This document shows positions 1 to 64,000 of a stretch of 64,000 nucleotides of DNA, piece by piece. Numbering within the stretch: the first letter of the stretch is position 1; every line of letters begins with the position of its first letter. A program made the translations under genes and the position numbers. Below the pieces are notes generated by a model. It was not told the origin of the DNA, did not search any database, and was given only the letters and a program-made list of their open reading frames with translations. This stretch comes from a virus, in IMG/VR virus record IMGVR_UViG_3300020478_000004, positions 1 through 64,000 of that record; one strand, 5' to 3'.

Positions 1-1
1 T

Positions 2-418
2 GGTGTATCAACACTAACTGATGTTGTTGTCGAAGATACTGAAACTAATCCAAGTAATCCAAGTACTGTAAAAGTAACGGTTGATGGAAATACTAATCAC
101 ACATATTATAACAATAGATCAGAATTTCATGATTTAAGAATTTACGATAGTACAATTCAAACAACTGTTAGTACTGGCGACTTAACATTATCAGCACCAG
201 GAACTGGTTCAGTTATTATTGATGATAATTTACATATTAAACCAACACCACATCCAGATGATGCTTTAGTTGATCCAGGTGCACCTACTGAAGGATTAAA
301 ACTATATTCTAAAGCACCAGGAATAGGAAAAACTGGACTATTTTATGTAAATAGTAGTAACGTTCGGGACGAAATTTTAAGTAAAAATAGATCATTACTA
401 TTAAGTATGATCTTTTAA
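2..418 (+). CDS. fibre-like structural protein, C-terminal part
   Basis: An open frame enters from the left edge and ends at TAA 416-418; its start lies outside the window. The visible ~138 residues contain the motif I.TTVS..DLTLSAPGTGSVIIDD (a Gly-Thr-Gly turn between short beta strands). The same type of motif recurs in the two fibre genes at 1301 and 4140, so this is probably the end of a related trimeric fibre or baseplate-attached protein. It ends in a short hydrophobic tail (SLLLSMIF). The next gene follows after 12 bases, consistent with one rightward structural operon. The exact role is unknown. Confidence 0.7.
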   Translation, partial: GVSTLTDVVVEDTETNPSNPSTVKVTVDGNTNHTYYNNRSEFHDLRIYDSTIQTTVSTGDLTLSAPGTGSVIIDDNLHIKPTPHPDDALVDPGAPTEGLKLYSKAPGIGKTGLFYVNSSNVRDEILSKNRSLLLSMIF

Positions 419-430
419 GGATAGGAAAAA

Positions 431-763
431 ATGGCAATAGCACAAGCACAATTGGCGGCAACAGACACAATATTAGTAACAGTACCTGCTGATAAATCCT
501 ATGCTATTACAACTATAATGGTATGTAATACAGCAGGGTATAATAGTAATGGTACAAATGATACTTCTTTTGATTTACATTTTGTAAAAAATACAGAAGC
601 TAAAGGCAATACTAATATGGTTTGTAAAGAACTTCCAGTTCCAGGTGGCGAAACATTTACATTTGATGCTGAAAAGATTATTTTAGAAACTGGTGATAAA
701 GTTGTGATGGTTTCACAAGCACCTTTGAATTTAAGTGCAACTGTTAGCTATTTGGAAGTATAA
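431..763 (+). CDS. small virion structural protein (family copy 1)
   Basis: A 110-residue, beta-rich, cysteine-poor protein. It shares its plan with the products at 5624 and 17783: an N-terminal A.AA.DT.L.TVPA..., a central hydrophobic strand, and a final V.V...V.YLEV-type strand. An A-rich region GGATAGGAAAAA precedes the ATG. Its stop overlaps the next start (TAATG), which suggests translational coupling. Such small proteins sit beside fibre genes in marine T4-like phages and are probably virion decoration or fibre-attachment proteins, but no function is established. The family link rests on reading the patterns, not on an alignment score. Confidence 0.6.
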   Translation: MAIAQAQLAATDTILVTVPADKSYAITTIMVCNTAGYNSNGTNDTSFDLHFVKNTEAKGNTNMVCKELPVPGGETFTFDAEKIILETGDKVVMVSQAPLNLSATVSYLEV

Positions 764-1266
764 TGCGTTATCTAAGACGACAATCTACACAAACTCACGG
801 TATTTTTGGTAATAAAGATATTCGTAGAGATATAAACGGACAAGTTGTTATGGATAGTACAGACATGATGATGGTTCCTAAAGGTACAGACGCACAAAGA
901 TTAACAACTCCAGTAGATGGCCATATAAGATATAATACAGATTCAGATGTGTTTGAAGCTCGTCAGGCTGGATCATGGGCACCTTTTAGACGCTTTGAAC
1001 CAGCAACTATTGTCCAACAATCACTAGGCAACGGCGACGATGTTGAAACAAAATTCGGTCCGTTAACTAATAACGACACTTATAATCCAAGTCCTGCCGC
1101 GGCACAAAATCTTATCGTTCTTATCGAGAACGTATTTCAACTAGCAACTACAAACTATGTACTAGAACAAAATCCAGCAGGAAAACCAGCTGGTTGGTAT
1201 GTAGTGTTTGGAACTGCTGTTCCAACAGGAAAACCCGTAACAGTCCTACATAACTTCGACAAGTAA
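763..1266 (+). CDS. fibre-associated structural protein with GT.AQR motif
   Basis: A 167-residue protein that starts inside the stop codon of the preceding gene (TAATG). Residues ~38-75 carry the signature MVPKGTDAQRLTTPVDGHIR followed by YNTDSDVFEA and a W. This short beta module recurs in the fibres at 1301 and 4140 and in many marine T4-like tail-fibre proteins. The C-terminal half (TIVQQSLGNGDD..., IVLIENVFQLATTNYVLEQ) resembles a small beta domain often found in phage structural proteins. It is probably a fibre or baseplate accessory. It lies directly before a late promoter at 1272. Confidence 0.6.
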   Translation: MRYLRRQSTQTHGIFGNKDIRRDINGQVVMDSTDMMMVPKGTDAQRLTTPVDGHIRYNTDSDVFEARQAGSWAPFRRFEPATIVQQSLGNGDDVETKFGPLTNNDTYNPSPAAAQNLIVLIENVFQLATTNYVLEQNPAGKPAGWYVVFGTAVPTGKPVTVLHNFDK

Positions 1267-1271
1267 CTTCC

Positions 1272-1279
1272 GATAAATA
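1272..1279 (+). promoter_or_regulatory. T4-type late promoter octamer GATAAATA
   Basis: Matches the T4 late consensus TATAAATA at seven of eight positions. It lies 29 bases before the ATG at 1301, leaving room for a leader with an AGAGGGA ribosome site. Confidence 0.7.
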
Positions 1280-1300
1280 CTGTAAGTAGAGGGAAGTTAT

Positions 1301-3997
1301 ATGGCACAAGTTGCAAGAATCTCAGGTCCGCTATTAGCGGCAAATCTAAAAAGAACACAAGCTAATCTAGCCTTTGATACTGACTTATTATATATAGGTC
1401 ATTTAACAGGTAAAATCGGTGTTAAAAAATCTTCCCCAGGAACTGAATTAGACATATTTGGCCAAACTAGTGCTAGTGAATTTAGAAGTAATACCTTAAC
1501 TAGTGGAAATCTAAGAGTTGATACATCAGGTGTTACTTCTATTACTGGCAATATTATTTTAGATTCTTTAGGAACAGTTCATGCAGATGAAATGCATACT
1601 GAGAAACTAACTTTTAATGACAACTATATAGGAAGTTTAGCTAATTCAAATATTGTTTTCGATCCTAACGGAACAGGTACTGTTAACTTTGTTAGTACAA
1701 AGGTTAATGGTGATGTTAGTGCAACTGGAAATATAACTATTCCAGGTGATATAACTGTTGGCGGAACAATGAACTTTGGTGACGCTGTAACAGATACACT
1801 TGACTTTGATTATGTCTCATTTACACAAGATTTAAAACCTCAAACTACTGATGTACAAAATTTAGGAAGTGCTAATTTAAAATGGAATAATGTAACTGTA
1901 GGAAAAGCTAGAATTGGCGACATTGAAATAGATAATGATTTTATATCAACTACAACACTTAATAATAATTTAACTGTTAGAGCTAGTGGTACAGGAAGTA
2001 TTGTTATTGACCAGTTATCATTTAATGGACATAATATTTCTACTACCGACGCTCCTACAAGCACCTTTACCTCTTGTACTTTAAGTCATACATTAGATAA
2101 TCCAAATGCATATGGTACCTCTCAAGATGATTATTTCCCTAGCGACAACGGAGTTTCGATATCAGGCGATTATGCTATAGTAGGTGCAAGAAGAGAAGAT
2201 AGTGCTGTCGGTACTAATCAAGGTCATGCTTATATTTTTAATACTAACACAGGTGCAGTAGTTCATTCAATACCTAACCCGAATACGCAAGCCTGGGGAA
2301 CTTCAGATGATTACTTTGGGTGGGCAGTTGCTATAGATGGGAATTATGCTTTAGTAGGTGCTCCTAGAGAAGATACAAACAATACTAACAACGATTCAGG
2401 TCATGTATATGTCTATAACGTATCTACAGGTGCATTACTTCATACATTAACTAATCCAAATGCATACGGTACAGAGAGCTTTGATTATTTTGGAGAAGCA
2501 ATTGCAATATCAGGTAACTATGCTGTAATAGGTGTTGCATCAGAAGGCGTAGGTTGGCCTTACGAAGAAGGATATGCATATATCTATGATGTAAGTACAG
2601 GTACATTACTTCATACGATAGCTAATCCAAATGCATACGGTACTTCGACTGGAGATTCCTTTGGTAAAGATGTTGCAATAGATGGGAATTATGCTATTAT
2701 AAGTGCTACTAGAGAAGATGATGTAGGCGGTACTGAATATGGTAAAGCATATATCTTTAATGTATCTACAGGTGCATTGGTTCATACATTAGATAATCCA
2801 GGAACTAACTACGGATATAGCCCTTTTGGATCTAGTGTTGGAATATCAGGTGATTACGCTATAGTAGGCGCTTCAAATGAAAAACATGACGCTACTGATA
2901 CATCTCTTTGGGGTTCTGGTAAAGCATATATCTTTAGTGTAAAAACAGGTGCATTAGTTCATACGTTACATAATCCAAATGTATATGGTACATTTGACAG
3001 CGATAGATTTGGGTGGTCAGTTGATATATCAGGTAATTTTGCTGTAGCGAGTGCAATTTATGAAGATGATGCTGGTGGCACAAATTCAGGTAAAGCATAT
3101 ATCTTTAACGTAAAGACAGGTGCTCACATTCATACAATAGATAATCCAAATGCATATGGTACCTCTCAAGATGATACCTTTGGTATGGAAGTTGCTATGG
3201 ATAATACCAAAATAATAATCGGTGCCCCTAAAGAAGATGATGCTGGCGGTACAACTTCAGGTAAATCATACATTTATGATCTAGCTTTTAGTACAATAAT
3301 GTCTCCTACAGATTTAGTTATTCACCCAGGTAGTGAAAATCTAACAATAAGTTCTGTACAGGCTTTAAGAGTACCAGATGGTACAGAAGCACAAAGAACT
3401 AACTTAAATCGTGATGTTAGGTACAATACAACTACTAATTTCTTTGAATTATTTTCAACTGCATATACACCATTAAGAGGTATATGGAGTGAAGATAGAC
3501 AAACTTATGTATTAGCAAATGCTGATAATTCTTTCAGTTTTTATAATAATGGGGTTACAAATACAACATTAACAACTAATGGATTAGAAACTAATAAATT
3601 AATATCACAAAATACTGTAGAAATAGATGGAAATACTATCTCTTCTGCGACAACAAATGCTGACTTTACTTTGACTGCAACTGGAACTGTTAATATTGCT
3701 AACTTTAAATTTGACACAAACACTATACATAATACAGTAGGCGGAGCAATAAAACTTTCTAAAACAGGTAATCAAGGGTATGTTCATTTTGATACAGTAT
3801 ATGGAACAGTTATTCCTGCAGGTTCAACTGCACAACGTCCAGCTGGTGTTTTAGGGCAAACACGCTTTAATACAGACCTAGCTTATATGGAATCTTGGGA
3901 TGGTAGTCAATGGGCCAACATCGCAGGAGCAGGTGGTGGTATCACTGAACAGTACATGGAAGAACTAGTTAATATATACACCATTGCACTCGCATAA
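1301..3997 (+). CDS. tail-fibre protein with inserted seven-bladed FG-GAP-like propeller
   Basis: An 898-residue fibre. Residues 1-50 (RISGPLLAANL...FDTDLLYI) match the N-terminus of the neighbouring fibre at 4140, so this is probably a shared attachment domain. Residues ~60-255 and 665-880 are fibre-shaft modules with G-TG turns and GT.AQR motifs. Between them, residues 263-663 hold seven tandem 57-59-residue repeats of the pattern HTL.NPNAYGT..DD.FG.. then ISGNYAIVGA..ED and GKAYIFNV.TGAL. This is typical of FG-GAP-type beta-propellers, and seven copies would close one propeller. The 4140 paralog lacks this insert, so it is a lineage-specific host-recognition domain or a loss in the paralog. 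A strong ribosome site and an upstream late promoter support the start. Confidence 0.85.
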   Translation: MAQVARISGPLLAANLKRTQANLAFDTDLLYIGHLTGKIGVKKSSPGTELDIFGQTSASEFRSNTLTSGNLRVDTSGVTSITGNIILDSLGTVHADEMHTEKLTFNDNYIGSLANSNIVFDPNGTGTVNFVSTKVNGDVSATGNITIPGDITVGGTMNFGDAVTDTLDFDYVSFTQDLKPQTTDVQNLGSANLKWNNVTVGKARIGDIEIDNDFISTTTLNNNLTVRASGTGSIVIDQLSFNGHNISTTDAPTSTFTSCTLSHTLDNPNAYGTSQDDYFPSDNGVSISGDYAIVGARREDSAVGTNQGHAYIFNTNTGAVVHSIPNPNTQAWGTSDDYFGWAVAIDGNYALVGAPREDTNNTNNDSGHVYVYNVSTGALLHTLTNPNAYGTESFDYFGEAIAISGNYAVIGVASEGVGWPYEEGYAYIYDVSTGTLLHTIANPNAYGTSTGDSFGKDVAIDGNYAIISATREDDVGGTEYGKAYIFNVSTGALVHTLDNPGTNYGYSPFGSSVGISGDYAIVGASNEKHDATDTSLWGSGKAYIFSVKTGALVHTLHNPNVYGTFDSDRFGWSVDISGNFAVASAIYEDDAGGTNSGKAYIFNVKTGAHIHTIDNPNAYGTSQDDTFGMEVAMDNTKIIIGAPKEDDAGGTTSGKSYIYDLAFSTIMSPTDLVIHPGSENLTISSVQALRVPDGTEAQRTNLNRDVRYNTTTNFFELFSTAYTPLRGIWSEDRQTYVLANADNSFSFYNNGVTNTTLTTNGLETNKLISQNTVEIDGNTISSATTNADFTLTATGTVNIANFKFDTNTIHNTVGGAIKLSKTGNQGYVHFDTVYGTVIPAGSTAQRPAGVLGQTRFNTDLAYMESWDGSQWANIAGAGGGITEQYMEELVNIYTIALA
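2087..3289 (+). repeat. seven tandem FG-GAP-like propeller repeats
   Basis: Repeat starts (the His codon of HTL.NP) lie at 2087, 2264, 2441, 2612, 2783, 2960 and 3131. Each unit is 171 or 177 bases, in frame. Copies 1 and 7 share the identical opening NPNAYGTSQDD, consistent with expansion by duplication. Confidence 0.9.
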
Positions 3998-4008
3998 TTT
4001 CCAAAAAC

Positions 4009-4016
4009 GATAAATA
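4009..4016 (+). promoter_or_regulatory. T4-type late promoter octamer GATAAATA
   Basis: Lies immediately after the fibre gene and 131 bases before the GTG at 4140. Transcription from it would produce an unusually long, structured leader. Confidence 0.65.
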
Positions 4017-4021
4017 CAAAT

Positions 4022-4139
4022 GTCATAGTACAAGACCAATAAGAGGAGAGAGACCTCTTATGTATTATGGGACATACTGCGGTTAACCGGCAATGATATC
4101 TAGGTTAGAGGGACAGGATCCCCGTATTAGGAGAAAATA
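4022..4139 (+). promoter_or_regulatory. structured 5' leader of second fibre gene
   Basis: This untranslated leader contains a perfect 7-bp hairpin (TAAGAGG 4040-4046 with CCTCTTA 4054-4060), a 10-base palindrome CGGTTAACCG (4080-4089) and a short GGGA/TCCC stem (4110-4122). The ribosome site AGGAG follows at 4129-4133. No open frame of useful length is present. A regulatory RNA role is inferred, not shown. Confidence 0.4.
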
Positions 4140-5618
4140 GTGGCTGTAGGTCGTATATCAGGTCCGCTACTAAAGGCAAATCTCATCAGAAACGGTGTGG
4201 ATTTAGCATTTGAGACGGATTTACTTTATCTGGACGTTAATAACGCTCGGGTGGGTATCAAAACCGCTAGTCCTCAATACGCACTAGACATTAACGGAAC
4301 TACAAGATCAACTGACATAGTAACAACAGGAACAGCATTTATCGGAGATGTACGAATTTCTGGTAATACTATTCATACTGTTGATAACGTACTAAACCTT
4401 ACAACTGTTGGCACAGACAAAGTTGTTTCATTAAAAACCTTTGAAATAGATGATTTAAGATTTGATACTAACGTAATTTCTACGACTGTATCGAATTCAA
4501 ATATTGACATTATACCCAATGGTACAGGTGAAGTTGATATTCAAGCAAATACTAATATTACTGGCAATTTAGATGTAACTGGAAACGTTACAGCTACAGG
4601 AGATGTTACTGTAGGTGGAAATGTAACACTAGGTGACGAAAGTACTGATACGATTAATATTGTAGCTGGAATTACTAGTGATATTAAACCGGCAGAAACA
4701 GCAAAATATAATTTAGGAACAGCAACACATCGCTGGAATAATATGCACGTTTCAAGTGCATATATTGATGATATTCAAATTGATACTGGTATTATCCAAA
4801 ATACAGTATCTAACGCAAACTTAGAATTACGTACAAACGGATCAGGATCAATTATTATTGATGACTTTGTCATGAAAACCAATGTCATACAAACAGCAAC
4901 TAGTGATATTACATTAACTCCTGGTAGCGGAATAGTTGATATTAACACTACAGGAAGTGTTAGAATTCCATCAGGAACAACTGCTCAAAGACCGTCAGTT
5001 CCAGCAGTAGGAATGATACGTTATAATACAACTACACAAAGATTTGAGGGTTACGATGGTAACTGGATTGTATTAACAGGCGTATACGATTTAGATGCAG
5101 ATACGTACATTACAGCAGAATTAACACCGGGTGCTAATGATAATATTATTAGATTTTACTCAGCAGGAAATGAAATTGCTAGTATTACACAAACAGAATT
5201 TAATGTATCAAAACTTAAGGTAGATGACATCCAAATTGATGGTAATACTATTAGTACAACAACGACAAATACAGATTTAAATTTAACACCAAACGGTACA
5301 GGTGGTGTTAACATTGACAATATTAGGATTAGTGGAAGTGAAATAAATAACACAGTAAGCGGTGCGGCCACTAGATTCACTGGTGCAGGTACCGGTTACG
5401 TAGAAATTGTAGGAACAGAAGGTGTAGTACTACCAGTAGGAACTTCAGCTGAAAGGCATCCAAGTCCACTAATAGGAATGACACGTTGGAATACTACAGA
5501 TTCGAGATTAGAAATATATGATGGAACAAGTTGGGATTCAGTTGCAGGAACATCTGGATCAGTTTCAACAACAGATGCTGAAAATATAGCATTAGAAATT
5601 GTATTAAGTTTAGGATAA
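4140..5618 (+). CDS. tail-fibre/structural protein, paralog of the 1301 fibre
   Basis: A 492-residue protein that starts with GTG, supported by AGGAG seven bases upstream. Its N-terminus (RISGPLLKANLIRNG then FETDLLYL) matches the fibre at 1301, and the following VGIKTASPQYALDINGTTRS is typical of fibre attachment domains in marine T4-like phages. The rest is made of repeated shaft units I.TT.SN.DL.L.PNGTG.V.I and two RIPSGTTAQRP-type modules with RYNTTTQRFEGYDGNW. There is no propeller insert. It ends in a short helix (TTDAENIALEIVLSLG) comparable to the helical end of its paralog. Likely a trimeric virion fibre; the receptor is unknown. Confidence 0.75.
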   Translation: MAVGRISGPLLKANLIRNGVDLAFETDLLYLDVNNARVGIKTASPQYALDINGTTRSTDIVTTGTAFIGDVRISGNTIHTVDNVLNLTTVGTDKVVSLKTFEIDDLRFDTNVISTTVSNSNIDIIPNGTGEVDIQANTNITGNLDVTGNVTATGDVTVGGNVTLGDESTDTINIVAGITSDIKPAETAKYNLGTATHRWNNMHVSSAYIDDIQIDTGIIQNTVSNANLELRTNGSGSIIIDDFVMKTNVIQTATSDITLTPGSGIVDINTTGSVRIPSGTTAQRPSVPAVGMIRYNTTTQRFEGYDGNWIVLTGVYDLDADTYITAELTPGANDNIIRFYSAGNEIASITQTEFNVSKLKVDDIQIDGNTISTTTTNTDLNLTPNGTGGVNIDNIRISGSEINNTVSGAATRFTGAGTGYVEIVGTEGVVLPVGTSAERHPSPLIGMTRWNTTDSRLEIYDGTSWDSVAGTSGSVSTTDAENIALEIVLSLG

Positions 5619-5623
5619 TATAG

Positions 5624-5953
5624 ATGGCAACATTTTTTAAAAATAAAGTAGTAAAAAACGTAGGAACACAACCTGTTGAAATTTTTACTGTACCTGCGGC
5701 TTCTAAAGTTACAGGTATTGGGTTAAGCGTTGCTAATCTATTAGACGGAAATACACGAGTTAGTATTACAGTTAAAGATGATACTAGTGTTACAGGATAT
5801 TATGTTAAAGATGTTATGATTGCCCCGAATGCAAGTTTAAGAGCAATTAACGGTGGTGAAAAATTAATTATGCCGGGAGATAATGTTTTATATGTTCAGG
5901 CAGACCAAGATGACGCAGTTGATGTTATCTTTAGTTTTGTGGAGATTGTATAA
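5624..5953 (+). CDS. small virion structural protein (family copy 2)
   Basis: A 109-residue beta-rich protein with the opening ...VGTQPVEIFTVPAASKVTGI, parallel to the copies at 431 and 17783 (TVPA near residue 20, hydrophobic strands, final VIFSFVEIV). It starts five bases after the fibre stop, and its own stop overlaps the next start (TAATG). Each copy sits beside a fibre gene, so a fibre- or baseplate-decorating role is plausible but unproven. Confidence 0.6.
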   Translation: MATFFKNKVVKNVGTQPVEIFTVPAASKVTGIGLSVANLLDGNTRVSITVKDDTSVTGYYVKDVMIAPNASLRAINGGEKLIMPGDNVLYVQADQDDAVDVIFSFVEIV

Positions 5954-6345
5954 TGAGTTTTAGTTATGTAGGTGATGCACCTTTATCAAGACAAACAGGT
6001 GAACGTTATTTTTATGCTTTGCGTAGAGATGATGATGGACAATTGTTTATTGCTAAAGTTGATGTAGCATCTCCAACAGATGCTGTACAAATTAATAAAC
6101 CAGGTGGAACAAGTGATAACTATCCTGACTTCCAAGATGGTGCTGATTTCTTTGAAGGAAGAAATCCTAATCATAATTTAGTTTATGAAAACTTAAACTT
6201 TGAACAAATGCGTTGGGATGATAAGAACATTTATTATTTTGTAAACGCTGAAGGTGAATTTGTTTTAAGAATTAATACACCTTACACTTATGCAACCGGA
6301 ACATCAGATGAATTTAAGGATGATCAATTTATAACAGGATACTAA
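5953..6345 (+). CDS. uncharacterised virion-associated protein
   Basis: A 130-residue acidic protein coupled by TAATG to the gene before and two bases from the giant fibre after it. It reads SYVGDAPLSRQTGERYFYAL followed by D.DGQLFI and a PDF..G.DFFEGR.P.HN segment. I do not recognise a domain. Its position between a small structural protein and a giant adhesin suggests a small baseplate or fibre-linking component. Confidence 0.5.
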   Translation: MSFSYVGDAPLSRQTGERYFYALRRDDDGQLFIAKVDVASPTDAVQINKPGGTSDNYPDFQDGADFFEGRNPNHNLVYENLNFEQMRWDDKNIYYFVNAEGEFVLRINTPYTYATGTSDEFKDDQFITGY

Positions 6346-6346
6346 G

Positions 6347-9300
6347 ATGGCTGAATTTAATATTGCAAGAATAAGGTATACATGGAAAAATTACTGGACA
6401 GGTGCCACGACTTATGTCAAAGATGATGTAGTTCGTGTAGACGGTAATACTTATATCTGTATGATTGGCCATACTTCTGATGCAAATACTTTTTTAAACG
6501 ATTTAAATTATACACCAAAGTCTAGATGGTTATTACATACTGAAGGTTACGAATGGAAAGGTGATTGGGCACCTAATACAAGATATGTTAAAAATGCTTT
6601 AGTAAAGTATAGCGGTGTTGTTTATAGAGTTTTAACCGAACATCAGTCAGGCAGTACTAGTCTTGTTGATGACCAAGCTAAATTTATAACTTATGCAAAA
6701 ACACCTAACTGGCGTAACGAATGGTTACCACTAACAACATATAGGGTAGACGATGTTATACGTTACAATGGATATGTTTACCAATGTATAACAGAACACA
6801 CATCTTCAACTACAATTAGTGGACTAGAAGTTGATCAAGCTAAATGGACTATTAAATGGCGCGGCGATAACTGGCGACAAAATTGGAACATTAATACAAG
6901 ATATAAAAAAGATGACATGGTACGTTATGGTGGTATAATTTATCGTACAATAACAGGACACACTTCTGCCGCAACCTTTAGTTTAGGATTAGAAGACGAT
7001 CAAACTAAATGGGAAAAAGTAATTGACGGAATTGAATGGGTTGGCCATTGGCAAAGTGCTGATGACTCAACTGGTACTAGATATAGAGTCGGCGACATTG
7101 TAACATACGGACCAACATTATGGCGTTGTAAAAGTGCCCATACTTCAGGAATAGCTTTTGCTGAAGATAAGTTTGATATATGGATGCCTGGATTAGGTTT
7201 TGAATCAGTATGGGAATCTACTACAACATACCAACCAGGTGATATTGTACAATATGGCGGATATACTTATACGTCAATGACAAACAATACTAACTCTGCT
7301 CCAAGTGTTACAGGTGTATTTTATGATGGAGAAAGTTTACAAGGATTATACGATTGGGAATTATTAGCCACTGGCTGGAAAATGACTGGCGAATGGGATA
7401 ATTCAACAGCATATAAAACAGGTGACATTGTAAGAAATAAAGGTTGGGTCTATATTGCAGTTAAAGATAGCACAGGACAAGAACCTGATTCACTAGATCC
7501 AGAACATCGTTCATATTACGATCCAGGTGAAACTGCAGGTACTAATAGCACTCCTACGTATTGGCAAATTGTTAATACTGGAAGCTATTATAGAGGCGAA
7601 TGGATTGGAACAGCAGGAACAGTTTATGTCTTAGGCGATATTGTTGTTAAAAATAGTACTACTTGGATTTGTGTACAAAGACACGAAAGCGATGATTCAA
7701 CACTTGTTACACCTGATTTAGATACAACAAATAGTTACTGGAAAAAACTTATTCAAGGTTCTACAGGTAACGTTTTACAATATAAAGGTGATTTAAGAAC
7801 ACACGATGGTAGTGATACTGTAAGACTTCCTATTGGTAGTCCTGGTGCGGCATTAAAAGTTAATGCGGCAGGTGATGCTCCAAATTGGGAAGGTTTAGGA
7901 GAAATAAACAAAGTTTATTTTGTTTCGCCTTCAGGTAAAGATGCTATAGGTAATGGATTAAGCATTAGTGCTCCATTTAAAACAATGAAATATGCTTGTC
8001 AGTATATTTTGGCTGACGAGGCAAATAGAGCTCCTGGAACAATTTTTGTTGCAACAGGAGTATATGAAGAAATTATACCTATTAGTATTCCAGAAGGAAT
8101 TACTGTTTGGGGAGATGAAAGACGTTCTGTAACAATCAAACCTGCTCCTGGTTATGAAGATCAAAATATGTGGTATGTTAGAAATGCTACAGGAATTAAA
8201 AACATGACTTGTTCTGGATTAACTGGTTCATTATCTAGTAAAGATGTTTATGGAACATCACGTCCAACTGGAGGTGCATATTTTTCATTAGATCCAGGAA
8301 CAGGCCCTGCAGACACTTCAGTATGGATTACAACTAAATCCCCATATATGCAAAACATTAGTTCGTTCGGAACTGGTGTTACTGGATTAAAAATTGATGG
8401 TACTATACACGATGGCGGCCTTAAATCAATGGTTGCTAATGATGTAACAAACTTTTTAAATGATGGTATTAGTGTATGGTTAAATGGCGATGCAAGAGCA
8501 GAATTAGTTTCAGTATTTACATACTTCTGTCATATAGGATATCTATGTACTGACGGTGGAAAAATTAGAGGAACTAACGGAAACAACTCTTATGGAACAT
8601 TTGGTTCAGTAGCAATTGGAACACTTGGCTCTGAAACACCAATAACTGCAAAAGTAGATAATAGATATTACGGAGCAATGGCTCCAGAAGTGTATAACAA
8701 TGCTGATAAAATTTTTGCTATAGGTTACACTCATAGTGGACAAGATTATATTAATGCAAATTATACTATATCAGGTTCAGGTTTAAATGTAGCTGTTGAT
8801 AATACATTTACCGAAAAACGTAACGGTGGAATTAGTGAAATTAGATTATTAGATCCAGGTGATTCTACTGCTTCGGGTGGTAGAGGACATTTAAGTGGTG
8901 TAAGAAACTCTGCACAAAGTGGAGGTACTATTTCAATTACACTTGCCCAATCAGATGTTAACGATGCTTCACACTATGCCGGTAGAGCATATTTAACATT
9001 TGATAATGTTATTGCCGCTGATGCAAGTCGTCCAGAAGGAACATATAGTAATGTTCCAGCAACTTCAAATAATCCTCAAGCATATATTCCGCAACAAGCA
9101 TTTTCAATAACTGTTGACGGAGCAGGAGCAGTAACAAATATTACACCACTAGAAGGAAGTCATAGTCATAGGGTTGGTGATACAATTACAGTTTCAAATA
9201 TTAACCTTGGTAATATAGGCGGAGTACCTGATGTAACATTTAAAGTTGCTAGTGTAAGTCCTGGTATGAGAATTTATTTAGAAGAAGGTAAAGGTCGCGG

Positions 9301-11635
9301 ACAATACGCTGAAATAGATGAATATTTTCCTGCAACAAAAAAATTAAATGTATTAAGAGAAAGTGATGGCAAACGTGGATGGGATCACATTGTTCCTGGT
9401 TGGGAAATCGCAACTGTATTAGATGGAACAACAACTTATAGAATTGAACCTAGAGTTACTATATCTGATCCAAGTTATTCAACAGAAGTACGTAACACAG
9501 GAGTTACAGGACAATGGATAGCGGCTAGTGGACACGGAGATACATTAGTTGCATTTACTGATTCAAGTGAAAAAGCTGTTTATTCAAATTTAGAAGGTAC
9601 GACTTGGACAACTGCGGCAACTGATGCTGATTGGGTTCAACCTAATTGTGTAGTAAAATCTAAAGGTAAATTAAAATATTATATTGCTTTAGGTAATGGC
9701 GGTTATGCTAACTTGTCTACAGCAGGTACAGCCTGGGGTTCAACACCTTATCCTATTGCTTCAGCAAACTATGTTGATATTTGTGAAGGACCACACTCTT
9801 CAACAGCAAGTACAGTAATTGCTATTGCAGACGATAATAATAATGCACAAGTTTCTGTAAGTGATGGAACAACATGGACAGCTAGTGCTATTACAGGTGG
9901 TGGCACAGGATTTAAATGGATTGCTTACGGTAACGGTAAATGGTATGTTGTTAAACCAGACGGTACAGCTTATTTTAGTATTAACAACGGAACAAGTTGG
10001 GTAGCAGATAATAATGTTTGTCCTTCAACTTACAATGTAACAGGGTTTACATATGGTAATGGAAGATTTGTAGCATCTTGTAAACCTAATGGAACTTTTA
10101 CAGCACCTTTTGATCCTTCAACAACAATGATTAGTGATGGATCATCAACTACAAGTGCAACGTTTGGATTATCATCAACATTCTTCTTTAGTTTTACAGA
10201 TTATTCAACTACTGCAACAAATTCAGTATGGTACGAATCAGATAAAACATTAATTCTTGATACTGATGATTGGTCAGTTGATTACCAAGATGGATTATTT
10301 GTAGCATCAAGTACAGCTGGTAAAATAAGAACAGGTGATGGCGGTCATGTATGGATGGAAAAAACAAATCTTACACCAGGAACTGCTTTTAGAACTAATA
10401 ATAGAGGGTTTACAACATCAAAAGGACCAGGTTGGTGGTTATTAGATACAGCTTCGCAGGCTACTATAACACATTTAAAATTTGGAGCAACGCCTAAAAT
10501 TAGAGCCATTGTTGATACAGGACGTATTACAAAATTTTTAGCAACAGAACCTGGTAGTGGTTATGATTCAGCATCACCTCCAAGTATAATTTGTGCTGAC
10601 ACGCAAAAAACAGAAGATGCATCAGTCTCTATAAGAATTAATAATGGAGTATTAGGTCAACCACACTTTAAAAACAGAGGTGCTGGTTATACGAAATTTA
10701 ATGCTGTTACAATTACAGGTGACGGGTTTGCAGATCAATTCCAAACCGGTTTACACATTGTTGTTAAAAACTTAACACTTTTACCAGGACCTGGAGACAA
10801 TTTAACATTTGCAAGTATTAATGATGTAATTTACAAAGTTGGTTCAGTTGAATTATTATCTGGAGCAGTACCTAATGCTACTGCAAAGATTTCACTTGCA
10901 CCGACTATGGGTAATGCAGAATCTCCAGTACATGAAGAAGATATTATTATCAGACAACGTTATAGTCAGGTTAGATTAACAGGACATGATTTCTTAGATA
11001 TTGGTACTGGTAATGAAGTTACTACAGATTATCCTAAATTATATGTTGAAGGATATTCATCAATATATCCACCAGAGCAACAAAACGAAACTATGGAATT
11101 TGCAGGTGGACGAGTCTTTTATACTTCAACTGACCAAGATGGTAACTTTAGAGTTGGTGAACTATTTAAAGTTGAACAAAGTACTGGTATTGTAACAATC
11201 AATGCTTCACAGTTTGATTTAACTGGACTAAAAGAATTAAGATTAGGTGCTCTTATTGTAGGTGGTACACAAGCAGTTATTAGAGAATTTTCAAAAGAAT
11301 CAACATTTGTTGCAAATTCAAATAATATTGTACCAACACAAAGAGCTATAGCAACTTATATATCAAGTAGAATAAGCGGAGGTGGATCAAATGTTGCCGC
11401 TAACGCCGTACTAGCGGGTACTGTTAAATTACACAATATAAATCAACTATCGCATACCGCAGGCGGAACAATTATGGTTGATTCAATCATGAATATGCGG
11501 GGCGTGAGTGGGGCACCATTAGCAATGGCATATTTTAACAATGGAATATTTTCAAGTATGTTCCAGGAACTAGCTGAAGATCCAGAGGGCCATTACGATA
11601 TGCCAGCTGACTTAATTGATGGCGAGATGCCGTAA
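6347..11635 (+). CDS. giant adhesin: W/YGG modules, beta-helix and Asp-box-like repeats
   Basis: A 1762-residue protein. Residues ~13-470 hold eight modules of the form W...W...T.Y..GDIV.YGG..Y.C...HTS, resembling chitinase-type carbohydrate-binding (CBM5/12) folds. Residues ~521-760 begin YFVSPSGKDAIGNGLSISAP and read like a pectate-lyase-type right-handed beta-helix (ATGVYEEIIPISIPEGITV). Around residue 898 there is one copy of the GTYxxV beta module found in other giant genes here. Residues ~1058-1350 contain several Asp-box-like turns (SDGTTW, NNGTSW, GDGGHVW), suggesting a sialidase-like propeller. The last ~220 residues (RLTGHDFLDIGTG, STDQDGNFRVGELF) are shared with the next gene. Probably a receptor-binding fibre; enzymatic activity is not shown. 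Confidence 0.8.
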   Translation: MAEFNIARIRYTWKNYWTGATTYVKDDVVRVDGNTYICMIGHTSDANTFLNDLNYTPKSRWLLHTEGYEWKGDWAPNTRYVKNALVKYSGVVYRVLTEHQSGSTSLVDDQAKFITYAKTPNWRNEWLPLTTYRVDDVIRYNGYVYQCITEHTSSTTISGLEVDQAKWTIKWRGDNWRQNWNINTRYKKDDMVRYGGIIYRTITGHTSAATFSLGLEDDQTKWEKVIDGIEWVGHWQSADDSTGTRYRVGDIVTYGPTLWRCKSAHTSGIAFAEDKFDIWMPGLGFESVWESTTTYQPGDIVQYGGYTYTSMTNNTNSAPSVTGVFYDGESLQGLYDWELLATGWKMTGEWDNSTAYKTGDIVRNKGWVYIAVKDSTGQEPDSLDPEHRSYYDPGETAGTNSTPTYWQIVNTGSYYRGEWIGTAGTVYVLGDIVVKNSTTWICVQRHESDDSTLVTPDLDTTNSYWKKLIQGSTGNVLQYKGDLRTHDGSDTVRLPIGSPGAALKVNAAGDAPNWEGLGEINKVYFVSPSGKDAIGNGLSISAPFKTMKYACQYILADEANRAPGTIFVATGVYEEIIPISIPEGITVWGDERRSVTIKPAPGYEDQNMWYVRNATGIKNMTCSGLTGSLSSKDVYGTSRPTGGAYFSLDPGTGPADTSVWITTKSPYMQNISSFGTGVTGLKIDGTIHDGGLKSMVANDVTNFLNDGISVWLNGDARAELVSVFTYFCHIGYLCTDGGKIRGTNGNNSYGTFGSVAIGTLGSETPITAKVDNRYYGAMAPEVYNNADKIFAIGYTHSGQDYINANYTISGSGLNVAVDNTFTEKRNGGISEIRLLDPGDSTASGGRGHLSGVRNSAQSGGTISITLAQSDVNDASHYAGRAYLTFDNVIAADASRPEGTYSNVPATSNNPQAYIPQQAFSITVDGAGAVTNITPLEGSHSHRVGDTITVSNINLGNIGGVPDVTFKVASVSPGMRIYLEEGKGRGQYAEIDEYFPATKKLNVLRESDGKRGWDHIVPGWEIATVLDGTTTYRIEPRVTISDPSYSTEVRNTGVTGQWIAASGHGDTLVAFTDSSEKAVYSNLEGTTWTTAATDADWVQPNCVVKSKGKLKYYIALGNGGYANLSTAGTAWGSTPYPIASANYVDICEGPHSSTASTVIAIADDNNNAQVSVSDGTTWTASAITGGGTGFKWIAYGNGKWYVVKPDGTAYFSINNGTSWVADNNVCPSTYNVTGFTYGNGRFVASCKPNGTFTAPFDPSTTMISDGSSTTSATFGLSSTFFFSFTDYSTTATNSVWYESDKTLILDTDDWSVDYQDGLFVASSTAGKIRTGDGGHVWMEKTNLTPGTAFRTNNRGFTTSKGPGWWLLDTASQATITHLKFGATPKIRAIVDTGRITKFLATEPGSGYDSASPPSIICADTQKTEDASVSIRINNGVLGQPHFKNRGAGYTKFNAVTITGDGFADQFQTGLHIVVKNLTLLPGPGDNLTFASINDVIYKVGSVELLSGAVPNATAKISLAPTMGNAESPVHEEDIIIRQRYSQVRLTGHDFLDIGTGNEVTTDYPKLYVEGYSSIYPPEQQNETMEFAGGRVFYTSTDQDGNFRVGELFKVEQSTGIVTINASQFDLTGLKELRLGALIVGGTQAVIREFSKESTFVANSNNIVPTQRAIATYISSRISGGGSNVAANAVLAGTVKLHNINQLSHTAGGTIMVDSIMNMRGVSGAPLAMAYFNNGIFSSMFQELAEDPEGHYDMPADLIDGEMP
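6383..7760 (+). repeat. eight W/YGG carbohydrate-binding-like modules
   Basis: In-frame modules of ~45-70 residues, each with paired Trp/aromatic positions, a GD.V or DD.V turn, YGG and a C...HTS-like end. They have diverged too far for simple nucleotide repeats. Confidence 0.75.
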
Positions 11636-11654
11636 TGAAGGATTTTAATAATAT

Positions 11655-11662
11655 GATAAATA
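11655..11662 (+). promoter_or_regulatory. T4-type late promoter octamer GATAAATA
   Basis: Lies 35 bases before the ATG at 11690, with an AGGAAG ribosome site between. Confidence 0.7.
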
Positions 11663-11689
11663 CTAACAATATGCATTTAGGAAGAAAAA

Positions 11690-14600
11690 ATGGCTGAATT
11701 TAAACTAGGAAGAATAAGGTTTGTATGGAAGGGTGCTTGGGTATCTAGTACCGTTTACTATAAAGATGACATTATACGTCACGGTGGACGTACATATATT
11801 TGTATTTCTGGACATACAGCTTCAGCATCATTTACAACAGACGAAGCTACTAAATGGCAGAAATTTACAGATGGAACTGAATGGCAAAGTACTTGGACAT
11901 CAGGAACAGCTTATAAAAAGAACGACATTGTAAGATATGGCGGTTACTTATATGTTTGTAATACAGGTCATACTTCAGAAACTCCAGGTGGAAAATTAGA
12001 AACTGATCAAGCAAAATGGGATTTATTTGCTGAGGGTTTTGATTGGAAAAATGATTGGTCGGTTGCTACACATTATAAAGTTAACGATATTGTAAAATAT
12101 GGTGGAACACTTTATCTATGTACAGTTGCACATACATCTTCAGGATCATTTAATTCAGATGTAGACGGATTAGAAGCAGACGCGGCAAAATGGGATACTT
12201 TTGCACAAGGGCAAGACTGGAAAACAGACTGGGCACCTAATACAAGATATAAAAAACATGATGAAGTAAAATACGGTGGACAACTTTATATTGCTAATCA
12301 AGGACACATTTCCGGAACCGATGTAGCAGAAGGGTTAGAAGTCGACCAAACTAAATGGGATTATTTACACAAAGGTATTGAATACAAATCAGTTCACTCT
12401 GCAACAACAAGATATAAAGCTAACGATGTTGTTAAGTATGGAGGCGGGCTTTGGATTTGTCAAGTAGGTCACACATCAACAACTAATTTAGCGGCTGACG
12501 TTACAGCAAACGGTGTAGCGGCAACTGTTGATACAATTAGTGGTGCAGACGTGGCAAGAACAGCTGGAACTTATAATGATGTAACAGGTACATCAAGTGG
12601 CTCTGGTACAATGATACATACAAGATTTAATGTTGTTGTTGATGGTAGTGGTGCTTGTACAGTTACAGTAGTTAGTGGCGGCTATGGACACGCGGCAACT
12701 GATGTAATTTCAATTCCTAATTCACAAATTGGTGGTTCAGGTGCAACACTTACATTTAACGTTGCAACAATTACTACAGCAACACGTTGGTTAGAATTTG
12801 TTGCAGGTTTGGAATTTGAAGACAGTTGGTCTAATGCAACAAATTATCAACCAGGTGACTTTGTAACCTATGGTGGTTATTCTTATATTTCAAAAACAAA
12901 TAATAGTAACGTAGTACCATTTGGAAACACGTCGCATTGGGATTTATTTACAACAGGATTTAGTTTACAAGGCGACTATAACAATGCCACTGCTTATAAA
13001 ACAGGTGATGTTGTTAGAGTTGGCGGTTACACATATCTTTGTAAAGCAAACTCAACAGGTAACAGACCACCTAATGCAACTTATTGGGACAGATTAAATT
13101 CAGGTATTTCTTGGAAAGATTCTTGGACTAACGGAACATATTATGATGCCGGCGATGCTGTTAGAGGTATAGGTAATAATAATTCTTATATTTGTAAATT
13201 AGCACATACGGCAGATGAAGTTTCTGTACAAAATAGACCAGACCAAGATGTAGCAGGAACTTATTGGAATTTATTAAGTGGCGGTGTTGAATCAGGAAAC
13301 TTAACAACTGCTGGTGATATAGTTTACTATGGCGGAGCAGGCCCAACAAGATTAGGAATTGGAACTGCTGGACAAGTTCTAAAAGTTAACTCGGCAGGCG
13401 ATGCTCCAGAATGGGCATACTTCGGCCAAGTTGAAGGTGTTTACTATGTAGGACCAAATGGTGCTGACGGTGTTGCACCTATAGATGGTGTTACACTTGA
13501 TAAGCCTTGGAAGTCAGTTAGATATGCATTAAATGAAATTAGAAAAGGTCCTAGACATCCGAATGCTTGTACTTTATTAAAACGTAATAAAGCATTTATT
13601 AGTGAAGAAGCTGGTATACAATATGTTGCTTGGAAAATAGCAAATAACTCAGCACCTTTTAGTACAGGTTATACACACGATTCTGCAAAATGTAAACGTG
13701 ACATGAATATTATTATTGATGCATTACTTTATGATGTATCACATGGTGGTAATAGACGCTCGAGAGAAGCGGCATTATCATTCTTTACAGATGCAGGCGC
13801 AAGTTATATTTCAGGACAAACAACACAAACAGTTGATGTAATTAATTACATGGTATCAATAATTGATACTACTATTAGAAATTTAGCACCAGCAATAAAC
13901 TATCAAAACTTAAACGGTGTTGGATCTCCAATTTTAAGAAAAACAGAAACAAATAATGCCGAAGCAGGTGTTTATACAACAATTCAAACCCTAGCGGCAA
14001 TTATTACTGATGCTATTACGGCAGGTAATACTAATAATATTCCAAAAGAACAAATTGGTTATAATACACTTTTTGTTAAAACAGGAATTTATAAAGAAAC
14101 ATTACCAATGATTGTTCCTGAAGGTTGTGCAGTTGTTGGAGACGAATTACGTTCAACAGAAATTAAAGCATTAACGTCAGGAGATTCGATAACTTCTAAT
14201 GCTCATGCAACATTAACAATGCAGGGATTAGCACATATTAAATCTATTATTGATAATGTTATTCTTAATACTTCGATTACAAAAACACCAGCAGGTGCTC
14301 ACTTAACAATGACTAACTTAGGAGCCGCTGATGGAAGTAGAACAGCAGGAACTTATAACGGTGTAACAGGCACATCAAGTGGAGCAGGTACAGTTGGAAC
14401 ATTTAACATTGTTGTTGATGGATCAGGTGCTTGTACAGTCACAGTTGCTACTGGTGGTTCAGGACATACTGTAGGAAATACAATTACAATTGCAGATGCT
14501 AACTTAGGTGGCGGTGGAGCGGCGGCATTCACAATGGATGTTGCAACTATTGCCGCAGGTAATACTAAAACACAAGACACAGCATTACCGGCAGGATCAG

Positions 14601-17600
14601 CCGCGGCCGGTACACAAGCACAAGCATTACTCCAAGATAGTTATGATAAAATTAATTTTGAAGTATTTGGTAGTGGTACAGCGCCACTAGTAACAGGTAA
14701 AAGCGGTAGAGATTCAACACAAGGTTATGTTGATGCAAGACTACGAATACTTGAAAACTTAGATTTTATTGCTGAAGAAGTTGTTGAATACTTAAAAACA
14801 ACTCATACTAGCACTTACGATTTTACTAAAGATGCAAAATGTAAAAGCGACATGAAAGAATTTTGTTATGCTGTCATGTACGACTTAGAACATTATGGAA
14901 ATTATAAATCAGTTCTATATGGAACATGGTTATCTAATGCAACTAATGGATGTCAAAAAGAAAATATGTTCTTAGTACAGAACGCAACTGGCGTAAGAAA
15001 TATGACAGTTAACGGATTGTCAGGATCATTAGGCGCGGCAAATAGTTATGGAACTAAACGTCCTGATACTGGTGCATATATTTCGTTGGATCCAGGTTGG
15101 GGTACAAATGATAAAGCTACTTGGATTACAACTAAATCACCTTACATACAAAACGTTACAACGATAGGTGAAAAATGTATTGGTGCTAAAGTTGATGGTG
15201 ACTTACACGCAGGTGGTAACGATTCAATTGTTGCAAATGACTTTACACAAATTATTAATGATGGAATAGCAATTTGGGTTACTAACTTAGGTAGAGTAGA
15301 ACTTGTTTCGGTCTTTACATACTATGGACATATTGGTTATCTTGCAGAAGCAGGCGGAAAAATTCGTGCTACAAACGGAAATAACTCTTATGGAGATTTT
15401 GGTTCAGTATCAGAAGGCGTTGACTTAACTGAAGAATATGTTAACGCATACGTTGACAATAGATCATATCAAGCAATCATTGGTAATATTATTGTTGACA
15501 ATGCAAAAATTATTGCACTTGAATATACTAATGCAGGACGAGATTATGTTCCAGGACAAACAACTTATACATTCTCAGGAGACGGTTATGGTATAGCAGG
15601 TGTAACTCCAGTAGTTGTTACTGGTGGTGTTATGCAAGTTAGAATGACAGGTAATTCAAGTACATTTGGTGGAGCAAATTATGTTACAGCAAGTAATACA
15701 ATTCAGGCTGGTAATGCTACACAAATTACAATATCAAATACTGATACTGCTATTAGTTCAGCATACGTAGGAATGGCAATTATACTTACAAGTGGTAAAG
15801 GTGCAGGACAAGTTGGATATATTGATACATATAACGCGGCAACAAAAATTGCTACAGTTAAAAAACCAAGCGATGATACTGCTGGTTGGGATCATATGAC
15901 TGGCGCAACCATTGAAACATTATTAGACAATACAACAACTTATAGTATTGAACCAAGAGTAGTTTTCTCAGCACCAACTGGTGACGGATCAACTGCAACT
16001 TCAACAGCTAAAGGTAGAGCAAAAGTTGTAGATGGAAAAATTACAGAAGTTAGAATTTATGATCCAGGTACATCTTATACATCAGCACCGACTTGTACAT
16101 TTACAGATCCTAATAATACAGCAGATGCACCATTAGAAGTTTTCATCGGCGACGGTGTATTAACACAACCTACATTTACTGATGCAGGTTCGGCTTGGAC
16201 AACTGCAAGTGCCACAGTAGCTGATGCAGGAACAACTCAAAATATTACAGGCGTAACATATACAGCTAATCCATTTGCTGAAACATTACTTGTAGCAAAT
16301 AAAGAATACGTTAAAGATGAAGTTGTTGCTTGGATTGATAATCAGATTGCAGGCGGCGGCAACCCAACTTTATGGGACGGCTTTGTACACGATAAAGTTA
16401 AATGCGAAAGAGATATTGGTTACTTAATTGATGCATTTGTTCATGACTTAAAATACGGAAGTAATAGAGAAACAGTTAAAGCCGCTAGAAAATATTGGAT
16501 AGGAACACAATTTGTTGGAGGCGAAGCACCTCAGATAGTTGCCGCTTACGAACAAATGAGAACTATTTTATTAGATTATATTTTAGATAATGCGGCATAT
16601 AGTTCTTTACAATCTGTAACTACACAAACTACGAATTCTAACAATGGTGAAGCAGTAGCACAAACTAGACTTGATGAATTAATTAGTGTTATTACACAAG
16701 TTGTTACACACGGACTTTCAGTAGTACCAGGACACGGTAGTGATGGTATTTTAGATATCACTGTAACAGGCCATAATATTCCAGGTAAAACAAAAGTTGC
16801 AATTTCTGGTGTAACAGGAACTAATCAACTAAATGCTAATAGTTTTTATGTTGGTGTTGTAGATGCTAATACTTTAAGATTATATATTGATGAAAACTTA
16901 TTACACCCAGCAGTCGGAACTAATTACTCTGCTTACGTATCAGGGGGTATTATTACTTACGGTGGTGGATATAGAGATCAAAAACAAGATGGAAAATATC
17001 TCCAAGTTGAATCAATGTTATCAATTCCACAAGCTGGATCAAATGTTGAATTTGCAAGTGTACCAAATACTTGGTTTAAACTTGTATCAGTTACAAACTT
17101 AACTGGAAGTAATCCTTACTCAGCATTACTACAATTAAGTCCAAACATAGAAATTCCAGATTCTCCAGCACATGGTGAAGTGTTAACAATTAGAATTAGA
17201 TACAGTCAAGTTCGACTAACTGGACACGACTTTTTGGATGTTGGTACTGGTGATTTTACTAGCACAAATTATCCAGGAACGCCAGCTACACCATCAGATC
17301 AAACAGATGAAACTAAAGAATTTGGCGGCGGGCGTGTGTTTATGACGTCAACTGACCAAGATGGTAACTTTAGAGTTGGTGATTTATTTACTGTTGAACA
17401 GGCAACAGGTATTGCTACGCTAAATGCTGATGCATTTAGTATTTCAGGGTTACAAGAACTACAATTAGGTAGTGTTGCTGTAGGAAGTACAGGTGCTACT
17501 ATTAATGAATTTAGTACTGATGGTACATTTACAGCAAATAGTGATAGTATTGTACCTACACAGAAAGCAATTAAGACATTTATTACGTCCCAAATTGGTG

Positions 17601-17770
17601 GCGGAGCATCGGAATTGAACGTAAATAGCGTTACAGCAGGAATAGTAAATATTCAGGGTAACACAATAACCACAACGACGGGTGCTAGAATAAATACTAC
17701 TGCAACAATGCATTTCTCAGCTGGAGTTAGTGGGGCCCCTGTAGCGATGCAACAGTTTTTACTGAGTTAA
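11690..17770 (+). CDS. giant adhesin paralog with inserted modules
   Basis: A 2026-residue paralog of the gene at 6347, with nearly the same first 15 residues and the same last ~220. Residues 13-530 carry eight W/YGG modules, interrupted at ~280-375 by a beta module (TAGTYNDVTGTSSGSGT ... VVDGSGACTVTVVSGG). A beta-helix opening (YYVGPNGADG) lies at ~582 but is split by a KCKRD-type helical module at ~635-790; the helix then resumes with FVKTGIYKETLPMIVPEG. A second GTYN beta module is at ~884, and further KC.RD/KC.SD modules are at ~1048 and ~1570. This modular insertion explains the extra length over its paralog. A host-binding virion protein is inferred. Confidence 0.8.
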   Translation: MAEFKLGRIRFVWKGAWVSSTVYYKDDIIRHGGRTYICISGHTASASFTTDEATKWQKFTDGTEWQSTWTSGTAYKKNDIVRYGGYLYVCNTGHTSETPGGKLETDQAKWDLFAEGFDWKNDWSVATHYKVNDIVKYGGTLYLCTVAHTSSGSFNSDVDGLEADAAKWDTFAQGQDWKTDWAPNTRYKKHDEVKYGGQLYIANQGHISGTDVAEGLEVDQTKWDYLHKGIEYKSVHSATTRYKANDVVKYGGGLWICQVGHTSTTNLAADVTANGVAATVDTISGADVARTAGTYNDVTGTSSGSGTMIHTRFNVVVDGSGACTVTVVSGGYGHAATDVISIPNSQIGGSGATLTFNVATITTATRWLEFVAGLEFEDSWSNATNYQPGDFVTYGGYSYISKTNNSNVVPFGNTSHWDLFTTGFSLQGDYNNATAYKTGDVVRVGGYTYLCKANSTGNRPPNATYWDRLNSGISWKDSWTNGTYYDAGDAVRGIGNNNSYICKLAHTADEVSVQNRPDQDVAGTYWNLLSGGVESGNLTTAGDIVYYGGAGPTRLGIGTAGQVLKVNSAGDAPEWAYFGQVEGVYYVGPNGADGVAPIDGVTLDKPWKSVRYALNEIRKGPRHPNACTLLKRNKAFISEEAGIQYVAWKIANNSAPFSTGYTHDSAKCKRDMNIIIDALLYDVSHGGNRRSREAALSFFTDAGASYISGQTTQTVDVINYMVSIIDTTIRNLAPAINYQNLNGVGSPILRKTETNNAEAGVYTTIQTLAAIITDAITAGNTNNIPKEQIGYNTLFVKTGIYKETLPMIVPEGCAVVGDELRSTEIKALTSGDSITSNAHATLTMQGLAHIKSIIDNVILNTSITKTPAGAHLTMTNLGAADGSRTAGTYNGVTGTSSGAGTVGTFNIVVDGSGACTVTVATGGSGHTVGNTITIADANLGGGGAAAFTMDVATIAAGNTKTQDTALPAGSAAAGTQAQALLQDSYDKINFEVFGSGTAPLVTGKSGRDSTQGYVDARLRILENLDFIAEEVVEYLKTTHTSTYDFTKDAKCKSDMKEFCYAVMYDLEHYGNYKSVLYGTWLSNATNGCQKENMFLVQNATGVRNMTVNGLSGSLGAANSYGTKRPDTGAYISLDPGWGTNDKATWITTKSPYIQNVTTIGEKCIGAKVDGDLHAGGNDSIVANDFTQIINDGIAIWVTNLGRVELVSVFTYYGHIGYLAEAGGKIRATNGNNSYGDFGSVSEGVDLTEEYVNAYVDNRSYQAIIGNIIVDNAKIIALEYTNAGRDYVPGQTTYTFSGDGYGIAGVTPVVVTGGVMQVRMTGNSSTFGGANYVTASNTIQAGNATQITISNTDTAISSAYVGMAIILTSGKGAGQVGYIDTYNAATKIATVKKPSDDTAGWDHMTGATIETLLDNTTTYSIEPRVVFSAPTGDGSTATSTAKGRAKVVDGKITEVRIYDPGTSYTSAPTCTFTDPNNTADAPLEVFIGDGVLTQPTFTDAGSAWTTASATVADAGTTQNITGVTYTANPFAETLLVANKEYVKDEVVAWIDNQIAGGGNPTLWDGFVHDKVKCERDIGYLIDAFVHDLKYGSNRETVKAARKYWIGTQFVGGEAPQIVAAYEQMRTILLDYILDNAAYSSLQSVTTQTTNSNNGEAVAQTRLDELISVITQVVTHGLSVVPGHGSDGILDITVTGHNIPGKTKVAISGVTGTNQLNANSFYVGVVDANTLRLYIDENLLHPAVGTNYSAYVSGGIITYGGGYRDQKQDGKYLQVESMLSIPQAGSNVEFASVPNTWFKLVSVTNLTGSNPYSALLQLSPNIEIPDSPAHGEVLTIRIRYSQVRLTGHDFLDVGTGDFTSTNYPGTPATPSDQTDETKEFGGGRVFMTSTDQDGNFRVGDLFTVEQATGIATLNADAFSISGLQELQLGSVAVGSTGATINEFSTDGTFTANSDSIVPTQKAIKTFITSQIGGGASELNVNSVTAGIVNIQGNTITTTTGARINTTATMHFSAGVSGAPVAMQQFLLS
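11726..13285 (+). repeat. eight W/YGG modules interrupted by a GTYN beta module
   Basis: Same module type as in the upstream paralog. The fifth and sixth are separated by about 100 residues of unrelated GTYN-type beta module (about 12,510-12,800). Confidence 0.75.
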
Positions 17771-17782
17771 AGGAGAAAATAA

Positions 17783-18103
17783 ATGGCCACAGGACGATTA
17801 GGACACGCAGATTTGGCGGCAGGTGCCGATACAGTTCTCTATACAGTTCCAGCTAACACTTTTTCAATTGTTAGTTTGAACATGGTAAACAGGGGATATT
17901 CAGCAGTTGCAGTTAGAGTTGCAGTTTGTAGCACATCTACACCGGCGGCGAGCGAATGGATCGAATATGATGTTGAGCTCTTGTCAAAAGGTGTGTTAGA
18001 AAGAACAGGTATTGCCATGGCGGCTGGGCAAATACTAGTAGTATATTCAAGTGCCGTAAGTGTGAACGCAGTCTGTTTTGGAATTGAAACATCAACTGCA
18101 TAA
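17783..18103 (+). CDS. small virion structural protein (family copy 3)
   Basis: A 106-residue protein (ATGRLGHADLAAGADTVLYT, then VPANTFSIVSLNMVNRG). It shares the small-protein plan with the products at 431 and 5624. An AGGAGA ribosome site lies 12 bases after the giant adhesin stop. A late promoter follows at 18104, directly at its stop codon. Probably a virion decoration protein; the function is unknown. Confidence 0.6.
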   Translation: MATGRLGHADLAAGADTVLYTVPANTFSIVSLNMVNRGYSAVAVRVAVCSTSTPAASEWIEYDVELLSKGVLERTGIAMAAGQILVVYSSAVSVNAVCFGIETSTA

Positions 18104-18111
18104 GATAAATA
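18104..18111 (+). promoter_or_regulatory. T4-type late promoter octamer GATAAATA
   Basis: Begins right after the TAA stop of the preceding gene, 25 bases before the ATG at 18129, with AAAAGGA between as ribosome site. Confidence 0.7.
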
Positions 18112-18128
18112 GTTAAAAGGATAACACA

Positions 18129-18461
18129 ATGGGAAGATACATATCAACAACAGGAACTTCAAGTGCAGTTATCGTAGAGAAATCAACGACCTACACAGCG
18201 AAAGTTAATGAAAGGGTCTTAGCCAATACATCGGGTGGTGCGTGGACATTAACCATGCCTGCTAACGCATCGTTGTTGGTAAACGACGTTGTGCAAGTTA
18301 TTGATCCAACAGGAAGTTATAGTACAAATAACCTAACTGTAGCGAGAAACGGCTCAAAGATCCAAAATTTGAATGAAGATTTGACCATGAACATTAACAA
18401 CGTAGCGATTACCTTTATATACACTGGTAGTACCTATGGTTGGGTAATGTCTGGTACATAA
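18129..18461 (+). CDS. structural protein with phage fibre tip-like beta domain
   Basis: A 110-residue protein. The pattern T.Y.AKVNERVLANTSGGAWT then TMPA...NDVVQVID.TGS, NNLTVARNGSKI and a final TYGWVMSGT matches a short beta domain common in tail-fibre and collar proteins of T4-like marine phages. It is encoded just before the cysteine-rich genes and shares their late transcript. It probably forms a small structural subunit; no catalytic residues are apparent. Confidence 0.65.
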   Translation: MGRYISTTGTSSAVIVEKSTTYTAKVNERVLANTSGGAWTLTMPANASLLVNDVVQVIDPTGSYSTNNLTVARNGSKIQNLNEDLTMNINNVAITFIYTGSTYGWVMSGT

Positions 18462-18481
18462 GATAACGAAGAGGAAGTTTA

Positions 18482-19237
18482 ATGTCAAGTTTAAGAACGT
18501 TATTAGGTGACGTAGTAGGCGGGGGAAGTGTCCCTGAAAAGATATTTTATGTCTACAACAACAACCGCGGAATGTCAAATGGCGGATGTTGCTGTTTGTG
18601 GACAGTTCCAGCTGGTATTAGGAATGTAACGTTCGAAGTTTGGGGCGGTGGTGGAGCAGGCGCAGGTGCTTGTTGTTGTCAATGGTCTCAAATGTCAGGA
18701 GGAACTGGCGGCTATGCAGTTAGATCTGTAGCGGCTGGGTCAGGAGCAACCTTAGAAGGATGTCAGTATACAATTTGTGCCGCTGGGAATGGAACGTGTT
18801 GCCAAGCTCATTGTATAGGTTATACAGGCTACAAAAGTTTTGTTACTGGCTCAGGTATTCCGGCAACTTGTGCCCAAGGAGGATGTGGCGGAGTAACGTT
18901 CTGTCATGCCCATTATGCCTACAATTGTTGTTATGGCTGGCATTGTATTGACGGTGCAAGCCAAGGAGATTTCAAACTTGGAATAGGGCGTGATCAGACT
19001 ATGAATACGCACTATTGCCACAATCAAATGTGGGAGCAAGTTGGTGGTGGAGTGTTGTCCAGCTCTAGTAGAAAAGGACGGGACCTTTGCCACGGACCAA
19101 TGACGTGTTCAGGTTGTGGTTGGGGTTGTTCAGATGATTATCCATCAGGCGGAAGTTTTAGTGCAACTGCTTGTGGACAGCCATGTTGCTGGGGACAATG
19201 GTCTTCAGGAGGCATGGTAAAAATATCATATAGTTAA
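18482..19237 (+). CDS. cysteine-rich, glycine-rich structural protein A1
   Basis: A 251-residue protein with 25 cysteines (about 10%), including two CCC triplets (GGCCCLWTVPAG near residue 36 and GACCCQW near 64). The fold-defining pattern WTVPAG..NVTFEVWGGGGAGAG ... GG.GGYAV ... YTICAAG resembles the glycine-rich, jelly-roll-like domain found in phage fibre tips and adhesins, here with Cys placed at many loop positions. It is one of three neighbouring paralogs (with 20033 and 20813). AGAGGAAG precedes the ATG. No signal peptide is seen, so it would be made in the cytoplasm. Cys clusters could bind metal or form disulfides after release; neither is shown. Confidence 0.75.
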   Translation: MSSLRTLLGDVVGGGSVPEKIFYVYNNNRGMSNGGCCCLWTVPAGIRNVTFEVWGGGGAGAGACCCQWSQMSGGTGGYAVRSVAAGSGATLEGCQYTICAAGNGTCCQAHCIGYTGYKSFVTGSGIPATCAQGGCGGVTFCHAHYAYNCCYGWHCIDGASQGDFKLGIGRDQTMNTHYCHNQMWEQVGGGVLSSSSRKGRDLCHGPMTCSGCGWGCSDDYPSGGSFSATACGQPCCWGQWSSGGMVKISYS

Positions 19238-19260
19238 AAATGGACCTAACAAAGAAGAAG

Positions 19261-19268
19261 GATAAATA
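19261..19268 (+). promoter_or_regulatory. T4-type late promoter octamer GATAAATA
   Basis: Lies 29 bases before the ATG at 19290, with TAAGGA as ribosome site. Confidence 0.7.
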
Positions 19269-19289
19269 CAAAGTATAAGGATACAAATT

Positions 19290-20018
19290 ATGAAGCAAAT
19301 TACAAAAGAGTTTACATACGATATACCAGATGGGTATTTGGAACAAACAAATACTAACGGTGATACCGCAACTGCTTCTTATACAGGTCCAGAGAAATTA
19401 TGGGTCTTCGTAGCAGAAGCAACTGGTGCCAATAAAAGCGATGCTATGCAGATCGACGAAAATTGGGATGACAACGGAATGCCAGCACCACCAGGTGAAA
19501 CTAAAGTTGAACTAGATTGTGCTGGAAAAGACACGTTGATGTGTGCAATTTTCTTACCGCACACAGTTACAATTACACAATCAGATGTTGAGACAGCGTT
19601 ACCTGAAGGATATGGAAAATATTCCCATCCATGGCCACCACACCCAGATCACGCTTACGAAAGAGAATTAGTTAAGTACAAAAAAGACACAGCTACAGTA
19701 GACAATACCAACGGTGACGAAAAACATACTGATGGTGATTGGGAACTAACTTGGAAGCAACCTTGGATGACTTGGGATACGTTAACTGATCTTAGAAATA
19801 ATTTATTAGACTCAAGTGATAGTAAAGTGTCATTTGATCAACCAGCGGCTGTTAAAGATCCGTGGGTTGAATATAGACAAAAACTTAGAGATATTCCGGT
19901 AACGTTTAAAAGAGGCGAAGCCGATGAATATCCACCACATATGGTAAAATTTCCATCTGAACCAACAAAAGGTGGATATGCTGAACCACCTCACCCATCA
20001 GGTGAGGGAATCGGTTAA
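19290..20018 (+). CDS. uncharacterised protein B1, partner of the Cys-rich family
   Basis: A 242-residue protein, cysteine-poor compared with its neighbours. Its opening (KEFTYDIPDGYLEQ ... Y.GPEKLWVF) is clearly related to the product at 21619 (IEFSYDMPDAYLYQ ... Y.GPEKLWIF). Both also share WKQPW/FKKPHVSW, a VEYRQKLRDIP-like helix and a proline-rich end. It lies between Cys-rich genes A1 and A2. The interleaving suggests that A and B proteins act together, perhaps as fibre plus chaperone or two subunits of one appendage. No known domain is recognised. Confidence 0.6.
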   Translation: MKQITKEFTYDIPDGYLEQTNTNGDTATASYTGPEKLWVFVAEATGANKSDAMQIDENWDDNGMPAPPGETKVELDCAGKDTLMCAIFLPHTVTITQSDVETALPEGYGKYSHPWPPHPDHAYERELVKYKKDTATVDNTNGDEKHTDGDWELTWKQPWMTWDTLTDLRNNLLDSSDSKVSFDQPAAVKDPWVEYRQKLRDIPVTFKRGEADEYPPHMVKFPSEPTKGGYAEPPHPSGEGIG

Positions 20019-20032
20019 GGAGAATATAACGA

Positions 20033-20800
20033 ATGTCCGCATTAAGAACTTTACTTGAACTTGGGGGCGACACAAACGCATTGGCGTTAAAGTCAATTTA
20101 CGTTTTCCATTCGTCATGGGATACCACTAGAGATAGTAACCCAGGATGTTGCTGTCTATGGACAGTACCAACAGATACAACATGGGCGGCCTTTGAAGTT
20201 TGGGGAGCAGGCGGAGACGGCGGCGGAGTATGTTGCTGTATGCAAGGCTTTCCAGGAGGTTCTGGATCTTACGGACGTAAAATTGGCGAAGTAACAGCTA
20301 GTGCTCAATTTACTTTATGTGCAGGTTCGGCAGGTTGTTGCAGGCCAGTTCAAGGCTGTCCAGGTTGCGGAAGTTATGTTTGTTCATCTAATGGTTGTTG
20401 CGATGGAACATATTTTTGTTTATGTGCATCAGGTGGCGGTTATGGATGTGGCGCTTGTCACTTTGGAGCGGCTTCAGGAACATATTGTGGATGTCCAACT
20501 TACCCATGTGGATGTGTACACGGGGCAGATTTTGCAATTTGCGGATTTCAAGGCGGAGGAGCAGGTACATCAATGTGTGCAAGTTCAGCCTTTCAATTAA
20601 TACAATCAGCACCAATGGGACAAATGGGTGCAAGAATGAGTAGAGACCAGTGTTATAAAACACATGGTAGAGAAAATGGAGGCCCAGCTACATTCCCAGG
20701 TGGTGGTGGCGGTACTGGTAATACACATGACGGAACTTGTTATTGTGGAGGACCAGGCGCAGGAGGATTAGTTGTTGTATACTATACATCAGATATATAA
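20033..20800 (+). CDS. cysteine-rich, glycine-rich structural protein A2
   Basis: A 255-residue paralog of the product at 18482, with 27 cysteines. It keeps the N-terminal SALRTLLE..., the GCCCLWTVP and VCCCMQGFPGG triplets, the FEVWGAGGDGGG turn and a GGPGAGGLVVVYY C-terminal strand. The middle is a run of short Gly/Cys motifs (GCCRP, GCPGCGS, CGCP, PCGCV). An AAGGAGAA ribosome site precedes it, 14 bases from the B1 stop. High Gly/Cys bias creates long accidental frames in other phases here, which are not genes. Confidence 0.75.
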   Translation: MSALRTLLELGGDTNALALKSIYVFHSSWDTTRDSNPGCCCLWTVPTDTTWAAFEVWGAGGDGGGVCCCMQGFPGGSGSYGRKIGEVTASAQFTLCAGSAGCCRPVQGCPGCGSYVCSSNGCCDGTYFCLCASGGGYGCGACHFGAASGTYCGCPTYPCGCVHGADFAICGFQGGGAGTSMCASSAFQLIQSAPMGQMGARMSRDQCYKTHGRENGGPATFPGGGGGTGNTHDGTCYCGGPGAGGLVVVYYTSDI

Positions 20801-20812
20801 AGGTTATAAACT

Positions 20813-21610
20813 ATGTCACAATTAACAGATTTTTTACCAGGATACAATATAACTTCGGCTCCCCCTAAAGCGTTTACAGTTTCATATGAATGGAGTTGGG
20901 ATCATAATGAGGCTTGGCCACGCCAAGCACACGGAATGCCACCTCAATCAAGATATTGTTGTACAGGAAACAATGGTAAATGTTGTAACTGGACAGTTCC
21001 ATCAGGGGTAAGTTACGCAATTTTTGAAATGTGGGGCGGCGGTGCTTCAGGAATGGGATCATGTTGTTGTATGCAAGGTTATGCGGCAGACTCAGGCGGC
21101 TATGGAATTAAAAGTACTAACGTAACAGCAGGAGATACATTTACAATTTGTGCTGGAGCGGCGACTTGCTGTAGACCAGATGCAGGTAACTATCCAGGTT
21201 GTAATAGTTATGTTATGGGAACTCCGACAGGATTAAGCTGTTTTTGTGCAGTAGCTTGTGGTGGAATGTGTACTAACTGTTCACAATGTCATGGATTCTT
21301 TGGATGTTATAGTTGTTGTATGAACTGTTATAACTGTACACAAATACCAAATAACGTTGATTTTGGCATAGCAACTATTAAAGGTTCAGCACAACGTTCA
21401 CAACATTGTGGCGATAGAGGATTACAATATATACCAACAGCACCAATGGCACAATCAGGACCTAGAATGGGACCAAATGGTTGTTGTACACGAGGTGGTG
21501 ATATGTTTGGTTCATGGCCAGGTGGCGCAGGATCAAGTTCACATTCATACGGATCATGTTGTTGTGGTTCGCCAGGGGCTAGTGGAGCAGTTTACGTTGT
21601 ATACTATTAG
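20813..21610 (+). CDS. cysteine-rich, glycine-rich structural protein A3
   Basis: A 265-residue third paralog, with 28 cysteines. Conserved elements are CCNWTVPSGVSYAIFEMWGG, GSCCCMQGY, the GGYGIKS...AGDTFTIC strand pair, TAPMAQSGPRMG (compare SAPMGQMGARM in A2) and a terminal CCCGSPGASGAVYVVYY. It has a longer, Trp- and His-containing N-terminal lead than A1 and A2. It follows A2 by 12 bases. The shared PM.Q.G.RM segment is absent or changed in A1, so A2 and A3 are the closer pair. Confidence 0.75.
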   Translation: MSQLTDFLPGYNITSAPPKAFTVSYEWSWDHNEAWPRQAHGMPPQSRYCCTGNNGKCCNWTVPSGVSYAIFEMWGGGASGMGSCCCMQGYAADSGGYGIKSTNVTAGDTFTICAGAATCCRPDAGNYPGCNSYVMGTPTGLSCFCAVACGGMCTNCSQCHGFFGCYSCCMNCYNCTQIPNNVDFGIATIKGSAQRSQHCGDRGLQYIPTAPMAQSGPRMGPNGCCTRGGDMFGSWPGGAGSSSHSYGSCCCGSPGASGAVYVVYY

Positions 21611-21618
21611 GATAAATC

Positions 21619-23064
21619 ATGGCTTATAAACACGTAGAAATCGAATTTTCATATGATATGCCAGATGCATATCTTTACCAATCAACTAAAGAAGGTAAAA
21701 AAGGTTCTCACACTTATAAAGGTCCTGAGAAATTATGGATCTTTATGGATAAGATGACAAATAAAAGAGCAGGTGATCCAGGAGGACAAGATTTAGAACC
21801 TGATTATGTACCACCAGCACATACTTACAAAGTATTAATTGATTGTGTTGAAAATCCATTAATTTGTGAATTACTAGAACCTGATGTTGACCAAGTTCGC
21901 ATTGACGGTGCAGAGTATACTACAGAAACATTGCCAGTAAAAAGAAAAAATGGTGAGTATTTTGTACACATGGAACCAGCACAACCAACACCAGATCATA
22001 CATACGAAATTGCAGATATAGAATTTAATCCAAATGGGCACGATCCTAAAACAGGATTAGGTGGAACTTGGGTTTACCCGTTACCATTTAAAAAGCCACA
22101 CGTTAGTTGGTATTCATTAAAGAAAACACGTTGGTCTAAATTAAGTGCAAGTGACGGACACGTACAAGATGATATGCCAGCGGCATTAAAGAAAGAATGG
22201 GAAGATTATAGAAAAATTCTTAGAGAAATTCCACAATTATACGGAGCTTCTTTTGATATAACAATTGACGCAGGTGGAACAGGTTATTCTGTAGGGGATA
22301 AATTTGTTGTACCAGCATCAAGTTTTGGGTTTAAAGATGGTGATCTAGGAGAGAAAGACGATCTTAATCAACCAATGGGTTGGAGACCTGGCTTTGATCA
22401 CTACGATTCTTCATTAACACATAGAGGTGATAAGCCAGATGCACAAGCTGGTGATAATCCAACAATTCCAGAAGGTATTATTTCAGAAGTTACACCAACA
22501 GAAGCAACACCAGGAATTCCGGCAGGTGAAGCTGTTAGTGGAGAAAAAATGACATTAGATCTTACAGTTATTGTAGAAGCAGTAGATGGAGATGGTGCTA
22601 TTACAGAAGTAAGAACACGTAATGCATTTTTGGGAAGGCATATTAAAAAAGCAATGACTGTTGATGAATCAACTGCAACTACAAGTGCTTCAGGAACTGG
22701 ATTTGAATTTACTTTATCCAAAGTAGAGCGTATTGATCCTTGGAAATGTAGATTTCCAGATGCTCCTAATGATAGAGAAGCACAATGGGAAGGAAAACGT
22801 ATTAGACATTACACAAGTGACGCTGAACGTAACGACCCAGCAGATGGATGGTTAATGGAACATACATATCATCCTGTAACAAACCACTATGTTCCACCCG
22901 AAAAAGGCGGAAATTACTTTGCTTCAGACCTAGCAAGACTAAATTTAAGCACCGATGGCACAGCATTTGACGATGGTGTTGCTGACGGCTTACCTGCGGC
23001 TCCTAAAGACTCTACAGGCAAATCTAGAGTAGTAGGAACTATCACAGCCAGAAAACAATCCTAA
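21619..23064 (+). CDS. uncharacterised protein B2 with extended C-terminus
   Basis: A 481-residue relative of B1 at 19290, sharing the first ~200 residues (FSYDMPDAYLYQ, GPEKLWIF, W...L...R....S, WEDYRKILREIPQ). After that it has a ~180-residue insertion or extension containing a beta motif (DITIDAGGTGYSVGDKFVVP) of the same GYxVGD type as in the giant fibre at 28403. A DPWKCRFPDAP segment near residue 370 parallels the PHMVKFPSEP end of B1, so the extension sits inside the B fold. Probably a virion component linked to the Cys-rich proteins; no enzymatic motif is seen. Confidence 0.6.
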   Translation: MAYKHVEIEFSYDMPDAYLYQSTKEGKKGSHTYKGPEKLWIFMDKMTNKRAGDPGGQDLEPDYVPPAHTYKVLIDCVENPLICELLEPDVDQVRIDGAEYTTETLPVKRKNGEYFVHMEPAQPTPDHTYEIADIEFNPNGHDPKTGLGGTWVYPLPFKKPHVSWYSLKKTRWSKLSASDGHVQDDMPAALKKEWEDYRKILREIPQLYGASFDITIDAGGTGYSVGDKFVVPASSFGFKDGDLGEKDDLNQPMGWRPGFDHYDSSLTHRGDKPDAQAGDNPTIPEGIISEVTPTEATPGIPAGEAVSGEKMTLDLTVIVEAVDGDGAITEVRTRNAFLGRHIKKAMTVDESTATTSASGTGFEFTLSKVERIDPWKCRFPDAPNDREAQWEGKRIRHYTSDAERNDPADGWLMEHTYHPVTNHYVPPEKGGNYFASDLARLNLSTDGTAFDDGVADGLPAAPKDSTGKSRVVGTITARKQS

Positions 23065-23087
23065 CAAATCTAAATCCTTTAAATATC

Positions 23088-23116
23088 TTGCGTAACACAA
23101 CTATTGTGTAACGTAA
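23088..23116 (+). other. imperfect hairpin in intergenic gap
   Basis: TTGCGTAACACAA and TTGTGTAACGTAA form a 12-pair stem with one mismatch and a three-base loop. No U-tract follows directly, so it may slow transcription or protect an RNA end rather than terminate. Confidence 0.4.
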
Positions 23117-23136
23117 TTTAGAATAAAGGATAACAG

Positions 23137-24117
23137 ATGTCAGAACAACGTAATACAGCCATTTTTATAAACGGTGGTGCCGGCCGTGTAATAGCATCTA
23201 TACCTGCTTTAGAGCTATTTGCAAAAGAAAATCCTGACGATGATTTTGTGATTGTATGTGAAGGTGGAACTGATTTTTATAAAGGACATTCAACCTTACA
23301 CGCTAGAGCATATGATGTTTGGCACAAAAACTTATTTCAAGATAAATTAAAAAACATGGATTTATGTACTCCAGAACCTTATAGGGTTTGGGAATATTAT
23401 AATCAAAAATGTAGTATTGCTCAAGCATATGATATTTGTATTAACAATAAAGGCTTACGTGATCTACACCGTCCAGTAATAAAACTTAACAGACAAGAAC
23501 AAATGTTCGGGCAAGGTCTTGTTAACGAAGTTAAAGAAAAAACTAAAAAAGACAAAGTTATAGTTTTTCAACCATATGGTAGAGCAGTACAAAATCAAAA
23601 TGGTCTAGTATCAGACTTTAGCGGAAGAAGTTTCGAGGCTGATAATGCTGTTAGTATTGTTAGAAAACTTTCAAATAAAGTTGGAATAATTCATATGGCA
23701 GAATTCCATATGGATTTCAGTAAACATGATGTAAAAAATCCTATTGCTTGTCCGCAAGGTGCAGATTTAAGAGCATGGTCAGGTATTATATGGGCCGCTG
23801 ATTATTTCTTAGGTTGTGATAGTGCTGGACAACATATAGTTCATGCACTAGATAAAAAAGGTACAGTTGTTATAGGATCAACATTTCCAGAAAATGTTTC
23901 TTATCCTGACGATAAAAATCTTGACATTTTAGATATGGGTGATGGAAAACGAGTATATTCTCCTATTCGTGTTACTACAGATGAATACTCGGATAGAGTT
24001 AATGATGGTATTATGGCTATGAATGATAAAATTGAAGATGTTATTATTGAATCTGTAATGAATGGCATTAAAGGTAAAAAGAAAATAGGATCTCAATATA
24101 CTAATAAGGAAAAATAG
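23137..24117 (+). CDS. glycosyltransferase family 9 (heptosyltransferase-like)
   Basis: A 326-residue protein with a Rossmann-like layout. The N-terminus (TAIFINGGAGRVIASIPALE) resembles the GT9 acceptor-side motif (G.GD.V...P....L). The middle strand (VIVFQPYGRA) and the C-terminal half (IIWAADYFLGCDSAGQHIVHAL) match the GT9 pattern of a nucleotide-sugar site with D-S-G-..H...A. GT9 enzymes transfer heptose or related sugars to lipopolysaccharide. Together with the ADP-heptose genes at 37,724-40,499 this suggests a phage route to heptosylate a host or virion glycan, but the substrate is inferred. A ribosome site AAAGGA supports the start. Confidence 0.6.
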   Translation: MSEQRNTAIFINGGAGRVIASIPALELFAKENPDDDFVIVCEGGTDFYKGHSTLHARAYDVWHKNLFQDKLKNMDLCTPEPYRVWEYYNQKCSIAQAYDICINNKGLRDLHRPVIKLNRQEQMFGQGLVNEVKEKTKKDKVIVFQPYGRAVQNQNGLVSDFSGRSFEADNAVSIVRKLSNKVGIIHMAEFHMDFSKHDVKNPIACPQGADLRAWSGIIWAADYFLGCDSAGQHIVHALDKKGTVVIGSTFPENVSYPDDKNLDILDMGDGKRVYSPIRVTTDEYSDRVNDGIMAMNDKIEDVIIESVMNGIKGKKKIGSQYTNKEK

Positions 24118-25016
24118 TGAGACGGTTATTCGCATTTGGCTGTTCATTTACAAACTATGCTTGGCCAAGTTATGCAGATTTTTTAAGTTATGAATTTGAC
24201 AAATATGAAAATTGGGGCTTCCCTGGTTTTGGTAATAGAGCCATAGCAGAACGTGTAGCTGAATGTCACGCAAAAAATAATTTTACTAAAGACGATACAG
24301 TATTAGTTCAATGGACTAGTCATACCCGTAACGATTTTCATACTTTTAAAGAAATAGAATATGATAAAGATCAATTTATTCATGGTTGGTTTAGACCTAC
24401 AAATAAAATAGGTTGGAAAACACAAGGTAATATATTCGGTACAGGTAATTTAGAAAGAAATTATGATCATAAATGGATTGATAATTTCTGGGATGAATAT
24501 AGTTATTTTATGTATAGTATGAATGAAATACTACTTACTCAGGGACTATTAGATTCTACTAATTGTAAATGGCGTATGTTTACTATTAGTGATATGGCAA
24601 AATTAGGAAGTGATACTCCAAGCACAGCAGGCGAACAAATTAAACCATTAGATGAAAATGCTTGGGAAAAAACAGAATTTACTTGTTATCGAGAAACAAT
24701 ATTTGAAGGGAAATATAAAAACAATTGGCTTAAACCTTTAGGACATTTTGCTTGGGATAGGCCAGAAGATGCATACACCTTTAGAGGACCAAACGATCCT
24801 GAACCGTGGCAGGATTTTCATCCAAGTCATAAGCATCATTTTGAATACATGGAAGAAGTTATTCGTCCAAGTTTAGGATTAACAAATTATAATAATACTA
24901 AACAACAAAGTGTATATGAAAGAATTACAAGATTAAAAGAACAACATAACGATTTTATTGGTTTTGAAGAAAGTATAATTCATGATACACCACATAAAGG
25001 ATATATAGGTTTTTAA
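24117..25016 (+). CDS. SGNH/GDSL-like protein
   Basis: A 299-residue protein that starts with GTG, overlapping the preceding stop by one base (TAGTG). The N-terminal strand and turn LFAFGCSFTNYAWPSYADFL is the GDSL/SGNH block I variant seen in many phage and polysaccharide genes, followed by NWGFPGFGNRAIAERV (block II G) and VLVQWTSHTRNDF (block III N region). A late H (HPSHKHH) could supply the catalytic histidine. Such proteins often deacylate or acylate surface sugars. Its place between a glycosyltransferase and a carbamoyltransferase supports glycan modification. Catalysis is not proven. Confidence 0.55.
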   Translation: MRRLFAFGCSFTNYAWPSYADFLSYEFDKYENWGFPGFGNRAIAERVAECHAKNNFTKDDTVLVQWTSHTRNDFHTFKEIEYDKDQFIHGWFRPTNKIGWKTQGNIFGTGNLERNYDHKWIDNFWDEYSYFMYSMNEILLTQGLLDSTNCKWRMFTISDMAKLGSDTPSTAGEQIKPLDENAWEKTEFTCYRETIFEGKYKNNWLKPLGHFAWDRPEDAYTFRGPNDPEPWQDFHPSHKHHFEYMEEVIRPSLGLTNYNNTKQQSVYERITRLKEQHNDFIGFEESIIHDTPHKGYIGF

Positions 25017-25017
25017 T

Positions 25018-26859
25018 ATGGAAAAAGGACATAACTCTAAATCTGTTTGGATTGCTGGAATAGCCAGAGGACATAATTCTGGCGTATGTTTATTAAAAGA
25101 TGGCGAAGTTGTTTTTGCTGTTGAAGAAGAAAGATTAACACGTAGAAAATACGACGGTGGTCCGTATGCTTCTATGGTTAAAATTTTAGAATATACTGAT
25201 AAACTAGATTTTTTAGTTGTTGCACATACACAAACTTTACATCAAGCAGGTAAAGTAGACTTTAGTGGTGATGATGTTTATACAGGTTTAGCAAGAAAAT
25301 TAGGATTAATAAGTAGACGAGATTATGATGTTTATGGAAAAGGTCATGAACAAGTAATTGATCTAAGTCATATTCATCATAAACTACACGCCGCGACAGC
25401 TTTTTATAGATCAGGCTTTGATGAAGCAGTAGCACTTATTGTTGATGGCGCAGGAACATTCCTTGAATTTACGGTAACAAATCCTCACGGTCAACAAGAA
25501 CCTACACTATGTTTTGAAACTGAAAGTATTTTTGATTGCAAATATCCACATACTTTTAAAACACTTTACAAACATATCGGTGTACGTGGTCCTATGATTT
25601 CTAGTTATCATGATAGTTTTAGTAGTCATATGTATGACGAGCCCGAAGGTAATACTCATGAATTAAACATTACTGAAAATGCAGGTATTGTTAAAGCATA
25701 CGAGGCAGTAACAGAATATTGTGGGTTTCAATTTATTGAAGCAGGAAAAACTATGGGATTATTTCCATACGGTAAACAAGATGACAGAGTTCCAAAAATT
25801 TTCCGTGATGATGGACATTTTCCGATAGCTGATAGACAAGTTATTATACCTGATTATCCAAACGGAGCTCATGTTAATAATGTTATGTTTGATTATCTTG
25901 AACCTGGTGAAACAGGATGGAATGTTGACGAAACTGAACATGAAAATCGACGTAACATGGCTTATGCTATACAAACAGAATCACAAGAAGAAGTTGTAAA
26001 GTTAATAAGAAAAGCTGTTAAGATGAGCGGAAAAAATAAAGTAGTTATTAGTGGTGGATATGGATTAAATTGTGTTGCAAATTATCATTACTTAGGTGCA
26101 TTAAAAGATGAAGGCATTGAAATTTATGTTGAACCAGTTTCAAACGATGCAGGTACGGCAATGGGTGCGGCACTTTATTTTCATAGAAAGTTAACGAAAG
26201 ACAATACAGTACACCCACAAGTAGATACATTATACGAAGGACCAGCCCATTCTTATTCTGATGCTGACATTAAAAAATATGCAACAAAATATGATGCTTC
26301 TATTGAAGATTGCGATGACGAAAAAGTTGTAGATTTATTAACAGATAAGAATATTGTTACTATTTTTCAAGGTAAATCAGAAAACGGTCCTAGAGCATTA
26401 GGTAATAGAAGTATTCTTTTTAATCCTGCTTATGAAGATGGCAAGGATTATGTTAATAAAGTAAAGCGTAGGGAATATTTTAGACCATTTGCTGGATCTA
26501 TTTTAGAAGAATATGGAAAAGAATGGTTTGATTTACGTGGTATGGAATCATCACCTACAATGATGTACGCTGTAAATTGCCAACCAGGAATTGCTGAAAA
26601 AATTCCAAGCATTATACACGTAGATGGTACTTGTCGCATTCAAACTGTTAATGAAAAACAGAACAAAAATTACTACAAATTGATTAAAGCATTTCACAAA
26701 AGAACTAGTATCCCAATAATTTTTAATACTAGTTTTAATTTAGCTGGAGAACCCCTAGTTGAAACGCTTGATGATGCTATAAGGACTCTTGCTAATAGTG
26801 AAATTGAATACCTATATCTACCTGAATATAGCAAATTAATCACACTTACGAACTGGTAA
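25018..26859 (+). CDS. carbamoyltransferase (NodU/CmcH/TobZ family)
   Basis: A 613-residue protein, close to the usual family length. The N-terminal domain opens IAGIARGHNSGVCLLKDGEV and EEERLTRRKYDGG, with metal-site histidines in HIHHKLHAATAFY (~119-130) and the VDGAGT loop at ~142. The C-terminal domain has the hallmark ENGPRALGNRSIL and RPFAGSI. These enzymes transfer a carbamoyl group from carbamoyl phosphate, via carbamoyl-AMP, to hydroxyls on sugars or other small molecules. It starts one base after the SGNH-like gene. A role in carbamoylating a surface or fibre glycan is an inference from context. Confidence 0.9.
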   Translation: MEKGHNSKSVWIAGIARGHNSGVCLLKDGEVVFAVEEERLTRRKYDGGPYASMVKILEYTDKLDFLVVAHTQTLHQAGKVDFSGDDVYTGLARKLGLISRRDYDVYGKGHEQVIDLSHIHHKLHAATAFYRSGFDEAVALIVDGAGTFLEFTVTNPHGQQEPTLCFETESIFDCKYPHTFKTLYKHIGVRGPMISSYHDSFSSHMYDEPEGNTHELNITENAGIVKAYEAVTEYCGFQFIEAGKTMGLFPYGKQDDRVPKIFRDDGHFPIADRQVIIPDYPNGAHVNNVMFDYLEPGETGWNVDETEHENRRNMAYAIQTESQEEVVKLIRKAVKMSGKNKVVISGGYGLNCVANYHYLGALKDEGIEIYVEPVSNDAGTAMGAALYFHRKLTKDNTVHPQVDTLYEGPAHSYSDADIKKYATKYDASIEDCDDEKVVDLLTDKNIVTIFQGKSENGPRALGNRSILFNPAYEDGKDYVNKVKRREYFRPFAGSILEEYGKEWFDLRGMESSPTMMYAVNCQPGIAEKIPSIIHVDGTCRIQTVNEKQNKNYYKLIKAFHKRTSIPIIFNTSFNLAGEPLVETLDDAIRTLANSEIEYLYLPEYSKLITLTNW

Positions 26860-26886
26860 GAACTAAATCCCCGTCTTAGATGATCC

Positions 26887-26917
26887 CTTTGTTTTTAGGT
26901 AAATATATAAAACAAAG
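26887..26917 (+). promoter_or_regulatory. hairpin overlapping the ribosome site of gene 26927
   Basis: CTTTGTTTT (26887-26895) pairs perfectly with AAAACAAAG (26909-26917), around a loop containing TAGGTAAATATAT. The 3' arm abuts the AGAGG ribosome site, so folding could limit translation. TAAATATA in the loop is a weak late-promoter-like sequence. Confidence 0.4.
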
Positions 26918-26926
26918 AGGATTATA

Positions 26927-27349
26927 ATGTTTGATATTAGTCGATATTTCCGCAAAGGAGCCAATAACTCAATAGAGTTTAAAAACGGTGCTAACCTAAG
27001 TTACTCCGGCCCCTCGCATACGCTAGTTAATAGCGGTACAGAAATAGATCGTTGGTATGTAGGTGAGTTTATGGGTGCTGAATATACCATAACTTGTGAT
27101 GTTGATACCAACCGTAAAGAAGTAATAAAAGCTCTCTGTACAGCAAGTCCTCAAAAAGCTAATATTGTTGTTTACGGCAGAAGCAATTTAGGCTCTGATT
27201 TACTTCGTTTAGAAGTCGTTGTTACTGATTCATTTTTTAGTTTAGTAGCATATCCTAGAGAGCAGGAAGATTCTACTATAATTGAAGGTGCAAAAATGAT
27301 CTTCAGTGCAAATTATTACAAAACACTAAACGAGGCCACAGCAAGTTAA
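26927..27349 (+). CDS. conserved virion structural protein
   Basis: A 140-residue protein (MFDISRYFRKG...NSIEF ... GTEIDRWYVGEFMGAEYTI ... VVYGRSNLGSDLLRLEV), with beta strands and few charged clusters. I recognise the overall look of a small conserved structural protein that lies beside giant fibre genes in marine T4-like phages, but I cannot name a domain. Ribosome site AGAGG; a late promoter for the next gene lies just after its stop. Confidence 0.55.
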   Translation: MFDISRYFRKGANNSIEFKNGANLSYSGPSHTLVNSGTEIDRWYVGEFMGAEYTITCDVDTNRKEVIKALCTASPQKANIVVYGRSNLGSDLLRLEVVVTDSFFSLVAYPREQEDSTIIEGAKMIFSANYYKTLNEATAS

Positions 27350-27353
27350 TGTC

Positions 27354-27361
27354 GATAAATA
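27354..27361 (+). promoter_or_regulatory. T4-type late promoter octamer GATAAATA
   Basis: Lies 24 bases before the ATG at 27378; GGAG at 27367 serves as ribosome site. Confidence 0.7.
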
Positions 27362-27377
27362 CGTATGGAGCCAATAA

Positions 27378-28397
27378 ATGACTGTAATTAAATCGCCGTT
27401 TGAATCACAACATGGATATAAAAGTCCAGGATTTACTGTTGATGATGCTGGTAATGTAACTGTAAGAACATTAACTTATACTGTTGCAGAAGAAACAGAA
27501 GTAAGTGGTGACTTTATCATGCGTCAAACAGGTACTGGTGTGTGGGCAAAATTTACTGTTGATAATTATTTTGTTACTGGTACAAATACATTACAAGAAA
27601 ACCCAGGACTAGCTGTAGAAAGAGGTTCAGCATATACTTTTACGTTATTATTAGGTAGTGCAAATATTTCATTAAATATTAAACAAGACGATACTAGTAA
27701 TCCTGGACAATATGTAGACTATAGCGAAGGACTTAAACATACATCAGAAGACGGATTGACAGAATTAACAGAAGGTAATGCACAAGGACAAAAAACTGGT
27801 AAAGTAACTTTTACAGTCCCAGCAAATGCTCCTACACCATTATATTATGCAGATGCTGACGGGACTCCTATAGGAGTTATAACGGTTTCAGATCCAACTA
27901 TTTCAGGTATCGGATCTTTTAGTTCTATTTTAACTACAGGTAATTTAACAGCTCAAGGTGAAAATGCTACAATAACATTGGCGCCAACTGGAAGTTCAGG
28001 AACAGTAGTTATTAACCCATCTAATGGTGGTACATTAAGCAACATGGATGTTAACGCATTAAAGTTAACTACAACTGATAGTGTAACAATGGGTGGAACA
28101 AATGCTAAAATAACAATGGCTCCAACAGGGCTAGGAACAGTTTCTATAAGTCCGGAGACAACAGGTAGTTTAAATAACGTAACAATTGGTTCAACAAAAG
28201 CTCAAAATGGAACCTTTCTAGGACTAGTTTCTTCGTCAGGAACGTTAAATAATACAGTTATAGGAAATGTGACACCAACTAGCGGAAACTTTACAGTTGC
28301 AACAATGTCTGCAAATCCTAAAGGACCGACACAAATAACAAATAAGAAGTATGTAGATATGACATCGTCAGCACTAGCGATTGCATTAGGGGTATAA
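27378..28397 (+). CDS. fibre-like structural protein
   Basis: A 339-residue protein. The N-terminal part (SPFESQHGYKSPGFTVDDAG) resembles an attachment domain. The middle includes a YTFTL...N-rich beta segment, and the C-terminal half is made of shaft repeats (TITLAPTGSSGTVVINPSNG, KITMAPTGLGTVSISPETTG). It ends PTQITNKKYVDMTSSALAIA, a helical end typical of phage fibre subunits. It lies directly before the 2760-residue protein and is probably assembled with it. The receptor is unknown. Confidence 0.65.
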   Translation: MTVIKSPFESQHGYKSPGFTVDDAGNVTVRTLTYTVAEETEVSGDFIMRQTGTGVWAKFTVDNYFVTGTNTLQENPGLAVERGSAYTFTLLLGSANISLNIKQDDTSNPGQYVDYSEGLKHTSEDGLTELTEGNAQGQKTGKVTFTVPANAPTPLYYADADGTPIGVITVSDPTISGIGSFSSILTTGNLTAQGENATITLAPTGSSGTVVINPSNGGTLSNMDVNALKLTTTDSVTMGGTNAKITMAPTGLGTVSISPETTGSLNNVTIGSTKAQNGTFLGLVSSSGTLNNTVIGNVTPTSGNFTVATMSANPKGPTQITNKKYVDMTSSALAIALGV

Positions 28398-28402
28398 TTT
28401 AG

Positions 28403-31400
28403 ATGGCTAAAACAAAAGTAGAACAATATGTATTTCAACCAGGTATTCCACTTAAAGATAATCGCTATCATATGGCGTATGACTTAATTAAGAATAATGT
28501 TGAATTTATATGTGATGAAGTCATAGGATATATTGCTACACAAGTTGCCGCAACTCCAACATATCCAAATGCTGTTAGTATAATCACAGCAAATAAAGAA
28601 TTTTTAAAAGACGAAGTAATGGCTTGGTTTGATATTGCTTATCCTGGAGCACACACAGCCGACAGACACGCAAAATGTGAAAGAGATACAGGATATAATA
28701 TTGACGCAATTATATTTGATATTGACAACGGCGGTAATTCAAAAACTATAGAATATGCAAAAAAATACTGGGAAGGTACAAACTCAAACCTTGCTAATTC
28801 GAGCGAACAAAACTATGCTACTTTAGTTAATAATAAATTAGAAGAAATTATTAATGGGTACATTCTTACTAATACTGCTTGGCCAACTGCACAAAGTCCT
28901 GTTGTTACAACACAAACAATGGGTTCAGGTGAAGCAGGTGCAGACACTAGAGTAACATACTTAAAAGGTATTTTTAATGATGTTACTGTAAACGGATTAT
29001 CTGCTATTCCTTCACTGGCTCCTTCTTGGGCAGGCTATACATATGATAGTGTAAAATGTGAAAGAGATACAAGATATAATTTACAAGGACTTGATGGCGA
29101 CGGCGGAATTCTTTATGATTTAAGATATGGTGGTAACGAACAAACACGTTTCAATGCTAGTAAGTATTGGATTAATTCAACTCCACAAGTTGATGGAGAT
29201 AGAACTCCTGAAATATTTGCTAAAAACTTTGTACGTGATTTAATTAATAATTATATTTTACCACAAACAACTTATCCAACTACACAGAGTCCAGTTGTAA
29301 CAACGCAATATAAAAATGCCGCATCAACGGCAGAATCAGAAGCTCCTGGTATCGTAACTGATAGATTTGGTATTATTACTGATGTACTTTTAAATGGGCT
29401 AGATAATGTTCCTGCATTAGATAGAGCTAAAATTAGTTCTGTTAAAATGCAAACTCGTGTACCAACAAATGACTTATTGTTAATTACTGATACAACTGTT
29501 AATGAAGTATTGTTTAACTTTACAGATCCTGACAAAGGTGCAAGTGTTAAGTATACAACAGATGAAGAGAAATTAACTAAAGGTGTTGAAGATGATTTTC
29601 CAAAGTTCTTAGAAAGAACTGGAACTATTACTACTGTCTTCTTAGATGTAAACACAGATTCACCTACATACTATCCTAAGTCAATTGTTCAATTAGAAGC
29701 AAATAAATCCTTCTTACAAAAAGAAACTACGGCTTGGATAGCTGATAAAATTGCAAATGCCACTACATATCCTGATGCTAAAACATTAATAGACGCGAAC
29801 AAAGAATGGTTAGCAGATGAAGTTATGGCTTGGTTTGATTTAACATACCCAGGTGTGCATAATACTACTCAACATGAAAAATGTGAACGAGATACAAAAT
29901 ATAATATAGATGCAATTGCATATGATATTTTACATGGTAGTAATACAGAAACTATTAGAGTTGCAAAAAAATATTGGGAAGGTGCAGTTTCACAACTTAC
30001 AAATAAAGGTGGTAGATTTTCTAGCACTACAGAAAATGAAATTAACTATGCGGTTGCTGTTAATAATAAATTAAGAGACTTAATTGTTAATAACGTATTA
30101 ACTAATACAGTTTATGTAACACAACAAAGTCCAATTGTTACAGTACAAACTACTAATTCTACAAACGGTGAAGCAAAAGCAATTTCTAGAATACCTGAAT
30201 TAGTTGGAATCTTTACTAGTGTTATTGAAAACGGATTATCAGTAATACCTAGTGCAATTCCTTCTTGGGATGATTATACTTATAATGCACCAAAATGTGA
30301 AAGAGATATTGATTATCAAATTGATGCACTTATTAATGATTTAAAATGGGGCGGCAATGCAAAAACTATAGAAAATGCTGAAAAATATTGGGTGCAAACA
30401 ATTCCACAAATAGATGGAGATCGTTCACACGAAATATATGCTAAAGATTTTACTAGACGGTTAATTAACGACTATGTTCTTCCAAACGTTTCTTGGACTA
30501 CATTACAATCAAGTAATCCAGTTGCTCAAGTAACTTGGTATGCGGCTGGTGAAACAGGTACTAATACAAGAGTAAGCGAATTATTTAAAATTATTAATGA
30601 TGTTATTGACAACGGAACTGATGTATTACCTGTTAAAGACGAACCTCAAACGTTTGCTAATACAGACGAACTTCAAATATTTATTGACCAAGGTGATTTA
30701 AAAGTTAGACCATATGACTTTGGTACAGATGCTATTGAACGTCAACGTGTTGCACAGGCTCAATCAATGCTTGATGCTGACTTTGAATATGGACTACAGC
30801 CTACGAAGTGGCAAGCGATTGCTACACAAAGAGGTTATCCATCAATTTACGAAGTACCAGGTACTGACAAACAAGTTAGTACAGTTGTAACAGATGCTTC
30901 AAATGGAACAGGTGGTATTGGTCAATCATTAATTACTGTTACTACAATTGGTGCTCATAGTATTGAAGCAGGATCACCGATTACAATTAAGGCATTAGAA
31001 AATTCAGTAGCAGGGGCAAGTAGAGCAGAAGGATCGTTTATTGTTTCAACAGTACCTACTAATAACACATTCACATATTTTGCAAAATCAAAAGTTGGTA
31101 CAGCTAACGGACAAGTACTTTCAACGTTTTATACACAATTACGACAAGCAGGATTTTATACAGGTGCCTCAATTGGTAACCCAACGTTTACTATTTTATC
31201 ACAAGGTGCGGCAGGAGTACTATACAATCCATTAGCGGCATTAAGTGGTGCAGATAAACTTACTTTCCAGGGAGATACACCAGAAGTTGGTGCTCCGATT
31301 TTAGTTGAAACAGGAGTTGCGACAGCAATCTATACATACTCGGCGGCAGATGCTTTACGAACAGCAGGAACTTATAATAATGTTGTTGGTACATCAAGTA

Positions 31401-34400
31401 GCGTAGCACCAGACTTAATTGTTCCAACTTGTAACATTACAGTTGACGGAACAGGTGCCGCAATAGCAACAATTGTAACTGGTGGAAGACGTAATGCTAT
31501 TAATGATACAATAACAGTTGCAGATAGTTTATTAGGTAGTGGTGGAGCGGCGCCCTTAACATTTAAAATTCAAACGGTTAGAGATAATTCTGCCGCAGTA
31601 CCATCAGGTGCTCAAGTTACATCAACACTAGGTACAGGTGGTCCTATACAAACACTTCAAACATCTTCGGATGTCGCAAGTGGATCTAACGTAATTCCAG
31701 TTACTAATACAGCAGGTGTACTAACAGGACATGGTATTGATAGAGGTGACGGCACAGCGGTATTTGTAAGTAGTGTTGTCGGAAATAATATTAACTTAGA
31801 TGGAAATACTGCGGGTACAATTATTGGTAACGTAGTGAATTATCCAAATGTTGCAGGAACAAATTATATATCAAGTGGATTTGGTGGAACATTTGATATT
31901 TCTAGAGCTAGTGGAACTTATACTGTTACTATTAATAACGATGGTGACGATTATGAGACTGGAGATGTTATTGTAGTTTTAGGTAATGCCTTAGGAGGTA
32001 CTACTCCTGAACATGATTGTAGAATTGAAATTACAGAAGCAGATACTAGCGGAGATATAATTACAATTAATGCAACAGGAACAGCATTTGATGGTAATGC
32101 TTCCTACTCAGGACTAACAGGTACAAATACTAACGGTGTTGGTACGGGTGCATTGTTTGATATTTCATATACAAATAATACGTATAGTGTAAGTTTAGCA
32201 CAGCCAAGTTATACAAATGTTTCAGGAACAAATCTAGGTGGAACTGGATCAGGTGCACACTTTGATATTACTTTGTCAAATAATACATATACAGTTGCTC
32301 TTAATGCCGGTGATGCAAGTACAGGATATACAGTTGGCGATAGAATTAAAATTGACGGTGCTACATTAGGTGGAACAAGTGCTACACATGATGCCGTAGT
32401 TGCTGTTTCATCTGTTAATGGTTCCGGTGGAATAACAGGACAAACTGTTACAGGTACGGCAGTAGATGCAGATGTAAGTTATCCAAACGTAACATATACT
32501 ACAACATCTATTGGTGGTACAACTGCAAATATTACTGTTAGAAGAGTAGGTACTACTTATGAAGTTAATGTTGTTGGAGGCGGTTCAGGTTACTCAGCAA
32601 CAGAAACATTAAGCGTTTTAGGAACAGATGTAGGTGGAGCATCTCCGGCTAATGATGCAACAATTACTATTGATGCTGTTGGTGGATCAGGTGAAATTAC
32701 AACAGCTAGTATTACAGGTACTGCGGTTAATACTCAACTGTATGCAGACATCACTAGTGGTGTCAACCAATTAGGTAGCTCAGCAATATTTGATGTCACT
32801 GTAAATTATAATAATACATATACAGTTACTATAGGAAATACTGGCGGTGTTAATTACGGCGTTGATCAAAAAATTACTCTAGCAGGAACATCATTTAGTA
32901 ACGGATTAAGCCCAGCTAATGATATAACAATTACTATTACAAGTGTTAATCCTACTGGATTAATAACAGGAATTACTCATACTGGTACATCTGCAGATGC
33001 AACAACGAACTATGTAATTGGGGATAGATTATCAGTTTTAGGTAGTATTGTTGGCGGTGTTGATACAACGAATGATGCTATAATTAATGTTACAGGTGTT
33101 AATAGCGGAGTAATTACAAATTTAACAATTAGTGGTGCGGCCCCAGATGCGACAGAAACTTATGTTAATCCAGTTTACACTACAAATACAGCTGGTGGTA
33201 CTAACGCATCATTTACCGTTACAAGATTAGACATAGCTTATTCGGCACTAATTACTGTTCCAGGTACAGGATATTTAACTGGTGAAACATTTACAATTGA
33301 CGGTGCATTACTAGGTGGTTCAACAACAACAAATGATTGTACAATTGAAGTTGCAAGTATCGGTGGTAGTGGTGAAATATTAACAGTTAACGTAACTGGT
33401 ACAGCATTAGACCAAAAAACTTATTATGGTATAAGCCAAGAGGCTGGACAAGCTGTTATGAAAATCGGGGCAGGTGCTACTTGGGACGTTACATTAAGTG
33501 GTGGTGTTTATACACCATCTAATGCAAACCCAGGTACTGATTATAATGCAACGCAAGAAATTATAATTAATGGTAACCAATTAGGTGGAACATCTCCAAC
33601 TAATGATTTAACACTTACAATTACCGGCGTTACAGGAACAGGAGCAATTTCTACATTTACTCATAGTGGTACTGCACCTGGTGGAACTGCATCTTATACT
33701 GATGTTGGAGGAACTAATTTAACTAACACAGGTGCTGGTGCAACATTTGATGTTATACGAAGCACCGGAACTTATAGTTCCTTTACTATAAACTTAGATG
33801 GTGGCAACTATGTAGTTGGAAACAAAATTAAAATTTTAGGATCACAATTAGGCGGAGTTGATGTTACTAACGATCTTATTCTTACTATTACTGGTGCTAC
33901 AACAGATGGTAGTATCAGTAGTGTTTCAGGATTAGGAACAGCTATTACAGGAACAGTTGTTAAAACGTATTCAACTGTAACCATGTCAGAACAATTATTA
34001 CAAGCACTTCCGGCACTTGAAACTGAAGCGTTTGCGGCATTGGCAACTGTAGAAGTTACATTTACTAGTGCTCACGGACTTGTTCCTGGAGATTCATTTA
34101 TTTCAACAATAGCTAGTGATAGTGGCGCAAATAATCACACACTTTGTGAAGGACCATTCTTTGCACAGCAAATTCCAAGTAATACAAAACTTAGATACCA
34201 GTGCAGAGCTCCTGGTACAATTACCGATGTTAATGATATTATAGGCGATATTTATCCAAGACCAGATTCGTTCTTTGTACATAGACCATATGACGGTGGT
34301 GTTATGCTAGGAACAGGTGGACCACAACATGGATCACAAGCAATACGTCAAAGTAAAAAATACATTAGATATCAGTCAGGTAAAGGTATCATGTATACAA

Positions 34401-36685
34401 CTGGTGCCTTATTTGCACCAAGTTATGACTTACTTGATGTTACAGCAGATGGAACAACTGCTGGGTCATTTATTACTGTTACTACAGATGATGTTGATCA
34501 CGGATTACAAATTGGTGGACGTATTAGATTAATAGGAATCGAAACTCCAGGTTATAATGGTGATTATACAGTTTCACAAATTACAACAGAGCGTACTTTT
34601 AAAGTTATTGCGGCAACACAATTAGGAAATCAAGCACCAACGTTAAGTGCAAGAGCACAAATTTCATTACTTAAATGGCATGGTGCAACTGTTCGTTCAG
34701 GAGCATTTGACGACCAAAACGGAATCTTTATGGAATACGATGGTGAAAACTTTACTTGTGTTCAACGTACTGCAACATTACAATTAGCAGGTACAGTAAG
34801 TATGAACGTTGATAGTAACACTTGTAGCGGTATAGGAACACGATTTAGAGATCAATTAAAAGCAGGTGATAGAATTGTTATTAAAGGAATGACTCATGTT
34901 GTTTCTGAAGTTGAAAATGATACAACAATGTATCTTACACCTGACTTCCGCGGTGTAACTCCAGCGTCAGCTTGTAAAATATGTTTAGTTAGTGATAAGA
35001 AAACTAAACAAAACGAATTTAACAAAGATACACTTGATGGTACTGGTAGTAGTGGATATATTTTAGATGTTTCTAAAATGCAGATGATGGGAATTCAATA
35101 CAGTTGGTACGGAGCAGGATTTATTGACTATATGTTACGTGGTGACGACGGTAACTTTATTTTCTTCCATAGAATGAGAAATAGTAATGTAAACACAGAA
35201 GCATTTATGCGTACTGGTAATATGCCAGTTAGATATGAAATTACTAACGAAGGTCCAACAGGTAAACTTGCGGCAGATATTGATTATGCACAAACTACTA
35301 TTCCATTAGTAGATGCAAAATACTTTCCATCAGCAGGAACAATATATATTGATGGTGAGATGATTTCTTATACTGGTATTACTGGAGATACATTAACTGG
35401 GGCAACTAGGGCGGCACCTATGTCAAACTATGCATCAGGAGCCAACAGAACATATACAGCTGGACCGGCCGCGGCTCATTTAGCAAAAACGGGTGTACCA
35501 TTAATTAGTAATACTATATCACCAATCATATCACATTGGGGATCAGCATTCTTAACAGATGGTGGATTTGATAGTGATCGTGGTTACATTTTCTCATATG
35601 CTTCAACTGGTAACGAAATTAGTACAACAAGAAATACAGTTTTCATGCTTAGACTAGCACCTAGTGTATCTAATGCTATTGTTGGTGACTTAGGTGAACG
35701 TGAACTACTTAATAGAGCCCAGTTGCTACTTGAAGGTATTGAAGTTACATCAGATACAAGTACAGGTGGTATCGTTATTGAGGGTGTATTAAATCCACAA
35801 AACTATCCAATTGATCCAAGTAACGTTGGTTGGAGCGGATTATCCGGACTAGCGGCAGGTGGTCAACCTAGTTTTGCACAGATTGCCCCGGGTGGATCTG
35901 TTACATGGAGTACAGGTGCTACACAGGTTGTTAGAAATGCAACGACAACTGCACAATTGTCAGCATCAGCTAATTCCTTGTATAATAGATGGAGTACTAC
36001 ATGGCATTACTTTTCAACAAGTGAATGGGATAGTTTAAATGACGAAGTAGAATCTGGGACAGAAATTATTGCAACAGGAAATCCGGCTACAGGAACTTCA
36101 GACTTTCCAGCAGGAACAACGATTTTTGATATCTATGTAGAATCTTGGTATAACAGGGTACGTATTAGAACTACTAATAGAAACACAGGTCAAATTACTG
36201 CTGGCGAATCAATTACATTTGGTATTGGTGGTGATTTAGCTTATACTAACTACTTGTACTTTACAAGAACATCTTGGGAATCCACTGGTGCCGTTGCAGG
36301 TACAGAAGTAAGTGATAATAAGTTCCCGGCGGGTACTGCGGTATCAAAAGTTGAAGGACCAAAAACATTTGGTGCAACAGAATACTACAAAGTAACATTT
36401 TCACAAACGTCAATTGCAAATATTACAGCTGGTTCAACTGTAGGATTCTTATTTGGACAACCACCGTATGCACAACCAGGTGAAACTGTATTTTCATTCA
36501 TTGCAAATCCAGGTAGTCTTGCAAATCTAGACTTAGGTGGATTGAAAGAGTTAACAAATACTACATTAGGTGGACGAGGAACATATCCAAACGGACCTGA
36601 TGTATTAGCAATTAACGTTTATAAAACGTCAGGTGCGGCTGTTAATGCAAACTTAATCCTTAGATGGGGCGAAGCTCAAGCCTAA
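28403..36685 (+). CDS. giant modular virion protein with tandem beta-module array
   Basis: At 2760 residues this is the largest gene in the window. Residues ~40-720 hold four KCERD modules (KCERD.xYNIDA...D...GGN..T...A.KYW), centred near residues 92, 218, 494 and 632. Residues ~979-1856 contain one diverged and about eight further beta modules of ~88 residues (SY..V.GTN...GA.FDVT...YTV, GYxVGD.I.I.G..LGG..P.ND, ITGVTGTG.I); two units look partial. The last ~900 residues are non-repetitive, with a GLVPGDSF-type segment, WHGATVRSGAFDDQNGIF and a fibre-like end (NVYKTSGAAVNANLILRWGE). Probably a long adhesin or tail appendage. Its stop overlaps the stop region of the opposing oxygenase gene by four bases. 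Confidence 0.8.
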   Translation: MAKTKVEQYVFQPGIPLKDNRYHMAYDLIKNNVEFICDEVIGYIATQVAATPTYPNAVSIITANKEFLKDEVMAWFDIAYPGAHTADRHAKCERDTGYNIDAIIFDIDNGGNSKTIEYAKKYWEGTNSNLANSSEQNYATLVNNKLEEIINGYILTNTAWPTAQSPVVTTQTMGSGEAGADTRVTYLKGIFNDVTVNGLSAIPSLAPSWAGYTYDSVKCERDTRYNLQGLDGDGGILYDLRYGGNEQTRFNASKYWINSTPQVDGDRTPEIFAKNFVRDLINNYILPQTTYPTTQSPVVTTQYKNAASTAESEAPGIVTDRFGIITDVLLNGLDNVPALDRAKISSVKMQTRVPTNDLLLITDTTVNEVLFNFTDPDKGASVKYTTDEEKLTKGVEDDFPKFLERTGTITTVFLDVNTDSPTYYPKSIVQLEANKSFLQKETTAWIADKIANATTYPDAKTLIDANKEWLADEVMAWFDLTYPGVHNTTQHEKCERDTKYNIDAIAYDILHGSNTETIRVAKKYWEGAVSQLTNKGGRFSSTTENEINYAVAVNNKLRDLIVNNVLTNTVYVTQQSPIVTVQTTNSTNGEAKAISRIPELVGIFTSVIENGLSVIPSAIPSWDDYTYNAPKCERDIDYQIDALINDLKWGGNAKTIENAEKYWVQTIPQIDGDRSHEIYAKDFTRRLINDYVLPNVSWTTLQSSNPVAQVTWYAAGETGTNTRVSELFKIINDVIDNGTDVLPVKDEPQTFANTDELQIFIDQGDLKVRPYDFGTDAIERQRVAQAQSMLDADFEYGLQPTKWQAIATQRGYPSIYEVPGTDKQVSTVVTDASNGTGGIGQSLITVTTIGAHSIEAGSPITIKALENSVAGASRAEGSFIVSTVPTNNTFTYFAKSKVGTANGQVLSTFYTQLRQAGFYTGASIGNPTFTILSQGAAGVLYNPLAALSGADKLTFQGDTPEVGAPILVETGVATAIYTYSAADALRTAGTYNNVVGTSSSVAPDLIVPTCNITVDGTGAAIATIVTGGRRNAINDTITVADSLLGSGGAAPLTFKIQTVRDNSAAVPSGAQVTSTLGTGGPIQTLQTSSDVASGSNVIPVTNTAGVLTGHGIDRGDGTAVFVSSVVGNNINLDGNTAGTIIGNVVNYPNVAGTNYISSGFGGTFDISRASGTYTVTINNDGDDYETGDVIVVLGNALGGTTPEHDCRIEITEADTSGDIITINATGTAFDGNASYSGLTGTNTNGVGTGALFDISYTNNTYSVSLAQPSYTNVSGTNLGGTGSGAHFDITLSNNTYTVALNAGDASTGYTVGDRIKIDGATLGGTSATHDAVVAVSSVNGSGGITGQTVTGTAVDADVSYPNVTYTTTSIGGTTANITVRRVGTTYEVNVVGGGSGYSATETLSVLGTDVGGASPANDATITIDAVGGSGEITTASITGTAVNTQLYADITSGVNQLGSSAIFDVTVNYNNTYTVTIGNTGGVNYGVDQKITLAGTSFSNGLSPANDITITITSVNPTGLITGITHTGTSADATTNYVIGDRLSVLGSIVGGVDTTNDAIINVTGVNSGVITNLTISGAAPDATETYVNPVYTTNTAGGTNASFTVTRLDIAYSALITVPGTGYLTGETFTIDGALLGGSTTTNDCTIEVASIGGSGEILTVNVTGTALDQKTYYGISQEAGQAVMKIGAGATWDVTLSGGVYTPSNANPGTDYNATQEIIINGNQLGGTSPTNDLTLTITGVTGTGAISTFTHSGTAPGGTASYTDVGGTNLTNTGAGATFDVIRSTGTYSSFTINLDGGNYVVGNKIKILGSQLGGVDVTNDLILTITGATTDGSISSVSGLGTAITGTVVKTYSTVTMSEQLLQALPALETEAFAALATVEVTFTSAHGLVPGDSFISTIASDSGANNHTLCEGPFFAQQIPSNTKLRYQCRAPGTITDVNDIIGDIYPRPDSFFVHRPYDGGVMLGTGGPQHGSQAIRQSKKYIRYQSGKGIMYTTGALFAPSYDLLDVTADGTTAGSFITVTTDDVDHGLQIGGRIRLIGIETPGYNGDYTVSQITTERTFKVIAATQLGNQAPTLSARAQISLLKWHGATVRSGAFDDQNGIFMEYDGENFTCVQRTATLQLAGTVSMNVDSNTCSGIGTRFRDQLKAGDRIVIKGMTHVVSEVENDTTMYLTPDFRGVTPASACKICLVSDKKTKQNEFNKDTLDGTGSSGYILDVSKMQMMGIQYSWYGAGFIDYMLRGDDGNFIFFHRMRNSNVNTEAFMRTGNMPVRYEITNEGPTGKLAADIDYAQTTIPLVDAKYFPSAGTIYIDGEMISYTGITGDTLTGATRAAPMSNYASGANRTYTAGPAAAHLAKTGVPLISNTISPIISHWGSAFLTDGGFDSDRGYIFSYASTGNEISTTRNTVFMLRLAPSVSNAIVGDLGERELLNRAQLLLEGIEVTSDTSTGGIVIEGVLNPQNYPIDPSNVGWSGLSGLAAGGQPSFAQIAPGGSVTWSTGATQVVRNATTTAQLSASANSLYNRWSTTWHYFSTSEWDSLNDEVESGTEIIATGNPATGTSDFPAGTTIFDIYVESWYNRVRIRTTNRNTGQITAGESITFGIGGDLAYTNYLYFTRTSWESTGAVAGTEVSDNKFPAGTAVSKVEGPKTFGATEYYKVTFSQTSIANITAGSTVGFLFGQPPYAQPGETVFSFIANPGSLANLDLGGLKELTNTTLGGRGTYPNGPDVLAINVYKTSGAAVNANLILRWGEAQA
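31833..33960 (+). repeat. tandem ~88-residue GYxVGD/LGG beta modules
   Basis: About eight in-frame units, each containing aromatic-T-V strands, G-Y-x-x-G-D, LGG and ND..I.I landmarks. The unit beginning near TTNYVIGDRL is shortened to ~50 residues, and one near 32,190 has a duplicated first half. This pattern fits unequal recombination between units. Confidence 0.75.
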
Positions 36686-37272
36686 AAGTTGAACGCTATT
36701 GTTGTGCGTTCTACACCTTTCTTACTCGGCAATACTTGATGTTTTAAATAAGAAGGAAACATTAAAATTCTTCCTTTTACAGCGTTATGAATATTCCCCT
36801 GCCAAGAAAAAACAGCATTAGGATTATAATCTTGTGAATATTCAGTGAATGGATTAGGGTTTCTAAACATTAATCCACCGGCGGCGTTATTAGCTCTAAC
36901 CCAATAAATTCCTGAAATACGTCCTATACCATGTTCATGCTCGTTATGAACATCACCTTCAATATAGTCTTGACACCAATATTCAAATTCATTTTTATTA
37001 GTTTGTAATTGTCGATTAATTGCTTTAAAATTATTACCTTCTTGATATGCGTCTTTACATTGTTTTAATTCTAACCATAATCCAGGAAGATCTTTTGGTA
37101 AGTCTGGAATTATTTTTTCAGGTTCAAAATAATCAGTTGAGTGCGGTGCAGGACCTTCTCGCGAAGGCATTTTATCAAGTTTACTAACTACAAATTTTTC
37201 TACTTCGTCAGCAAGATCTTGTGGGACATCATGTACTAGTAATCCAATTGGAAATAATGGTTCTATATGCAT
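36682..37272 (-). CDS. 2OG-Fe(II) oxygenase-like protein
   Basis: A 196-residue protein. Its C-terminal half matches the phage-type 2OG-Fe(II) oxygenase pattern: W..DYIEGDVHNEHEHG (metal ligands likely H109 and E111), SGIYWVRA, GGLMFRNP, GRILMFPSYLKHQV (distal H178) and ERTTIAFNF (R189 for 2-oxoglutarate). Such enzymes hydroxylate proteins or small molecules; they are frequent in marine T4-like phages and their substrates are unknown. It is the last gene of the leftward operon, starting inside the cupin stop codon (TAATG). Confidence 0.75.
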   Translation of the reverse strand: MHIEPLFPIGLLVHDVPQDLADEVEKFVVSKLDKMPSREGPAPHSTDYFEPEKIIPDLPKDLPGLWLELKQCKDAYQEGNNFKAINRQLQTNKNEFEYWCQDYIEGDVHNEHEHGIGRISGIYWVRANNAAGGLMFRNPNPFTEYSQDYNPNAVFSWQGNIHNAVKGRILMFPSYLKHQVLPSKKGVERTTIAFNF

Positions 37273-37727
37273 TAATCATCACTTAATTCTACTTTAGTAT
37301 CACCGATACTTGGAGCATTAATAGATTGTTCAGCTTCAGTTTTTGCCTGTTGTTTTTCTGCTTCTTGACTGTCACCTGGAATAACTCTATAATTATCACT
37401 AATTGAATCAGCTGTACTAACTTCAGTTATACTACTACCTGCTTCTTGACAAATTAATTGATGTGGTTGTAAAGGAGGATTGTGCCACGTCATTCCTGTT
37501 GTTAATTCTTTTTGAAGAAGTGAAGCAGTTTTAGTATCAATCCAAAGTAATTGAAATTTCCCATTATTTACAAACCAAGTTTCGTCTTTTTCTTTATGAA
37601 AATGCATTGAGAATTTTGCACCAACTTTATCAAAAACTAAAATTTTGCCACAGTACTTGTCAGTAGAAGCCCATATTACTTCATAACCCCAACCTTTTTC
37701 TACTTTTCCATGTAATCTATCTGTCAT
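37272..37727 (-). CDS. cupin protein (sugar-related)
   Basis: A 151-residue protein with a single cupin domain. HGKVEKGWGYEVIWA leads into FSMHFHKEKDETWFVNNG (His, His, Glu metal ligands) and later WHNPPLQPHQLI (the second-motif His). The opening resembles the mannose-6-phosphate isomerase type II cupins that accompany sugar-nucleotide enzymes. The last ~35 residues are acidic and Gln-rich without a fold. It overlaps hldD by four bases (ATGA), so it is cotranslated with the heptose genes. An isomerase or epimerase role on a sugar phosphate is possible but not demonstrated. Confidence 0.65.
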   Translation of the reverse strand: MTDRLHGKVEKGWGYEVIWASTDKYCGKILVFDKVGAKFSMHFHKEKDETWFVNNGKFQLLWIDTKTASLLQKELTTGMTWHNPPLQPHQLICQEAGSSITEVSTADSISDNYRVIPGDSQEAEKQQAKTEAEQSINAPSIGDTKVELSDD

Positions 37728-38536
37728 AAAACAAATTCCTCTACTGTTCTAAATTTATGTTCCCCTATAGTACTATTTAATTTTTCTATATTTGCTTGTG
37801 TATAATACTGATATTGATTTTTTAGTTTATCTGGAATTGGAATTTCAATAACTTCTGCCGACCATTTTTTAGCTACTAATTGAGCTATATAATCAAATGA
37901 ATTTGCTTTTCCTGTACCAACATTCCATATATCTGTTGCATCTATAGTTAAAAATTTTTCCAAAATTTCGCATACATCTCCAATATGAATAAAGTCTCGG
38001 AAAATTTCTTTACTACCTTTAAATACTTTAATTTTTCCAGTTTCAATTGCTTGTTTTTTAAATTTATGAAAAACGCTCATCTGCTCACCTTTATGTTCTT
38101 CTCCAGGACCATAAACATTAAAAAATCTAAAACCTTGAACATTAATTTGATATTCGTTTACTGAATGAACAAATCTATCAAACAAATATTTGCTCCAAGC
38201 GTATGGTGATTGTGGATCTACAGGTGAGTTTTCTTTAAATTCTTTTCCTTGTCCATACACACTGGCACTAGATGCATACATAAATGTTGTTCCAAAAGTA
38301 TCACATAGTTCTAACATTTTAATACTAAATTCATAATTCTGTTTTAAAATTTTATCAACGTCTTTTTCAGTTGTATCACTAATCGCTCCTAAATGAATTA
38401 CTCTATCATATTCTTTTGGATCAGGAAAACGTCCGTCTATATAATCATAACCTTCTACTTCATGGCCTTTGTGAACAAGATATGGTGCTAAATTTTTACC
38501 TATAAATCCGTTTGAACCTGTAACTAAAATTCTCAT
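37724..38536 (-). CDS. hldD: ADP-L-glycero-D-manno-heptose 6-epimerase
   Basis: A 270-residue extended short-chain dehydrogenase. It has the NAD(P) motif GSNGFIG (7-13), HLGAISDTTEKDVD (typical of HldD), the catalytic Y112-x3-K116 in YAWSKYLFDRFV, SSASVYG at ~89-95 and the family signature FRFFNVYGPGEEHKG (136-150). HldD converts ADP-D-glycero- to ADP-L-glycero-beta-D-manno-heptose in lipopolysaccharide core synthesis. Bacterial forms are ~310 residues; this one is shorter at the C-terminus. It overlaps both neighbours by four bases and lies two genes from hldE, strongly supporting a shared pathway. Confidence 0.88.
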   Translation of the reverse strand: MRILVTGSNGFIGKNLAPYLVHKGHEVEGYDYIDGRFPDPKEYDRVIHLGAISDTTEKDVDKILKQNYEFSIKMLELCDTFGTTFMYASSASVYGQGKEFKENSPVDPQSPYAWSKYLFDRFVHSVNEYQINVQGFRFFNVYGPGEEHKGEQMSVFHKFKKQAIETGKIKVFKGSKEIFRDFIHIGDVCEILEKFLTIDATDIWNVGTGKANSFDYIAQLVAKKWSAEVIEIPIPDKLKNQYQYYTQANIEKLNSTIGEHKFRTVEEFVL

Positions 38537-39246
38537 ATTTTTTCAAACCTTATATTATTTGGTTCTATTTTAATCCAACACATACCGCTTTGGCCTGTAT
38601 TATGTATATCGTGTTTTCTTATTGTTGTTAAAGAAAATTTATGGTCTTCAACAAATTGTTTTGCATAACCTTCTTGTTTTGCTGTAAAAATACTTTCTTT
38701 ATGAAAATATTGCATTATAGATTTAGGTATCCTCTTGTCATTTAACATATCAATTAAGAGTTTTATATAATAAAATCCTTCATCATAACTGCACAATCCG
38801 TCTATAAAAATAGATGAATAATTATTCATACTATATAAGCCCCAAGCTATTAATTGATCAATTACTTTAACATCTCTATCAAAATCAGAAAAAACACAAT
38901 CAACATTATTCATTAGCTTAAAGTCTATGTCTTGGTTTAATAAAGTAAAATGATCTTGTATTTCTAATTTTTCAACTGTAGAATTAATAAACTCTGAATA
39001 AGATTTACCACCTTCATTACAAGGATGACCATACTGCCGACCATTATCAATAGTTATACAGTTACCTATTCCATTTTCTTTCATTGCGTATGCAACTGCA
39101 AATGAAGTACAACCTAAACCAGTTCCAAACTCTACAAAAGTTTTATATTTTTTCATTTTTGTTAATGCATAAAAAAATAATGAACTATCTTCAGTATTAT
39201 ATGCTATTCCGTGCTCTTTTATGTATGTTAATAAGTCTTGGTTCAT
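38533..39246 (-). CDS. class I SAM-dependent methyltransferase
   Basis: A 237-residue protein. Motif I is FVEFGTGLGCTSFAVAYA (~38-55), followed by an acidic strand end (CITIDNG) and VDCVFSDFD, as in Rossmann-type methyltransferases. The C-terminal half has SIFIDGLCSYDEGFYYIKLL and ends near TGQSGMCWIKIEP. It lies between hldE and hldD with four-base overlaps on both sides, so it probably methylates a sugar or nucleotide-sugar intermediate or the final glycan; the acceptor is not deducible. Confidence 0.65.
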   Translation of the reverse strand: MNQDLLTYIKEHGIAYNTEDSSLFFYALTKMKKYKTFVEFGTGLGCTSFAVAYAMKENGIGNCITIDNGRQYGHPCNEGGKSYSEFINSTVEKLEIQDHFTLLNQDIDFKLMNNVDCVFSDFDRDVKVIDQLIAWGLYSMNNYSSIFIDGLCSYDEGFYYIKLLIDMLNDKRIPKSIMQYFHKESIFTAKQEGYAKQFVEDHKFSLTTIRKHDIHNTGQSGMCWIKIEPNNIRFEKI

Positions 39247-40499
39247 TGTTTAATCTTCTTTATTAAATCTGTTGTTGAATGTCCTTTTATTCTAGGAAAT
39301 ATAACAACATTAGCTAATTCATTTCCTACAGTAGTTTCAACAGTATAATCATCACCTTTTACAATAACATCAGGATTGATTTTTTTGATAATATCTATTG
39401 GTGTATCTTCATCAAAAATGATAACCTCATCTATAAATCCTAATGCTTCTAATGTTTCTTTTCTTTTAACTTCATTATTAATGGGTCTATTTTCGCCTTT
39501 AAGACGTCTAACACTTGCATCACTATTAATACCCACCACAAGACGTTTTCCTAACGTGTGTGCGTGTCTTAGTAGCTTTAAATGGCCAGTATGTAGTATA
39601 TCAAACACTCCATTAGTCCATACTATACCACGATTTAAATCATCAAGTGTAACTGGAGATACACCACGCTTTTCTACAGTTCTAGTTGCGGCATAACAAG
39701 CAAGTTCACACGCTTTAGGAATATCTATTCCCTTATTATAAGCATGAACAATAACTGCTAATACTGTATCACCAGCACCTGATACATCGGCTACTTCTTT
39801 TGTATCTTCTTTAAAATAATGATACTCTCCGTCTGTATTTAAAACATGAATACCATTAGCACCATCAGTTACGACTAACCATGTCCAGTTATGGTCTCGC
39901 ATATATTCTAATGCATGAGTTTTATTATATTTTCCATTCCATTGTTCGTATTCTAGCATATTAGGTTTAACCAAAAATGCTCCATCATAAAATCTTGCAT
40001 CTTGTTTAGGATCTACAAATATTTTTACATCTGCAAACTCTTTTATATCACTAATAGTATCTTCTGTAACAGTTCCTTTTCCATAATCACTAACAACTAT
40101 TATATTAGAACTTCTTATAGATGCTTTTAACCTATTAAGTGCTTCATGACTTTTAATTGCTACTACTTCTCTGTCCCAACGTAAAAGATGTTGCCCTGTT
40201 TTTCCTACTAATCTTGTTTTAATAGTTGTTCTAGGTGCATCCTTAGATAAATTACTAACTATATTAGTCTTTTCTAATAAATGAAGTATATGAATACCTT
40301 GTGTATCTTTTCCTATTACTCCATATAATTCTACACGATTATTAATGTTCGCTAAATTAATTGCTAAATTGGCGGCACCACCTAAATTGAACTTTTGTTG
40401 TTCTTCTTTTAATATTAAAACATCTGCTTCTGGCGATACCCTACTAGCATCACCGATGATCCAACGATCCAACATTATATCGCCATAAACTTTAATCAT
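39243..40499 (-). CDS. hldE: bifunctional heptose-7-P kinase / heptose-1-P adenylyltransferase
   Basis: A 418-residue two-domain protein in HldE (RfaE) order. Residues 1-~285 form a PfkB-type sugar kinase with GGAANLAINLANI (40-52), RWDRE and the catalytic DVSGAGDT (238-245). Residues ~290-418 are a nucleotidyltransferase with NGVFDILHTGH (296-306), GINSDASVRRLKGENRPIN and VKGDDYT. Together they make ADP-D-glycero-beta-D-manno-heptose from the 7-phosphate, except for the GmhB phosphatase step. E. coli HldE is 477 residues, so this is compact but complete in motifs. Starts and stops overlap its neighbours by four bases. Confidence 0.92.
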   Translation of the reverse strand: MIKVYGDIMLDRWIIGDASRVSPEADVLILKEEQQKFNLGGAANLAINLANINNRVELYGVIGKDTQGIHILHLLEKTNIVSNLSKDAPRTTIKTRLVGKTGQHLLRWDREVVAIKSHEALNRLKASIRSSNIIVVSDYGKGTVTEDTISDIKEFADVKIFVDPKQDARFYDGAFLVKPNMLEYEQWNGKYNKTHALEYMRDHNWTWLVVTDGANGIHVLNTDGEYHYFKEDTKEVADVSGAGDTVLAVIVHAYNKGIDIPKACELACYAATRTVEKRGVSPVTLDDLNRGIVWTNGVFDILHTGHLKLLRHAHTLGKRLVVGINSDASVRRLKGENRPINNEVKRKETLEALGFIDEVIIFDEDTPIDIIKKINPDVIVKGDDYTVETTVGNELANVVIFPRIKGHSTTDLIKKIKQ

Positions 40500-40936
40500 T
40501 TTTGTTCCATTAATGATACTAGTTTAAAGACTGTTTCTAGTTTTGTTAAATTTGCTTTATTTTGTAATGTATTACGTAAACCTTGGTGCAATGGTTTAGG
40601 CCAATTATTGAAACTTACCCAAGCATATCCATTATGTTCTTCGTTTAATTTTGGAATAAATTCTTCTTTTACTACACAAAGATATGTGTGAAAATTAAAT
40701 TTGTCATCCCTACTAACAAACGTTTCTAAAGGAATAGACTTTATTATATCAGGAATAAACCCAATTTCTTCTTTGATTTCTCGTTGTAATGCTTGGAATG
40801 GAATTTCTTCACTTTCATTAGTACCACCTACAAGACCCCAAACATTATTTTGTTTACTTTGAACCCTATGCAAAAATAAAAATCTTTGAGTATCTAATGT
40901 GTAGAAGAGAGCACCACTACATATTATATTAGTCAT
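40496..40936 (-). CDS. Nudix hydrolase
   Basis: A 146-residue protein with a full Nudix box from G38 to F60 (GG.NESEEIPFQALQREIKEE, then IGF), preceded by LFLHRVQSK and WGLVGG. These resemble GDP-mannose or nucleoside-diphosphate-sugar hydrolases that act on X-linked nucleoside diphosphates. It lies between tail gene gp15 (13 bases upstream) and hldE (four-base overlap), so a sugar-nucleotide or cofactor substrate is plausible. It could not be assigned the missing GmhB phosphatase step from sequence alone. Confidence 0.8.
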   Translation of the reverse strand: MTNIICSGALFYTLDTQRFLFLHRVQSKQNNVWGLVGGTNESEEIPFQALQREIKEEIGFIPDIIKSIPLETFVSRDDKFNFHTYLCVVKEEFIPKLNEEHNGYAWVSFNNWPKPLHQGLRNTLQNKANLTKLETVFKLVSLMEQK

Positions 40937-40949
40937 ACTAATAATTATG

Positions 40950-42404
40950 TTAAAGTGCTAGGCGCCAAGTGCCTTTTCGATATTCGCCTTCGAAGCTTAA
41001 TGTCCAAGATGTACCGTCCCATTTATATTGGATACCGGTATTAAGATTGGTTGTATACTTGACATCTATAGTTGAATCAGAGCCATCATTTTGACTAGCG
41101 TCAAAAACTATAGTCCAAGCATTATTATCCCATTCAATTATATCGTTTGTTGATGCAATCAAATCGTTGCCACTAACATCTTTCCAAGCATCTGCACCGT
41201 CTACATTAGTAGTTGCACCAATATCACCTAATAATAAAATCCTAGTTCCACTTTGTTTAATATCTGTAGGATTAGTTCTTGTTGGGTCAATGATATAATC
41301 AATAGTGCCTTTAGTAACTGCTGGTCCTTCAAATACAGAGTTAGTTGGAATTGTGTCTGTATCCCAGTTTACAATAAGTTGTGTTTCGTCTAACTCGTTA
41401 AGTGCAATAGTTCCTACAACACTACCTAAGTCTAATCTATTTAAATAAATTTTACTTAACCCTGCAACATATTGTCCAGGTAATGCATCTAAAACTACAC
41501 GCCAATTAACTTCACCTGCAACACCTCTATCACCTAATACAGCAATATTATTAGTTACTATTAAGTCGTAATCTTTATACGTACTAATTGCTAGTGCTGT
41601 AGCATCGGCTCTAGTTGCTGTAGCTGTTTTATCATGTTTAGTACTTGTGTTATCATCACCTTTAACATCTTGTGATTCACTATCATCATAACGTTTAAGT
41701 TCAGGTTGCGAAGATCCTAAATCAATTGTACCTTTAGTTTCATCAAAAATACTCATTACAACACTTGTTATAACTCCTAGCTTTTTAACTTTAGCAGGAG
41801 GTGATAACCAAATGGGAGTCATGAAAGATAATTGGCCGACATCAATCTCACTTTCTGTACCCATAGGAATACTTCTAGTAGAAAACGTAACATTTTCTAA
41901 ATTTACTACACTTAAACTTGTCCAATCAACGTAGTTATCAGTTGTTTGAATTTCTAAACTTGGATTAAACAATGTTAATATTTGCTCTATTATTTGTAAC
42001 TTTTGTTCTGTATTAGTTGACCAAATATCTACATTAATACCTAAATTAAACGGAGTAGGCATTAAACGTTCTACTGTATAGTTTTGTCCTTGCGTATTTA
42101 AATATTCTTTATTATTACTGTCATATGCACGTTCACGTAAATGAATTTTTCCTGTATAGGTCGCATCAGATGTTCTCTCTCTGTCCATTGCTAATGATGT
42201 AATATAAACAGATATTCTTGGAGCACTAGGTATTTTATTTTCACTATTATCACGTATGATATGTCCTACTTGACGAGTAATGTCGCCATACATCACCGGT
42301 ATTTGTGTTAAATTACCTTTGCCATCCTTATAAGAAAAGTTACTAAACAATCTTATAAGTTGAGTAATGTAACGTCTTATTTGTCCGTCATAAAAATGTT
42401 GCAT
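40950..42404 (-). CDS. gp15: tail sheath stabiliser/completion protein gp15-like
   Basis: A 484-residue protein. Its N-terminal ~260 residues match T4 gp15: FYDGQIRRYITQLIRLFSNF, IPVMYGD, then RISVYITSLAMDRER, TPFNLGINVDIWSTNTEQKL, QIIEQILTLFNPSLEIQT and a PIWLSPP strand. gp15 caps the tail tube and sheath and connects to the neck. T4 gp15 has about 270 residues; here a ~220-residue extension follows that looks like two small beta domains (DLIVTNNIAVLGDRGVAGEV; RILLLGDIGATTNVDGADAW). It starts inside the stop of gp14 and precedes the sugar genes on the same strand. Confidence 0.75.
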   Translation of the reverse strand: MQHFYDGQIRRYITQLIRLFSNFSYKDGKGNLTQIPVMYGDITRQVGHIIRDNSENKIPSAPRISVYITSLAMDRERTSDATYTGKIHLRERAYDSNNKEYLNTQGQNYTVERLMPTPFNLGINVDIWSTNTEQKLQIIEQILTLFNPSLEIQTTDNYVDWTSLSVVNLENVTFSTRSIPMGTESEIDVGQLSFMTPIWLSPPAKVKKLGVITSVVMSIFDETKGTIDLGSSQPELKRYDDSESQDVKGDDNTSTKHDKTATATRADATALAISTYKDYDLIVTNNIAVLGDRGVAGEVNWRVVLDALPGQYVAGLSKIYLNRLDLGSVVGTIALNELDETQLIVNWDTDTIPTNSVFEGPAVTKGTIDYIIDPTRTNPTDIKQSGTRILLLGDIGATTNVDGADAWKDVSGNDLIASTNDIIEWDNNAWTIVFDASQNDGSDSTIDVKYTTNLNTGIQYKWDGTSWTLSFEGEYRKGTWRLAL

Positions 42405-43561
42405 TAGTTATCTGCCCTTGGTTTCAATGCTTTAGACAAAGGTTGACGTTCTTTAACAGTTTCGCCGCCTATTACATTTTCTTTAGTATTATTAATAAAT
42501 GATCCTTTATATGTAGCTTTGTCATCAGTATTAGTTAATGTCATACGTACTGCATCTTCCATTTTAATCCACCTTGTTCCATCAAACCTAAATAATCTAT
42601 TAGGTAAGAAATCTGTTCTTAAGAAGTAATCACCTTTAATATTAGTAGCTGGAAATCCTATACCATGACCAAATGCTTCACCATTAGGTGCAATTCCATC
42701 ACCTAATAAGTATCCATCATATCCGCTTCGTTCAGGTGTTTGATTAACCCTATCAGCTAATAGTCCGGCCTGTGAAGCATCTAATGTATCAACGTCTGTT
42801 GTAACAAGTTCAGGTTTACCTTGTTTATCAACTTGTAATGTATATAATTGTTGTGTTTCGTATCCTGACTTTTTAGCATCTGCTTCTGCTTGTTGAACAA
42901 CTGCATTATTAATTTGCATTTCTTGTTCATAAGTTGACAATACATCACGTAATGTATCAGAAGAACCTTCTTCTGCTGGTAAGTCAAGTATTTCTTTAAA
43001 CTCTTGACTATCTACTATTTGTTTTAATTTTACACGATATAAATGCGGATACCAAGTTTGGCTAAATCCTTCTGCCGCTCTGTTAACATCTTCAACTACA
43101 TAATAACGTTTTAATGCAACTTGATAATCATTAAGTGCGTGTGGATCTTTTAAGTGTGGTAGTTCTATTACATCACCTGACATAATTTTTCTACCTAATG
43201 TTTTTACACTATCATTAATATGAATAGTCATAAACAATGTATCATTTTGTAAAAATAATCCAAATTGACTCATATCAAAGTCAATGTCTTGCACGTTATA
43301 AATTCCTCTAATTTGATAAATGTCAGGATCATATTTTCTATCCCTATTTTCAAGGAATAGCATATCCTGTATATTTGTTTCTTTTATAGCATCGTATCTT
43401 GGTTTGTCAGCCGTAGCATCTGCTTCTTCAGGATTTACAGGTCCTAAATACTTGTGAACAAATACGTCAGTTCCGCCCACTTGGAACATTTCACCGATAT
43501 GTCTGTCTAAAAAGACGTAATCATTACCGTGTTCTGGTTTATATAGTGTAAGTTTAGGCAT
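42404..43561 (-). CDS. gp14: neck protein gp14-like
   Basis: A 385-residue protein; T4 gp14 has 256. Recognisable gp14-like features are the early metal-free beta part (GGTDVFVHKYLGP), a DMLFLENRDRKYDPDIYQIR region, DFDMSQFGLFLQND and a GDVIELPHLKDP segment followed by YYVVEDVNRAAEGFSQTWYP. The C-terminal third (DGYLLGDGIAPNGEAFGHGI, FLPNRLFRFDGTRWIKMED) is extra. Assignment is supported by gp15 directly downstream and gp13 directly opposite. Late promoter 43570-43577 would place the RNA start about three bases before its ATG. Confidence 0.7.
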   Translation of the reverse strand: MPKLTLYKPEHGNDYVFLDRHIGEMFQVGGTDVFVHKYLGPVNPEEADATADKPRYDAIKETNIQDMLFLENRDRKYDPDIYQIRGIYNVQDIDFDMSQFGLFLQNDTLFMTIHINDSVKTLGRKIMSGDVIELPHLKDPHALNDYQVALKRYYVVEDVNRAAEGFSQTWYPHLYRVKLKQIVDSQEFKEILDLPAEEGSSDTLRDVLSTYEQEMQINNAVVQQAEADAKKSGYETQQLYTLQVDKQGKPELVTTDVDTLDASQAGLLADRVNQTPERSGYDGYLLGDGIAPNGEAFGHGIGFPATNIKGDYFLRTDFLPNRLFRFDGTRWIKMEDAVRMTLTNTDDKATYKGSFINNTKENVIGGETVKERQPLSKALKPRADN

Positions 43562-43569
43562 CGTAACAG

Positions 43570-43577
43570 TATTTATT
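43570..43577 (-). promoter_or_regulatory. leftward T4-type late promoter (AATAAATA)
   Basis: Reads AATAAATA on the minus strand, 16 bases before the gp14 start codon. It lies 15 bases from the rightward octamer for gp13, giving a compact divergent late-promoter pair that probably drives the whole gp14-to-oxygenase operon. Confidence 0.65.
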
Positions 43578-43591
43578 CGATGCCGCTTCCC

Positions 43592-43599
43592 GATAAATA
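43592..43599 (+). promoter_or_regulatory. T4-type late promoter octamer GATAAATA
   Basis: Lies 27 bases before the gp13 ATG at 43619, with GGAGAG as ribosome site. Confidence 0.7.
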
Positions 43600-43618
43600 C
43601 ATATGGAGAGCATATAAT

Positions 43619-44377
43619 ATGAGCGGATTAGCAACACAAAAGCAAGAAGTATTTGATTATGTAAACCTATCATTAGGTGGGGGTATGGTCGATGTTGAGC
43701 TTGACCCAGCACATTATGAAACAGCCTTGAATAGGGCATTAGCTAAATTTAGGCAACGATCTGATAATTCTGTTGAAGAATCATATATGTTCCTTCCTAC
43801 AGTAATTGATCAAAATACGTATATACTACCAGAAGAAGTAATTGAAGTTAGACGTATTTTTAGACGATCAATTGGATCAAGAACTGGAGGAGGAGATGGT
43901 GGTACATTATTTGAACCATTTAATTTAGCATATACAAATACCTATTTGTTAGCAAGTACAAATATGGGTGGATTAGCTACATACGAATTGTTCTCACAAT
44001 ACCAAGAACTTGTTGGAAGAATGTTTGGTAGTTTTATTGAATTTAAATGGAATACAACTACTAAAGAATTAACAATGTTACAACGCCCTCGTGCTGAAGA
44101 AGACTTACTTTTATATTGTTACAATAAACGTCCAGATAGCGAATTATTAAAAGATTATTTGGCACAACAATGGTTAAAAGACTATACACTCGCTACTTGT
44201 AAATATATGCTTGGTGAAGCTAGAAGCAAATTTGCCACAGTAGCAGGACCACAAGGCGGTACATCACTAAATGGTGATGCTCTTAAAGCCGAAGCTATTG
44301 CCGAAATCCAAACACTTGACGAAGAGCTTAAAACACAAGTTGCAGGTGGACAAGGATACGGCTTCTCAATTGGTTAA
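43619..44377 (+). CDS. gp13: neck protein gp13-like
   Basis: A 252-residue protein from ATG 43619, chosen because GGAGAG lies nine bases before it and the frame extending further upstream crosses the late promoter. GGGMVDVELDPAHYETALNR and ALAKFRQRSDNSVEESY at the N-terminus, then LPEEVIEVRRIFRR and YNKRPDSELLKDYLAQQWLKDYTL with CKYMLGEARSKF, are typical of T4-like gp13 head-completion (neck) proteins. gp13 forms the collar at the portal with gp14. In T4 the two genes are adjacent on one strand; here they are divergent. Confidence 0.8.
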   Translation: MSGLATQKQEVFDYVNLSLGGGMVDVELDPAHYETALNRALAKFRQRSDNSVEESYMFLPTVIDQNTYILPEEVIEVRRIFRRSIGSRTGGGDGGTLFEPFNLAYTNTYLLASTNMGGLATYELFSQYQELVGRMFGSFIEFKWNTTTKELTMLQRPRAEEDLLLYCYNKRPDSELLKDYLAQQWLKDYTLATCKYMLGEARSKFATVAGPQGGTSLNGDALKAEAIAEIQTLDEELKTQVAGGQGYGFSIG

Positions 44378-44386
44378 AATCAATAC

Positions 44387-44415
44387 TTGACATTTACTCG
44401 TATTTCTCGTATAAT
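44387..44415 (+). promoter_or_regulatory. consensus sigma-70 promoter (early)
   Basis: TTGACA (44387-44392), exactly 17 bases, then TATAAT (44410-44415): both boxes match the bacterial consensus in full. The ATG at 44445 follows with a GAGGA ribosome site. No late octamer is present, so this gene is probably transcribed early by unmodified host polymerase. Confidence 0.85.
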
Positions 44416-44444
44416 ATAAACAATATTATATGAGGAATAATCAA

Positions 44445-45038
44445 ATGGTAATTGGAATTTGTGGGCTTATTAGCTCAGGCAAAGATACAATAGCAGATTA
44501 TTTAATTAAAGAGCATAATTTCGTAAAAATCTCATTTGCAGATAAGTTAAAAGATAGCGTAGCCGCTATGTTTGATTGGGATCGCGAATTGCTTGACGGT
44601 AAAACTGCTGAAAGCAGAGAATGGCGCGAAAAAGTAGACTCATATTGGACTAATGAAATAGGTAGCGAAATTACACCTAGACTAGTACTACAAAAATTTG
44701 GTACAGAGTGTATGCGTAATGGATTTTATGATGGTATATGGGTTAGCTTAACTAAAAAGAAAATACTAGATAATCCTGATATTAATTATGTTATTCCAGA
44801 TACACGTTTCCCAAATGAAGCCAAAATGTTATATGAAATTAACGGGCAAGTTTGGAGAGTAGTACGTGGTGAAGATCCACAGTGGTTTACAGATTATAAG
44901 GATTTTGGTACAGAACCTAAAGATGTACACCCTAGCGAATGGGCTTGGGCACACACAAAATTTAAACATATTATTAACAATAATGGGACTATTGACGAAC
45001 TTAAAAGTCAGGTACAAGGTCTCCTTGTTTCCAAGTAA
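44445..45038 (+). CDS. gp1: deoxynucleoside monophosphate kinase (gp1-like)
   Basis: A 197-residue protein from ATG 44445; the in-frame ATG at 44430 overlaps the GAGGA ribosome site, so the second is preferred. The P-loop is GLISSGKDTIADYL (starting at residue 7), followed by SFADKLKDSVAAMFDWDREL, a W.EKVDSYW lid-like region, GTECMRNGFYDGIW and VIPDTRFPNEA. This matches T4 gp1-type dNMP kinases, which phosphorylate dTMP, dGMP and modified dCMP for phage DNA synthesis. It is driven by a consensus sigma-70 promoter, unlike its late neighbours. Its last 38 bases overlap the opposing gene at 45001. Confidence 0.85.
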   Translation: MVIGICGLISSGKDTIADYLIKEHNFVKISFADKLKDSVAAMFDWDRELLDGKTAESREWREKVDSYWTNEIGSEITPRLVLQKFGTECMRNGFYDGIWVSLTKKKILDNPDINYVIPDTRFPNEAKMLYEINGQVWRVVRGEDPQWFTDYKDFGTEPKDVHPSEWAWAHTKFKHIINNNGTIDELKSQVQGLLVSK

Positions 45039-45339
45039 CACCTTCTTTATATAAAATCTTACTACAGTTTGCACAAACAGTTTTTAAGTTTGATGTACGA
45101 ACATTATTAAGATCTCCATCTATATAATAAACATGAAATTGCTCGCTATGTTTACTACGAAAGTTACATTTATCGCAAGTATTCTTTTTAAGATAGCCAG
45201 CTAACTCATACTTTGATGGTCCACGTTTTTTACCTCCATGCTTGGCACAGTTCTCACAAAGGCTTCTATAATAAGGTACGCCTTCCTTATAATAATTAAT
45301 TGCTACCGGCTTTTTACCGCATTTGCATAAAGGTCTCAT
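45001..45339 (-). CDS. four-knuckle zinc protein, HNH/endonuclease VII-like
   Basis: A 112-residue protein from ATG 45339; a longer TTG-initiated frame adds nine residues but would start further from the purine-rich AAGGGCAGGGG. Cysteine pairs are CxC 5/7, CxxC 28/31, CxxC 55/58 and CxxC 89/92. The segment VYYIDGDLNNVRTSNLKTVC follows the HNH pattern (hHID...NN...NL..LC..C), but the usual catalytic His is Tyr72 here and the final His of the motif is Ser93. It may bind DNA through zinc without cutting. It is the only leftward gene in this block and overlaps the end of the kinase gene. Confidence 0.65.
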   Translation of the reverse strand: MRPLCKCGKKPVAINYYKEGVPYYRSLCENCAKHGGKKRGPSKYELAGYLKKNTCDKCNFRSKHSEQFHVYYIDGDLNNVRTSNLKTVCANCSKILYKEGVTWKQGDLVPDF

Positions 45340-45421
45340 AATAATATTTACCCCTGCCCTTTTCAAATCCCTTTTGTATCCTAAATTAGCGAATCATTCC
45401 GTGGTGTTTTTTGGTAAATCA

Positions 45422-45429
45422 TATAAATA
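45422..45429 (+). promoter_or_regulatory. T4-type late promoter, perfect TATAAATA
   Basis: Exact match to the T4 late consensus, 47 bases before the sheath ATG at 45469. CGGGAG precedes the start. This is the only perfect octamer noted upstream of a gene in the window, fitting the high demand for sheath protein. Confidence 0.8.
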
Positions 45430-45468
45430 CTAACAATAAGATGACTATGTCCAACGGGAGAACATACA

Positions 45469-48400
45469 ATGGCTAATTTAGTATCACCAGGCGTACAGGT
45501 TCAAGTTATAGACGAAAGTTTCTATACACCAGCTGAACCGGGTACAGTACCTATGTTATTCTTTGTATCCGCACAAGATAAGAAAAACGGTGCAGGAACA
45601 GGAACAGCTACAGGTACAACTAAAAAACAAGCAGGAACACCATTCTTGCTAACATCACAAAGAGAATTAACAGAAACGTTTGGAGATCCAACGTTTTATA
45701 CAGACACTAATAACAATCCAATCAATGGAAGTGAGCTTAACGAATACGGTTTACAAGCGGCTTATTCTTACTTAGGTGTAAGCAATAGAGCATTTGTAAC
45801 AAGAGCAGATATTAATACATCTGAACTAATTGCTTCAGCAACAGAGCCTGCGGCAAATCCAGCAGATGGCACACATTGGTTTGATACAAAAAATACATTA
45901 TGGGGCATTTTTGAGTGGAATTCAAATGCGGCGACTGTTACTGGTGGACAGACGTTTACTAATAAAATTCCAACTGTAATTACAGATAGTACAAAAGTAA
46001 CAGGTGGAGTACCTAAGACATCCGTTGGCGCTGTAGGTGACTATGCCGTTGTTGCTACTACTACACTAAACAAAGTATATTACAAAAATTCAGCAGGAAC
46101 ATGGGTACAAGTTGGTTCAGCAGATTGGATTAAAGCTAATGCAACAGTAATTGGAACAGAAAGTAATCCAACTATTACTAACGCGGCTAGTATGAGCGTT
46201 AATGGTACAGTAGTTACATCAGGTGGAACAGCTTTAGCAGATGTAGTAATTGCACTTAACGCCGCAGGTATTGCCGGTGTAACTTCAGAAGTTGTTGATG
46301 GTAAATTTGAAATTTACTCAACAGGCGTTGATGTTGTATTAGCAACTAACAGTTCAACATTACTTGCAGAAATTGGTTTAACAGCGGCAACACATAAAGC
46401 GCCAGCGTTACAAATTTCAGCACATACTGATGTACCAACATTTAAATCTACTGATACAGCACCAAGACCAACAGGGTCGGTTTGGATTAAAACTACACAA
46501 CCTAACTTAGGTGCTCGCTTTAGAGTTAAAAAGTTTAATGGAACTACAAATCTTTGGGAAGATGTTGTAGCACCAATGTACACAGATGGACACACGGCAT
46601 TGTTTAATTTAGATAAAGCAGGCGGTGGTGTAAATCTTGCAGTTGGTACTTTATACGTTAATTATAATAACGCTGAAGAATCATCAACTGTAGCAGATTT
46701 TAAAATTCACAGACGTACTAATACTGGAAACACAAGTATTAAGAGTTCAATAATTGCGGCACAGCTTACAGCAAACACTTATGCATTTAATATTCAAGAG
46801 TCAATTGTTGGTCAAGCGGCTCTTAGTGCAGACAAAACAGTTAGTGTAACTACAACAGCGGCATCAAGCGATGCTGATGTTATTGCAGGCGCAATTAACG
46901 CCGCAGGGTTTACTAACGTTGTTGCTTCAGTAGACGCTTCAAACAGAATCGTTATTGAACACAATGATGGTGGTGAGTTCCGTATTAAAGATACAGGTGG
47001 CGTACTTAACTTGGCAGGATTTAGTGCTTTTGTAAATGCTAACTCCGGTACACCTAATTTATATACAGCACCAACAGGTGACACAACACACGACTTTGTT
47101 GCAAGTAACTGGCAAGTATTAACATATACTGCTTCAGCTACGGCTCCAACTGCTTTAACAACAGATGGTAGACTATGGTATAGTTCAATTGTTGATGAAG
47201 TTGATATTATGATACACAATGGTACTACTTGGGTAGGATATTTAGATTCAACTAGTCCGTATTTTGCGGCGGCTGATTCAGATAAAACTGACCCAGCTGG
47301 ACCAATTGTTTCAGCAACAGAGCCAACTTTGCAATCAGATGGAACTGCACTTAAAAACGGTGACATTTGGATTTCAACAGCTGATACTGAAAACTATCCA
47401 AAAATTTACAAATACAATGGCACAACTCTAAAATTTGTACTTGTTGATAACAGCGACCAAACAACTGAAGATGGAGTTGTTTTTGCAGATGCACGTTATA
47501 ATACAGCAGGTGCAAATTCAGATAAAGCAGGAACTATTGCTTCATTACTAGTAAGCAACTTTGTTGATATTGATGCTCCAGATCCAGCACTTTATCCAAA
47601 AGGAATGTTACTTTACAATCTACGTAGAAGCGGATTTAATGTTAAGAAATTTGTTCGTAATCACGTAAACACAGCAACAGATAACATTCGATTTGGCGAC
47701 GAGTCGCAATCAGGTTACTATGCACACCGTTGGGTTACTGAATCAGCTAACCAAACAAACGGTGCAGGTAGCTTTGGACGTAAAGCACAACGCAAAGTTA
47801 TTGTTCAGGCATTACAAGCTCTAGTAAATAGTAATCAAAAAATTAGAGATGATGAATCAAGAATCTTTAATTTAATGGCTTGTCCTGGTTATCCAGAACT
47901 AATTGGTGAAATGGTTACATTAAACACTGATAGAGGTTTAAGTGCATTTATTATTGGTGACAGTCCATTTAGACTAACACCAGATGCAACTACACTTAAT
48001 AACTGGGGTAAGAATACTGCTTTAGCAGTTGAAGATAACGACGATGGACTTGTTACAAGTGACGAATACTTAGGTGTGTTTTATCCAAGTTTATTCACAA
48101 GTGATAACGCAGGTAACAATGTAGTTGTTCCAGCAAGTCACGGTATACTTAGAACATTTGCATTGAGTGATCAAGTTTCGTTTCCATGGTTTGCACCAGC
48201 AGGTACAAGACGTGGTGGTATTACAAACGCTACAGCGGCAGGTTACATTGACAGCGAAGGCGAATTTGTAAGTACTGCACTTAACGAAGGTCAACGTGAT
48301 ACATTATACAGCAATAACGTAAATCCAATTACGTTCTTAACAGGCGCAGGCCTTTTAAACTTTGGTCAAAAAACAAGAGCCAAAAATGCTTCAGCGTTAG

Positions 48401-48717
48401 ATAGAATTAACGTAGCACGTTTGGTAGTTTACTTACGTGGCCAACTTAAAAAACTTGCTAAACCTTATATCTTTGAACCAAATGATAAAATTACGCGAGA
48501 TGAGATTAAGGCACAAGCAGATACATTGTTACTTGAACTAGTTGGGCAAAGAGCACTTTATGACTTCTTAGTAGTGTGTGATGAATCAAACAACACACCA
48601 TCAAGAATTGATCGTAATGAGCTTTATTTAGATATTGCCATAGAACCAGTGAAAGCAGTAGAGTTTATTTACATTCCACTAAGGCTTAAAAATACTGGTG
48701 AGATAGCGGGACTGTAG
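45469..48717 (+). CDS. gp18: tail sheath protein gp18
   Basis: A 1082-residue protein. The N-terminus (LVSPGVQVQVIDESFYTPAE) and C-terminus (FLTGAGLLNFGQKTRAKNAS, ALDRINVARLVVYLRGQLKK, NELYLDIAIEPVKAVEFIYI) are the conserved interior domains of contractile sheath subunits. T4 gp18 has 659 residues. The extra ~400 lie between residues ~130 and ~700 and contain W-D/TG-rich display modules (TEPAANPADGTHWFDTKNTL, GSVWIKTTQPNLGARFRVKK, GDIWISTADTENYPKIYKYN). These would project from the outer surface. The gene follows a perfect late promoter. Confidence 0.95.
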   Translation: MANLVSPGVQVQVIDESFYTPAEPGTVPMLFFVSAQDKKNGAGTGTATGTTKKQAGTPFLLTSQRELTETFGDPTFYTDTNNNPINGSELNEYGLQAAYSYLGVSNRAFVTRADINTSELIASATEPAANPADGTHWFDTKNTLWGIFEWNSNAATVTGGQTFTNKIPTVITDSTKVTGGVPKTSVGAVGDYAVVATTTLNKVYYKNSAGTWVQVGSADWIKANATVIGTESNPTITNAASMSVNGTVVTSGGTALADVVIALNAAGIAGVTSEVVDGKFEIYSTGVDVVLATNSSTLLAEIGLTAATHKAPALQISAHTDVPTFKSTDTAPRPTGSVWIKTTQPNLGARFRVKKFNGTTNLWEDVVAPMYTDGHTALFNLDKAGGGVNLAVGTLYVNYNNAEESSTVADFKIHRRTNTGNTSIKSSIIAAQLTANTYAFNIQESIVGQAALSADKTVSVTTTAASSDADVIAGAINAAGFTNVVASVDASNRIVIEHNDGGEFRIKDTGGVLNLAGFSAFVNANSGTPNLYTAPTGDTTHDFVASNWQVLTYTASATAPTALTTDGRLWYSSIVDEVDIMIHNGTTWVGYLDSTSPYFAAADSDKTDPAGPIVSATEPTLQSDGTALKNGDIWISTADTENYPKIYKYNGTTLKFVLVDNSDQTTEDGVVFADARYNTAGANSDKAGTIASLLVSNFVDIDAPDPALYPKGMLLYNLRRSGFNVKKFVRNHVNTATDNIRFGDESQSGYYAHRWVTESANQTNGAGSFGRKAQRKVIVQALQALVNSNQKIRDDESRIFNLMACPGYPELIGEMVTLNTDRGLSAFIIGDSPFRLTPDATTLNNWGKNTALAVEDNDDGLVTSDEYLGVFYPSLFTSDNAGNNVVVPASHGILRTFALSDQVSFPWFAPAGTRRGGITNATAAGYIDSEGEFVSTALNEGQRDTLYSNNVNPITFLTGAGLLNFGQKTRAKNASALDRINVARLVVYLRGQLKKLAKPYIFEPNDKITRDEIKAQADTLLLELVGQRALYDFLVVCDESNNTPSRIDRNELYLDIAIEPVKAVEFIYIPLRLKNTGEIAGL

Positions 48718-48720
48718 AAT

Positions 48721-48728
48721 GATAAATA
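48721..48728 (+). promoter_or_regulatory. T4-type late promoter octamer GATAAATA
   Basis: Lies three bases after the sheath stop and 30 bases before the tube gene ATG; AGGGAGA serves as ribosome site. Confidence 0.75.
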
Positions 48729-48750
48729 CAGCTAATAGGGAGATATTATA

Positions 48751-49383
48751 ATGAGTATATCAACATTATCAAAACTTACAGTACCTTTAGATTCAAGTGC
48801 ATCAGCCTCGAATCAAGGGCTGTTAATGCCAAAACTCCAGTATCGCTTTAGGGTGACATTGGAAAATTTTGGTAGATCAACACCAACAACTGAATTAACA
48901 AAACAAGTTGTTGATGTTACAAGGCCTAACGTGTCCTTTGAACAAATTACACTTGACGTATACAACTCACGTGTGTTCTTAGCAGGAAAACATACTTGGG
49001 AACCAATCACACTTAACTTACGTGAGGATGTTTCTAATAACGTACAAAAATTAGTTGGTGAGCAACTACAAAAACAATTTGATTTCTTTGAACAATCATC
49101 AGCGGCATCAGGTAGCGATTACAAATTCGTAACTAGAATTGAAATTTTAGACGGTGGTAATGGTACAAATGCGGCGGCGATTCTTGAAACATTTGAACTT
49201 TATGGTTGTTACTGTGAAAGTGCAAACTACAATACATTAGCATATAGTACAAACGATCCAGTAACTATTGCATTATCTATTAGATACGATAACGCAATAC
49301 AAACACCACAAGGTACAGGTATTGGTACAGCTATTGGTAGAACAGTTAATACTGCGGCTACTGGTGGTGGATCAGCAACTTAA
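48751..49383 (+). CDS. gp19: tail tube protein gp19
   Basis: A 210-residue protein; T4 gp19 has 163. LMPKLQYRFRVTLENFG, TKQVVDVTRPNVSFEQITLD, HTWEPITLNLREDV and ILETFELYGCYCESANYNTL with DPVTIALSIRYDNA are the conserved strands of the T4 tube family. An N-terminal ~25 residues and a Gly/Thr/Ala-rich tail are additional. The gene directly follows the sheath gene and is followed by a clear terminator, so the pair forms one late unit. Confidence 0.92.
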   Translation: MSISTLSKLTVPLDSSASASNQGLLMPKLQYRFRVTLENFGRSTPTTELTKQVVDVTRPNVSFEQITLDVYNSRVFLAGKHTWEPITLNLREDVSNNVQKLVGEQLQKQFDFFEQSSAASGSDYKFVTRIEILDGGNGTNAAAILETFELYGCYCESANYNTLAYSTNDPVTIALSIRYDNAIQTPQGTGIGTAIGRTVNTAATGGGSAT

Positions 49384-49411
49384 TAAAAATAAATTATAAT
49401 ATTTCCGAGTC

Positions 49412-49440
49412 AAAGGGGGTCTTTTTAGGCCCCTTTTTTC
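49412..49440 (+). terminator. intrinsic terminator after gp19
   Basis: AAAGGGG (49412-49418) pairs with CCCCTTT (49430-49436), followed by a run of Ts. It separates the tube gene from the next late promoter. Confidence 0.8.
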
Positions 49441-49495
49441 TTTTTGTATAACTCTTCAATAATACATTCATGTTAAATACCCACTTATTTTTATA

Positions 49496-49503
49496 GATAA
49501 ATA
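49496..49503 (+). promoter_or_regulatory. late promoter GATAAATA, leaderless geometry
   Basis: Its first base is exactly 13 bases before the ATG at 49509. With T4 spacing the RNA would begin at the A of ATG. No ribosome site is present. Confidence 0.7.
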
Positions 49504-49508
49504 ATAGT

Positions 49509-50918
49509 ATGGCTAGCAAATTTCAAGGATTTTTTGATAACATAATAGCAGGGACTTTAAATCCCAAGGGTAACCTTGGTGACTGGCAACACGCTAGAGC
49601 ATTATATACTAATGACGATTTTCGTCTCGCTCCTAAACATAAGTTTTTATATCATGTGGCTTTTACATTAAACGAAAGAGCGGCAAAAGTAATTCCACAA
49701 TTAAAAACAGAAGAACTTAATATGTTAGTTAAGTCAGTCGACTTACCTAAGTATAATATAAGCACTACTCTAAAGCACCAATACAATAAAAAACGTAATT
49801 TACAAACAAGATTAGATTATGATCCTGTTAACATTACCTTCCATGATGATAACTGGGGTATAACAACTGCTATGTGGGAAGCATACTATAGATACTACTT
49901 TAGAGACGGAACATATTCAGCATTGTCAGGCGCCGCTCCTGCTTCGTCTTCTAATGCTGGAAAAGATAACAGTGGATTACCACAAGGCGCTTATAACAGA
50001 GCTAATACATACTTAGACAGTTCAGTAAACAGATATCGTTTTGGTATGGACAACGATCAATTTGAAAACTTTTTTGATACAATTCAAATTTTTCAAATGT
50101 CAAGACGAAGGTATACTTGTTTTACTTTAGTTAATCCTATAATTTCAAGTTGGCAACACGATACTATGGATAATAGCGATAGTGGTGTTGTAGCAAATCA
50201 AATGACAGTTCAATATGAAACTGTATGGTATGCACGTGGACCAGTTAAAGAAGGTACTGCTCCTAAAATGTTTGGTACTCCATCAGGACACTATGATTCA
50301 ACTCCGAGTCCAATAACCTTAGAAGGTGGCGGAGTAGCAAGTTTATTTGGTATTGGTGGTGTAGCTTCAGGTGGTTTAGATGTGCTTGGTGATATTACAA
50401 GTGGAAAAGCAACTGGAAGTTTAGGAGGTTTTCTTGGAACAGTATTAAAAGGTGCTAACGTATTTAAAAATGCAAAAAGTTTATCACGTAGTGGAATACG
50501 TCAAGAAGGATTTAATATTTTAAAAGGAGCTTTGGGTCAAGTAAATAATTCAGCTGTAGGCGGAGTTGCTAATACTTTCTTTCCGAAAGGAAGTGGTACA
50601 GGAAGTAGTAGTGCAAGTCTTATCAATACAGTTGCAGGTCTCACAGCAGGGGCATCAATTATAAAAACTGTTTCTTCTGGAAGTACATTAGATGCTGTTA
50701 CCTCGTTAGTTAATAATCCAGGTAAACTAGACCAACTAGCCCTAGCAGGAAGTTTCTTAAAAACACATCTTGAAACAGGTGGAAGTGCAGTTATTGATGA
50801 AGTCGGAACAGCTTATGCTAATTTATCCGAGTCCGCTAAAAATTCATTTAGACAATTAGAATTAGATAATGTACAACAAACATTACAAAATAATTCTAAC
50901 TTAACATTGGAGGCCTAG
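49509..50918 (+). CDS. tail-tube/baseplate protein (gp48/gp54-like)
   Basis: A 469-residue protein. The first ~260 residues look like a tube-type fold: HKFLYHVAFTLNERA, LVKSVDLPKYNISTTLKHQY, DYDPVNITFHDDNWGIT, LWEAYYRYYF-like AMWEAYYRYYFRDG, then ISSWQHDTMDNSDSGV and QMTVQYETVWYARG. Proteins of this kind join the baseplate hub to the tube (T4 gp48 and gp54). The C-terminal ~200 residues are Gly/Ala/Ser-rich with predicted helices (SLFGIGGVASGG, SLINTVAGLTAGASII). The exact T4 equivalent is uncertain. Confidence 0.6.
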   Translation: MASKFQGFFDNIIAGTLNPKGNLGDWQHARALYTNDDFRLAPKHKFLYHVAFTLNERAAKVIPQLKTEELNMLVKSVDLPKYNISTTLKHQYNKKRNLQTRLDYDPVNITFHDDNWGITTAMWEAYYRYYFRDGTYSALSGAAPASSSNAGKDNSGLPQGAYNRANTYLDSSVNRYRFGMDNDQFENFFDTIQIFQMSRRRYTCFTLVNPIISSWQHDTMDNSDSGVVANQMTVQYETVWYARGPVKEGTAPKMFGTPSGHYDSTPSPITLEGGGVASLFGIGGVASGGLDVLGDITSGKATGSLGGFLGTVLKGANVFKNAKSLSRSGIRQEGFNILKGALGQVNNSAVGGVANTFFPKGSGTGSSSASLINTVAGLTAGASIIKTVSSGSTLDAVTSLVNNPGKLDQLALAGSFLKTHLETGGSAVIDEVGTAYANLSESAKNSFRQLELDNVQQTLQNNSNLTLEA

Positions 50919-50920
50919 TC

Positions 50921-51331
50921 ATGGGTGAAGAAATAACAACAAGTATAGTTACACCAGATCCACAACCTACTAATCTACCACGTCAACCAGTTACTGATTC
51001 TACTGCACAAGTAAAACAATTTTTAGATAGATATTTTCAAGCACCTTTAAGTTTTCCTTCTAACCAAGTAGATGCAGTTATTGGATTTTTTGAAAGTAGA
51101 GATTTTGATTTGACTAGTGCTCAAACTATCGGTACAGTTTTATTGCAACAAGCAAAACTAGATGACGTTAATGTATTTGAACTTTTAGATACACTTAAAG
51201 GTTTAGATACACTTCAATTAAGTGCAGTTGTTACAGAAGTAATCAATTATAATAGATCAAAAATTAGTACCTTAGGATATAAGTTAGACAAATCTGCTAA
51301 TAAGTTAGAAGTGCGTAATGTATTGGTTTAA
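50921..51331 (+). CDS. conserved structural protein
   Basis: A 136-residue protein (SIVTPDPQPTNLPRQPVTDS, then TAQVKQFLDRYFQAPLSF and SNQVDAVIGFFESRDFDLTS). The body is mostly helical and ends RNVLV. It follows the tube-type gene by two bases and precedes gp4 by three, with GGAGG of the preceding gene end serving as ribosome site. I recognise this arrangement from marine T4-like phages, but no biochemical function is established to my knowledge. A tail or head-completion role is likely. Confidence 0.55.
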   Translation: MGEEITTSIVTPDPQPTNLPRQPVTDSTAQVKQFLDRYFQAPLSFPSNQVDAVIGFFESRDFDLTSAQTIGTVLLQQAKLDDVNVFELLDTLKGLDTLQLSAVVTEVINYNRSKISTLGYKLDKSANKLEVRNVLV

Positions 51332-51334
51332 CAA

Positions 51335-51772
51335 ATGGCGAAGTTTGCACAGGGTAGATTTACATTAAAAAATGCTAACAAATACCTAGGTAAAAAAACA
51401 CCTTTATATAGATCAAGTTGGGAATTTGCTTTCATGCGTTTTTGCGATGAAAGTCCTTCAGTTGCCAAATGGGCAAGTGAGTCTGTTAAAATTCCTTACA
51501 AAGATCCATTAACAGGAAAACTTACTGTATATGTTCCTGACTTTATGATTCAGTATACTGATAAAAATGGTAGAGGTCACGTAGAACTTATAGAAGTTAA
51601 GCCAGAAAACCAAATGAAGAAAGAACATATTGGGAGAGATAAATTTAGACAAGCTCAATATGTTAGAAATGTAGCTAAATGGGAAGCCGCAAGACATTGG
51701 TGTAAAAGACGTAAAATATATTTTAGAGTAATAAATGAGAATGATATTTTTCATAGAGGTCGAAGAAAATGA
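51335..51772 (+). CDS. gp4: head completion protein gp4-like (TnsA-type nuclease fold)
   Basis: A 145-residue protein, like T4 gp4 (150). RSSWEFAFMRFCDESPSVAK, SVKIPYKDP, YVPDFMIQY and VELIEVKPENQMKK align with gp4. The residues E30, D69, E87 and K89 form a PD-(D/E)xK-like set as in TnsA-type nucleases. gp4 is needed to finish packaged heads before tail joining. Its TGA overlaps the ATG of a possible longer form of the next small gene (ATGA). Confidence 0.85.
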   Translation: MAKFAQGRFTLKNANKYLGKKTPLYRSSWEFAFMRFCDESPSVAKWASESVKIPYKDPLTGKLTVYVPDFMIQYTDKNGRGHVELIEVKPENQMKKEHIGRDKFRQAQYVRNVAKWEAARHWCKRRKIYFRVINENDIFHRGRRK

Positions 51773-51786
51773 CGGAGGGCGTAGAA

Positions 51787-51942
51787 ATGCAATCAGATCT
51801 TCAAACCATAGTAAGCCTATGGCCTATATTTTTAGGATTTATTACATTAGTAATTGTATTAGCCAAAATGCATTCAAGTATTGAGGTATTACGTGAAAAA
51901 GTTAAAACTCTTTTTGAATTATGGAATGAAAAAGACAAATAA
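51787..51942 (+). CDS. small single-pass membrane protein
   Basis: A 51-residue protein. ATG 51787 is preferred over the in-frame ATG at 51769 because GGAGGG lies seven bases before it. One strong membrane segment covers about residues 8-27 (IVSLWPIFLGFITLVIVLAK), followed by an amphipathic, charged helix (SSIEVLREKVKTLFELWNEK). It has the size and plan of a small phage membrane protein such as a holin-like or assembly-anchor protein, but nothing else supports lysis. Its stop overlaps a late promoter. Confidence 0.6.
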   Translation: MQSDLQTIVSLWPIFLGFITLVIVLAKMHSSIEVLREKVKTLFELWNEKDK

Positions 51943-51945
51943 ATA
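51938..51945 (+). promoter_or_regulatory. late promoter AATAAATA, short-leader geometry
   Basis: Overlaps the stop codon of the small membrane gene and lies 17 bases before the gp16 ATG, predicting a leader of about four bases. Confidence 0.6.
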
Positions 51946-51954
51946 CACGTAGTT

Positions 51955-52443
51955 ATGACAAAGAAATTAGAAGAACTCTTAAACTTACCCGAGTCAAAAG
52001 AAATTATTGACGAGGATAAAAAGAAAGCCAAAATAGAAGCTAAAGAGGAACAAAAAGAAACGTTCCGTGAAATAGCTGAATTTGATAAAATTACGGCCGC
52101 TTTACCACAAGTAAAAGGTTTAGGAGAACTAGGAGACAAAGAGCTTAACGAAGTAGCTGAAAAATCCATGCAGGCTTATGAAGATTTAATGGATTTAGGT
52201 ATGAACGTTGAATCACGCTATTCAGGGCGTGTTTTTGAAGTAGCTGGTCAAATGCTTAAAACCAATTTAGATGCTAAAAATGCCAAGCTAGATAAGAAGC
52301 TTAAAATGGTAGAATTACAGCTTAAAAAGGAAAAAATGGACAGAGAAGGGTCTGTCGAAGGCGATACTTTAGTGAACGGTGAAGGATATGTTATAACAGA
52401 CCGTAATAGCCTTATAGAAAAACTAAAGAAGATAGATAAATAA
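51955..52443 (+). CDS. gp16: terminase small subunit gp16
   Basis: A 162-residue protein, matching the T4 gp16 length (164). KKLEELLNLPESKEIID, EFDKITAALPQVKGLGELGD, LMDLGMNVESRYSGRVFEVA, GQMLKTNLDAKNAKLDKKLK and MVELQLKKEKMD follow the pattern of marine T4-like small terminases, whose helical core forms rings that regulate gp17. No ribosome site is seen; the late promoter lies 17 bases upstream. It ends at the next late promoter. Confidence 0.8.
   Translation: MTKKLEELLNLPESKEIIDEDKKKAKIEAKEEQKETFREIAEFDKITAALPQVKGLGELGDKELNEVAEKSMQAYEDLMDLGMNVESRYSGRVFEVAGQMLKTNLDAKNAKLDKKLKMVELQLKKEKMDREGSVEGDTLVNGEGYVITDRNSLIEKLKKIDK
52435..52442 (+). promoter_or_regulatory. T4-type late promoter octamer GATAAATA
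   Basis: Embedded in the last codons and stop of gp16 (GAT AAA TAA), 32 bases before the ATG at 52467. Confidence 0.65.
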
Positions 52444-52466
52444 CAATATAACGGGAAAACAAAGTC

Positions 52467-53054
52467 ATGAGTAAAACATTTGTTGAACATCTAAATGAAG
52501 CAAAAAAGAACTATTCTTTTAAAGTAGGAGTAGCAGGCGATTTGCCAGAAGGCTATGCTGATCACTTAGAAAGCGTATTGCAGAAATTTAAGGTTGAAAA
52601 TATGAGTGCAGGTAAACGTACTCCTATTACTGAAAGACCTTTAGATTTTCCACAGTTACAAAACACCCATGTTCACTACTATGACGTTGAACTAGGTTAC
52701 CCAACTACACCACAAGTACTTCAACAGTATATTGCACAATCCTGTGGCATTCATGAATCTCATGTTATTGTAAGAGATCCAAATGCACCACAAGAGCAAT
52801 ATCAAGAAGACGGAGTTATCGGTGAGCAGGAATATAACAAAGTTTATACTGCAAACTTAGGTACTGATTTAGAAAGTGCAGACACAGATGCACAAAAACA
52901 AGTTGGTGGTGAAAGAATAATGGGATTATTAAAAGAACTTGAAAAAGCTCGTGGTGAACGTGAGAATAAACAAGTTCCGGATGGTATATCCGATAAAGAT
53001 CAAAAACACGATATGGGCGAGCCTGGTAAAACTAGTCCTGTAGGGAGCAAATAA
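52467..53054 (+). CDS. conserved structural/assembly protein upstream of terminase
   Basis: A 195-residue protein. Its first ~110 residues form an alpha/beta domain (KTFVEHLNEAKKNYSFKVGV, PEGYADHLESVLQKFKVENM, DVELGYPTTPQVLQQYIAQS, SHVIVRDPNAP). The C-terminal third is charged and probably unstructured (ERENKQVPDGISDKDQKHDM). I recognise it as a recurrent neighbour of gp16/gp17 in marine T4-like phages, without known function. Its stop overlaps the next start. Confidence 0.55.
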   Translation: MSKTFVEHLNEAKKNYSFKVGVAGDLPEGYADHLESVLQKFKVENMSAGKRTPITERPLDFPQLQNTHVHYYDVELGYPTTPQVLQQYIAQSCGIHESHVIVRDPNAPQEQYQEDGVIGEQEYNKVYTANLGTDLESADTDAQKQVGGERIMGLLKELEKARGERENKQVPDGISDKDQKHDMGEPGKTSPVGSK

Positions 53055-53644
53055 TGAAACTAGAAGACATTTATAAAAAGATCGATTCTCTTAACGAAGT
53101 TGCTTCAATGAACATCTCTATGAGCGGTGAAACTGCTGATGACGTTGGAAAACTTTTGAGATTGATGAAAGACGCAGGCCTAGAAAAAGCTGAGCCTGTT
53201 GGAGCAGATCTATTAAACCCTCCATCAATGAGAGGTGACATGGATAAATTTAAAGACATCATTGATAAAGGACAACCCGACACTATGGGACCTCCAAGTC
53301 CAATGGATAGTCCATGTGGTGCACCAGACGGTCCAGATGATGGTCCAGATGACGGTCCAGGTGATATGAAAATTATTAAACTTGACGGTCCAGATGGCCC
53401 AGAAAAAGATGATGATGACGAAAAAGAATCCGGCTATGCTAACGAACCAGACGAAAAGTATGGTACTACAGATTTAATGACTAAAGATTTAGCAGGTGGA
53501 TTAAATGGACCTAAAAAATCTTATCCTAAAGTAGCAGGCGGTGACAATCCAATGTCAATTCGTGCAGAATTAACTCGCTTAGAAAATTCTATTAAAGACG
53601 AACTAGCGGCTTCTTTAGCAGAAAAAATGAGTGGAGATAAGTAA
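53054..53644 (+). CDS. acidic repeat-containing structural protein
   Basis: A 196-residue protein. It has an N-terminal helical domain (KLEDIYKKIDSLNEV...DDVGKLLRLMKDAGL), a strongly acidic Gly-Pro-Asp region with repeated GPDDGP units near residue 95, and a C-terminal helix (AELTRLENSIKDELAASLAE). It overlaps both neighbours by one base (TAATG). An internal head or assembly factor is possible; the function is unknown. Confidence 0.55.
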   Translation: MKLEDIYKKIDSLNEVASMNISMSGETADDVGKLLRLMKDAGLEKAEPVGADLLNPPSMRGDMDKFKDIIDKGQPDTMGPPSPMDSPCGAPDGPDDGPDDGPGDMKIIKLDGPDGPEKDDDDEKESGYANEPDEKYGTTDLMTKDLAGGLNGPKKSYPKVAGGDNPMSIRAELTRLENSIKDELAASLAEKMSGDK

Positions 53645-53997
53645 TGGTTAGCGTAACGAGAGTAACAGGTTTAGGCGTAACAGCAGGAACACTTTACGGT
53701 CATAATGCAAAGGCAATGTTAGTTACTGTAAAAAATGCAGGTGCAACAGCAATTGACTTACGTGCAGAAGACGATGCAGTAGGTGAAGCGGCTGAAGTAG
53801 TACTAGGCGAAATTAGTCCTTTAATGTATTTGGTAACTAATTCAAACGCAGGTACAATTTCAGTTATTACTGACATTAGTGCTAACGCGGCAGACTTACA
53901 AGCGAAGATTAGAGCATTAGGAACAGCAGTAGGACCAAACGATATTGACGTATCAGGTACAACTGTAGCTGATGGTACTTCAGTAGTTGTATCATAA
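53644..53997 (+). CDS. small beta-rich virion protein
   Basis: A 117-residue, Ala/Thr/Val-rich protein without Cys, Trp or long helices (VTRVTGLGVTAGTLYGHNAK, AMLVTVKNAGATAIDLRAED). It looks like a small decoration-type beta protein. It is the last gene of the 52,435 late unit and is followed by a strong terminator. Confidence 0.55.
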   Translation: MVSVTRVTGLGVTAGTLYGHNAKAMLVTVKNAGATAIDLRAEDDAVGEAAEVVLGEISPLMYLVTNSNAGTISVITDISANAADLQAKIRALGTAVGPNDIDVSGTTVADGTSVVVS

Positions 53998-54034
53998 ACA
54001 ATAATACAATATTTCCTCCCCATATTGTAAACTC

Positions 54035-54060
54035 AAATAGGACTTTCGGGTCCTATTTTT
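54035..54060 (+). terminator. intrinsic terminator before gp17
   Basis: AAATAGGAC (54035-54043) pairs with GTCCTATTT (54050-54058) around TTTCGG, ending in a T run. The gp17 late promoter starts four bases later. Confidence 0.8.
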
Positions 54061-54063
54061 GCC

Positions 54064-54071
54064 AATAAATA
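54064..54071 (+). promoter_or_regulatory. late promoter AATAAATA, leaderless geometry
   Basis: First base exactly 13 bases before the gp17 ATG; no ribosome site lies between. Confidence 0.65.
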
Positions 54072-54076
54072 CTATC

Positions 54077-55669
54077 ATGAGCGTAAAAAGTCTAGATGGT
54101 GTTTTAACTAAAAAAGCCCACCAACGTGAAAAGTTTGGTGAGGCAGAGATAGAACATCTTAAAAAATGTATGGATGACGATACAGGGTATCTTCATTTTG
54201 CACGAAATTTCTTTTATATTCAACACCCTGTTGAAGGTAAGATGTTATTTAATCCCTTTAAATATCAAGAAGAACTTTTAAGTGCTTACCACCAACATAG
54301 ATTTAATGTTAATATGTTACCACGACAAAGTGGTAAAACAACTTGTGCTTCTGCATATCTTTTATGGTATGCTATGTTTCATCCTGATCAAACAATATTA
54401 ATTGCCGCACATAAATTTGCTGGTGCTCAAGAAATTATGCAACGTATTCGTTATGGATATGAATTATGTCCTGACTTTATTCGTGCAGGAGTTACAAACT
54501 ATAACAAAGGTTCGATGGAATTTGAAAATGGTAGTAGATTAATAAGTGCTACTACTACAGGAAATACTGGTAGAGGTATGTCTATATCTTTACTATATTG
54601 TGATGAGTTTGCATTTGTTAATCCTAGTATTGCAGATGAATTTTGGACTTCAATGTCACCTACACTAGCAACAGGTGGTCGTGCAATTATTACTTCAACA
54701 CCAAACTCAGATGAAGATACGTTTGCAATTATATGGAAAGAATCACAAAATAAATTTGACGAAAACGGAATTGAAAAAGACGTAGGCATTAATGGATTTC
54801 ATGGATATACTGCTGGATGGGACGAACATCCTGACCGAGATGATGAATGGATGAAAGCAGAAATAGGTCGTATTGGTGAAGAAAGATTTAGACGTGAATA
54901 TGGTTGTGAGTTTTTAGTTTACGATGAAACATTAATTAACGCAATTAAATTATCTACAATGGAGGGAGTAGATCCTATACTTAATATGGGGCAGACTCGT
55001 TGGTATGGAACTCCAACTGGAGATAAAACTTATGTAATTGCTTTAGATCCATCAATGGGTACAGGTGGAGATTTTTCAGCGATACAAGTTATTGAGTTAC
55101 CTACTTATAAACAAATAGGCGAGTGGAGACATAATACAACTCCAATTCCGACTCAAGTTAGAATTATGAAAGATATTTGCATTTATATTAGAGATAAATG
55201 TGGAACTCACGGGCAAAATATATATTGGAGTGTAGAAAATAATGCTGTAGGAGAAGCCGCACTTATTGTTATTAATGACTTTGGTGAAGAAAATATTCCA
55301 GGAATGTTTGTAAGCGAGCCTATTAAAAAAGGACATATACGTAAATTTCGTAGAGGGTTTAATACAACACATATGACTAAAGTTAGTGCTTGTGCTAAAC
55401 TAAAAACTATGATTGAAAATGATAGATTACAAATAAACAGCAAATTATTAATAACTGAGCTTAAAGGGTTTATTGCATCTGGATCTAGTTATAAAGCAAA
55501 ACCAGGAGAAACTGATGATTTAGTTATGGCGGCTATACTAACAATGCGTATAATTACTGTACTAAAAGCCTGGGATCCTAGAGTATATGATACATTTAAC
55601 CAAGCTGACGAAGAACCTGAAGATTACGTGCCGCCTATGCCGATCATGGTTACCACGTTTCCAAGATAA
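54077..55669 (+). CDS. gp17: terminase large subunit gp17
   Basis: A 530-residue protein from ATG 54077; a TTG further upstream lies inside the terminator and promoter and is rejected. The ATPase domain has Walker A LPRQSGKTT (81-89) and Walker B LLYCDE (172-177), with the coupling motif STPNS. The nuclease domain has DPSMGTGGDFSA (D324), ENNAVGEAAL and ETDDLVMA, giving the usual acidic triad. gp17 pumps and cuts DNA concatemers. Its length is a little under T4 gp17 (610). Confidence 0.95.
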   Translation: MSVKSLDGVLTKKAHQREKFGEAEIEHLKKCMDDDTGYLHFARNFFYIQHPVEGKMLFNPFKYQEELLSAYHQHRFNVNMLPRQSGKTTCASAYLLWYAMFHPDQTILIAAHKFAGAQEIMQRIRYGYELCPDFIRAGVTNYNKGSMEFENGSRLISATTTGNTGRGMSISLLYCDEFAFVNPSIADEFWTSMSPTLATGGRAIITSTPNSDEDTFAIIWKESQNKFDENGIEKDVGINGFHGYTAGWDEHPDRDDEWMKAEIGRIGEERFRREYGCEFLVYDETLINAIKLSTMEGVDPILNMGQTRWYGTPTGDKTYVIALDPSMGTGGDFSAIQVIELPTYKQIGEWRHNTTPIPTQVRIMKDICIYIRDKCGTHGQNIYWSVENNAVGEAALIVINDFGEENIPGMFVSEPIKKGHIRKFRRGFNTTHMTKVSACAKLKTMIENDRLQINSKLLITELKGFIASGSSYKAKPGETDDLVMAAILTMRIITVLKAWDPRVYDTFNQADEEPEDYVPPMPIMVTTFPR

Positions 55670-55672
55670 ATA
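55665..55672 (+). promoter_or_regulatory. late promoter GATAAATA, leaderless geometry
   Basis: Overlaps the last codons of gp17 and lies exactly 13 bases before the ATG at 55678. Confidence 0.65.
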
Positions 55673-55677
55673 ATAAC

Positions 55678-57597
55678 ATGAGCACAATGGATAAAATATC
55701 TGAGAATTTATTTGCTAAAATTAGGGGTCGTTTCCCATCAATTACATTGGGCGACGAAACAGGCGTAGTTACAGATGAGCCTAAATTAGCACGATATTTT
55801 GACTTTGATTTTAAAGATGGCGAAGAAACATTAGGAAAAGTAAGTATAACACTTAATGATGATGCTGGTGTAGTAGTAACATTTAATAATGATTTTGTTA
55901 CTAATGAAAACGAAGATGTTAAAAACAAATGGTACGACTTTTTAAAAGAGTTACGAGTATTTGCTAAGAAAAATATGTTAAATTTTGATACACGCGATAT
56001 TACAAAATCAAATCTCGATAAACGAGATTATGCCCACTTAACTAAAACTAGTTCCGGAGACAACACAATGAGAGAATCAACAATGTACGGAACGAGTAGA
56101 ACAAGCTATGAAGATGTTGGAACTGCTCGTTTAGTATTAAAACATAATCAGGCGGTTAATACAGAAATTCCTGGTTCAAGAACCCAACACGTTCATAGCA
56201 TTTATATTGAAAGCGACAATGGTGAAAGATTTATGTATCCATATAGGCACTTAAATGGTGCGAGAGCATTAGCACGTCATGTCTCCGAAGGTGGTAATCT
56301 CTATGATGATTTTGGTAAACACATTGTTGGGTTAAGTGAAGAATTAGCAAAGTTACGTCAATTTAAAACATACATGAATCGTTCAGCAGTAATGGCAGAA
56401 GGTTTAAAACAATATATTGATGTTGTTAACGAAAGACTAGAATCTGTTAAAAAAGAATGTTTAAAATTACAACGTGAAACATATTATAAAGAAGCGTTTA
56501 AAGATTATAAACAAGAAGTTTTAGAAGAAGTTCCAGAAGATGTTACTAATAGTTGGATTGATGAATTAACTGTTAGATCATTTAATGAAGAATTAAAAAG
56601 TGTATTTCCTTACATTTATAAACTTATTAACGACTCTAAGAAGGTTGAAGAGATTGATACAGTTGAAGGAATTAGTAAAGTAGTCGAAGATCACGGACCG
56701 AATGTTGATGAGTTCTTAACTAAAATTGCAAATAGTGATGATTGGTTTCAATTAATAGATCAAGGTCTAACAGGAAAACACGGTCCTGAGATTGAAAAAG
56801 CATTACAAGATATGTACGATGGTGTTGCCGCTGATCATGGATTCCATGGCAAAGACGACCATGAAGAAATTTTTAATCGAATGCAGATGGATATCGAAGA
56901 TGCATATGGCACTAAAGAAGAATTAGAACCACAAGCATTTGATCCAGTAGCAGAATACGAAAAAGTTGTTGACTATATTGTTGGTGAACAAGAAAATGCA
57001 TTAACAGATGGGTCAGACGAAGATAAAGCTCAAGCAATTGATAGACTTAATGAATTGATGGGACAACATTTTCCAGCAGGTGTTAATGGTACAAACGCAA
57101 TTGAAAGTTTAGCTGGAATAATTGATGATCCAAAATTACAAGAAATGTTCCGCAAAGTTGGACAAAAAGATTCCGACATTTGTGTAAGACCACTTGTAAT
57201 GAAATGGATTAAAGCACACGCACCAGACGTAACATCACAAATTAATACAGGTGATATGGACGGTGGAGCAGAAGTACCTGCAGAGGCGGCACCATTAGAT
57301 CATCCAAAAACTTATATGGATCCAGAGCTAGTCAAAAAAATTGTCAAACAAAAAGGCGCAGAACGAGATAAAGAAAAAGGCGACAACAAAAAACCATCGG
57401 AAAGATTAGAAGAGCTAATCAAAAGTTATTATGATTACACAACTAATAAATTTCCAAAAGGCGAAACAGCAGTATTAACGGCTGTTGAAAAAGAATTTGG
57501 TGAGAAAAGTCTACCATATGCAGAAAAAATGATTGAGAAACTATTTTACGGCCAAGATGCAGAAATGGAACGTATAAAAAGTTTAGCAGGCGTATAA
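55678..57597 (+). CDS. large conserved protein downstream of terminase
   Basis: A 639-residue, mostly helical, acidic protein. The N-terminal ~120 residues are beta-rich (KVSITLNDDAGVVVTFNNDF). A basic segment GSRTQHVHSIYIESDNGERF and YPYRHLNGARALARHVSEGG follows. Long helices occupy the rest, ending KMIEKLFYGQDAEMERIKSL. I recall this gene type next to gp17 in marine T4-like phages, where it is annotated as structural or hypothetical. No catalytic motif is seen. Its promoter makes a leaderless message likely. Confidence 0.6.
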   Translation: MSTMDKISENLFAKIRGRFPSITLGDETGVVTDEPKLARYFDFDFKDGEETLGKVSITLNDDAGVVVTFNNDFVTNENEDVKNKWYDFLKELRVFAKKNMLNFDTRDITKSNLDKRDYAHLTKTSSGDNTMRESTMYGTSRTSYEDVGTARLVLKHNQAVNTEIPGSRTQHVHSIYIESDNGERFMYPYRHLNGARALARHVSEGGNLYDDFGKHIVGLSEELAKLRQFKTYMNRSAVMAEGLKQYIDVVNERLESVKKECLKLQRETYYKEAFKDYKQEVLEEVPEDVTNSWIDELTVRSFNEELKSVFPYIYKLINDSKKVEEIDTVEGISKVVEDHGPNVDEFLTKIANSDDWFQLIDQGLTGKHGPEIEKALQDMYDGVAADHGFHGKDDHEEIFNRMQMDIEDAYGTKEELEPQAFDPVAEYEKVVDYIVGEQENALTDGSDEDKAQAIDRLNELMGQHFPAGVNGTNAIESLAGIIDDPKLQEMFRKVGQKDSDICVRPLVMKWIKAHAPDVTSQINTGDMDGGAEVPAEAAPLDHPKTYMDPELVKKIVKQKGAERDKEKGDNKKPSERLEELIKSYYDYTTNKFPKGETAVLTAVEKEFGEKSLPYAEKMIEKLFYGQDAEMERIKSLAGV

Positions 57598-57621
57598 ATC
57601 ACTTTTTCGGCAACATAGAAC

Positions 57622-57650
57622 TTGACTTACTAAATAAAAGATAGTAGTAT
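57622..57650 (+). promoter_or_regulatory. sigma-70-like promoter for gp32
   Basis: TTGACT (57622-57627), 17 bases, TAGTAT (57645-57650). A start near 57657 would place the pseudoknot-like leader at the 5' end of the transcript. Confidence 0.6.
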
Positions 57651-57656
57651 ATACGA

Positions 57657-57716
57657 TATGTGCTACTGCTTAAGGCACTAAAGCGATAGGCTTAAAAATA
57701 TAAGGAGGCTTAAATT
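57657..57716 (+). promoter_or_regulatory. putative gp32 autoregulatory leader (pseudoknot and TTAAA repeats)
   Basis: GTGC (57660-57663) pairs with GCAC (57675-57678); the loop TGCTT (57667-57671) can pair with AAGCG (57681-57685), forming an H-type pseudoknot. Two TTAAA elements lie in direct repeats AGGCTTAAA (57688-57696 and 57706-57714) around TAAGGAGG (57701-57708). T4 gene 32 is known to be repressed by gp32 binding from a 5' pseudoknot across AU-rich UUAAA repeats. Confidence 0.6.
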
Positions 57717-58679
57717 ATGGCTACATTAGCAGAAATTCGTGCAAAACTTAAAGAACAAGAGAATCGCTCTTCTGGCGGTTCAGGCGGCGGCGACAACGCC
57801 ATTTACCCATTTTGGAATTTGAAAGAAGGAGAATCGGCAACGATTCGTTTCTTACCAGACGGAGATGAAAATAACACTTTCTTCTGGCAGGAACGTTTGA
57901 TGATCAAACTACCTTTTGCAGGTGTTAAGAATGAATCCGATTCTAGACCTGTACAAGTTCAAGTACCATGTATGGAAATGTATGGTGAAACTTGCCCTGT
58001 ATTAAGTGAAGTACGTGGTTGGTTCAAAGATAAAAATTTGGAAGACATGGGACGTAAATATTGGAAGAAACGTTCATATGTGTTTCAAGGCTTTGTAACT
58101 GATAACCCTCTTAAAGAGGACAATTCACCAGAAAACCCAATTCGTAGGTTTATCATTGGTCCGCAAATTTTTCAAATCATAAAGGGTGCATTAATGGATC
58201 CTGACATGAATGAATTACCAACAGACTATACCGCAGGTGTAGACTTTAGAATTTCTAAAACTTCTAAAGGTGGTTATGCAGACTATTCAACTTCAACATG
58301 GGCTCGTAAAGAGCGTCCTTTGAACGAAGACGAGTATAAGGCAATCGAAAATCATGGATTGTTTACTCTTAGCGACTACTTACCTAAGAAACCTAGTGAA
58401 GTAGAAGTTGAAGCTATCAAAGAGATGTTTGAAAAATCTGTTGATGGTGAAGCATACGATATGGACAAATTTGGAAATTATTTCCGTCCAGCGGGAATGT
58501 CAGCTCGTACAGGTGATCCTGTAAAGGCGACTACTCCAAGTCCAAAAGCAACTCCAACTCCAGAAGCAACTGTAACTGAGAGTGTTGCAACTGAAACAGC
58601 AGAAGCACCAAAAACTGACAACAATAAAGCGGAAGACATTTTAGCAATGATCCGCAATCGTCAGAACGACGCTAGTTAA
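57717..58679 (+). CDS. gp32: single-stranded DNA-binding protein gp32
   Basis: A 320-residue protein; T4 gp32 has 301. A basic, polar N-terminus with helix AEIRAKLKEQENR precedes IYPFWNLKEGESATIRFLPD, the family core. RSYVFQGFVTDNP and RRFIIGPQIFQIIKGALMD follow as OB-fold strands. The zinc region has only CMEMYGETC, so T4's third Cys is missing. The C-terminus has a Thr/Pro/Ala-rich linker and a final helix (AEDILAMIRNRQ). It is driven from a sigma-70-like promoter with a strong TAAGGAGG ribosome site, and followed by a terminator. Confidence 0.93.
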   Translation: MATLAEIRAKLKEQENRSSGGSGGGDNAIYPFWNLKEGESATIRFLPDGDENNTFFWQERLMIKLPFAGVKNESDSRPVQVQVPCMEMYGETCPVLSEVRGWFKDKNLEDMGRKYWKKRSYVFQGFVTDNPLKEDNSPENPIRRFIIGPQIFQIIKGALMDPDMNELPTDYTAGVDFRISKTSKGGYADYSTSTWARKERPLNEDEYKAIENHGLFTLSDYLPKKPSEVEVEAIKEMFEKSVDGEAYDMDKFGNYFRPAGMSARTGDPVKATTPSPKATPTPEATVTESVATETAEAPKTDNNKAEDILAMIRNRQNDAS

Positions 58680-58684
58680 AGTAT

Positions 58685-58708
58685 AAAGGGGGGCTTCGGT
58701 CCCCCTTT
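58685..58708 (+). terminator. intrinsic terminator between gp32 and uvsX
   Basis: AAAGGGGG pairs with CCCCCTTT around GCTTCGGT, a very stable cUUCGg loop type. The T-rich tract after it is short, so some readthrough into uvsX is likely. Confidence 0.8.
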
Positions 58709-58730
58709 CAATTTGGATTAAGGAGATATA

Positions 58731-59783
58731 ATGACCAATAAAGTATTCGACGTTTCTAAGTTTCGTAAAAACTTAACTAAATCAATAACCGGTATGAGTC
58801 ATGGGTTTCATGATCCAACTGATTGGATCAGCACAGGAAACTTTGCACTCAATTATCTTATTAGTGGCGACTTCCATAAAGGCGTACCGCTAGGTAAGGT
58901 TACAGTTCTGGCCGGTGAATCAGGTTCAGGTAAATCATTTATAGCGGCAGGTAATTTAGTACGAGCCGCACAAGAACAAGGTATCTATGTTATTCTAATT
59001 GATTCAGAAAATGCATTAGATGAAACATGGTTACAGGCATTAAATGTAGACACCGACGATAAAAAATTACTCAAATTAGGTATGAGTATGGTTGATGATG
59101 TTGCAAAAACAGTATCAACTTTTATGACAGACTACAGAGAAATGCCAGAAGAAGAACGCCCAAAAATATTATTTGTTATTGATAGTTTAGGTATGTTATT
59201 AACACCTACTGATGTTGATCAATTTACAAAAGGTGATATGAAGGGTGATATGGGACGTAAACCAAAGGCATTAACAGCTCTTGTTAGAAATTGTGTTAAT
59301 ATGTTTGGTAGTCATAATGTAGGGCTTGTAGCAACTAATCACACGTATGCATCGCAAGATATGTTTGATCCAGACGATAAGATTAGTGGTGGACAAGGCT
59401 TTATATATGCAAGTTCAATAGTTATAGCAATGAAAAAGCTAAAACTAAAAGAGGACGAAGACGGTAAAAAGGTTACTGATGTACGTGGTATTAGAGCCGC
59501 TTGTAAGGTAATGAAAACACGTTACGCCAAGCCTTTTGAATCTGTACAAGTTAAAATTCCATATGAAACTGGAATGGATCCATACTCGGGGCTAGTTGAC
59601 TTATTTGAGAAGAAAGGCCTACTAAAACAACAAGGCAATCGACTTAAATACGTTGATTCTTCAAAACAGGAGCATCTGCATTATCGGAAAGACTGGGACG
59701 GTGAGAAGTTAGAGATAATTATGAATGACTTCAAGAACCTTAATGTAGACGAGGCAGTTGAAGATGAAAACACTGAGGAGTAA
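58731..59783 (+). CDS. uvsX: UvsX RecA-like recombinase
   Basis: A 350-residue RecA-family protein. Walker A GESGSGKS is at 62-69, followed by VILIDSENALDETWLQALNV (motif with catalytic Glu), and Walker B ILFVIDSLGML at ~145. MKGDMGRKPKALTALVRNCV is characteristic of UvsX-type enzymes, as is LVATNHTYASQDMFDPDDKI. It forms presynaptic filaments for recombination-dependent replication with UvsY and gp32. An AAGGAGA ribosome site supports the start. Confidence 0.94.
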   Translation: MTNKVFDVSKFRKNLTKSITGMSHGFHDPTDWISTGNFALNYLISGDFHKGVPLGKVTVLAGESGSGKSFIAAGNLVRAAQEQGIYVILIDSENALDETWLQALNVDTDDKKLLKLGMSMVDDVAKTVSTFMTDYREMPEEERPKILFVIDSLGMLLTPTDVDQFTKGDMKGDMGRKPKALTALVRNCVNMFGSHNVGLVATNHTYASQDMFDPDDKISGGQGFIYASSIVIAMKKLKLKEDEDGKKVTDVRGIRAACKVMKTRYAKPFESVQVKIPYETGMDPYSGLVDLFEKKGLLKQQGNRLKYVDSSKQEHLHYRKDWDGEKLEIIMNDFKNLNVDEAVEDENTEE

Positions 59784-59790
59784 AAATCTT

Positions 59791-60027
59791 ATGGAAAGTG
59801 GTTCACAAATTAGTGAAATCTGGTCATGCTTTAAAGAATATGTTGATAAAAAACATATTGAAACAGTAGCAGAACGTTTTGTTGACTTATGTGCAGACTA
59901 TGGCACACCAGATGAAGCATTTAGAGATGCACTAGGCGTAGATAACGAACTAGACAAGGCAATAACATATTACTTAGATGAGGATTTTGATGACAACGAC
60001 GATTGGACTGAAGACGAGGACTTTTAA
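59791..60027 (+). CDS. small acidic protein between uvsX and uvsY
   Basis: A 78-residue protein from ATG 59791, preferred because GAGGAG (59775-59780) lies 10 bases upstream; a longer form would start inside uvsX. It has a helical body (SEIWSCFKEYVDKKHIETVA, ERFVDLCADYGT, RDALGVDNELDKAITYYLDE) and a very acidic tail (DDNDDWTEDEDF). Its stop overlaps the uvsY start (TAATG). The acidic tail could mimic DNA or engage a recombination protein; that is inference only. Confidence 0.6.
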   Translation: MESGSQISEIWSCFKEYVDKKHIETVAERFVDLCADYGTPDEAFRDALGVDNELDKAITYYLDEDFDDNDDWTEDEDF

Positions 60028-60482
60028 TGGGCTGGTATTCTGATATTGCCAAAGATGTTGGCAAGATACCTGCGGCAATTGGTTATTTTGAACATGAATT
60101 AGAAGAAGCAAAAGCTGAGGTAAGAATTAGAGGAAATGTAGAAAAATCTGCGGCGGAAATGCCGGGGATTGTTGAACATCGATTTAATCAACTTCAAGAA
60201 TTAGAAGCAATATTAGAATATTTAAACATTGAATTGCGTAGGCTAAGAAGTAGATATTTTAGAAAATATTTGGAAAATTATCAAAGAGCATTAAGTAGTC
60301 GTGACGTAGAAAAGTATGTTGACGGCGAAGCAGACGTAGTTGACTACGAAAAAATTATAAATGAGTTTGCATTAATGCGTAATAAATGGTTAGGAGTCAC
60401 AAAAGCACTCGACCAAAAACAATGGCAACTAACTAATATAGTAAAACTTCGTGTTGCAGGAATGGAAGATGCTAGACTGTAG
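60027..60482 (+). CDS. uvsY: UvsY-like recombination mediator
   Basis: A 151-residue helical protein; T4 UvsY has 137. The segment LEYLNIELRRLRSRYFRKYL, followed by DVEKYVDGEADVVDYEKIIN and LDQKQWQLTNIVKLRVAGME, aligns in order with T4 UvsY (the KARLDYYSG, YEKSEMKTV and SRGFAIKHIQDMRAFEAG regions). UvsY loads UvsX onto gp32-coated DNA. The assignment is supported by position two genes after uvsX. Confidence 0.7.
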   Translation: MGWYSDIAKDVGKIPAAIGYFEHELEEAKAEVRIRGNVEKSAAEMPGIVEHRFNQLQELEAILEYLNIELRRLRSRYFRKYLENYQRALSSRDVEKYVDGEADVVDYEKIINEFALMRNKWLGVTKALDQKQWQLTNIVKLRVAGMEDARL

Positions 60483-60494
60483 AGAGGAAAATGA

Positions 60495-61196
60495 ATGAAA
60501 CTAACAGATACACAATTAGGTAAACAAATACAAGATCAATATGGTGGTAATCACCGAGGTACTGATCATAAAGAGGAAAAGGCCGAATCTAATAGATTAC
60601 CTACACCTCAAGAATATGCAGAAATGTATAAAGAAAAATACGAAAGAACAGGACATCCTGCTTTGCCAGGATCTATTCAAAAAATAGAACGATATGATCG
60701 TATGCCTAAAGCTACATTTGTTAATAGAGTAATGGGCGACTTCCAAAAAATTAGTACTGAAGAAATTTTTCCAAATAAAAAAGTTGTATTGTTTGGTTTA
60801 CCAGGTGCATTTACACCAACGTGTTCAACTAAACAATTACCAGCATATGACGAAGCATATGATAGGTTTAAAGGTCTAGGTGTTGACGAAGTTTATTGTG
60901 TATCAATGAATGATGGCTTTGTTATGAATGCTTGGGGTGAACAACTTGGTATTAAAAATGTAAAATTACTTGCTGACGGCAATGGTGATTTTACACAATC
61001 CTTAGGAATGAGTGTTAATAAAAGACATCTCGGCTTTGGTCCACGTTCGTGGCGTTATTCAATTTATGTTATTAATAGCATTGTTGATAAAGCATTTATT
61101 GAACCGGGATTTAATCAAACAGGTGAAGACAATGATCCTTATGAATGTACTGATCCTGAAACAATAATCAATTATATCCAAACAACATTACGTTAA
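60495..61196 (+). CDS. peroxiredoxin (Prx5-like) with N-terminal extension
   Basis: A 233-residue protein. Residues ~72-233 have Prx5 hallmarks: VVLFGLPGAFTPTCST with peroxidatic C110, LPAYDEAYDRFKGLGVDEVY, CVSMNDGFVMNAWGEQ (134-150) and KLLADGNGDFTQSLGM. A C-terminal YECTDPET could provide a resolving Cys. The first ~70 residues are an unmatched helical extension (PQEYAEMYKEKYERTGHPAL). It would reduce peroxides or lipid hydroperoxides using thiols. GAGAGGA precedes the start. An auxiliary metabolic gene is the simplest reading. Confidence 0.88.
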   Translation: MKLTDTQLGKQIQDQYGGNHRGTDHKEEKAESNRLPTPQEYAEMYKEKYERTGHPALPGSIQKIERYDRMPKATFVNRVMGDFQKISTEEIFPNKKVVLFGLPGAFTPTCSTKQLPAYDEAYDRFKGLGVDEVYCVSMNDGFVMNAWGEQLGIKNVKLLADGNGDFTQSLGMSVNKRHLGFGPRSWRYSIYVINSIVDKAFIEPGFNQTGEDNDPYECTDPETIINYIQTTLR

Positions 61197-61198
61197 TT

Positions 61199-61206
61199 AT
61201 TAAATA
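61199..61206 (+). promoter_or_regulatory. possible late promoter ATTAAATA
   Basis: Two differences from TATAAATA; lies 16 bases before the ATG at 61215, predicting a leader of about three bases, and no ribosome site is present. Confidence 0.45.
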
Positions 61207-61214
61207 CAGTTGTA

Positions 61215-61973
61215 ATGACAATTGTATTAGTAACCGGTGGATTCGATCCAATTCACTCTGGCCATATAGCATACTTCGAAGAAGCAAAAAAGCTCGGCGA
61301 TGAACTATGGGTTGGAATTAATTCTGACGCATGGCTAATGCGTAAAAAAGGTAGAGCGTTTATGCCTTTTAACGAACGTGCTACAATAGTAAAAAATCTT
61401 AAAATGGTAGATAGAGTTATTGACGTCCCAAATGACGACAAAGTTGATAATTCTGGAGGAGCTATTTTTAAATCATTTGCCGTCGGTGCTAAAAAAATTA
61501 TTTTTGCTAACGGAGGTGATAGAACTAAAGAAAATATTCCCGAAATGAAACATTGGGGTGATAATCCGAATGTAAAATTTGTATTTGGTGTAGGAGGTGA
61601 TAAACAAAATTCTAGTAGTTGGATATTAGAAGAATGGAAAAGTCCTAAAACAGTACGCAATTGGGGATGGTATAGAGTATTAGATGACAAGCCTGGTTAC
61701 AAAGTTAAAGAACTAGTAATAGAACCTGGCAAAAGTTTAAGTATGCAACGACATGAATATAGGTCCGAACATTGGTACGTATTAAAAGGCAAGTGTTTAA
61801 TTAGAACAGAATGGGAAGATAGAGTAGACGAACATAGTATTGATGAAAATAATACATATACAATTGGTAGAGCTGTATGGCATAGAGGAATTAATGAAAC
61901 ATCAAAACCGTGTCATATACTAGAAGTGCAGTACGGTGAAAAATGTATAGAGGAAGATATAGAACGTAAATGA
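61215..61973 (+). CDS. nucleotidyltransferase-cupin fusion
   Basis: A 252-residue protein with two recognisable halves. Residues 1-~140 are a cytidylyltransferase-like domain with TGGFDPIHSGHIAYF (HxGH motif at ~14-17), GINSDAWLMRKKGRAFMPFN and DRVIDVPNDD. Residues ~145-252 match the type II mannose-6-phosphate isomerase cupin found at the end of ManC-type proteins (GWYRVLDDKPGYKVKELVIE, PGKSLSMQRHEYRSEHWYVL, WHRGINET). Each domain is common; this pairing is not one I recognise. It probably activates and shapes a sugar phosphate for the glycosyltransferase at 62691. Confidence 0.75.
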   Translation: MTIVLVTGGFDPIHSGHIAYFEEAKKLGDELWVGINSDAWLMRKKGRAFMPFNERATIVKNLKMVDRVIDVPNDDKVDNSGGAIFKSFAVGAKKIIFANGGDRTKENIPEMKHWGDNPNVKFVFGVGGDKQNSSSWILEEWKSPKTVRNWGWYRVLDDKPGYKVKELVIEPGKSLSMQRHEYRSEHWYVLKGKCLIRTEWEDRVDEHSIDENNTYTIGRAVWHRGINETSKPCHILEVQYGEKCIEEDIERK

Positions 61974-62689
61974 AAACAAAAAAAGAATTAGCCTGGGAAC
62001 GTAAATTACAACAAGATATTGATCATTCGCACTTAACTGATGAAGAATGGTATATGGTAGGAGTGTGTAAACCATATACTATGACAAGCGGTAAAAGACT
62101 TTTACATACATTTAATACTGTTAAAGAACTAGATAAAAATAATATTAAAGGTGATATAGTAGAATGTGGAGTATGGCGTGGCGGACAAATAATTAGTGCC
62201 TGGTTAGCAAATAAAACAACAAATAGAAATTTTTGGTTGTTTGATACATTTGAAGGAATGACTCCTCCAACAACTAATGATTATAAAATTAATCCAGATG
62301 GATCAAAAGGATTTGCTCATGACAGTGGTAAAGCAAAAGCAGGTTATGATCAATGGTGTAGAGCAGAATTACAAGAAGTTGTAAACAATTTAAATCCATA
62401 TATTCCACAAAAGCAAACACATTACGTTGTTGGAGATATATGTGAAACACTTAAAAATCCAAAAAATATTCCTGATCAAATTGCATTACTTCGTTTAGAT
62501 ACCGACTGGTATGACAGTACAATGGCCGAATTAACACATTTATGGCCTAAAGTAGTGTCAGGCGGTATATGTGTACTAGATGATTATAACAGTTGGCAAG
62601 GTAGTAAAAAAGCCTTTCATGACACCTTTGGAGATACAATAAAGATACATACTATTGACCAGGTGGCAGTCTGGTTTCAGAAGGAGTAA
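61970..62689 (+). CDS. TylF/MycF-like sugar O-methyltransferase
   Basis: A 239-residue protein. DIVECGVWRGGQIISAW (SAM site), WLFDTFEGMTPP, LLRLDTDWYDSTMAEL and VVSGGICVLDDYNSWQGSKK are hallmarks of the TylF family, which methylates sugar hydroxyls with a metal-bound substrate (the D-T-D and DD residues). It overlaps the previous gene by four bases and is followed directly by the glycosyltransferase gene. A methylated sugar on a phage or host glycan is the likely product, by inference. Confidence 0.82.
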   Translation: MKTKKELAWERKLQQDIDHSHLTDEEWYMVGVCKPYTMTSGKRLLHTFNTVKELDKNNIKGDIVECGVWRGGQIISAWLANKTTNRNFWLFDTFEGMTPPTTNDYKINPDGSKGFAHDSGKAKAGYDQWCRAELQEVVNNLNPYIPQKQTHYVVGDICETLKNPKNIPDQIALLRLDTDWYDSTMAELTHLWPKVVSGGICVLDDYNSWQGSKKAFHDTFGDTIKIHTIDQVAVWFQKE

Positions 62690-62690
62690 T

Positions 62691-63440
62691 ATGGGTACAA
62701 GAGGCATGAGACAATTAAAAAATCCTAATCAGCTACAACTTTCGGAGTTGGCAACAAATAAAGTCTTTATAGGATATGATGTTAGAAGTGATATTCCTTG
62801 GCAGGTTTGTGAGCATAGTATTAAACGATTTAATAATAACATTGAAGTCCAACCATTAGCACAAAAGGATTTACGAGAACGTAAGTTATATTGGAGAGAT
62901 GAAGATAAACTTGCTTCAACGGAATTTACATTTACAAGATTTTTAGTGCCTGCATTAATGAATTATAACGGTTGGGCATTATTTTGTGATGATGATATTA
63001 TATTTTTAGAAGATGTACAAAACTTATTCGATTTAGCTGACAACAAATATGCAGTTATGTGTGTACAACACGATCATAATCCATCACCGGGTATGAAAAT
63101 GGATGGTCGAGTACAAACACAATATCCAAGAAAAAACTGGAGTTCGGTAGTATTATGGAACTGTGGACATCCAAGTAATCAAAAAATTACAGTTGATTTA
63201 ATTAACAATCCTGACACAACAGGAAAATATTTACATAGATTTTCTTGGCTTAAAGATGAAGAAATAGGTAAGATTTCAAACGAATGGAATTGGTTAGTTG
63301 GTTGGTATAAAGAACCACAAGACGGTACACCTAAGGCATTACATTATACAGAAGGTGGACCTTGGTTTAAAAATTATCGTGACTGTGAGTATAATCAAGT
63401 TTGGAAAGATGTACTTGCAGAAACAATGCAAGGGAAATAA
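62691..63440 (+). CDS. glycosyltransferase (GT8-like)
   Basis: A 249-residue protein from ATG 62691, which has AAGGAG five to ten bases upstream; the longer frame from 62655 overlaps the methyltransferase without a ribosome site. NKVFIGYDVRSDIPWQVCEH, EFTFTRFLVPALMNYNGWAL and FCDDDIIFLEDVQNLFDLAD (the D-D-D acidic nucleotide-sugar motif) are typical of GT-A fold transferases. HYTEGGPWFKNYRDCEYNQV near the end resembles the GT8-type acceptor-side motif. Donor and acceptor are unknown. Confidence 0.75.
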   Translation: MGTRGMRQLKNPNQLQLSELATNKVFIGYDVRSDIPWQVCEHSIKRFNNNIEVQPLAQKDLRERKLYWRDEDKLASTEFTFTRFLVPALMNYNGWALFCDDDIIFLEDVQNLFDLADNKYAVMCVQHDHNPSPGMKMDGRVQTQYPRKNWSSVVLWNCGHPSNQKITVDLINNPDTTGKYLHRFSWLKDEEIGKISNEWNWLVGWYKEPQDGTPKALHYTEGGPWFKNYRDCEYNQVWKDVLAETMQGK

Positions 63441-63442
63441 AA

Positions 63443-64000
63443 ATGGAATGGGACCCCAGACATTTGAAACCCGAATTAAAAAATTTAGTTAATAACATTT
63501 TAGCCGCAGTTGCACAAGGCAAAGCTAAAGATGCCGTTAATGCTGTAACTGAAGCATTTGAAGATGTTAAATCTCCTGAATTAATTTGTGTTGATAGTGG
63601 AATTAAAAAAGTAGAGAAAAAAGAAAAAGCACCATTTGGATTAGTAGATTCATTTGTAATGGCAATGGCTTTAGGTTCCAATGGAAAATATATTAGAGCA
63701 GATGATTTAGACTGGAACGATAAAACTCCTTTATTAGTTAGAGGTTTAGGCAAAACTAAAATTATTAAAAGATGTATTGAAGAAGGTAGAGATTTTTACT
63801 TTATGGATACAGGGTATATAGGAAATAATCCTAGTCCTTTAAATCCTAATGGTAAAAAGATGTATCATAGAATAGTTAAAAATGCATTACAAAATCTTCA
63901 TATGCCGGCAAGAGATAGAATTGAAGATAAAGGAAAAGATCCTCGTGATGATGATCAAACTGCACAAAGAAAATTAGACGCTAACTTATTAATAAAAGCT
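63443..64000 (+). CDS. conserved hypothetical protein, 3' end outside window
   Basis: An open frame from ATG 63443 to the right edge, 186 residues visible. The N-terminal ~60 residues are helical (ELKNLVNNILAAVAQGKAKD). The rest reads PFGLVDSFVMAMALGSNGKY, LLVRGLGKTKIIKRCIEEGR and DFYFMDTGYIGNNPSPLNPN then MYHRIVKNALQN. This recalls conserved phage proteins that sit in glycan clusters, but I cannot assign a reaction. It starts two bases after the glycosyltransferase stop. Confidence 0.6.
   Translation, partial: MEWDPRHLKPELKNLVNNILAAVAQGKAKDAVNAVTEAFEDVKSPELICVDSGIKKVEKKEKAPFGLVDSFVMAMALGSNGKYIRADDLDWNDKTPLLVRGLGKTKIIKRCIEEGRDFYFMDTGYIGNNPSPLNPNGKKMYHRIVKNALQNLHMPARDRIEDKGKDPRDDDQTAQRKLDANLLIKA

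Follow-up and report, generated by a model that had tools for sequence, protein, structure and literature searches.

A putative heptose-activation cassette behind the neck genes of a marine phage, and its possible role in virion glycosylation

Why a virus should carry genes for ADP-heptose synthesis beside genes for virion assembly, and what the activated sugar would be used for, is the question raised by a gene block in IMG/VR record IMGVR_UViG_3300020478_000004, of which positions 1 to 64,000 (the window) were analysed. All eight ORFs of the block lie on the minus strand, beginning with genes for a gp14-like neck or head-closure protein (42404..43561; 385 aa; phrog_11591 virion structural protein, E 2.7e-92), 40% identical with a virion structural protein of Atu_ph07, and a gp15-like tail sheath stabiliser (40950..42404; 484 aa; PF16724, E 1e-25; phrog_11196). 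These are followed by a Nudix hydrolase (40496..40936; 146 aa; PF00293, E 7.7e-16), a fused HldE-like enzyme (39243..40499), a Methyltransf_24-type methyltransferase (38533..39246; 237 aa), an HldD-like epimerase (37724..38536), a cupin (37272..37727; phrog_7851), and a 2OG-Fe(II) oxygenase (36682..37272; 196 aa; PF13759, E 1.1e-15), the last of which converges, with a 4-base overlap, on a giant fibre-like ORF of 2760 aa on the plus strand (28403..36685). The original prediction of a tight, one-strand block is borne out, with co-directional ORFs spaced from -4 to +13 bases: -1 for gp14/gp15, +13 for gp15/Nudix, -4 for Nudix/HldE, HldE/methyltransferase, methyltransferase/HldD and HldD/cupin, and -1 for cupin/oxygenase.

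The order gp14-gp15-Nudix-HldE-(methyltransferase)-HldD-cupin-(oxygenase)-convergent fibre is constant, as far as the contigs extend, across 80 IMG/VR loci with HldE 57-99% identical, and the gap between gp15 and Nudix is 12-13 nt in 75/75 loci. That both order and spacing are kept across relatives argues that the block is more than a chance arrangement. The oxygenase and the methyltransferase, the latter found in a minority of the 80 HldE-bearing loci, are optional members, and one locus (L038), on a contig cut 1.1 kb before HldE, has no detectable Nudix gene. As a member of the heptose route the Nudix hydrolase was rejected, since it also adjoins gp15 in Pseudomonas jumbo phages, in whose neck region no heptose genes are seen, and it is probably a neck-module neighbour, judging from gene context. 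For instance, gp15 is followed by Nudix in Pseudomonas phage Cassandra as it is here, and the neck regions of Cassandra, PA5oct and Agrobacterium phage Atu_ph07 contain relatives of gp14 and gp15, but no annotated heptose gene.

In the case of transcription, a late-promoter-like motif, AATAAATAC, with the core ATAAATA, is found on the minus strand at 43569..43577, reading leftward into the operon. The single ATAAATA (GAATAAATACTG) occupies positions 43570-43576, 8 bases 5' of the gp14 ATG, and no further copy is present on the minus strand of the window from this motif down to 36682. Standing back to back with it is a rightward late-promoter-like motif for gp13, GATAAATAC, on the plus strand at 43592..43600, a position that makes an internal ATG near 43619, rather than 43580, the probable start of gp13. 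A late-type ATAAATA lies 12 or 15 nt 5' of the gp14 ATG in 51/52 relatives, and coding-strand copies are missing from 461 kb of homologous operon sequence (0 observed versus ~130 expected); ATAAATA is avoided elsewhere in this genome too. The arrangement is that of T4-type late promoters, a TATAAATA-like -10 element placed directly 5' of late genes. Sigma-70-like matches within the block are not in excess (30, versus 39 in shuffled sequence), leaving unsupported an early promoter inside the block, which for the sugar genes would have spoken against the predicted single leftward late promoter. With one motif 5' of the block and none inside, that prediction stands at the level of sequence, and the operon would be read as one mRNA from one late-type promoter.

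The HldE-like protein (418 aa), identified by Pfam, NCBIfam and PDB matches, combines on a single chain a PfkB kinase domain, whose GAGD motif holds the catalytic Asp, and a nucleotidyltransferase domain with HxGH at the C-terminus. The residues D244, H303 and H306 are kept in 79/79 sequences, S408/T409 are conserved, and the window protein has R403 at the STTR5 position. The HldD-like ADP-heptose 6-epimerase (270 aa) has an SDR fold with a conserved Ser, the Tyr-x3-Lys pair and the EGHKG lysine (E. coli K178), with Y112, K116 and K149 invariant in 66/66. A loss of catalytic residues on closer alignment, which would have weakened the prediction, was not seen among the residues checked. Purifying selection is evident in both genes (median pN/pS 0.45 for HldE and 0.43 for HldD), and HldE accompanies HldD in 17/18 HldD-bearing records. 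The viral enzymes share domains, domain order and catalytic residues with HldE and HldD of the Gram-negative LPS inner-core pathway, but are shorter and score under the NCBI equivalog cut-offs (237.7 versus 345 bits for HldE domain I, 156.2 versus 181.5 for domain II, and 236.4 versus 274.6 for HldD with TIGR02197), and for this reason are called HldE-like and HldD-like. The closest cellular HldE, at 53%, is on a SAR116 single-cell contig, where HldE-HldD lie beside a GT9 gene, NeuB and RmlD in a surface-polysaccharide setting; such a match is no proof of host or donor.

The heptose route had been predicted to be near-complete, which goes too far. The virus encodes the kinase, the nucleotidyltransferase and the epimerase, but a GmhA isomerase (TIGR00441 and PF13580) and a GmhB-type HAD phosphatase (TIGR01662) were not found in the virus record, a 108.5-kb fragment. 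The candidate replacement for GmhA is the cupin, whose metal ligands H-x-H, E and H (H42, H44, E49 and H89) are present in 62/62 members. The cupin is found in 22/22 HldE-bearing records, a count that takes in five cyanophages drawn for having the cassette, versus 0/11 records without HldE, and this perfect co-occurrence suggests that it may substitute for GmhA. The Lyx_isomer profile is touched by 17/23 members of the cupin family, at best with 0.0011, though similar scores are reached by other cupins. By analogy with phosphomannose and D-lyxose isomerases, the cupin would convert a ketose to a manno-aldose.

Together with the failure to find a SIS-type isomerase, the presence of nucleotidyltransferase, kinase and HAD genes close to the cupin gene (41/44 loci of the cyanophage type), and the failure to find the cupin family in 289 genomes from the class to which the SAR116 genome belongs, this co-occurrence leads to a tentative proposal, plausible without being probable, in which heptose is made from sedoheptulose 7-phosphate without GmhA, by a virus-specific metal-dependent cupin isomerase, with the cyanophage HAD-like protein serving for GmhB and the product being placed onto fibres. 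The proposal covers four steps (kinase, nucleotidyltransferase, HAD and cupin), and the HAD-like gene is the one now called 'phosphoheptose isomerase' in cyanophages. Were the cupin to supply the missing isomerase step, it would represent a virus-borne bypass of the textbook pathway, and the common cyanophage annotations 'phosphoheptose isomerase' and 'cysteine dioxygenase' would be wrong.

For the transferase step, the protein encoded on the plus strand at 23137..24117 (phrog_8954) had been predicted to be GT9-like, an identity that several lines of evidence uphold. A single-sequence model (pLDDT 32) was set aside in favour of an alignment-based one (pLDDT 85), whose GT-B fold matches 3tov (Foldseek, 7.5e-10) in addition to GT9, WaaC, WaaF and the protein heptosyltransferase TibC. 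The family aligns with GT9 at 93% by hhalign (1.9% in a control alignment), PF01075 is touched at E <= 0.1 by 17/33 members, and the D-S/T-x3-H motif of the GT9 donor site is present, with D228, S229 and H233 invariant. A search of PDB sequences with the family profile gave no matches, and the assignment is therefore based on the fold, the hhalign result, the weak matches to Pfam and the motif. In addition, an invariant Arg17 occupies the position of the proposed catalytic Asp13 of WaaC, which is why the protein is termed GT9-like rather than a GT9 member, and why the transferase step of the predicted route stands only in part. The autotransporter heptosyltransferase TibC matches the model with E down to 5.7e-7 and, as is proposed here, puts heptose on protein, but the two are ~10% identical, and the catalytic Asp-110 reported for TibC, superimposed on WaaC (PMC4358343), is probably equivalent to Arg17.

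The GT9-like gene belongs to a fibre cluster on the plus strand. Upstream are three Gly/Cys-rich adhesin-like proteins (18482, 20033 and 20813, within 18482..21610; phrog_4205), which are candidate acceptors, and downstream are an unannotated protein with no Pfam or PHROG match (24117..25016), related to one in 35/51 GT9-like loci, and a Nol-like carbamoyltransferase (25018..26859; 613 aa; PF16861, 7e-58; PF02543, 5e-27). Gly/Cys-rich fibre genes and the carbamoyltransferase accompany the GT9-like gene in 51/51 loci, and four relatives carry both the GT9-like gene and the carbamoyltransferase gene in the same slot after Nudix. The GT9-like gene is present in 17/18 HldE-bearing records, the exception being probably truncated; S-T4 and P-TIM68 possess HldE parts, yet are absent from the GT9-like search results. 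Conversely, HldE is missing from about half of the records reached via the GT9-like gene, implying that the donor there is host-derived or another sugar.

The sequence itself shows the order of the genes, the promoter motif, the conservation of active sites, the GT9 fold and the co-occurrence, whereas the enzyme activities, the donor-acceptor link and the fibre as acceptor are inferred. The favoured reading, to which a probability of roughly 0.55 is given, is that in this marine phage of the T4 superfamily the late neck operon (gp14-gp15-Nudix) is joined to a heptose-activation cassette, which supplies NDP-heptose late in infection for glycosylation of the phage's own fibre or adhesin. One late-type promoter would drive both neck genes and cassette; HldE would phosphorylate manno-heptose 7-phosphate and then charge heptose 1-phosphate with a nucleotide, HldD would produce the 6-epimer, and the cupin would probably act in the same pathway, with the methyltransferase and oxygenase as optional decorators. 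The NDP-heptose would be the donor for the GT9-like transferase, and the acceptor, most likely the phage's own fibre or adhesin, would be modified in the cytoplasm during virion assembly.

The original prediction had favoured virion glycan or late host-surface change over early takeover, a preference that agrees with the late promoter and with the linkage to fibre genes without choosing between the first two. Late modification of a host surface glycan (LPS or capsule), freeing released virions from debris or excluding other phages, is a less likely, though serious, alternative. It accords with the WaaC/WaaF-like fold of the GT9-like model, with the surface-polysaccharide setting of HldE-HldD on the SAR116 contig, and with the published view of LPS genes including rfaE in the pelagimyophage host recognition cluster (PMC7029224). 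However, the GT9-like gene lies amid the phage's own fibre genes in every one of the 51 loci, a linkage that persists in phages without HldE, and co-expression with structural genes comes late for exclusion.

That the enzymes act on a sugar phosphate other than heptose is improbable. The sub-threshold equivalog scores and the failure to find GmhA speak for such a substrate, whereas heptose enzymes are the best matches by wide margins in both NCBIfam and PDB tables, all active-site residues checked are kept, and HldE and HldD co-occur. Even less credence is given to heptose serving cell metabolism, or acting as a decoy or signal in counter-defence, with its place in a structural operon due to chance: NDP-heptoses are signals elsewhere (commentary PMC11461863), and R403 of the window HldE could allow nucleotide promiscuity, but R403 occurs in 10/79 sequences only, the linkage to neck genes is rigid and conserved, and co-occurrence with the GT9-like transferase is nearly complete.

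Heptose genes of marine phages are already known, but have been read as changing host LPS. Virion glycosylation is what the late promoter, the co-occurrence with a protein of heptosyltransferase fold and the linkage to fibres point to, and they make the question directly testable. In pelagimyophages, a 'host recognition cluster' flanked by VrlC and gp14 includes rfaE, glycosyltransferases and tail fibres; late promoters were not found in that study, and the sugar genes were interpreted as modifying the host O-chain (PMC7029224). The present virus likewise has sugar genes including rfaE and a glycosyltransferase-like gene, as well as tail fibres, with sugar genes adjoining the neck genes, but its sugar genes run in the same direction as gp14, downstream of a late-type motif. 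What is new is the GT9-like gene accompanying HldE, its linkage to fibre and carbamoyltransferase genes, and the cupin tracking HldE; papers searched on heptose in cyanophages and P-SSM2, on isomerases of the cupin kind and on glycosylation of virions gave no description of these links, which is weak evidence.

The heptose block is not unique, as homologous cassettes are present in cyanophages, some adjoining gp13/gp14. Those compared, from Prochlorococcus phage P-SSM2 (genes 304-315) and Synechococcus phages S-SSM7, Sf-FS3 and S-CAM1/3, share with this virus the Gly/Cys-rich proteins, GT9-like protein, carbamoyltransferase, nucleotidyltransferase, kinase, cupin, HldD and 2OG oxygenase, as well as a location near fibre or gp13/gp14 genes. 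In cyanophages, however, kinase and nucleotidyltransferase are separate genes with an adjoining HAD-like gene, whereas this virus has a fused HldE, no HAD gene found, and a cassette 3' of gp14-gp15-Nudix in one operon. Both the GT9-like protein and the carbamoyltransferase of P-SSM2 are 46% identical with those encoded here.

The ORFs for gp14, gp15, Nudix, HldE, methyltransferase, HldD, cupin and 2OG-Fe(II) oxygenase form an eight-ORF block on the minus strand, from 43561 down to 36682, with intergenic spacings, in order from gp14 to the oxygenase, of -1, +13, -4, -4, -4, -4 and -1. The sequence ATAAATA lies 8 bases upstream of the window gp14 ATG, and the motif for gp13, GATAAATAC, stands back to back with it. 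ATAAATA is found at -12 or -15 relative to the gp14 ATG in 51 of 52 loci, the remaining locus carrying CTAAATA in its place. Across 80 homologous operons (461 kb), ATAAATA is absent from the coding strand (0 observed versus 130 expected) and occurs twice on the opposite strand (145 expected), with expectations taken from a second-order Markov estimate and counts that are non-independent, as they come from related loci. Genes of this genome are likewise depleted of the motif when compared with synonymous-codon shuffles (2 versus 7.9, and 0 versus 6.8), and this depletion is not seen for control words of the same composition. This placement and depletion support a live late-type promoter element, and the block as one late unit, a sequence-based reading still compatible with early promoters of another type. 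Genes throughout the source record, a viral contig of 108,525 bases that is probably a fragment, avoid ATAAATA as well as its complement, yet both are frequent immediately upstream of structural genes.

The closest isolates for gp14 and gp15 are Agrobacterium phage Atu_ph07, Sinorhizobium phage Phosso and Pseudomonas jumbo phages (32-40% identity). By its position, the Nudix gene is one of the neck genes, because in Pseudomonas phage Cassandra a Nudix gene likewise directly follows gp15; its median pN/pS is 0.18, and those of HldE and HldD are 0.45 and 0.43. A 121-aa ORF at 45001-45366 (minus strand), with several CxxC-like pairs, overlaps the end of a dNMP-kinase-like gene and is possibly an HNH-type protein.

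HldE is a single fused chain of PfkB kinase and nucleotidyltransferase, in which the GAGD Asp, both HxGH His residues and the Ser/Thr of the STT motif are kept in 79/79 sequences, the third STT position varying between T and S. HldD retains its Ser, Tyr and Lys, in addition to a Lys equivalent to E. coli K178. Both are best matches to their families, yet score below the NCBI equivalog cut-offs, and are thus named HldE-like and HldD-like. No SIS-type GmhA was found in the window or in the records searched. The P-SSM2 'phosphoheptose isomerase' (PSSM2_311; 7113-7457 of its locus, L086) and its counterparts have no SIS-domain match despite this annotation; they carry a DxDGT motif, PSSM2_311 has weak Pfam matches to HAD or lipin-type families (0.002-0.08), and a HAD phosphatase is the likely assignment. 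The cupin retains all four metal ligands in 62/62 sequences, occurs in 22/22 HldE-bearing versus 0/11 HldE-less records (five cyanophages having been selected for carrying the cassette), and is accompanied by nucleotidyltransferase, kinase and HAD genes in 41 of 44 cyanophage-type loci. Its profile touches D-lyxose isomerase and, at similar scores, oxalate decarboxylase, so our hypothesis that the cupin replaces GmhA is drawn from association, not homology alone.

The protein encoded at 23137 has no match in Pfam, NCBIfam or PDB profile searches, and PF01075 is touched by half of its family members. Its model, built with 33 relatives, is confident (pLDDT 85), and the top Foldseek matches are all GT9 structures, namely 3tov (7.5e-10), WaaC, WaaF and TibC; hhalign of the family gave 93% against E. 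coli heptosyltransferases versus 1.9% for an unrelated control. The modelled fold is GT9-like, and heptosyltransferase activity is putative. D228, S229 and H233 agree with the donor motif, and Arg17 occupies the position of WaaC Asp13, the proposed catalytic base of that enzyme. In TibC, superposition on WaaC pointed to Asp-110 as the candidate base (PMC4358343). Between the GT9-like and carbamoyltransferase genes, an unannotated 299-aa protein (24117-25016), starting FAFGCSFT and reminiscent of SGNH hydrolases, has a counterpart in 35 of 51 GT9-like loci.

HldE accompanies HldD in 17 of 18 HldD-bearing records. The GT9-like gene is present in 17 of 18 HldE-bearing records, the exception being a 54-kb contig likely truncated, since it ends near the fibre gene; conversely, HldE is missing from about half of the 23 records reached via the GT9-like gene, including records of 165-223 kb. 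A carbamoyltransferase gene and a Gly/Cys-rich fibre-like gene are found in 51/51 GT9-like loci with long flanks. Four homologous loci (L134, L138, L139 and L144) have the GT9-like and carbamoyltransferase genes immediately after Nudix, the slot of the heptose genes here, an exchange that speaks for the two gene sets being parts of one late modification system. Most likely, the operon would supply NDP-heptose late in infection and the GT9-like protein would transfer heptose to a fibre protein, the putative acceptor, with carbamoyl, methyl and hydroxyl additions being optional. The main rival is modification of the host surface, which would then be the acceptor.

Phage-borne heptose genes are of a known kind, because they have been listed in a cyanophage (PMC7378029), pelagimyophages carry rfaE and glycosyltransferases in a host recognition cluster next to gp14 (PMC7029224), and viral heptose enzymes are, according to a commentary, functional though without a phosphatase (PMC11461863). 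P-SSM2 genes 304-314 are homologous to window genes piece by piece, save gene 311, and in S-SSM7 and Sf-FS3 the cassette lies immediately upstream of gp13-gp14. The closest cellular relative found is a SAR116 single-cell contig (L191), where GT9, HldE (53%), HldD (47%) and a HAD-type gene follow one another next to genes for NeuB and RmlD. Region 61215-63440 of the window holds another nucleotidyltransferase, in one chain with a cupin of the mannose-6-phosphate-isomerase type (61215); next come genes for a TylF methyltransferase and for a GT8-like glycosyltransferase, and the fusion is retained in several relatives.
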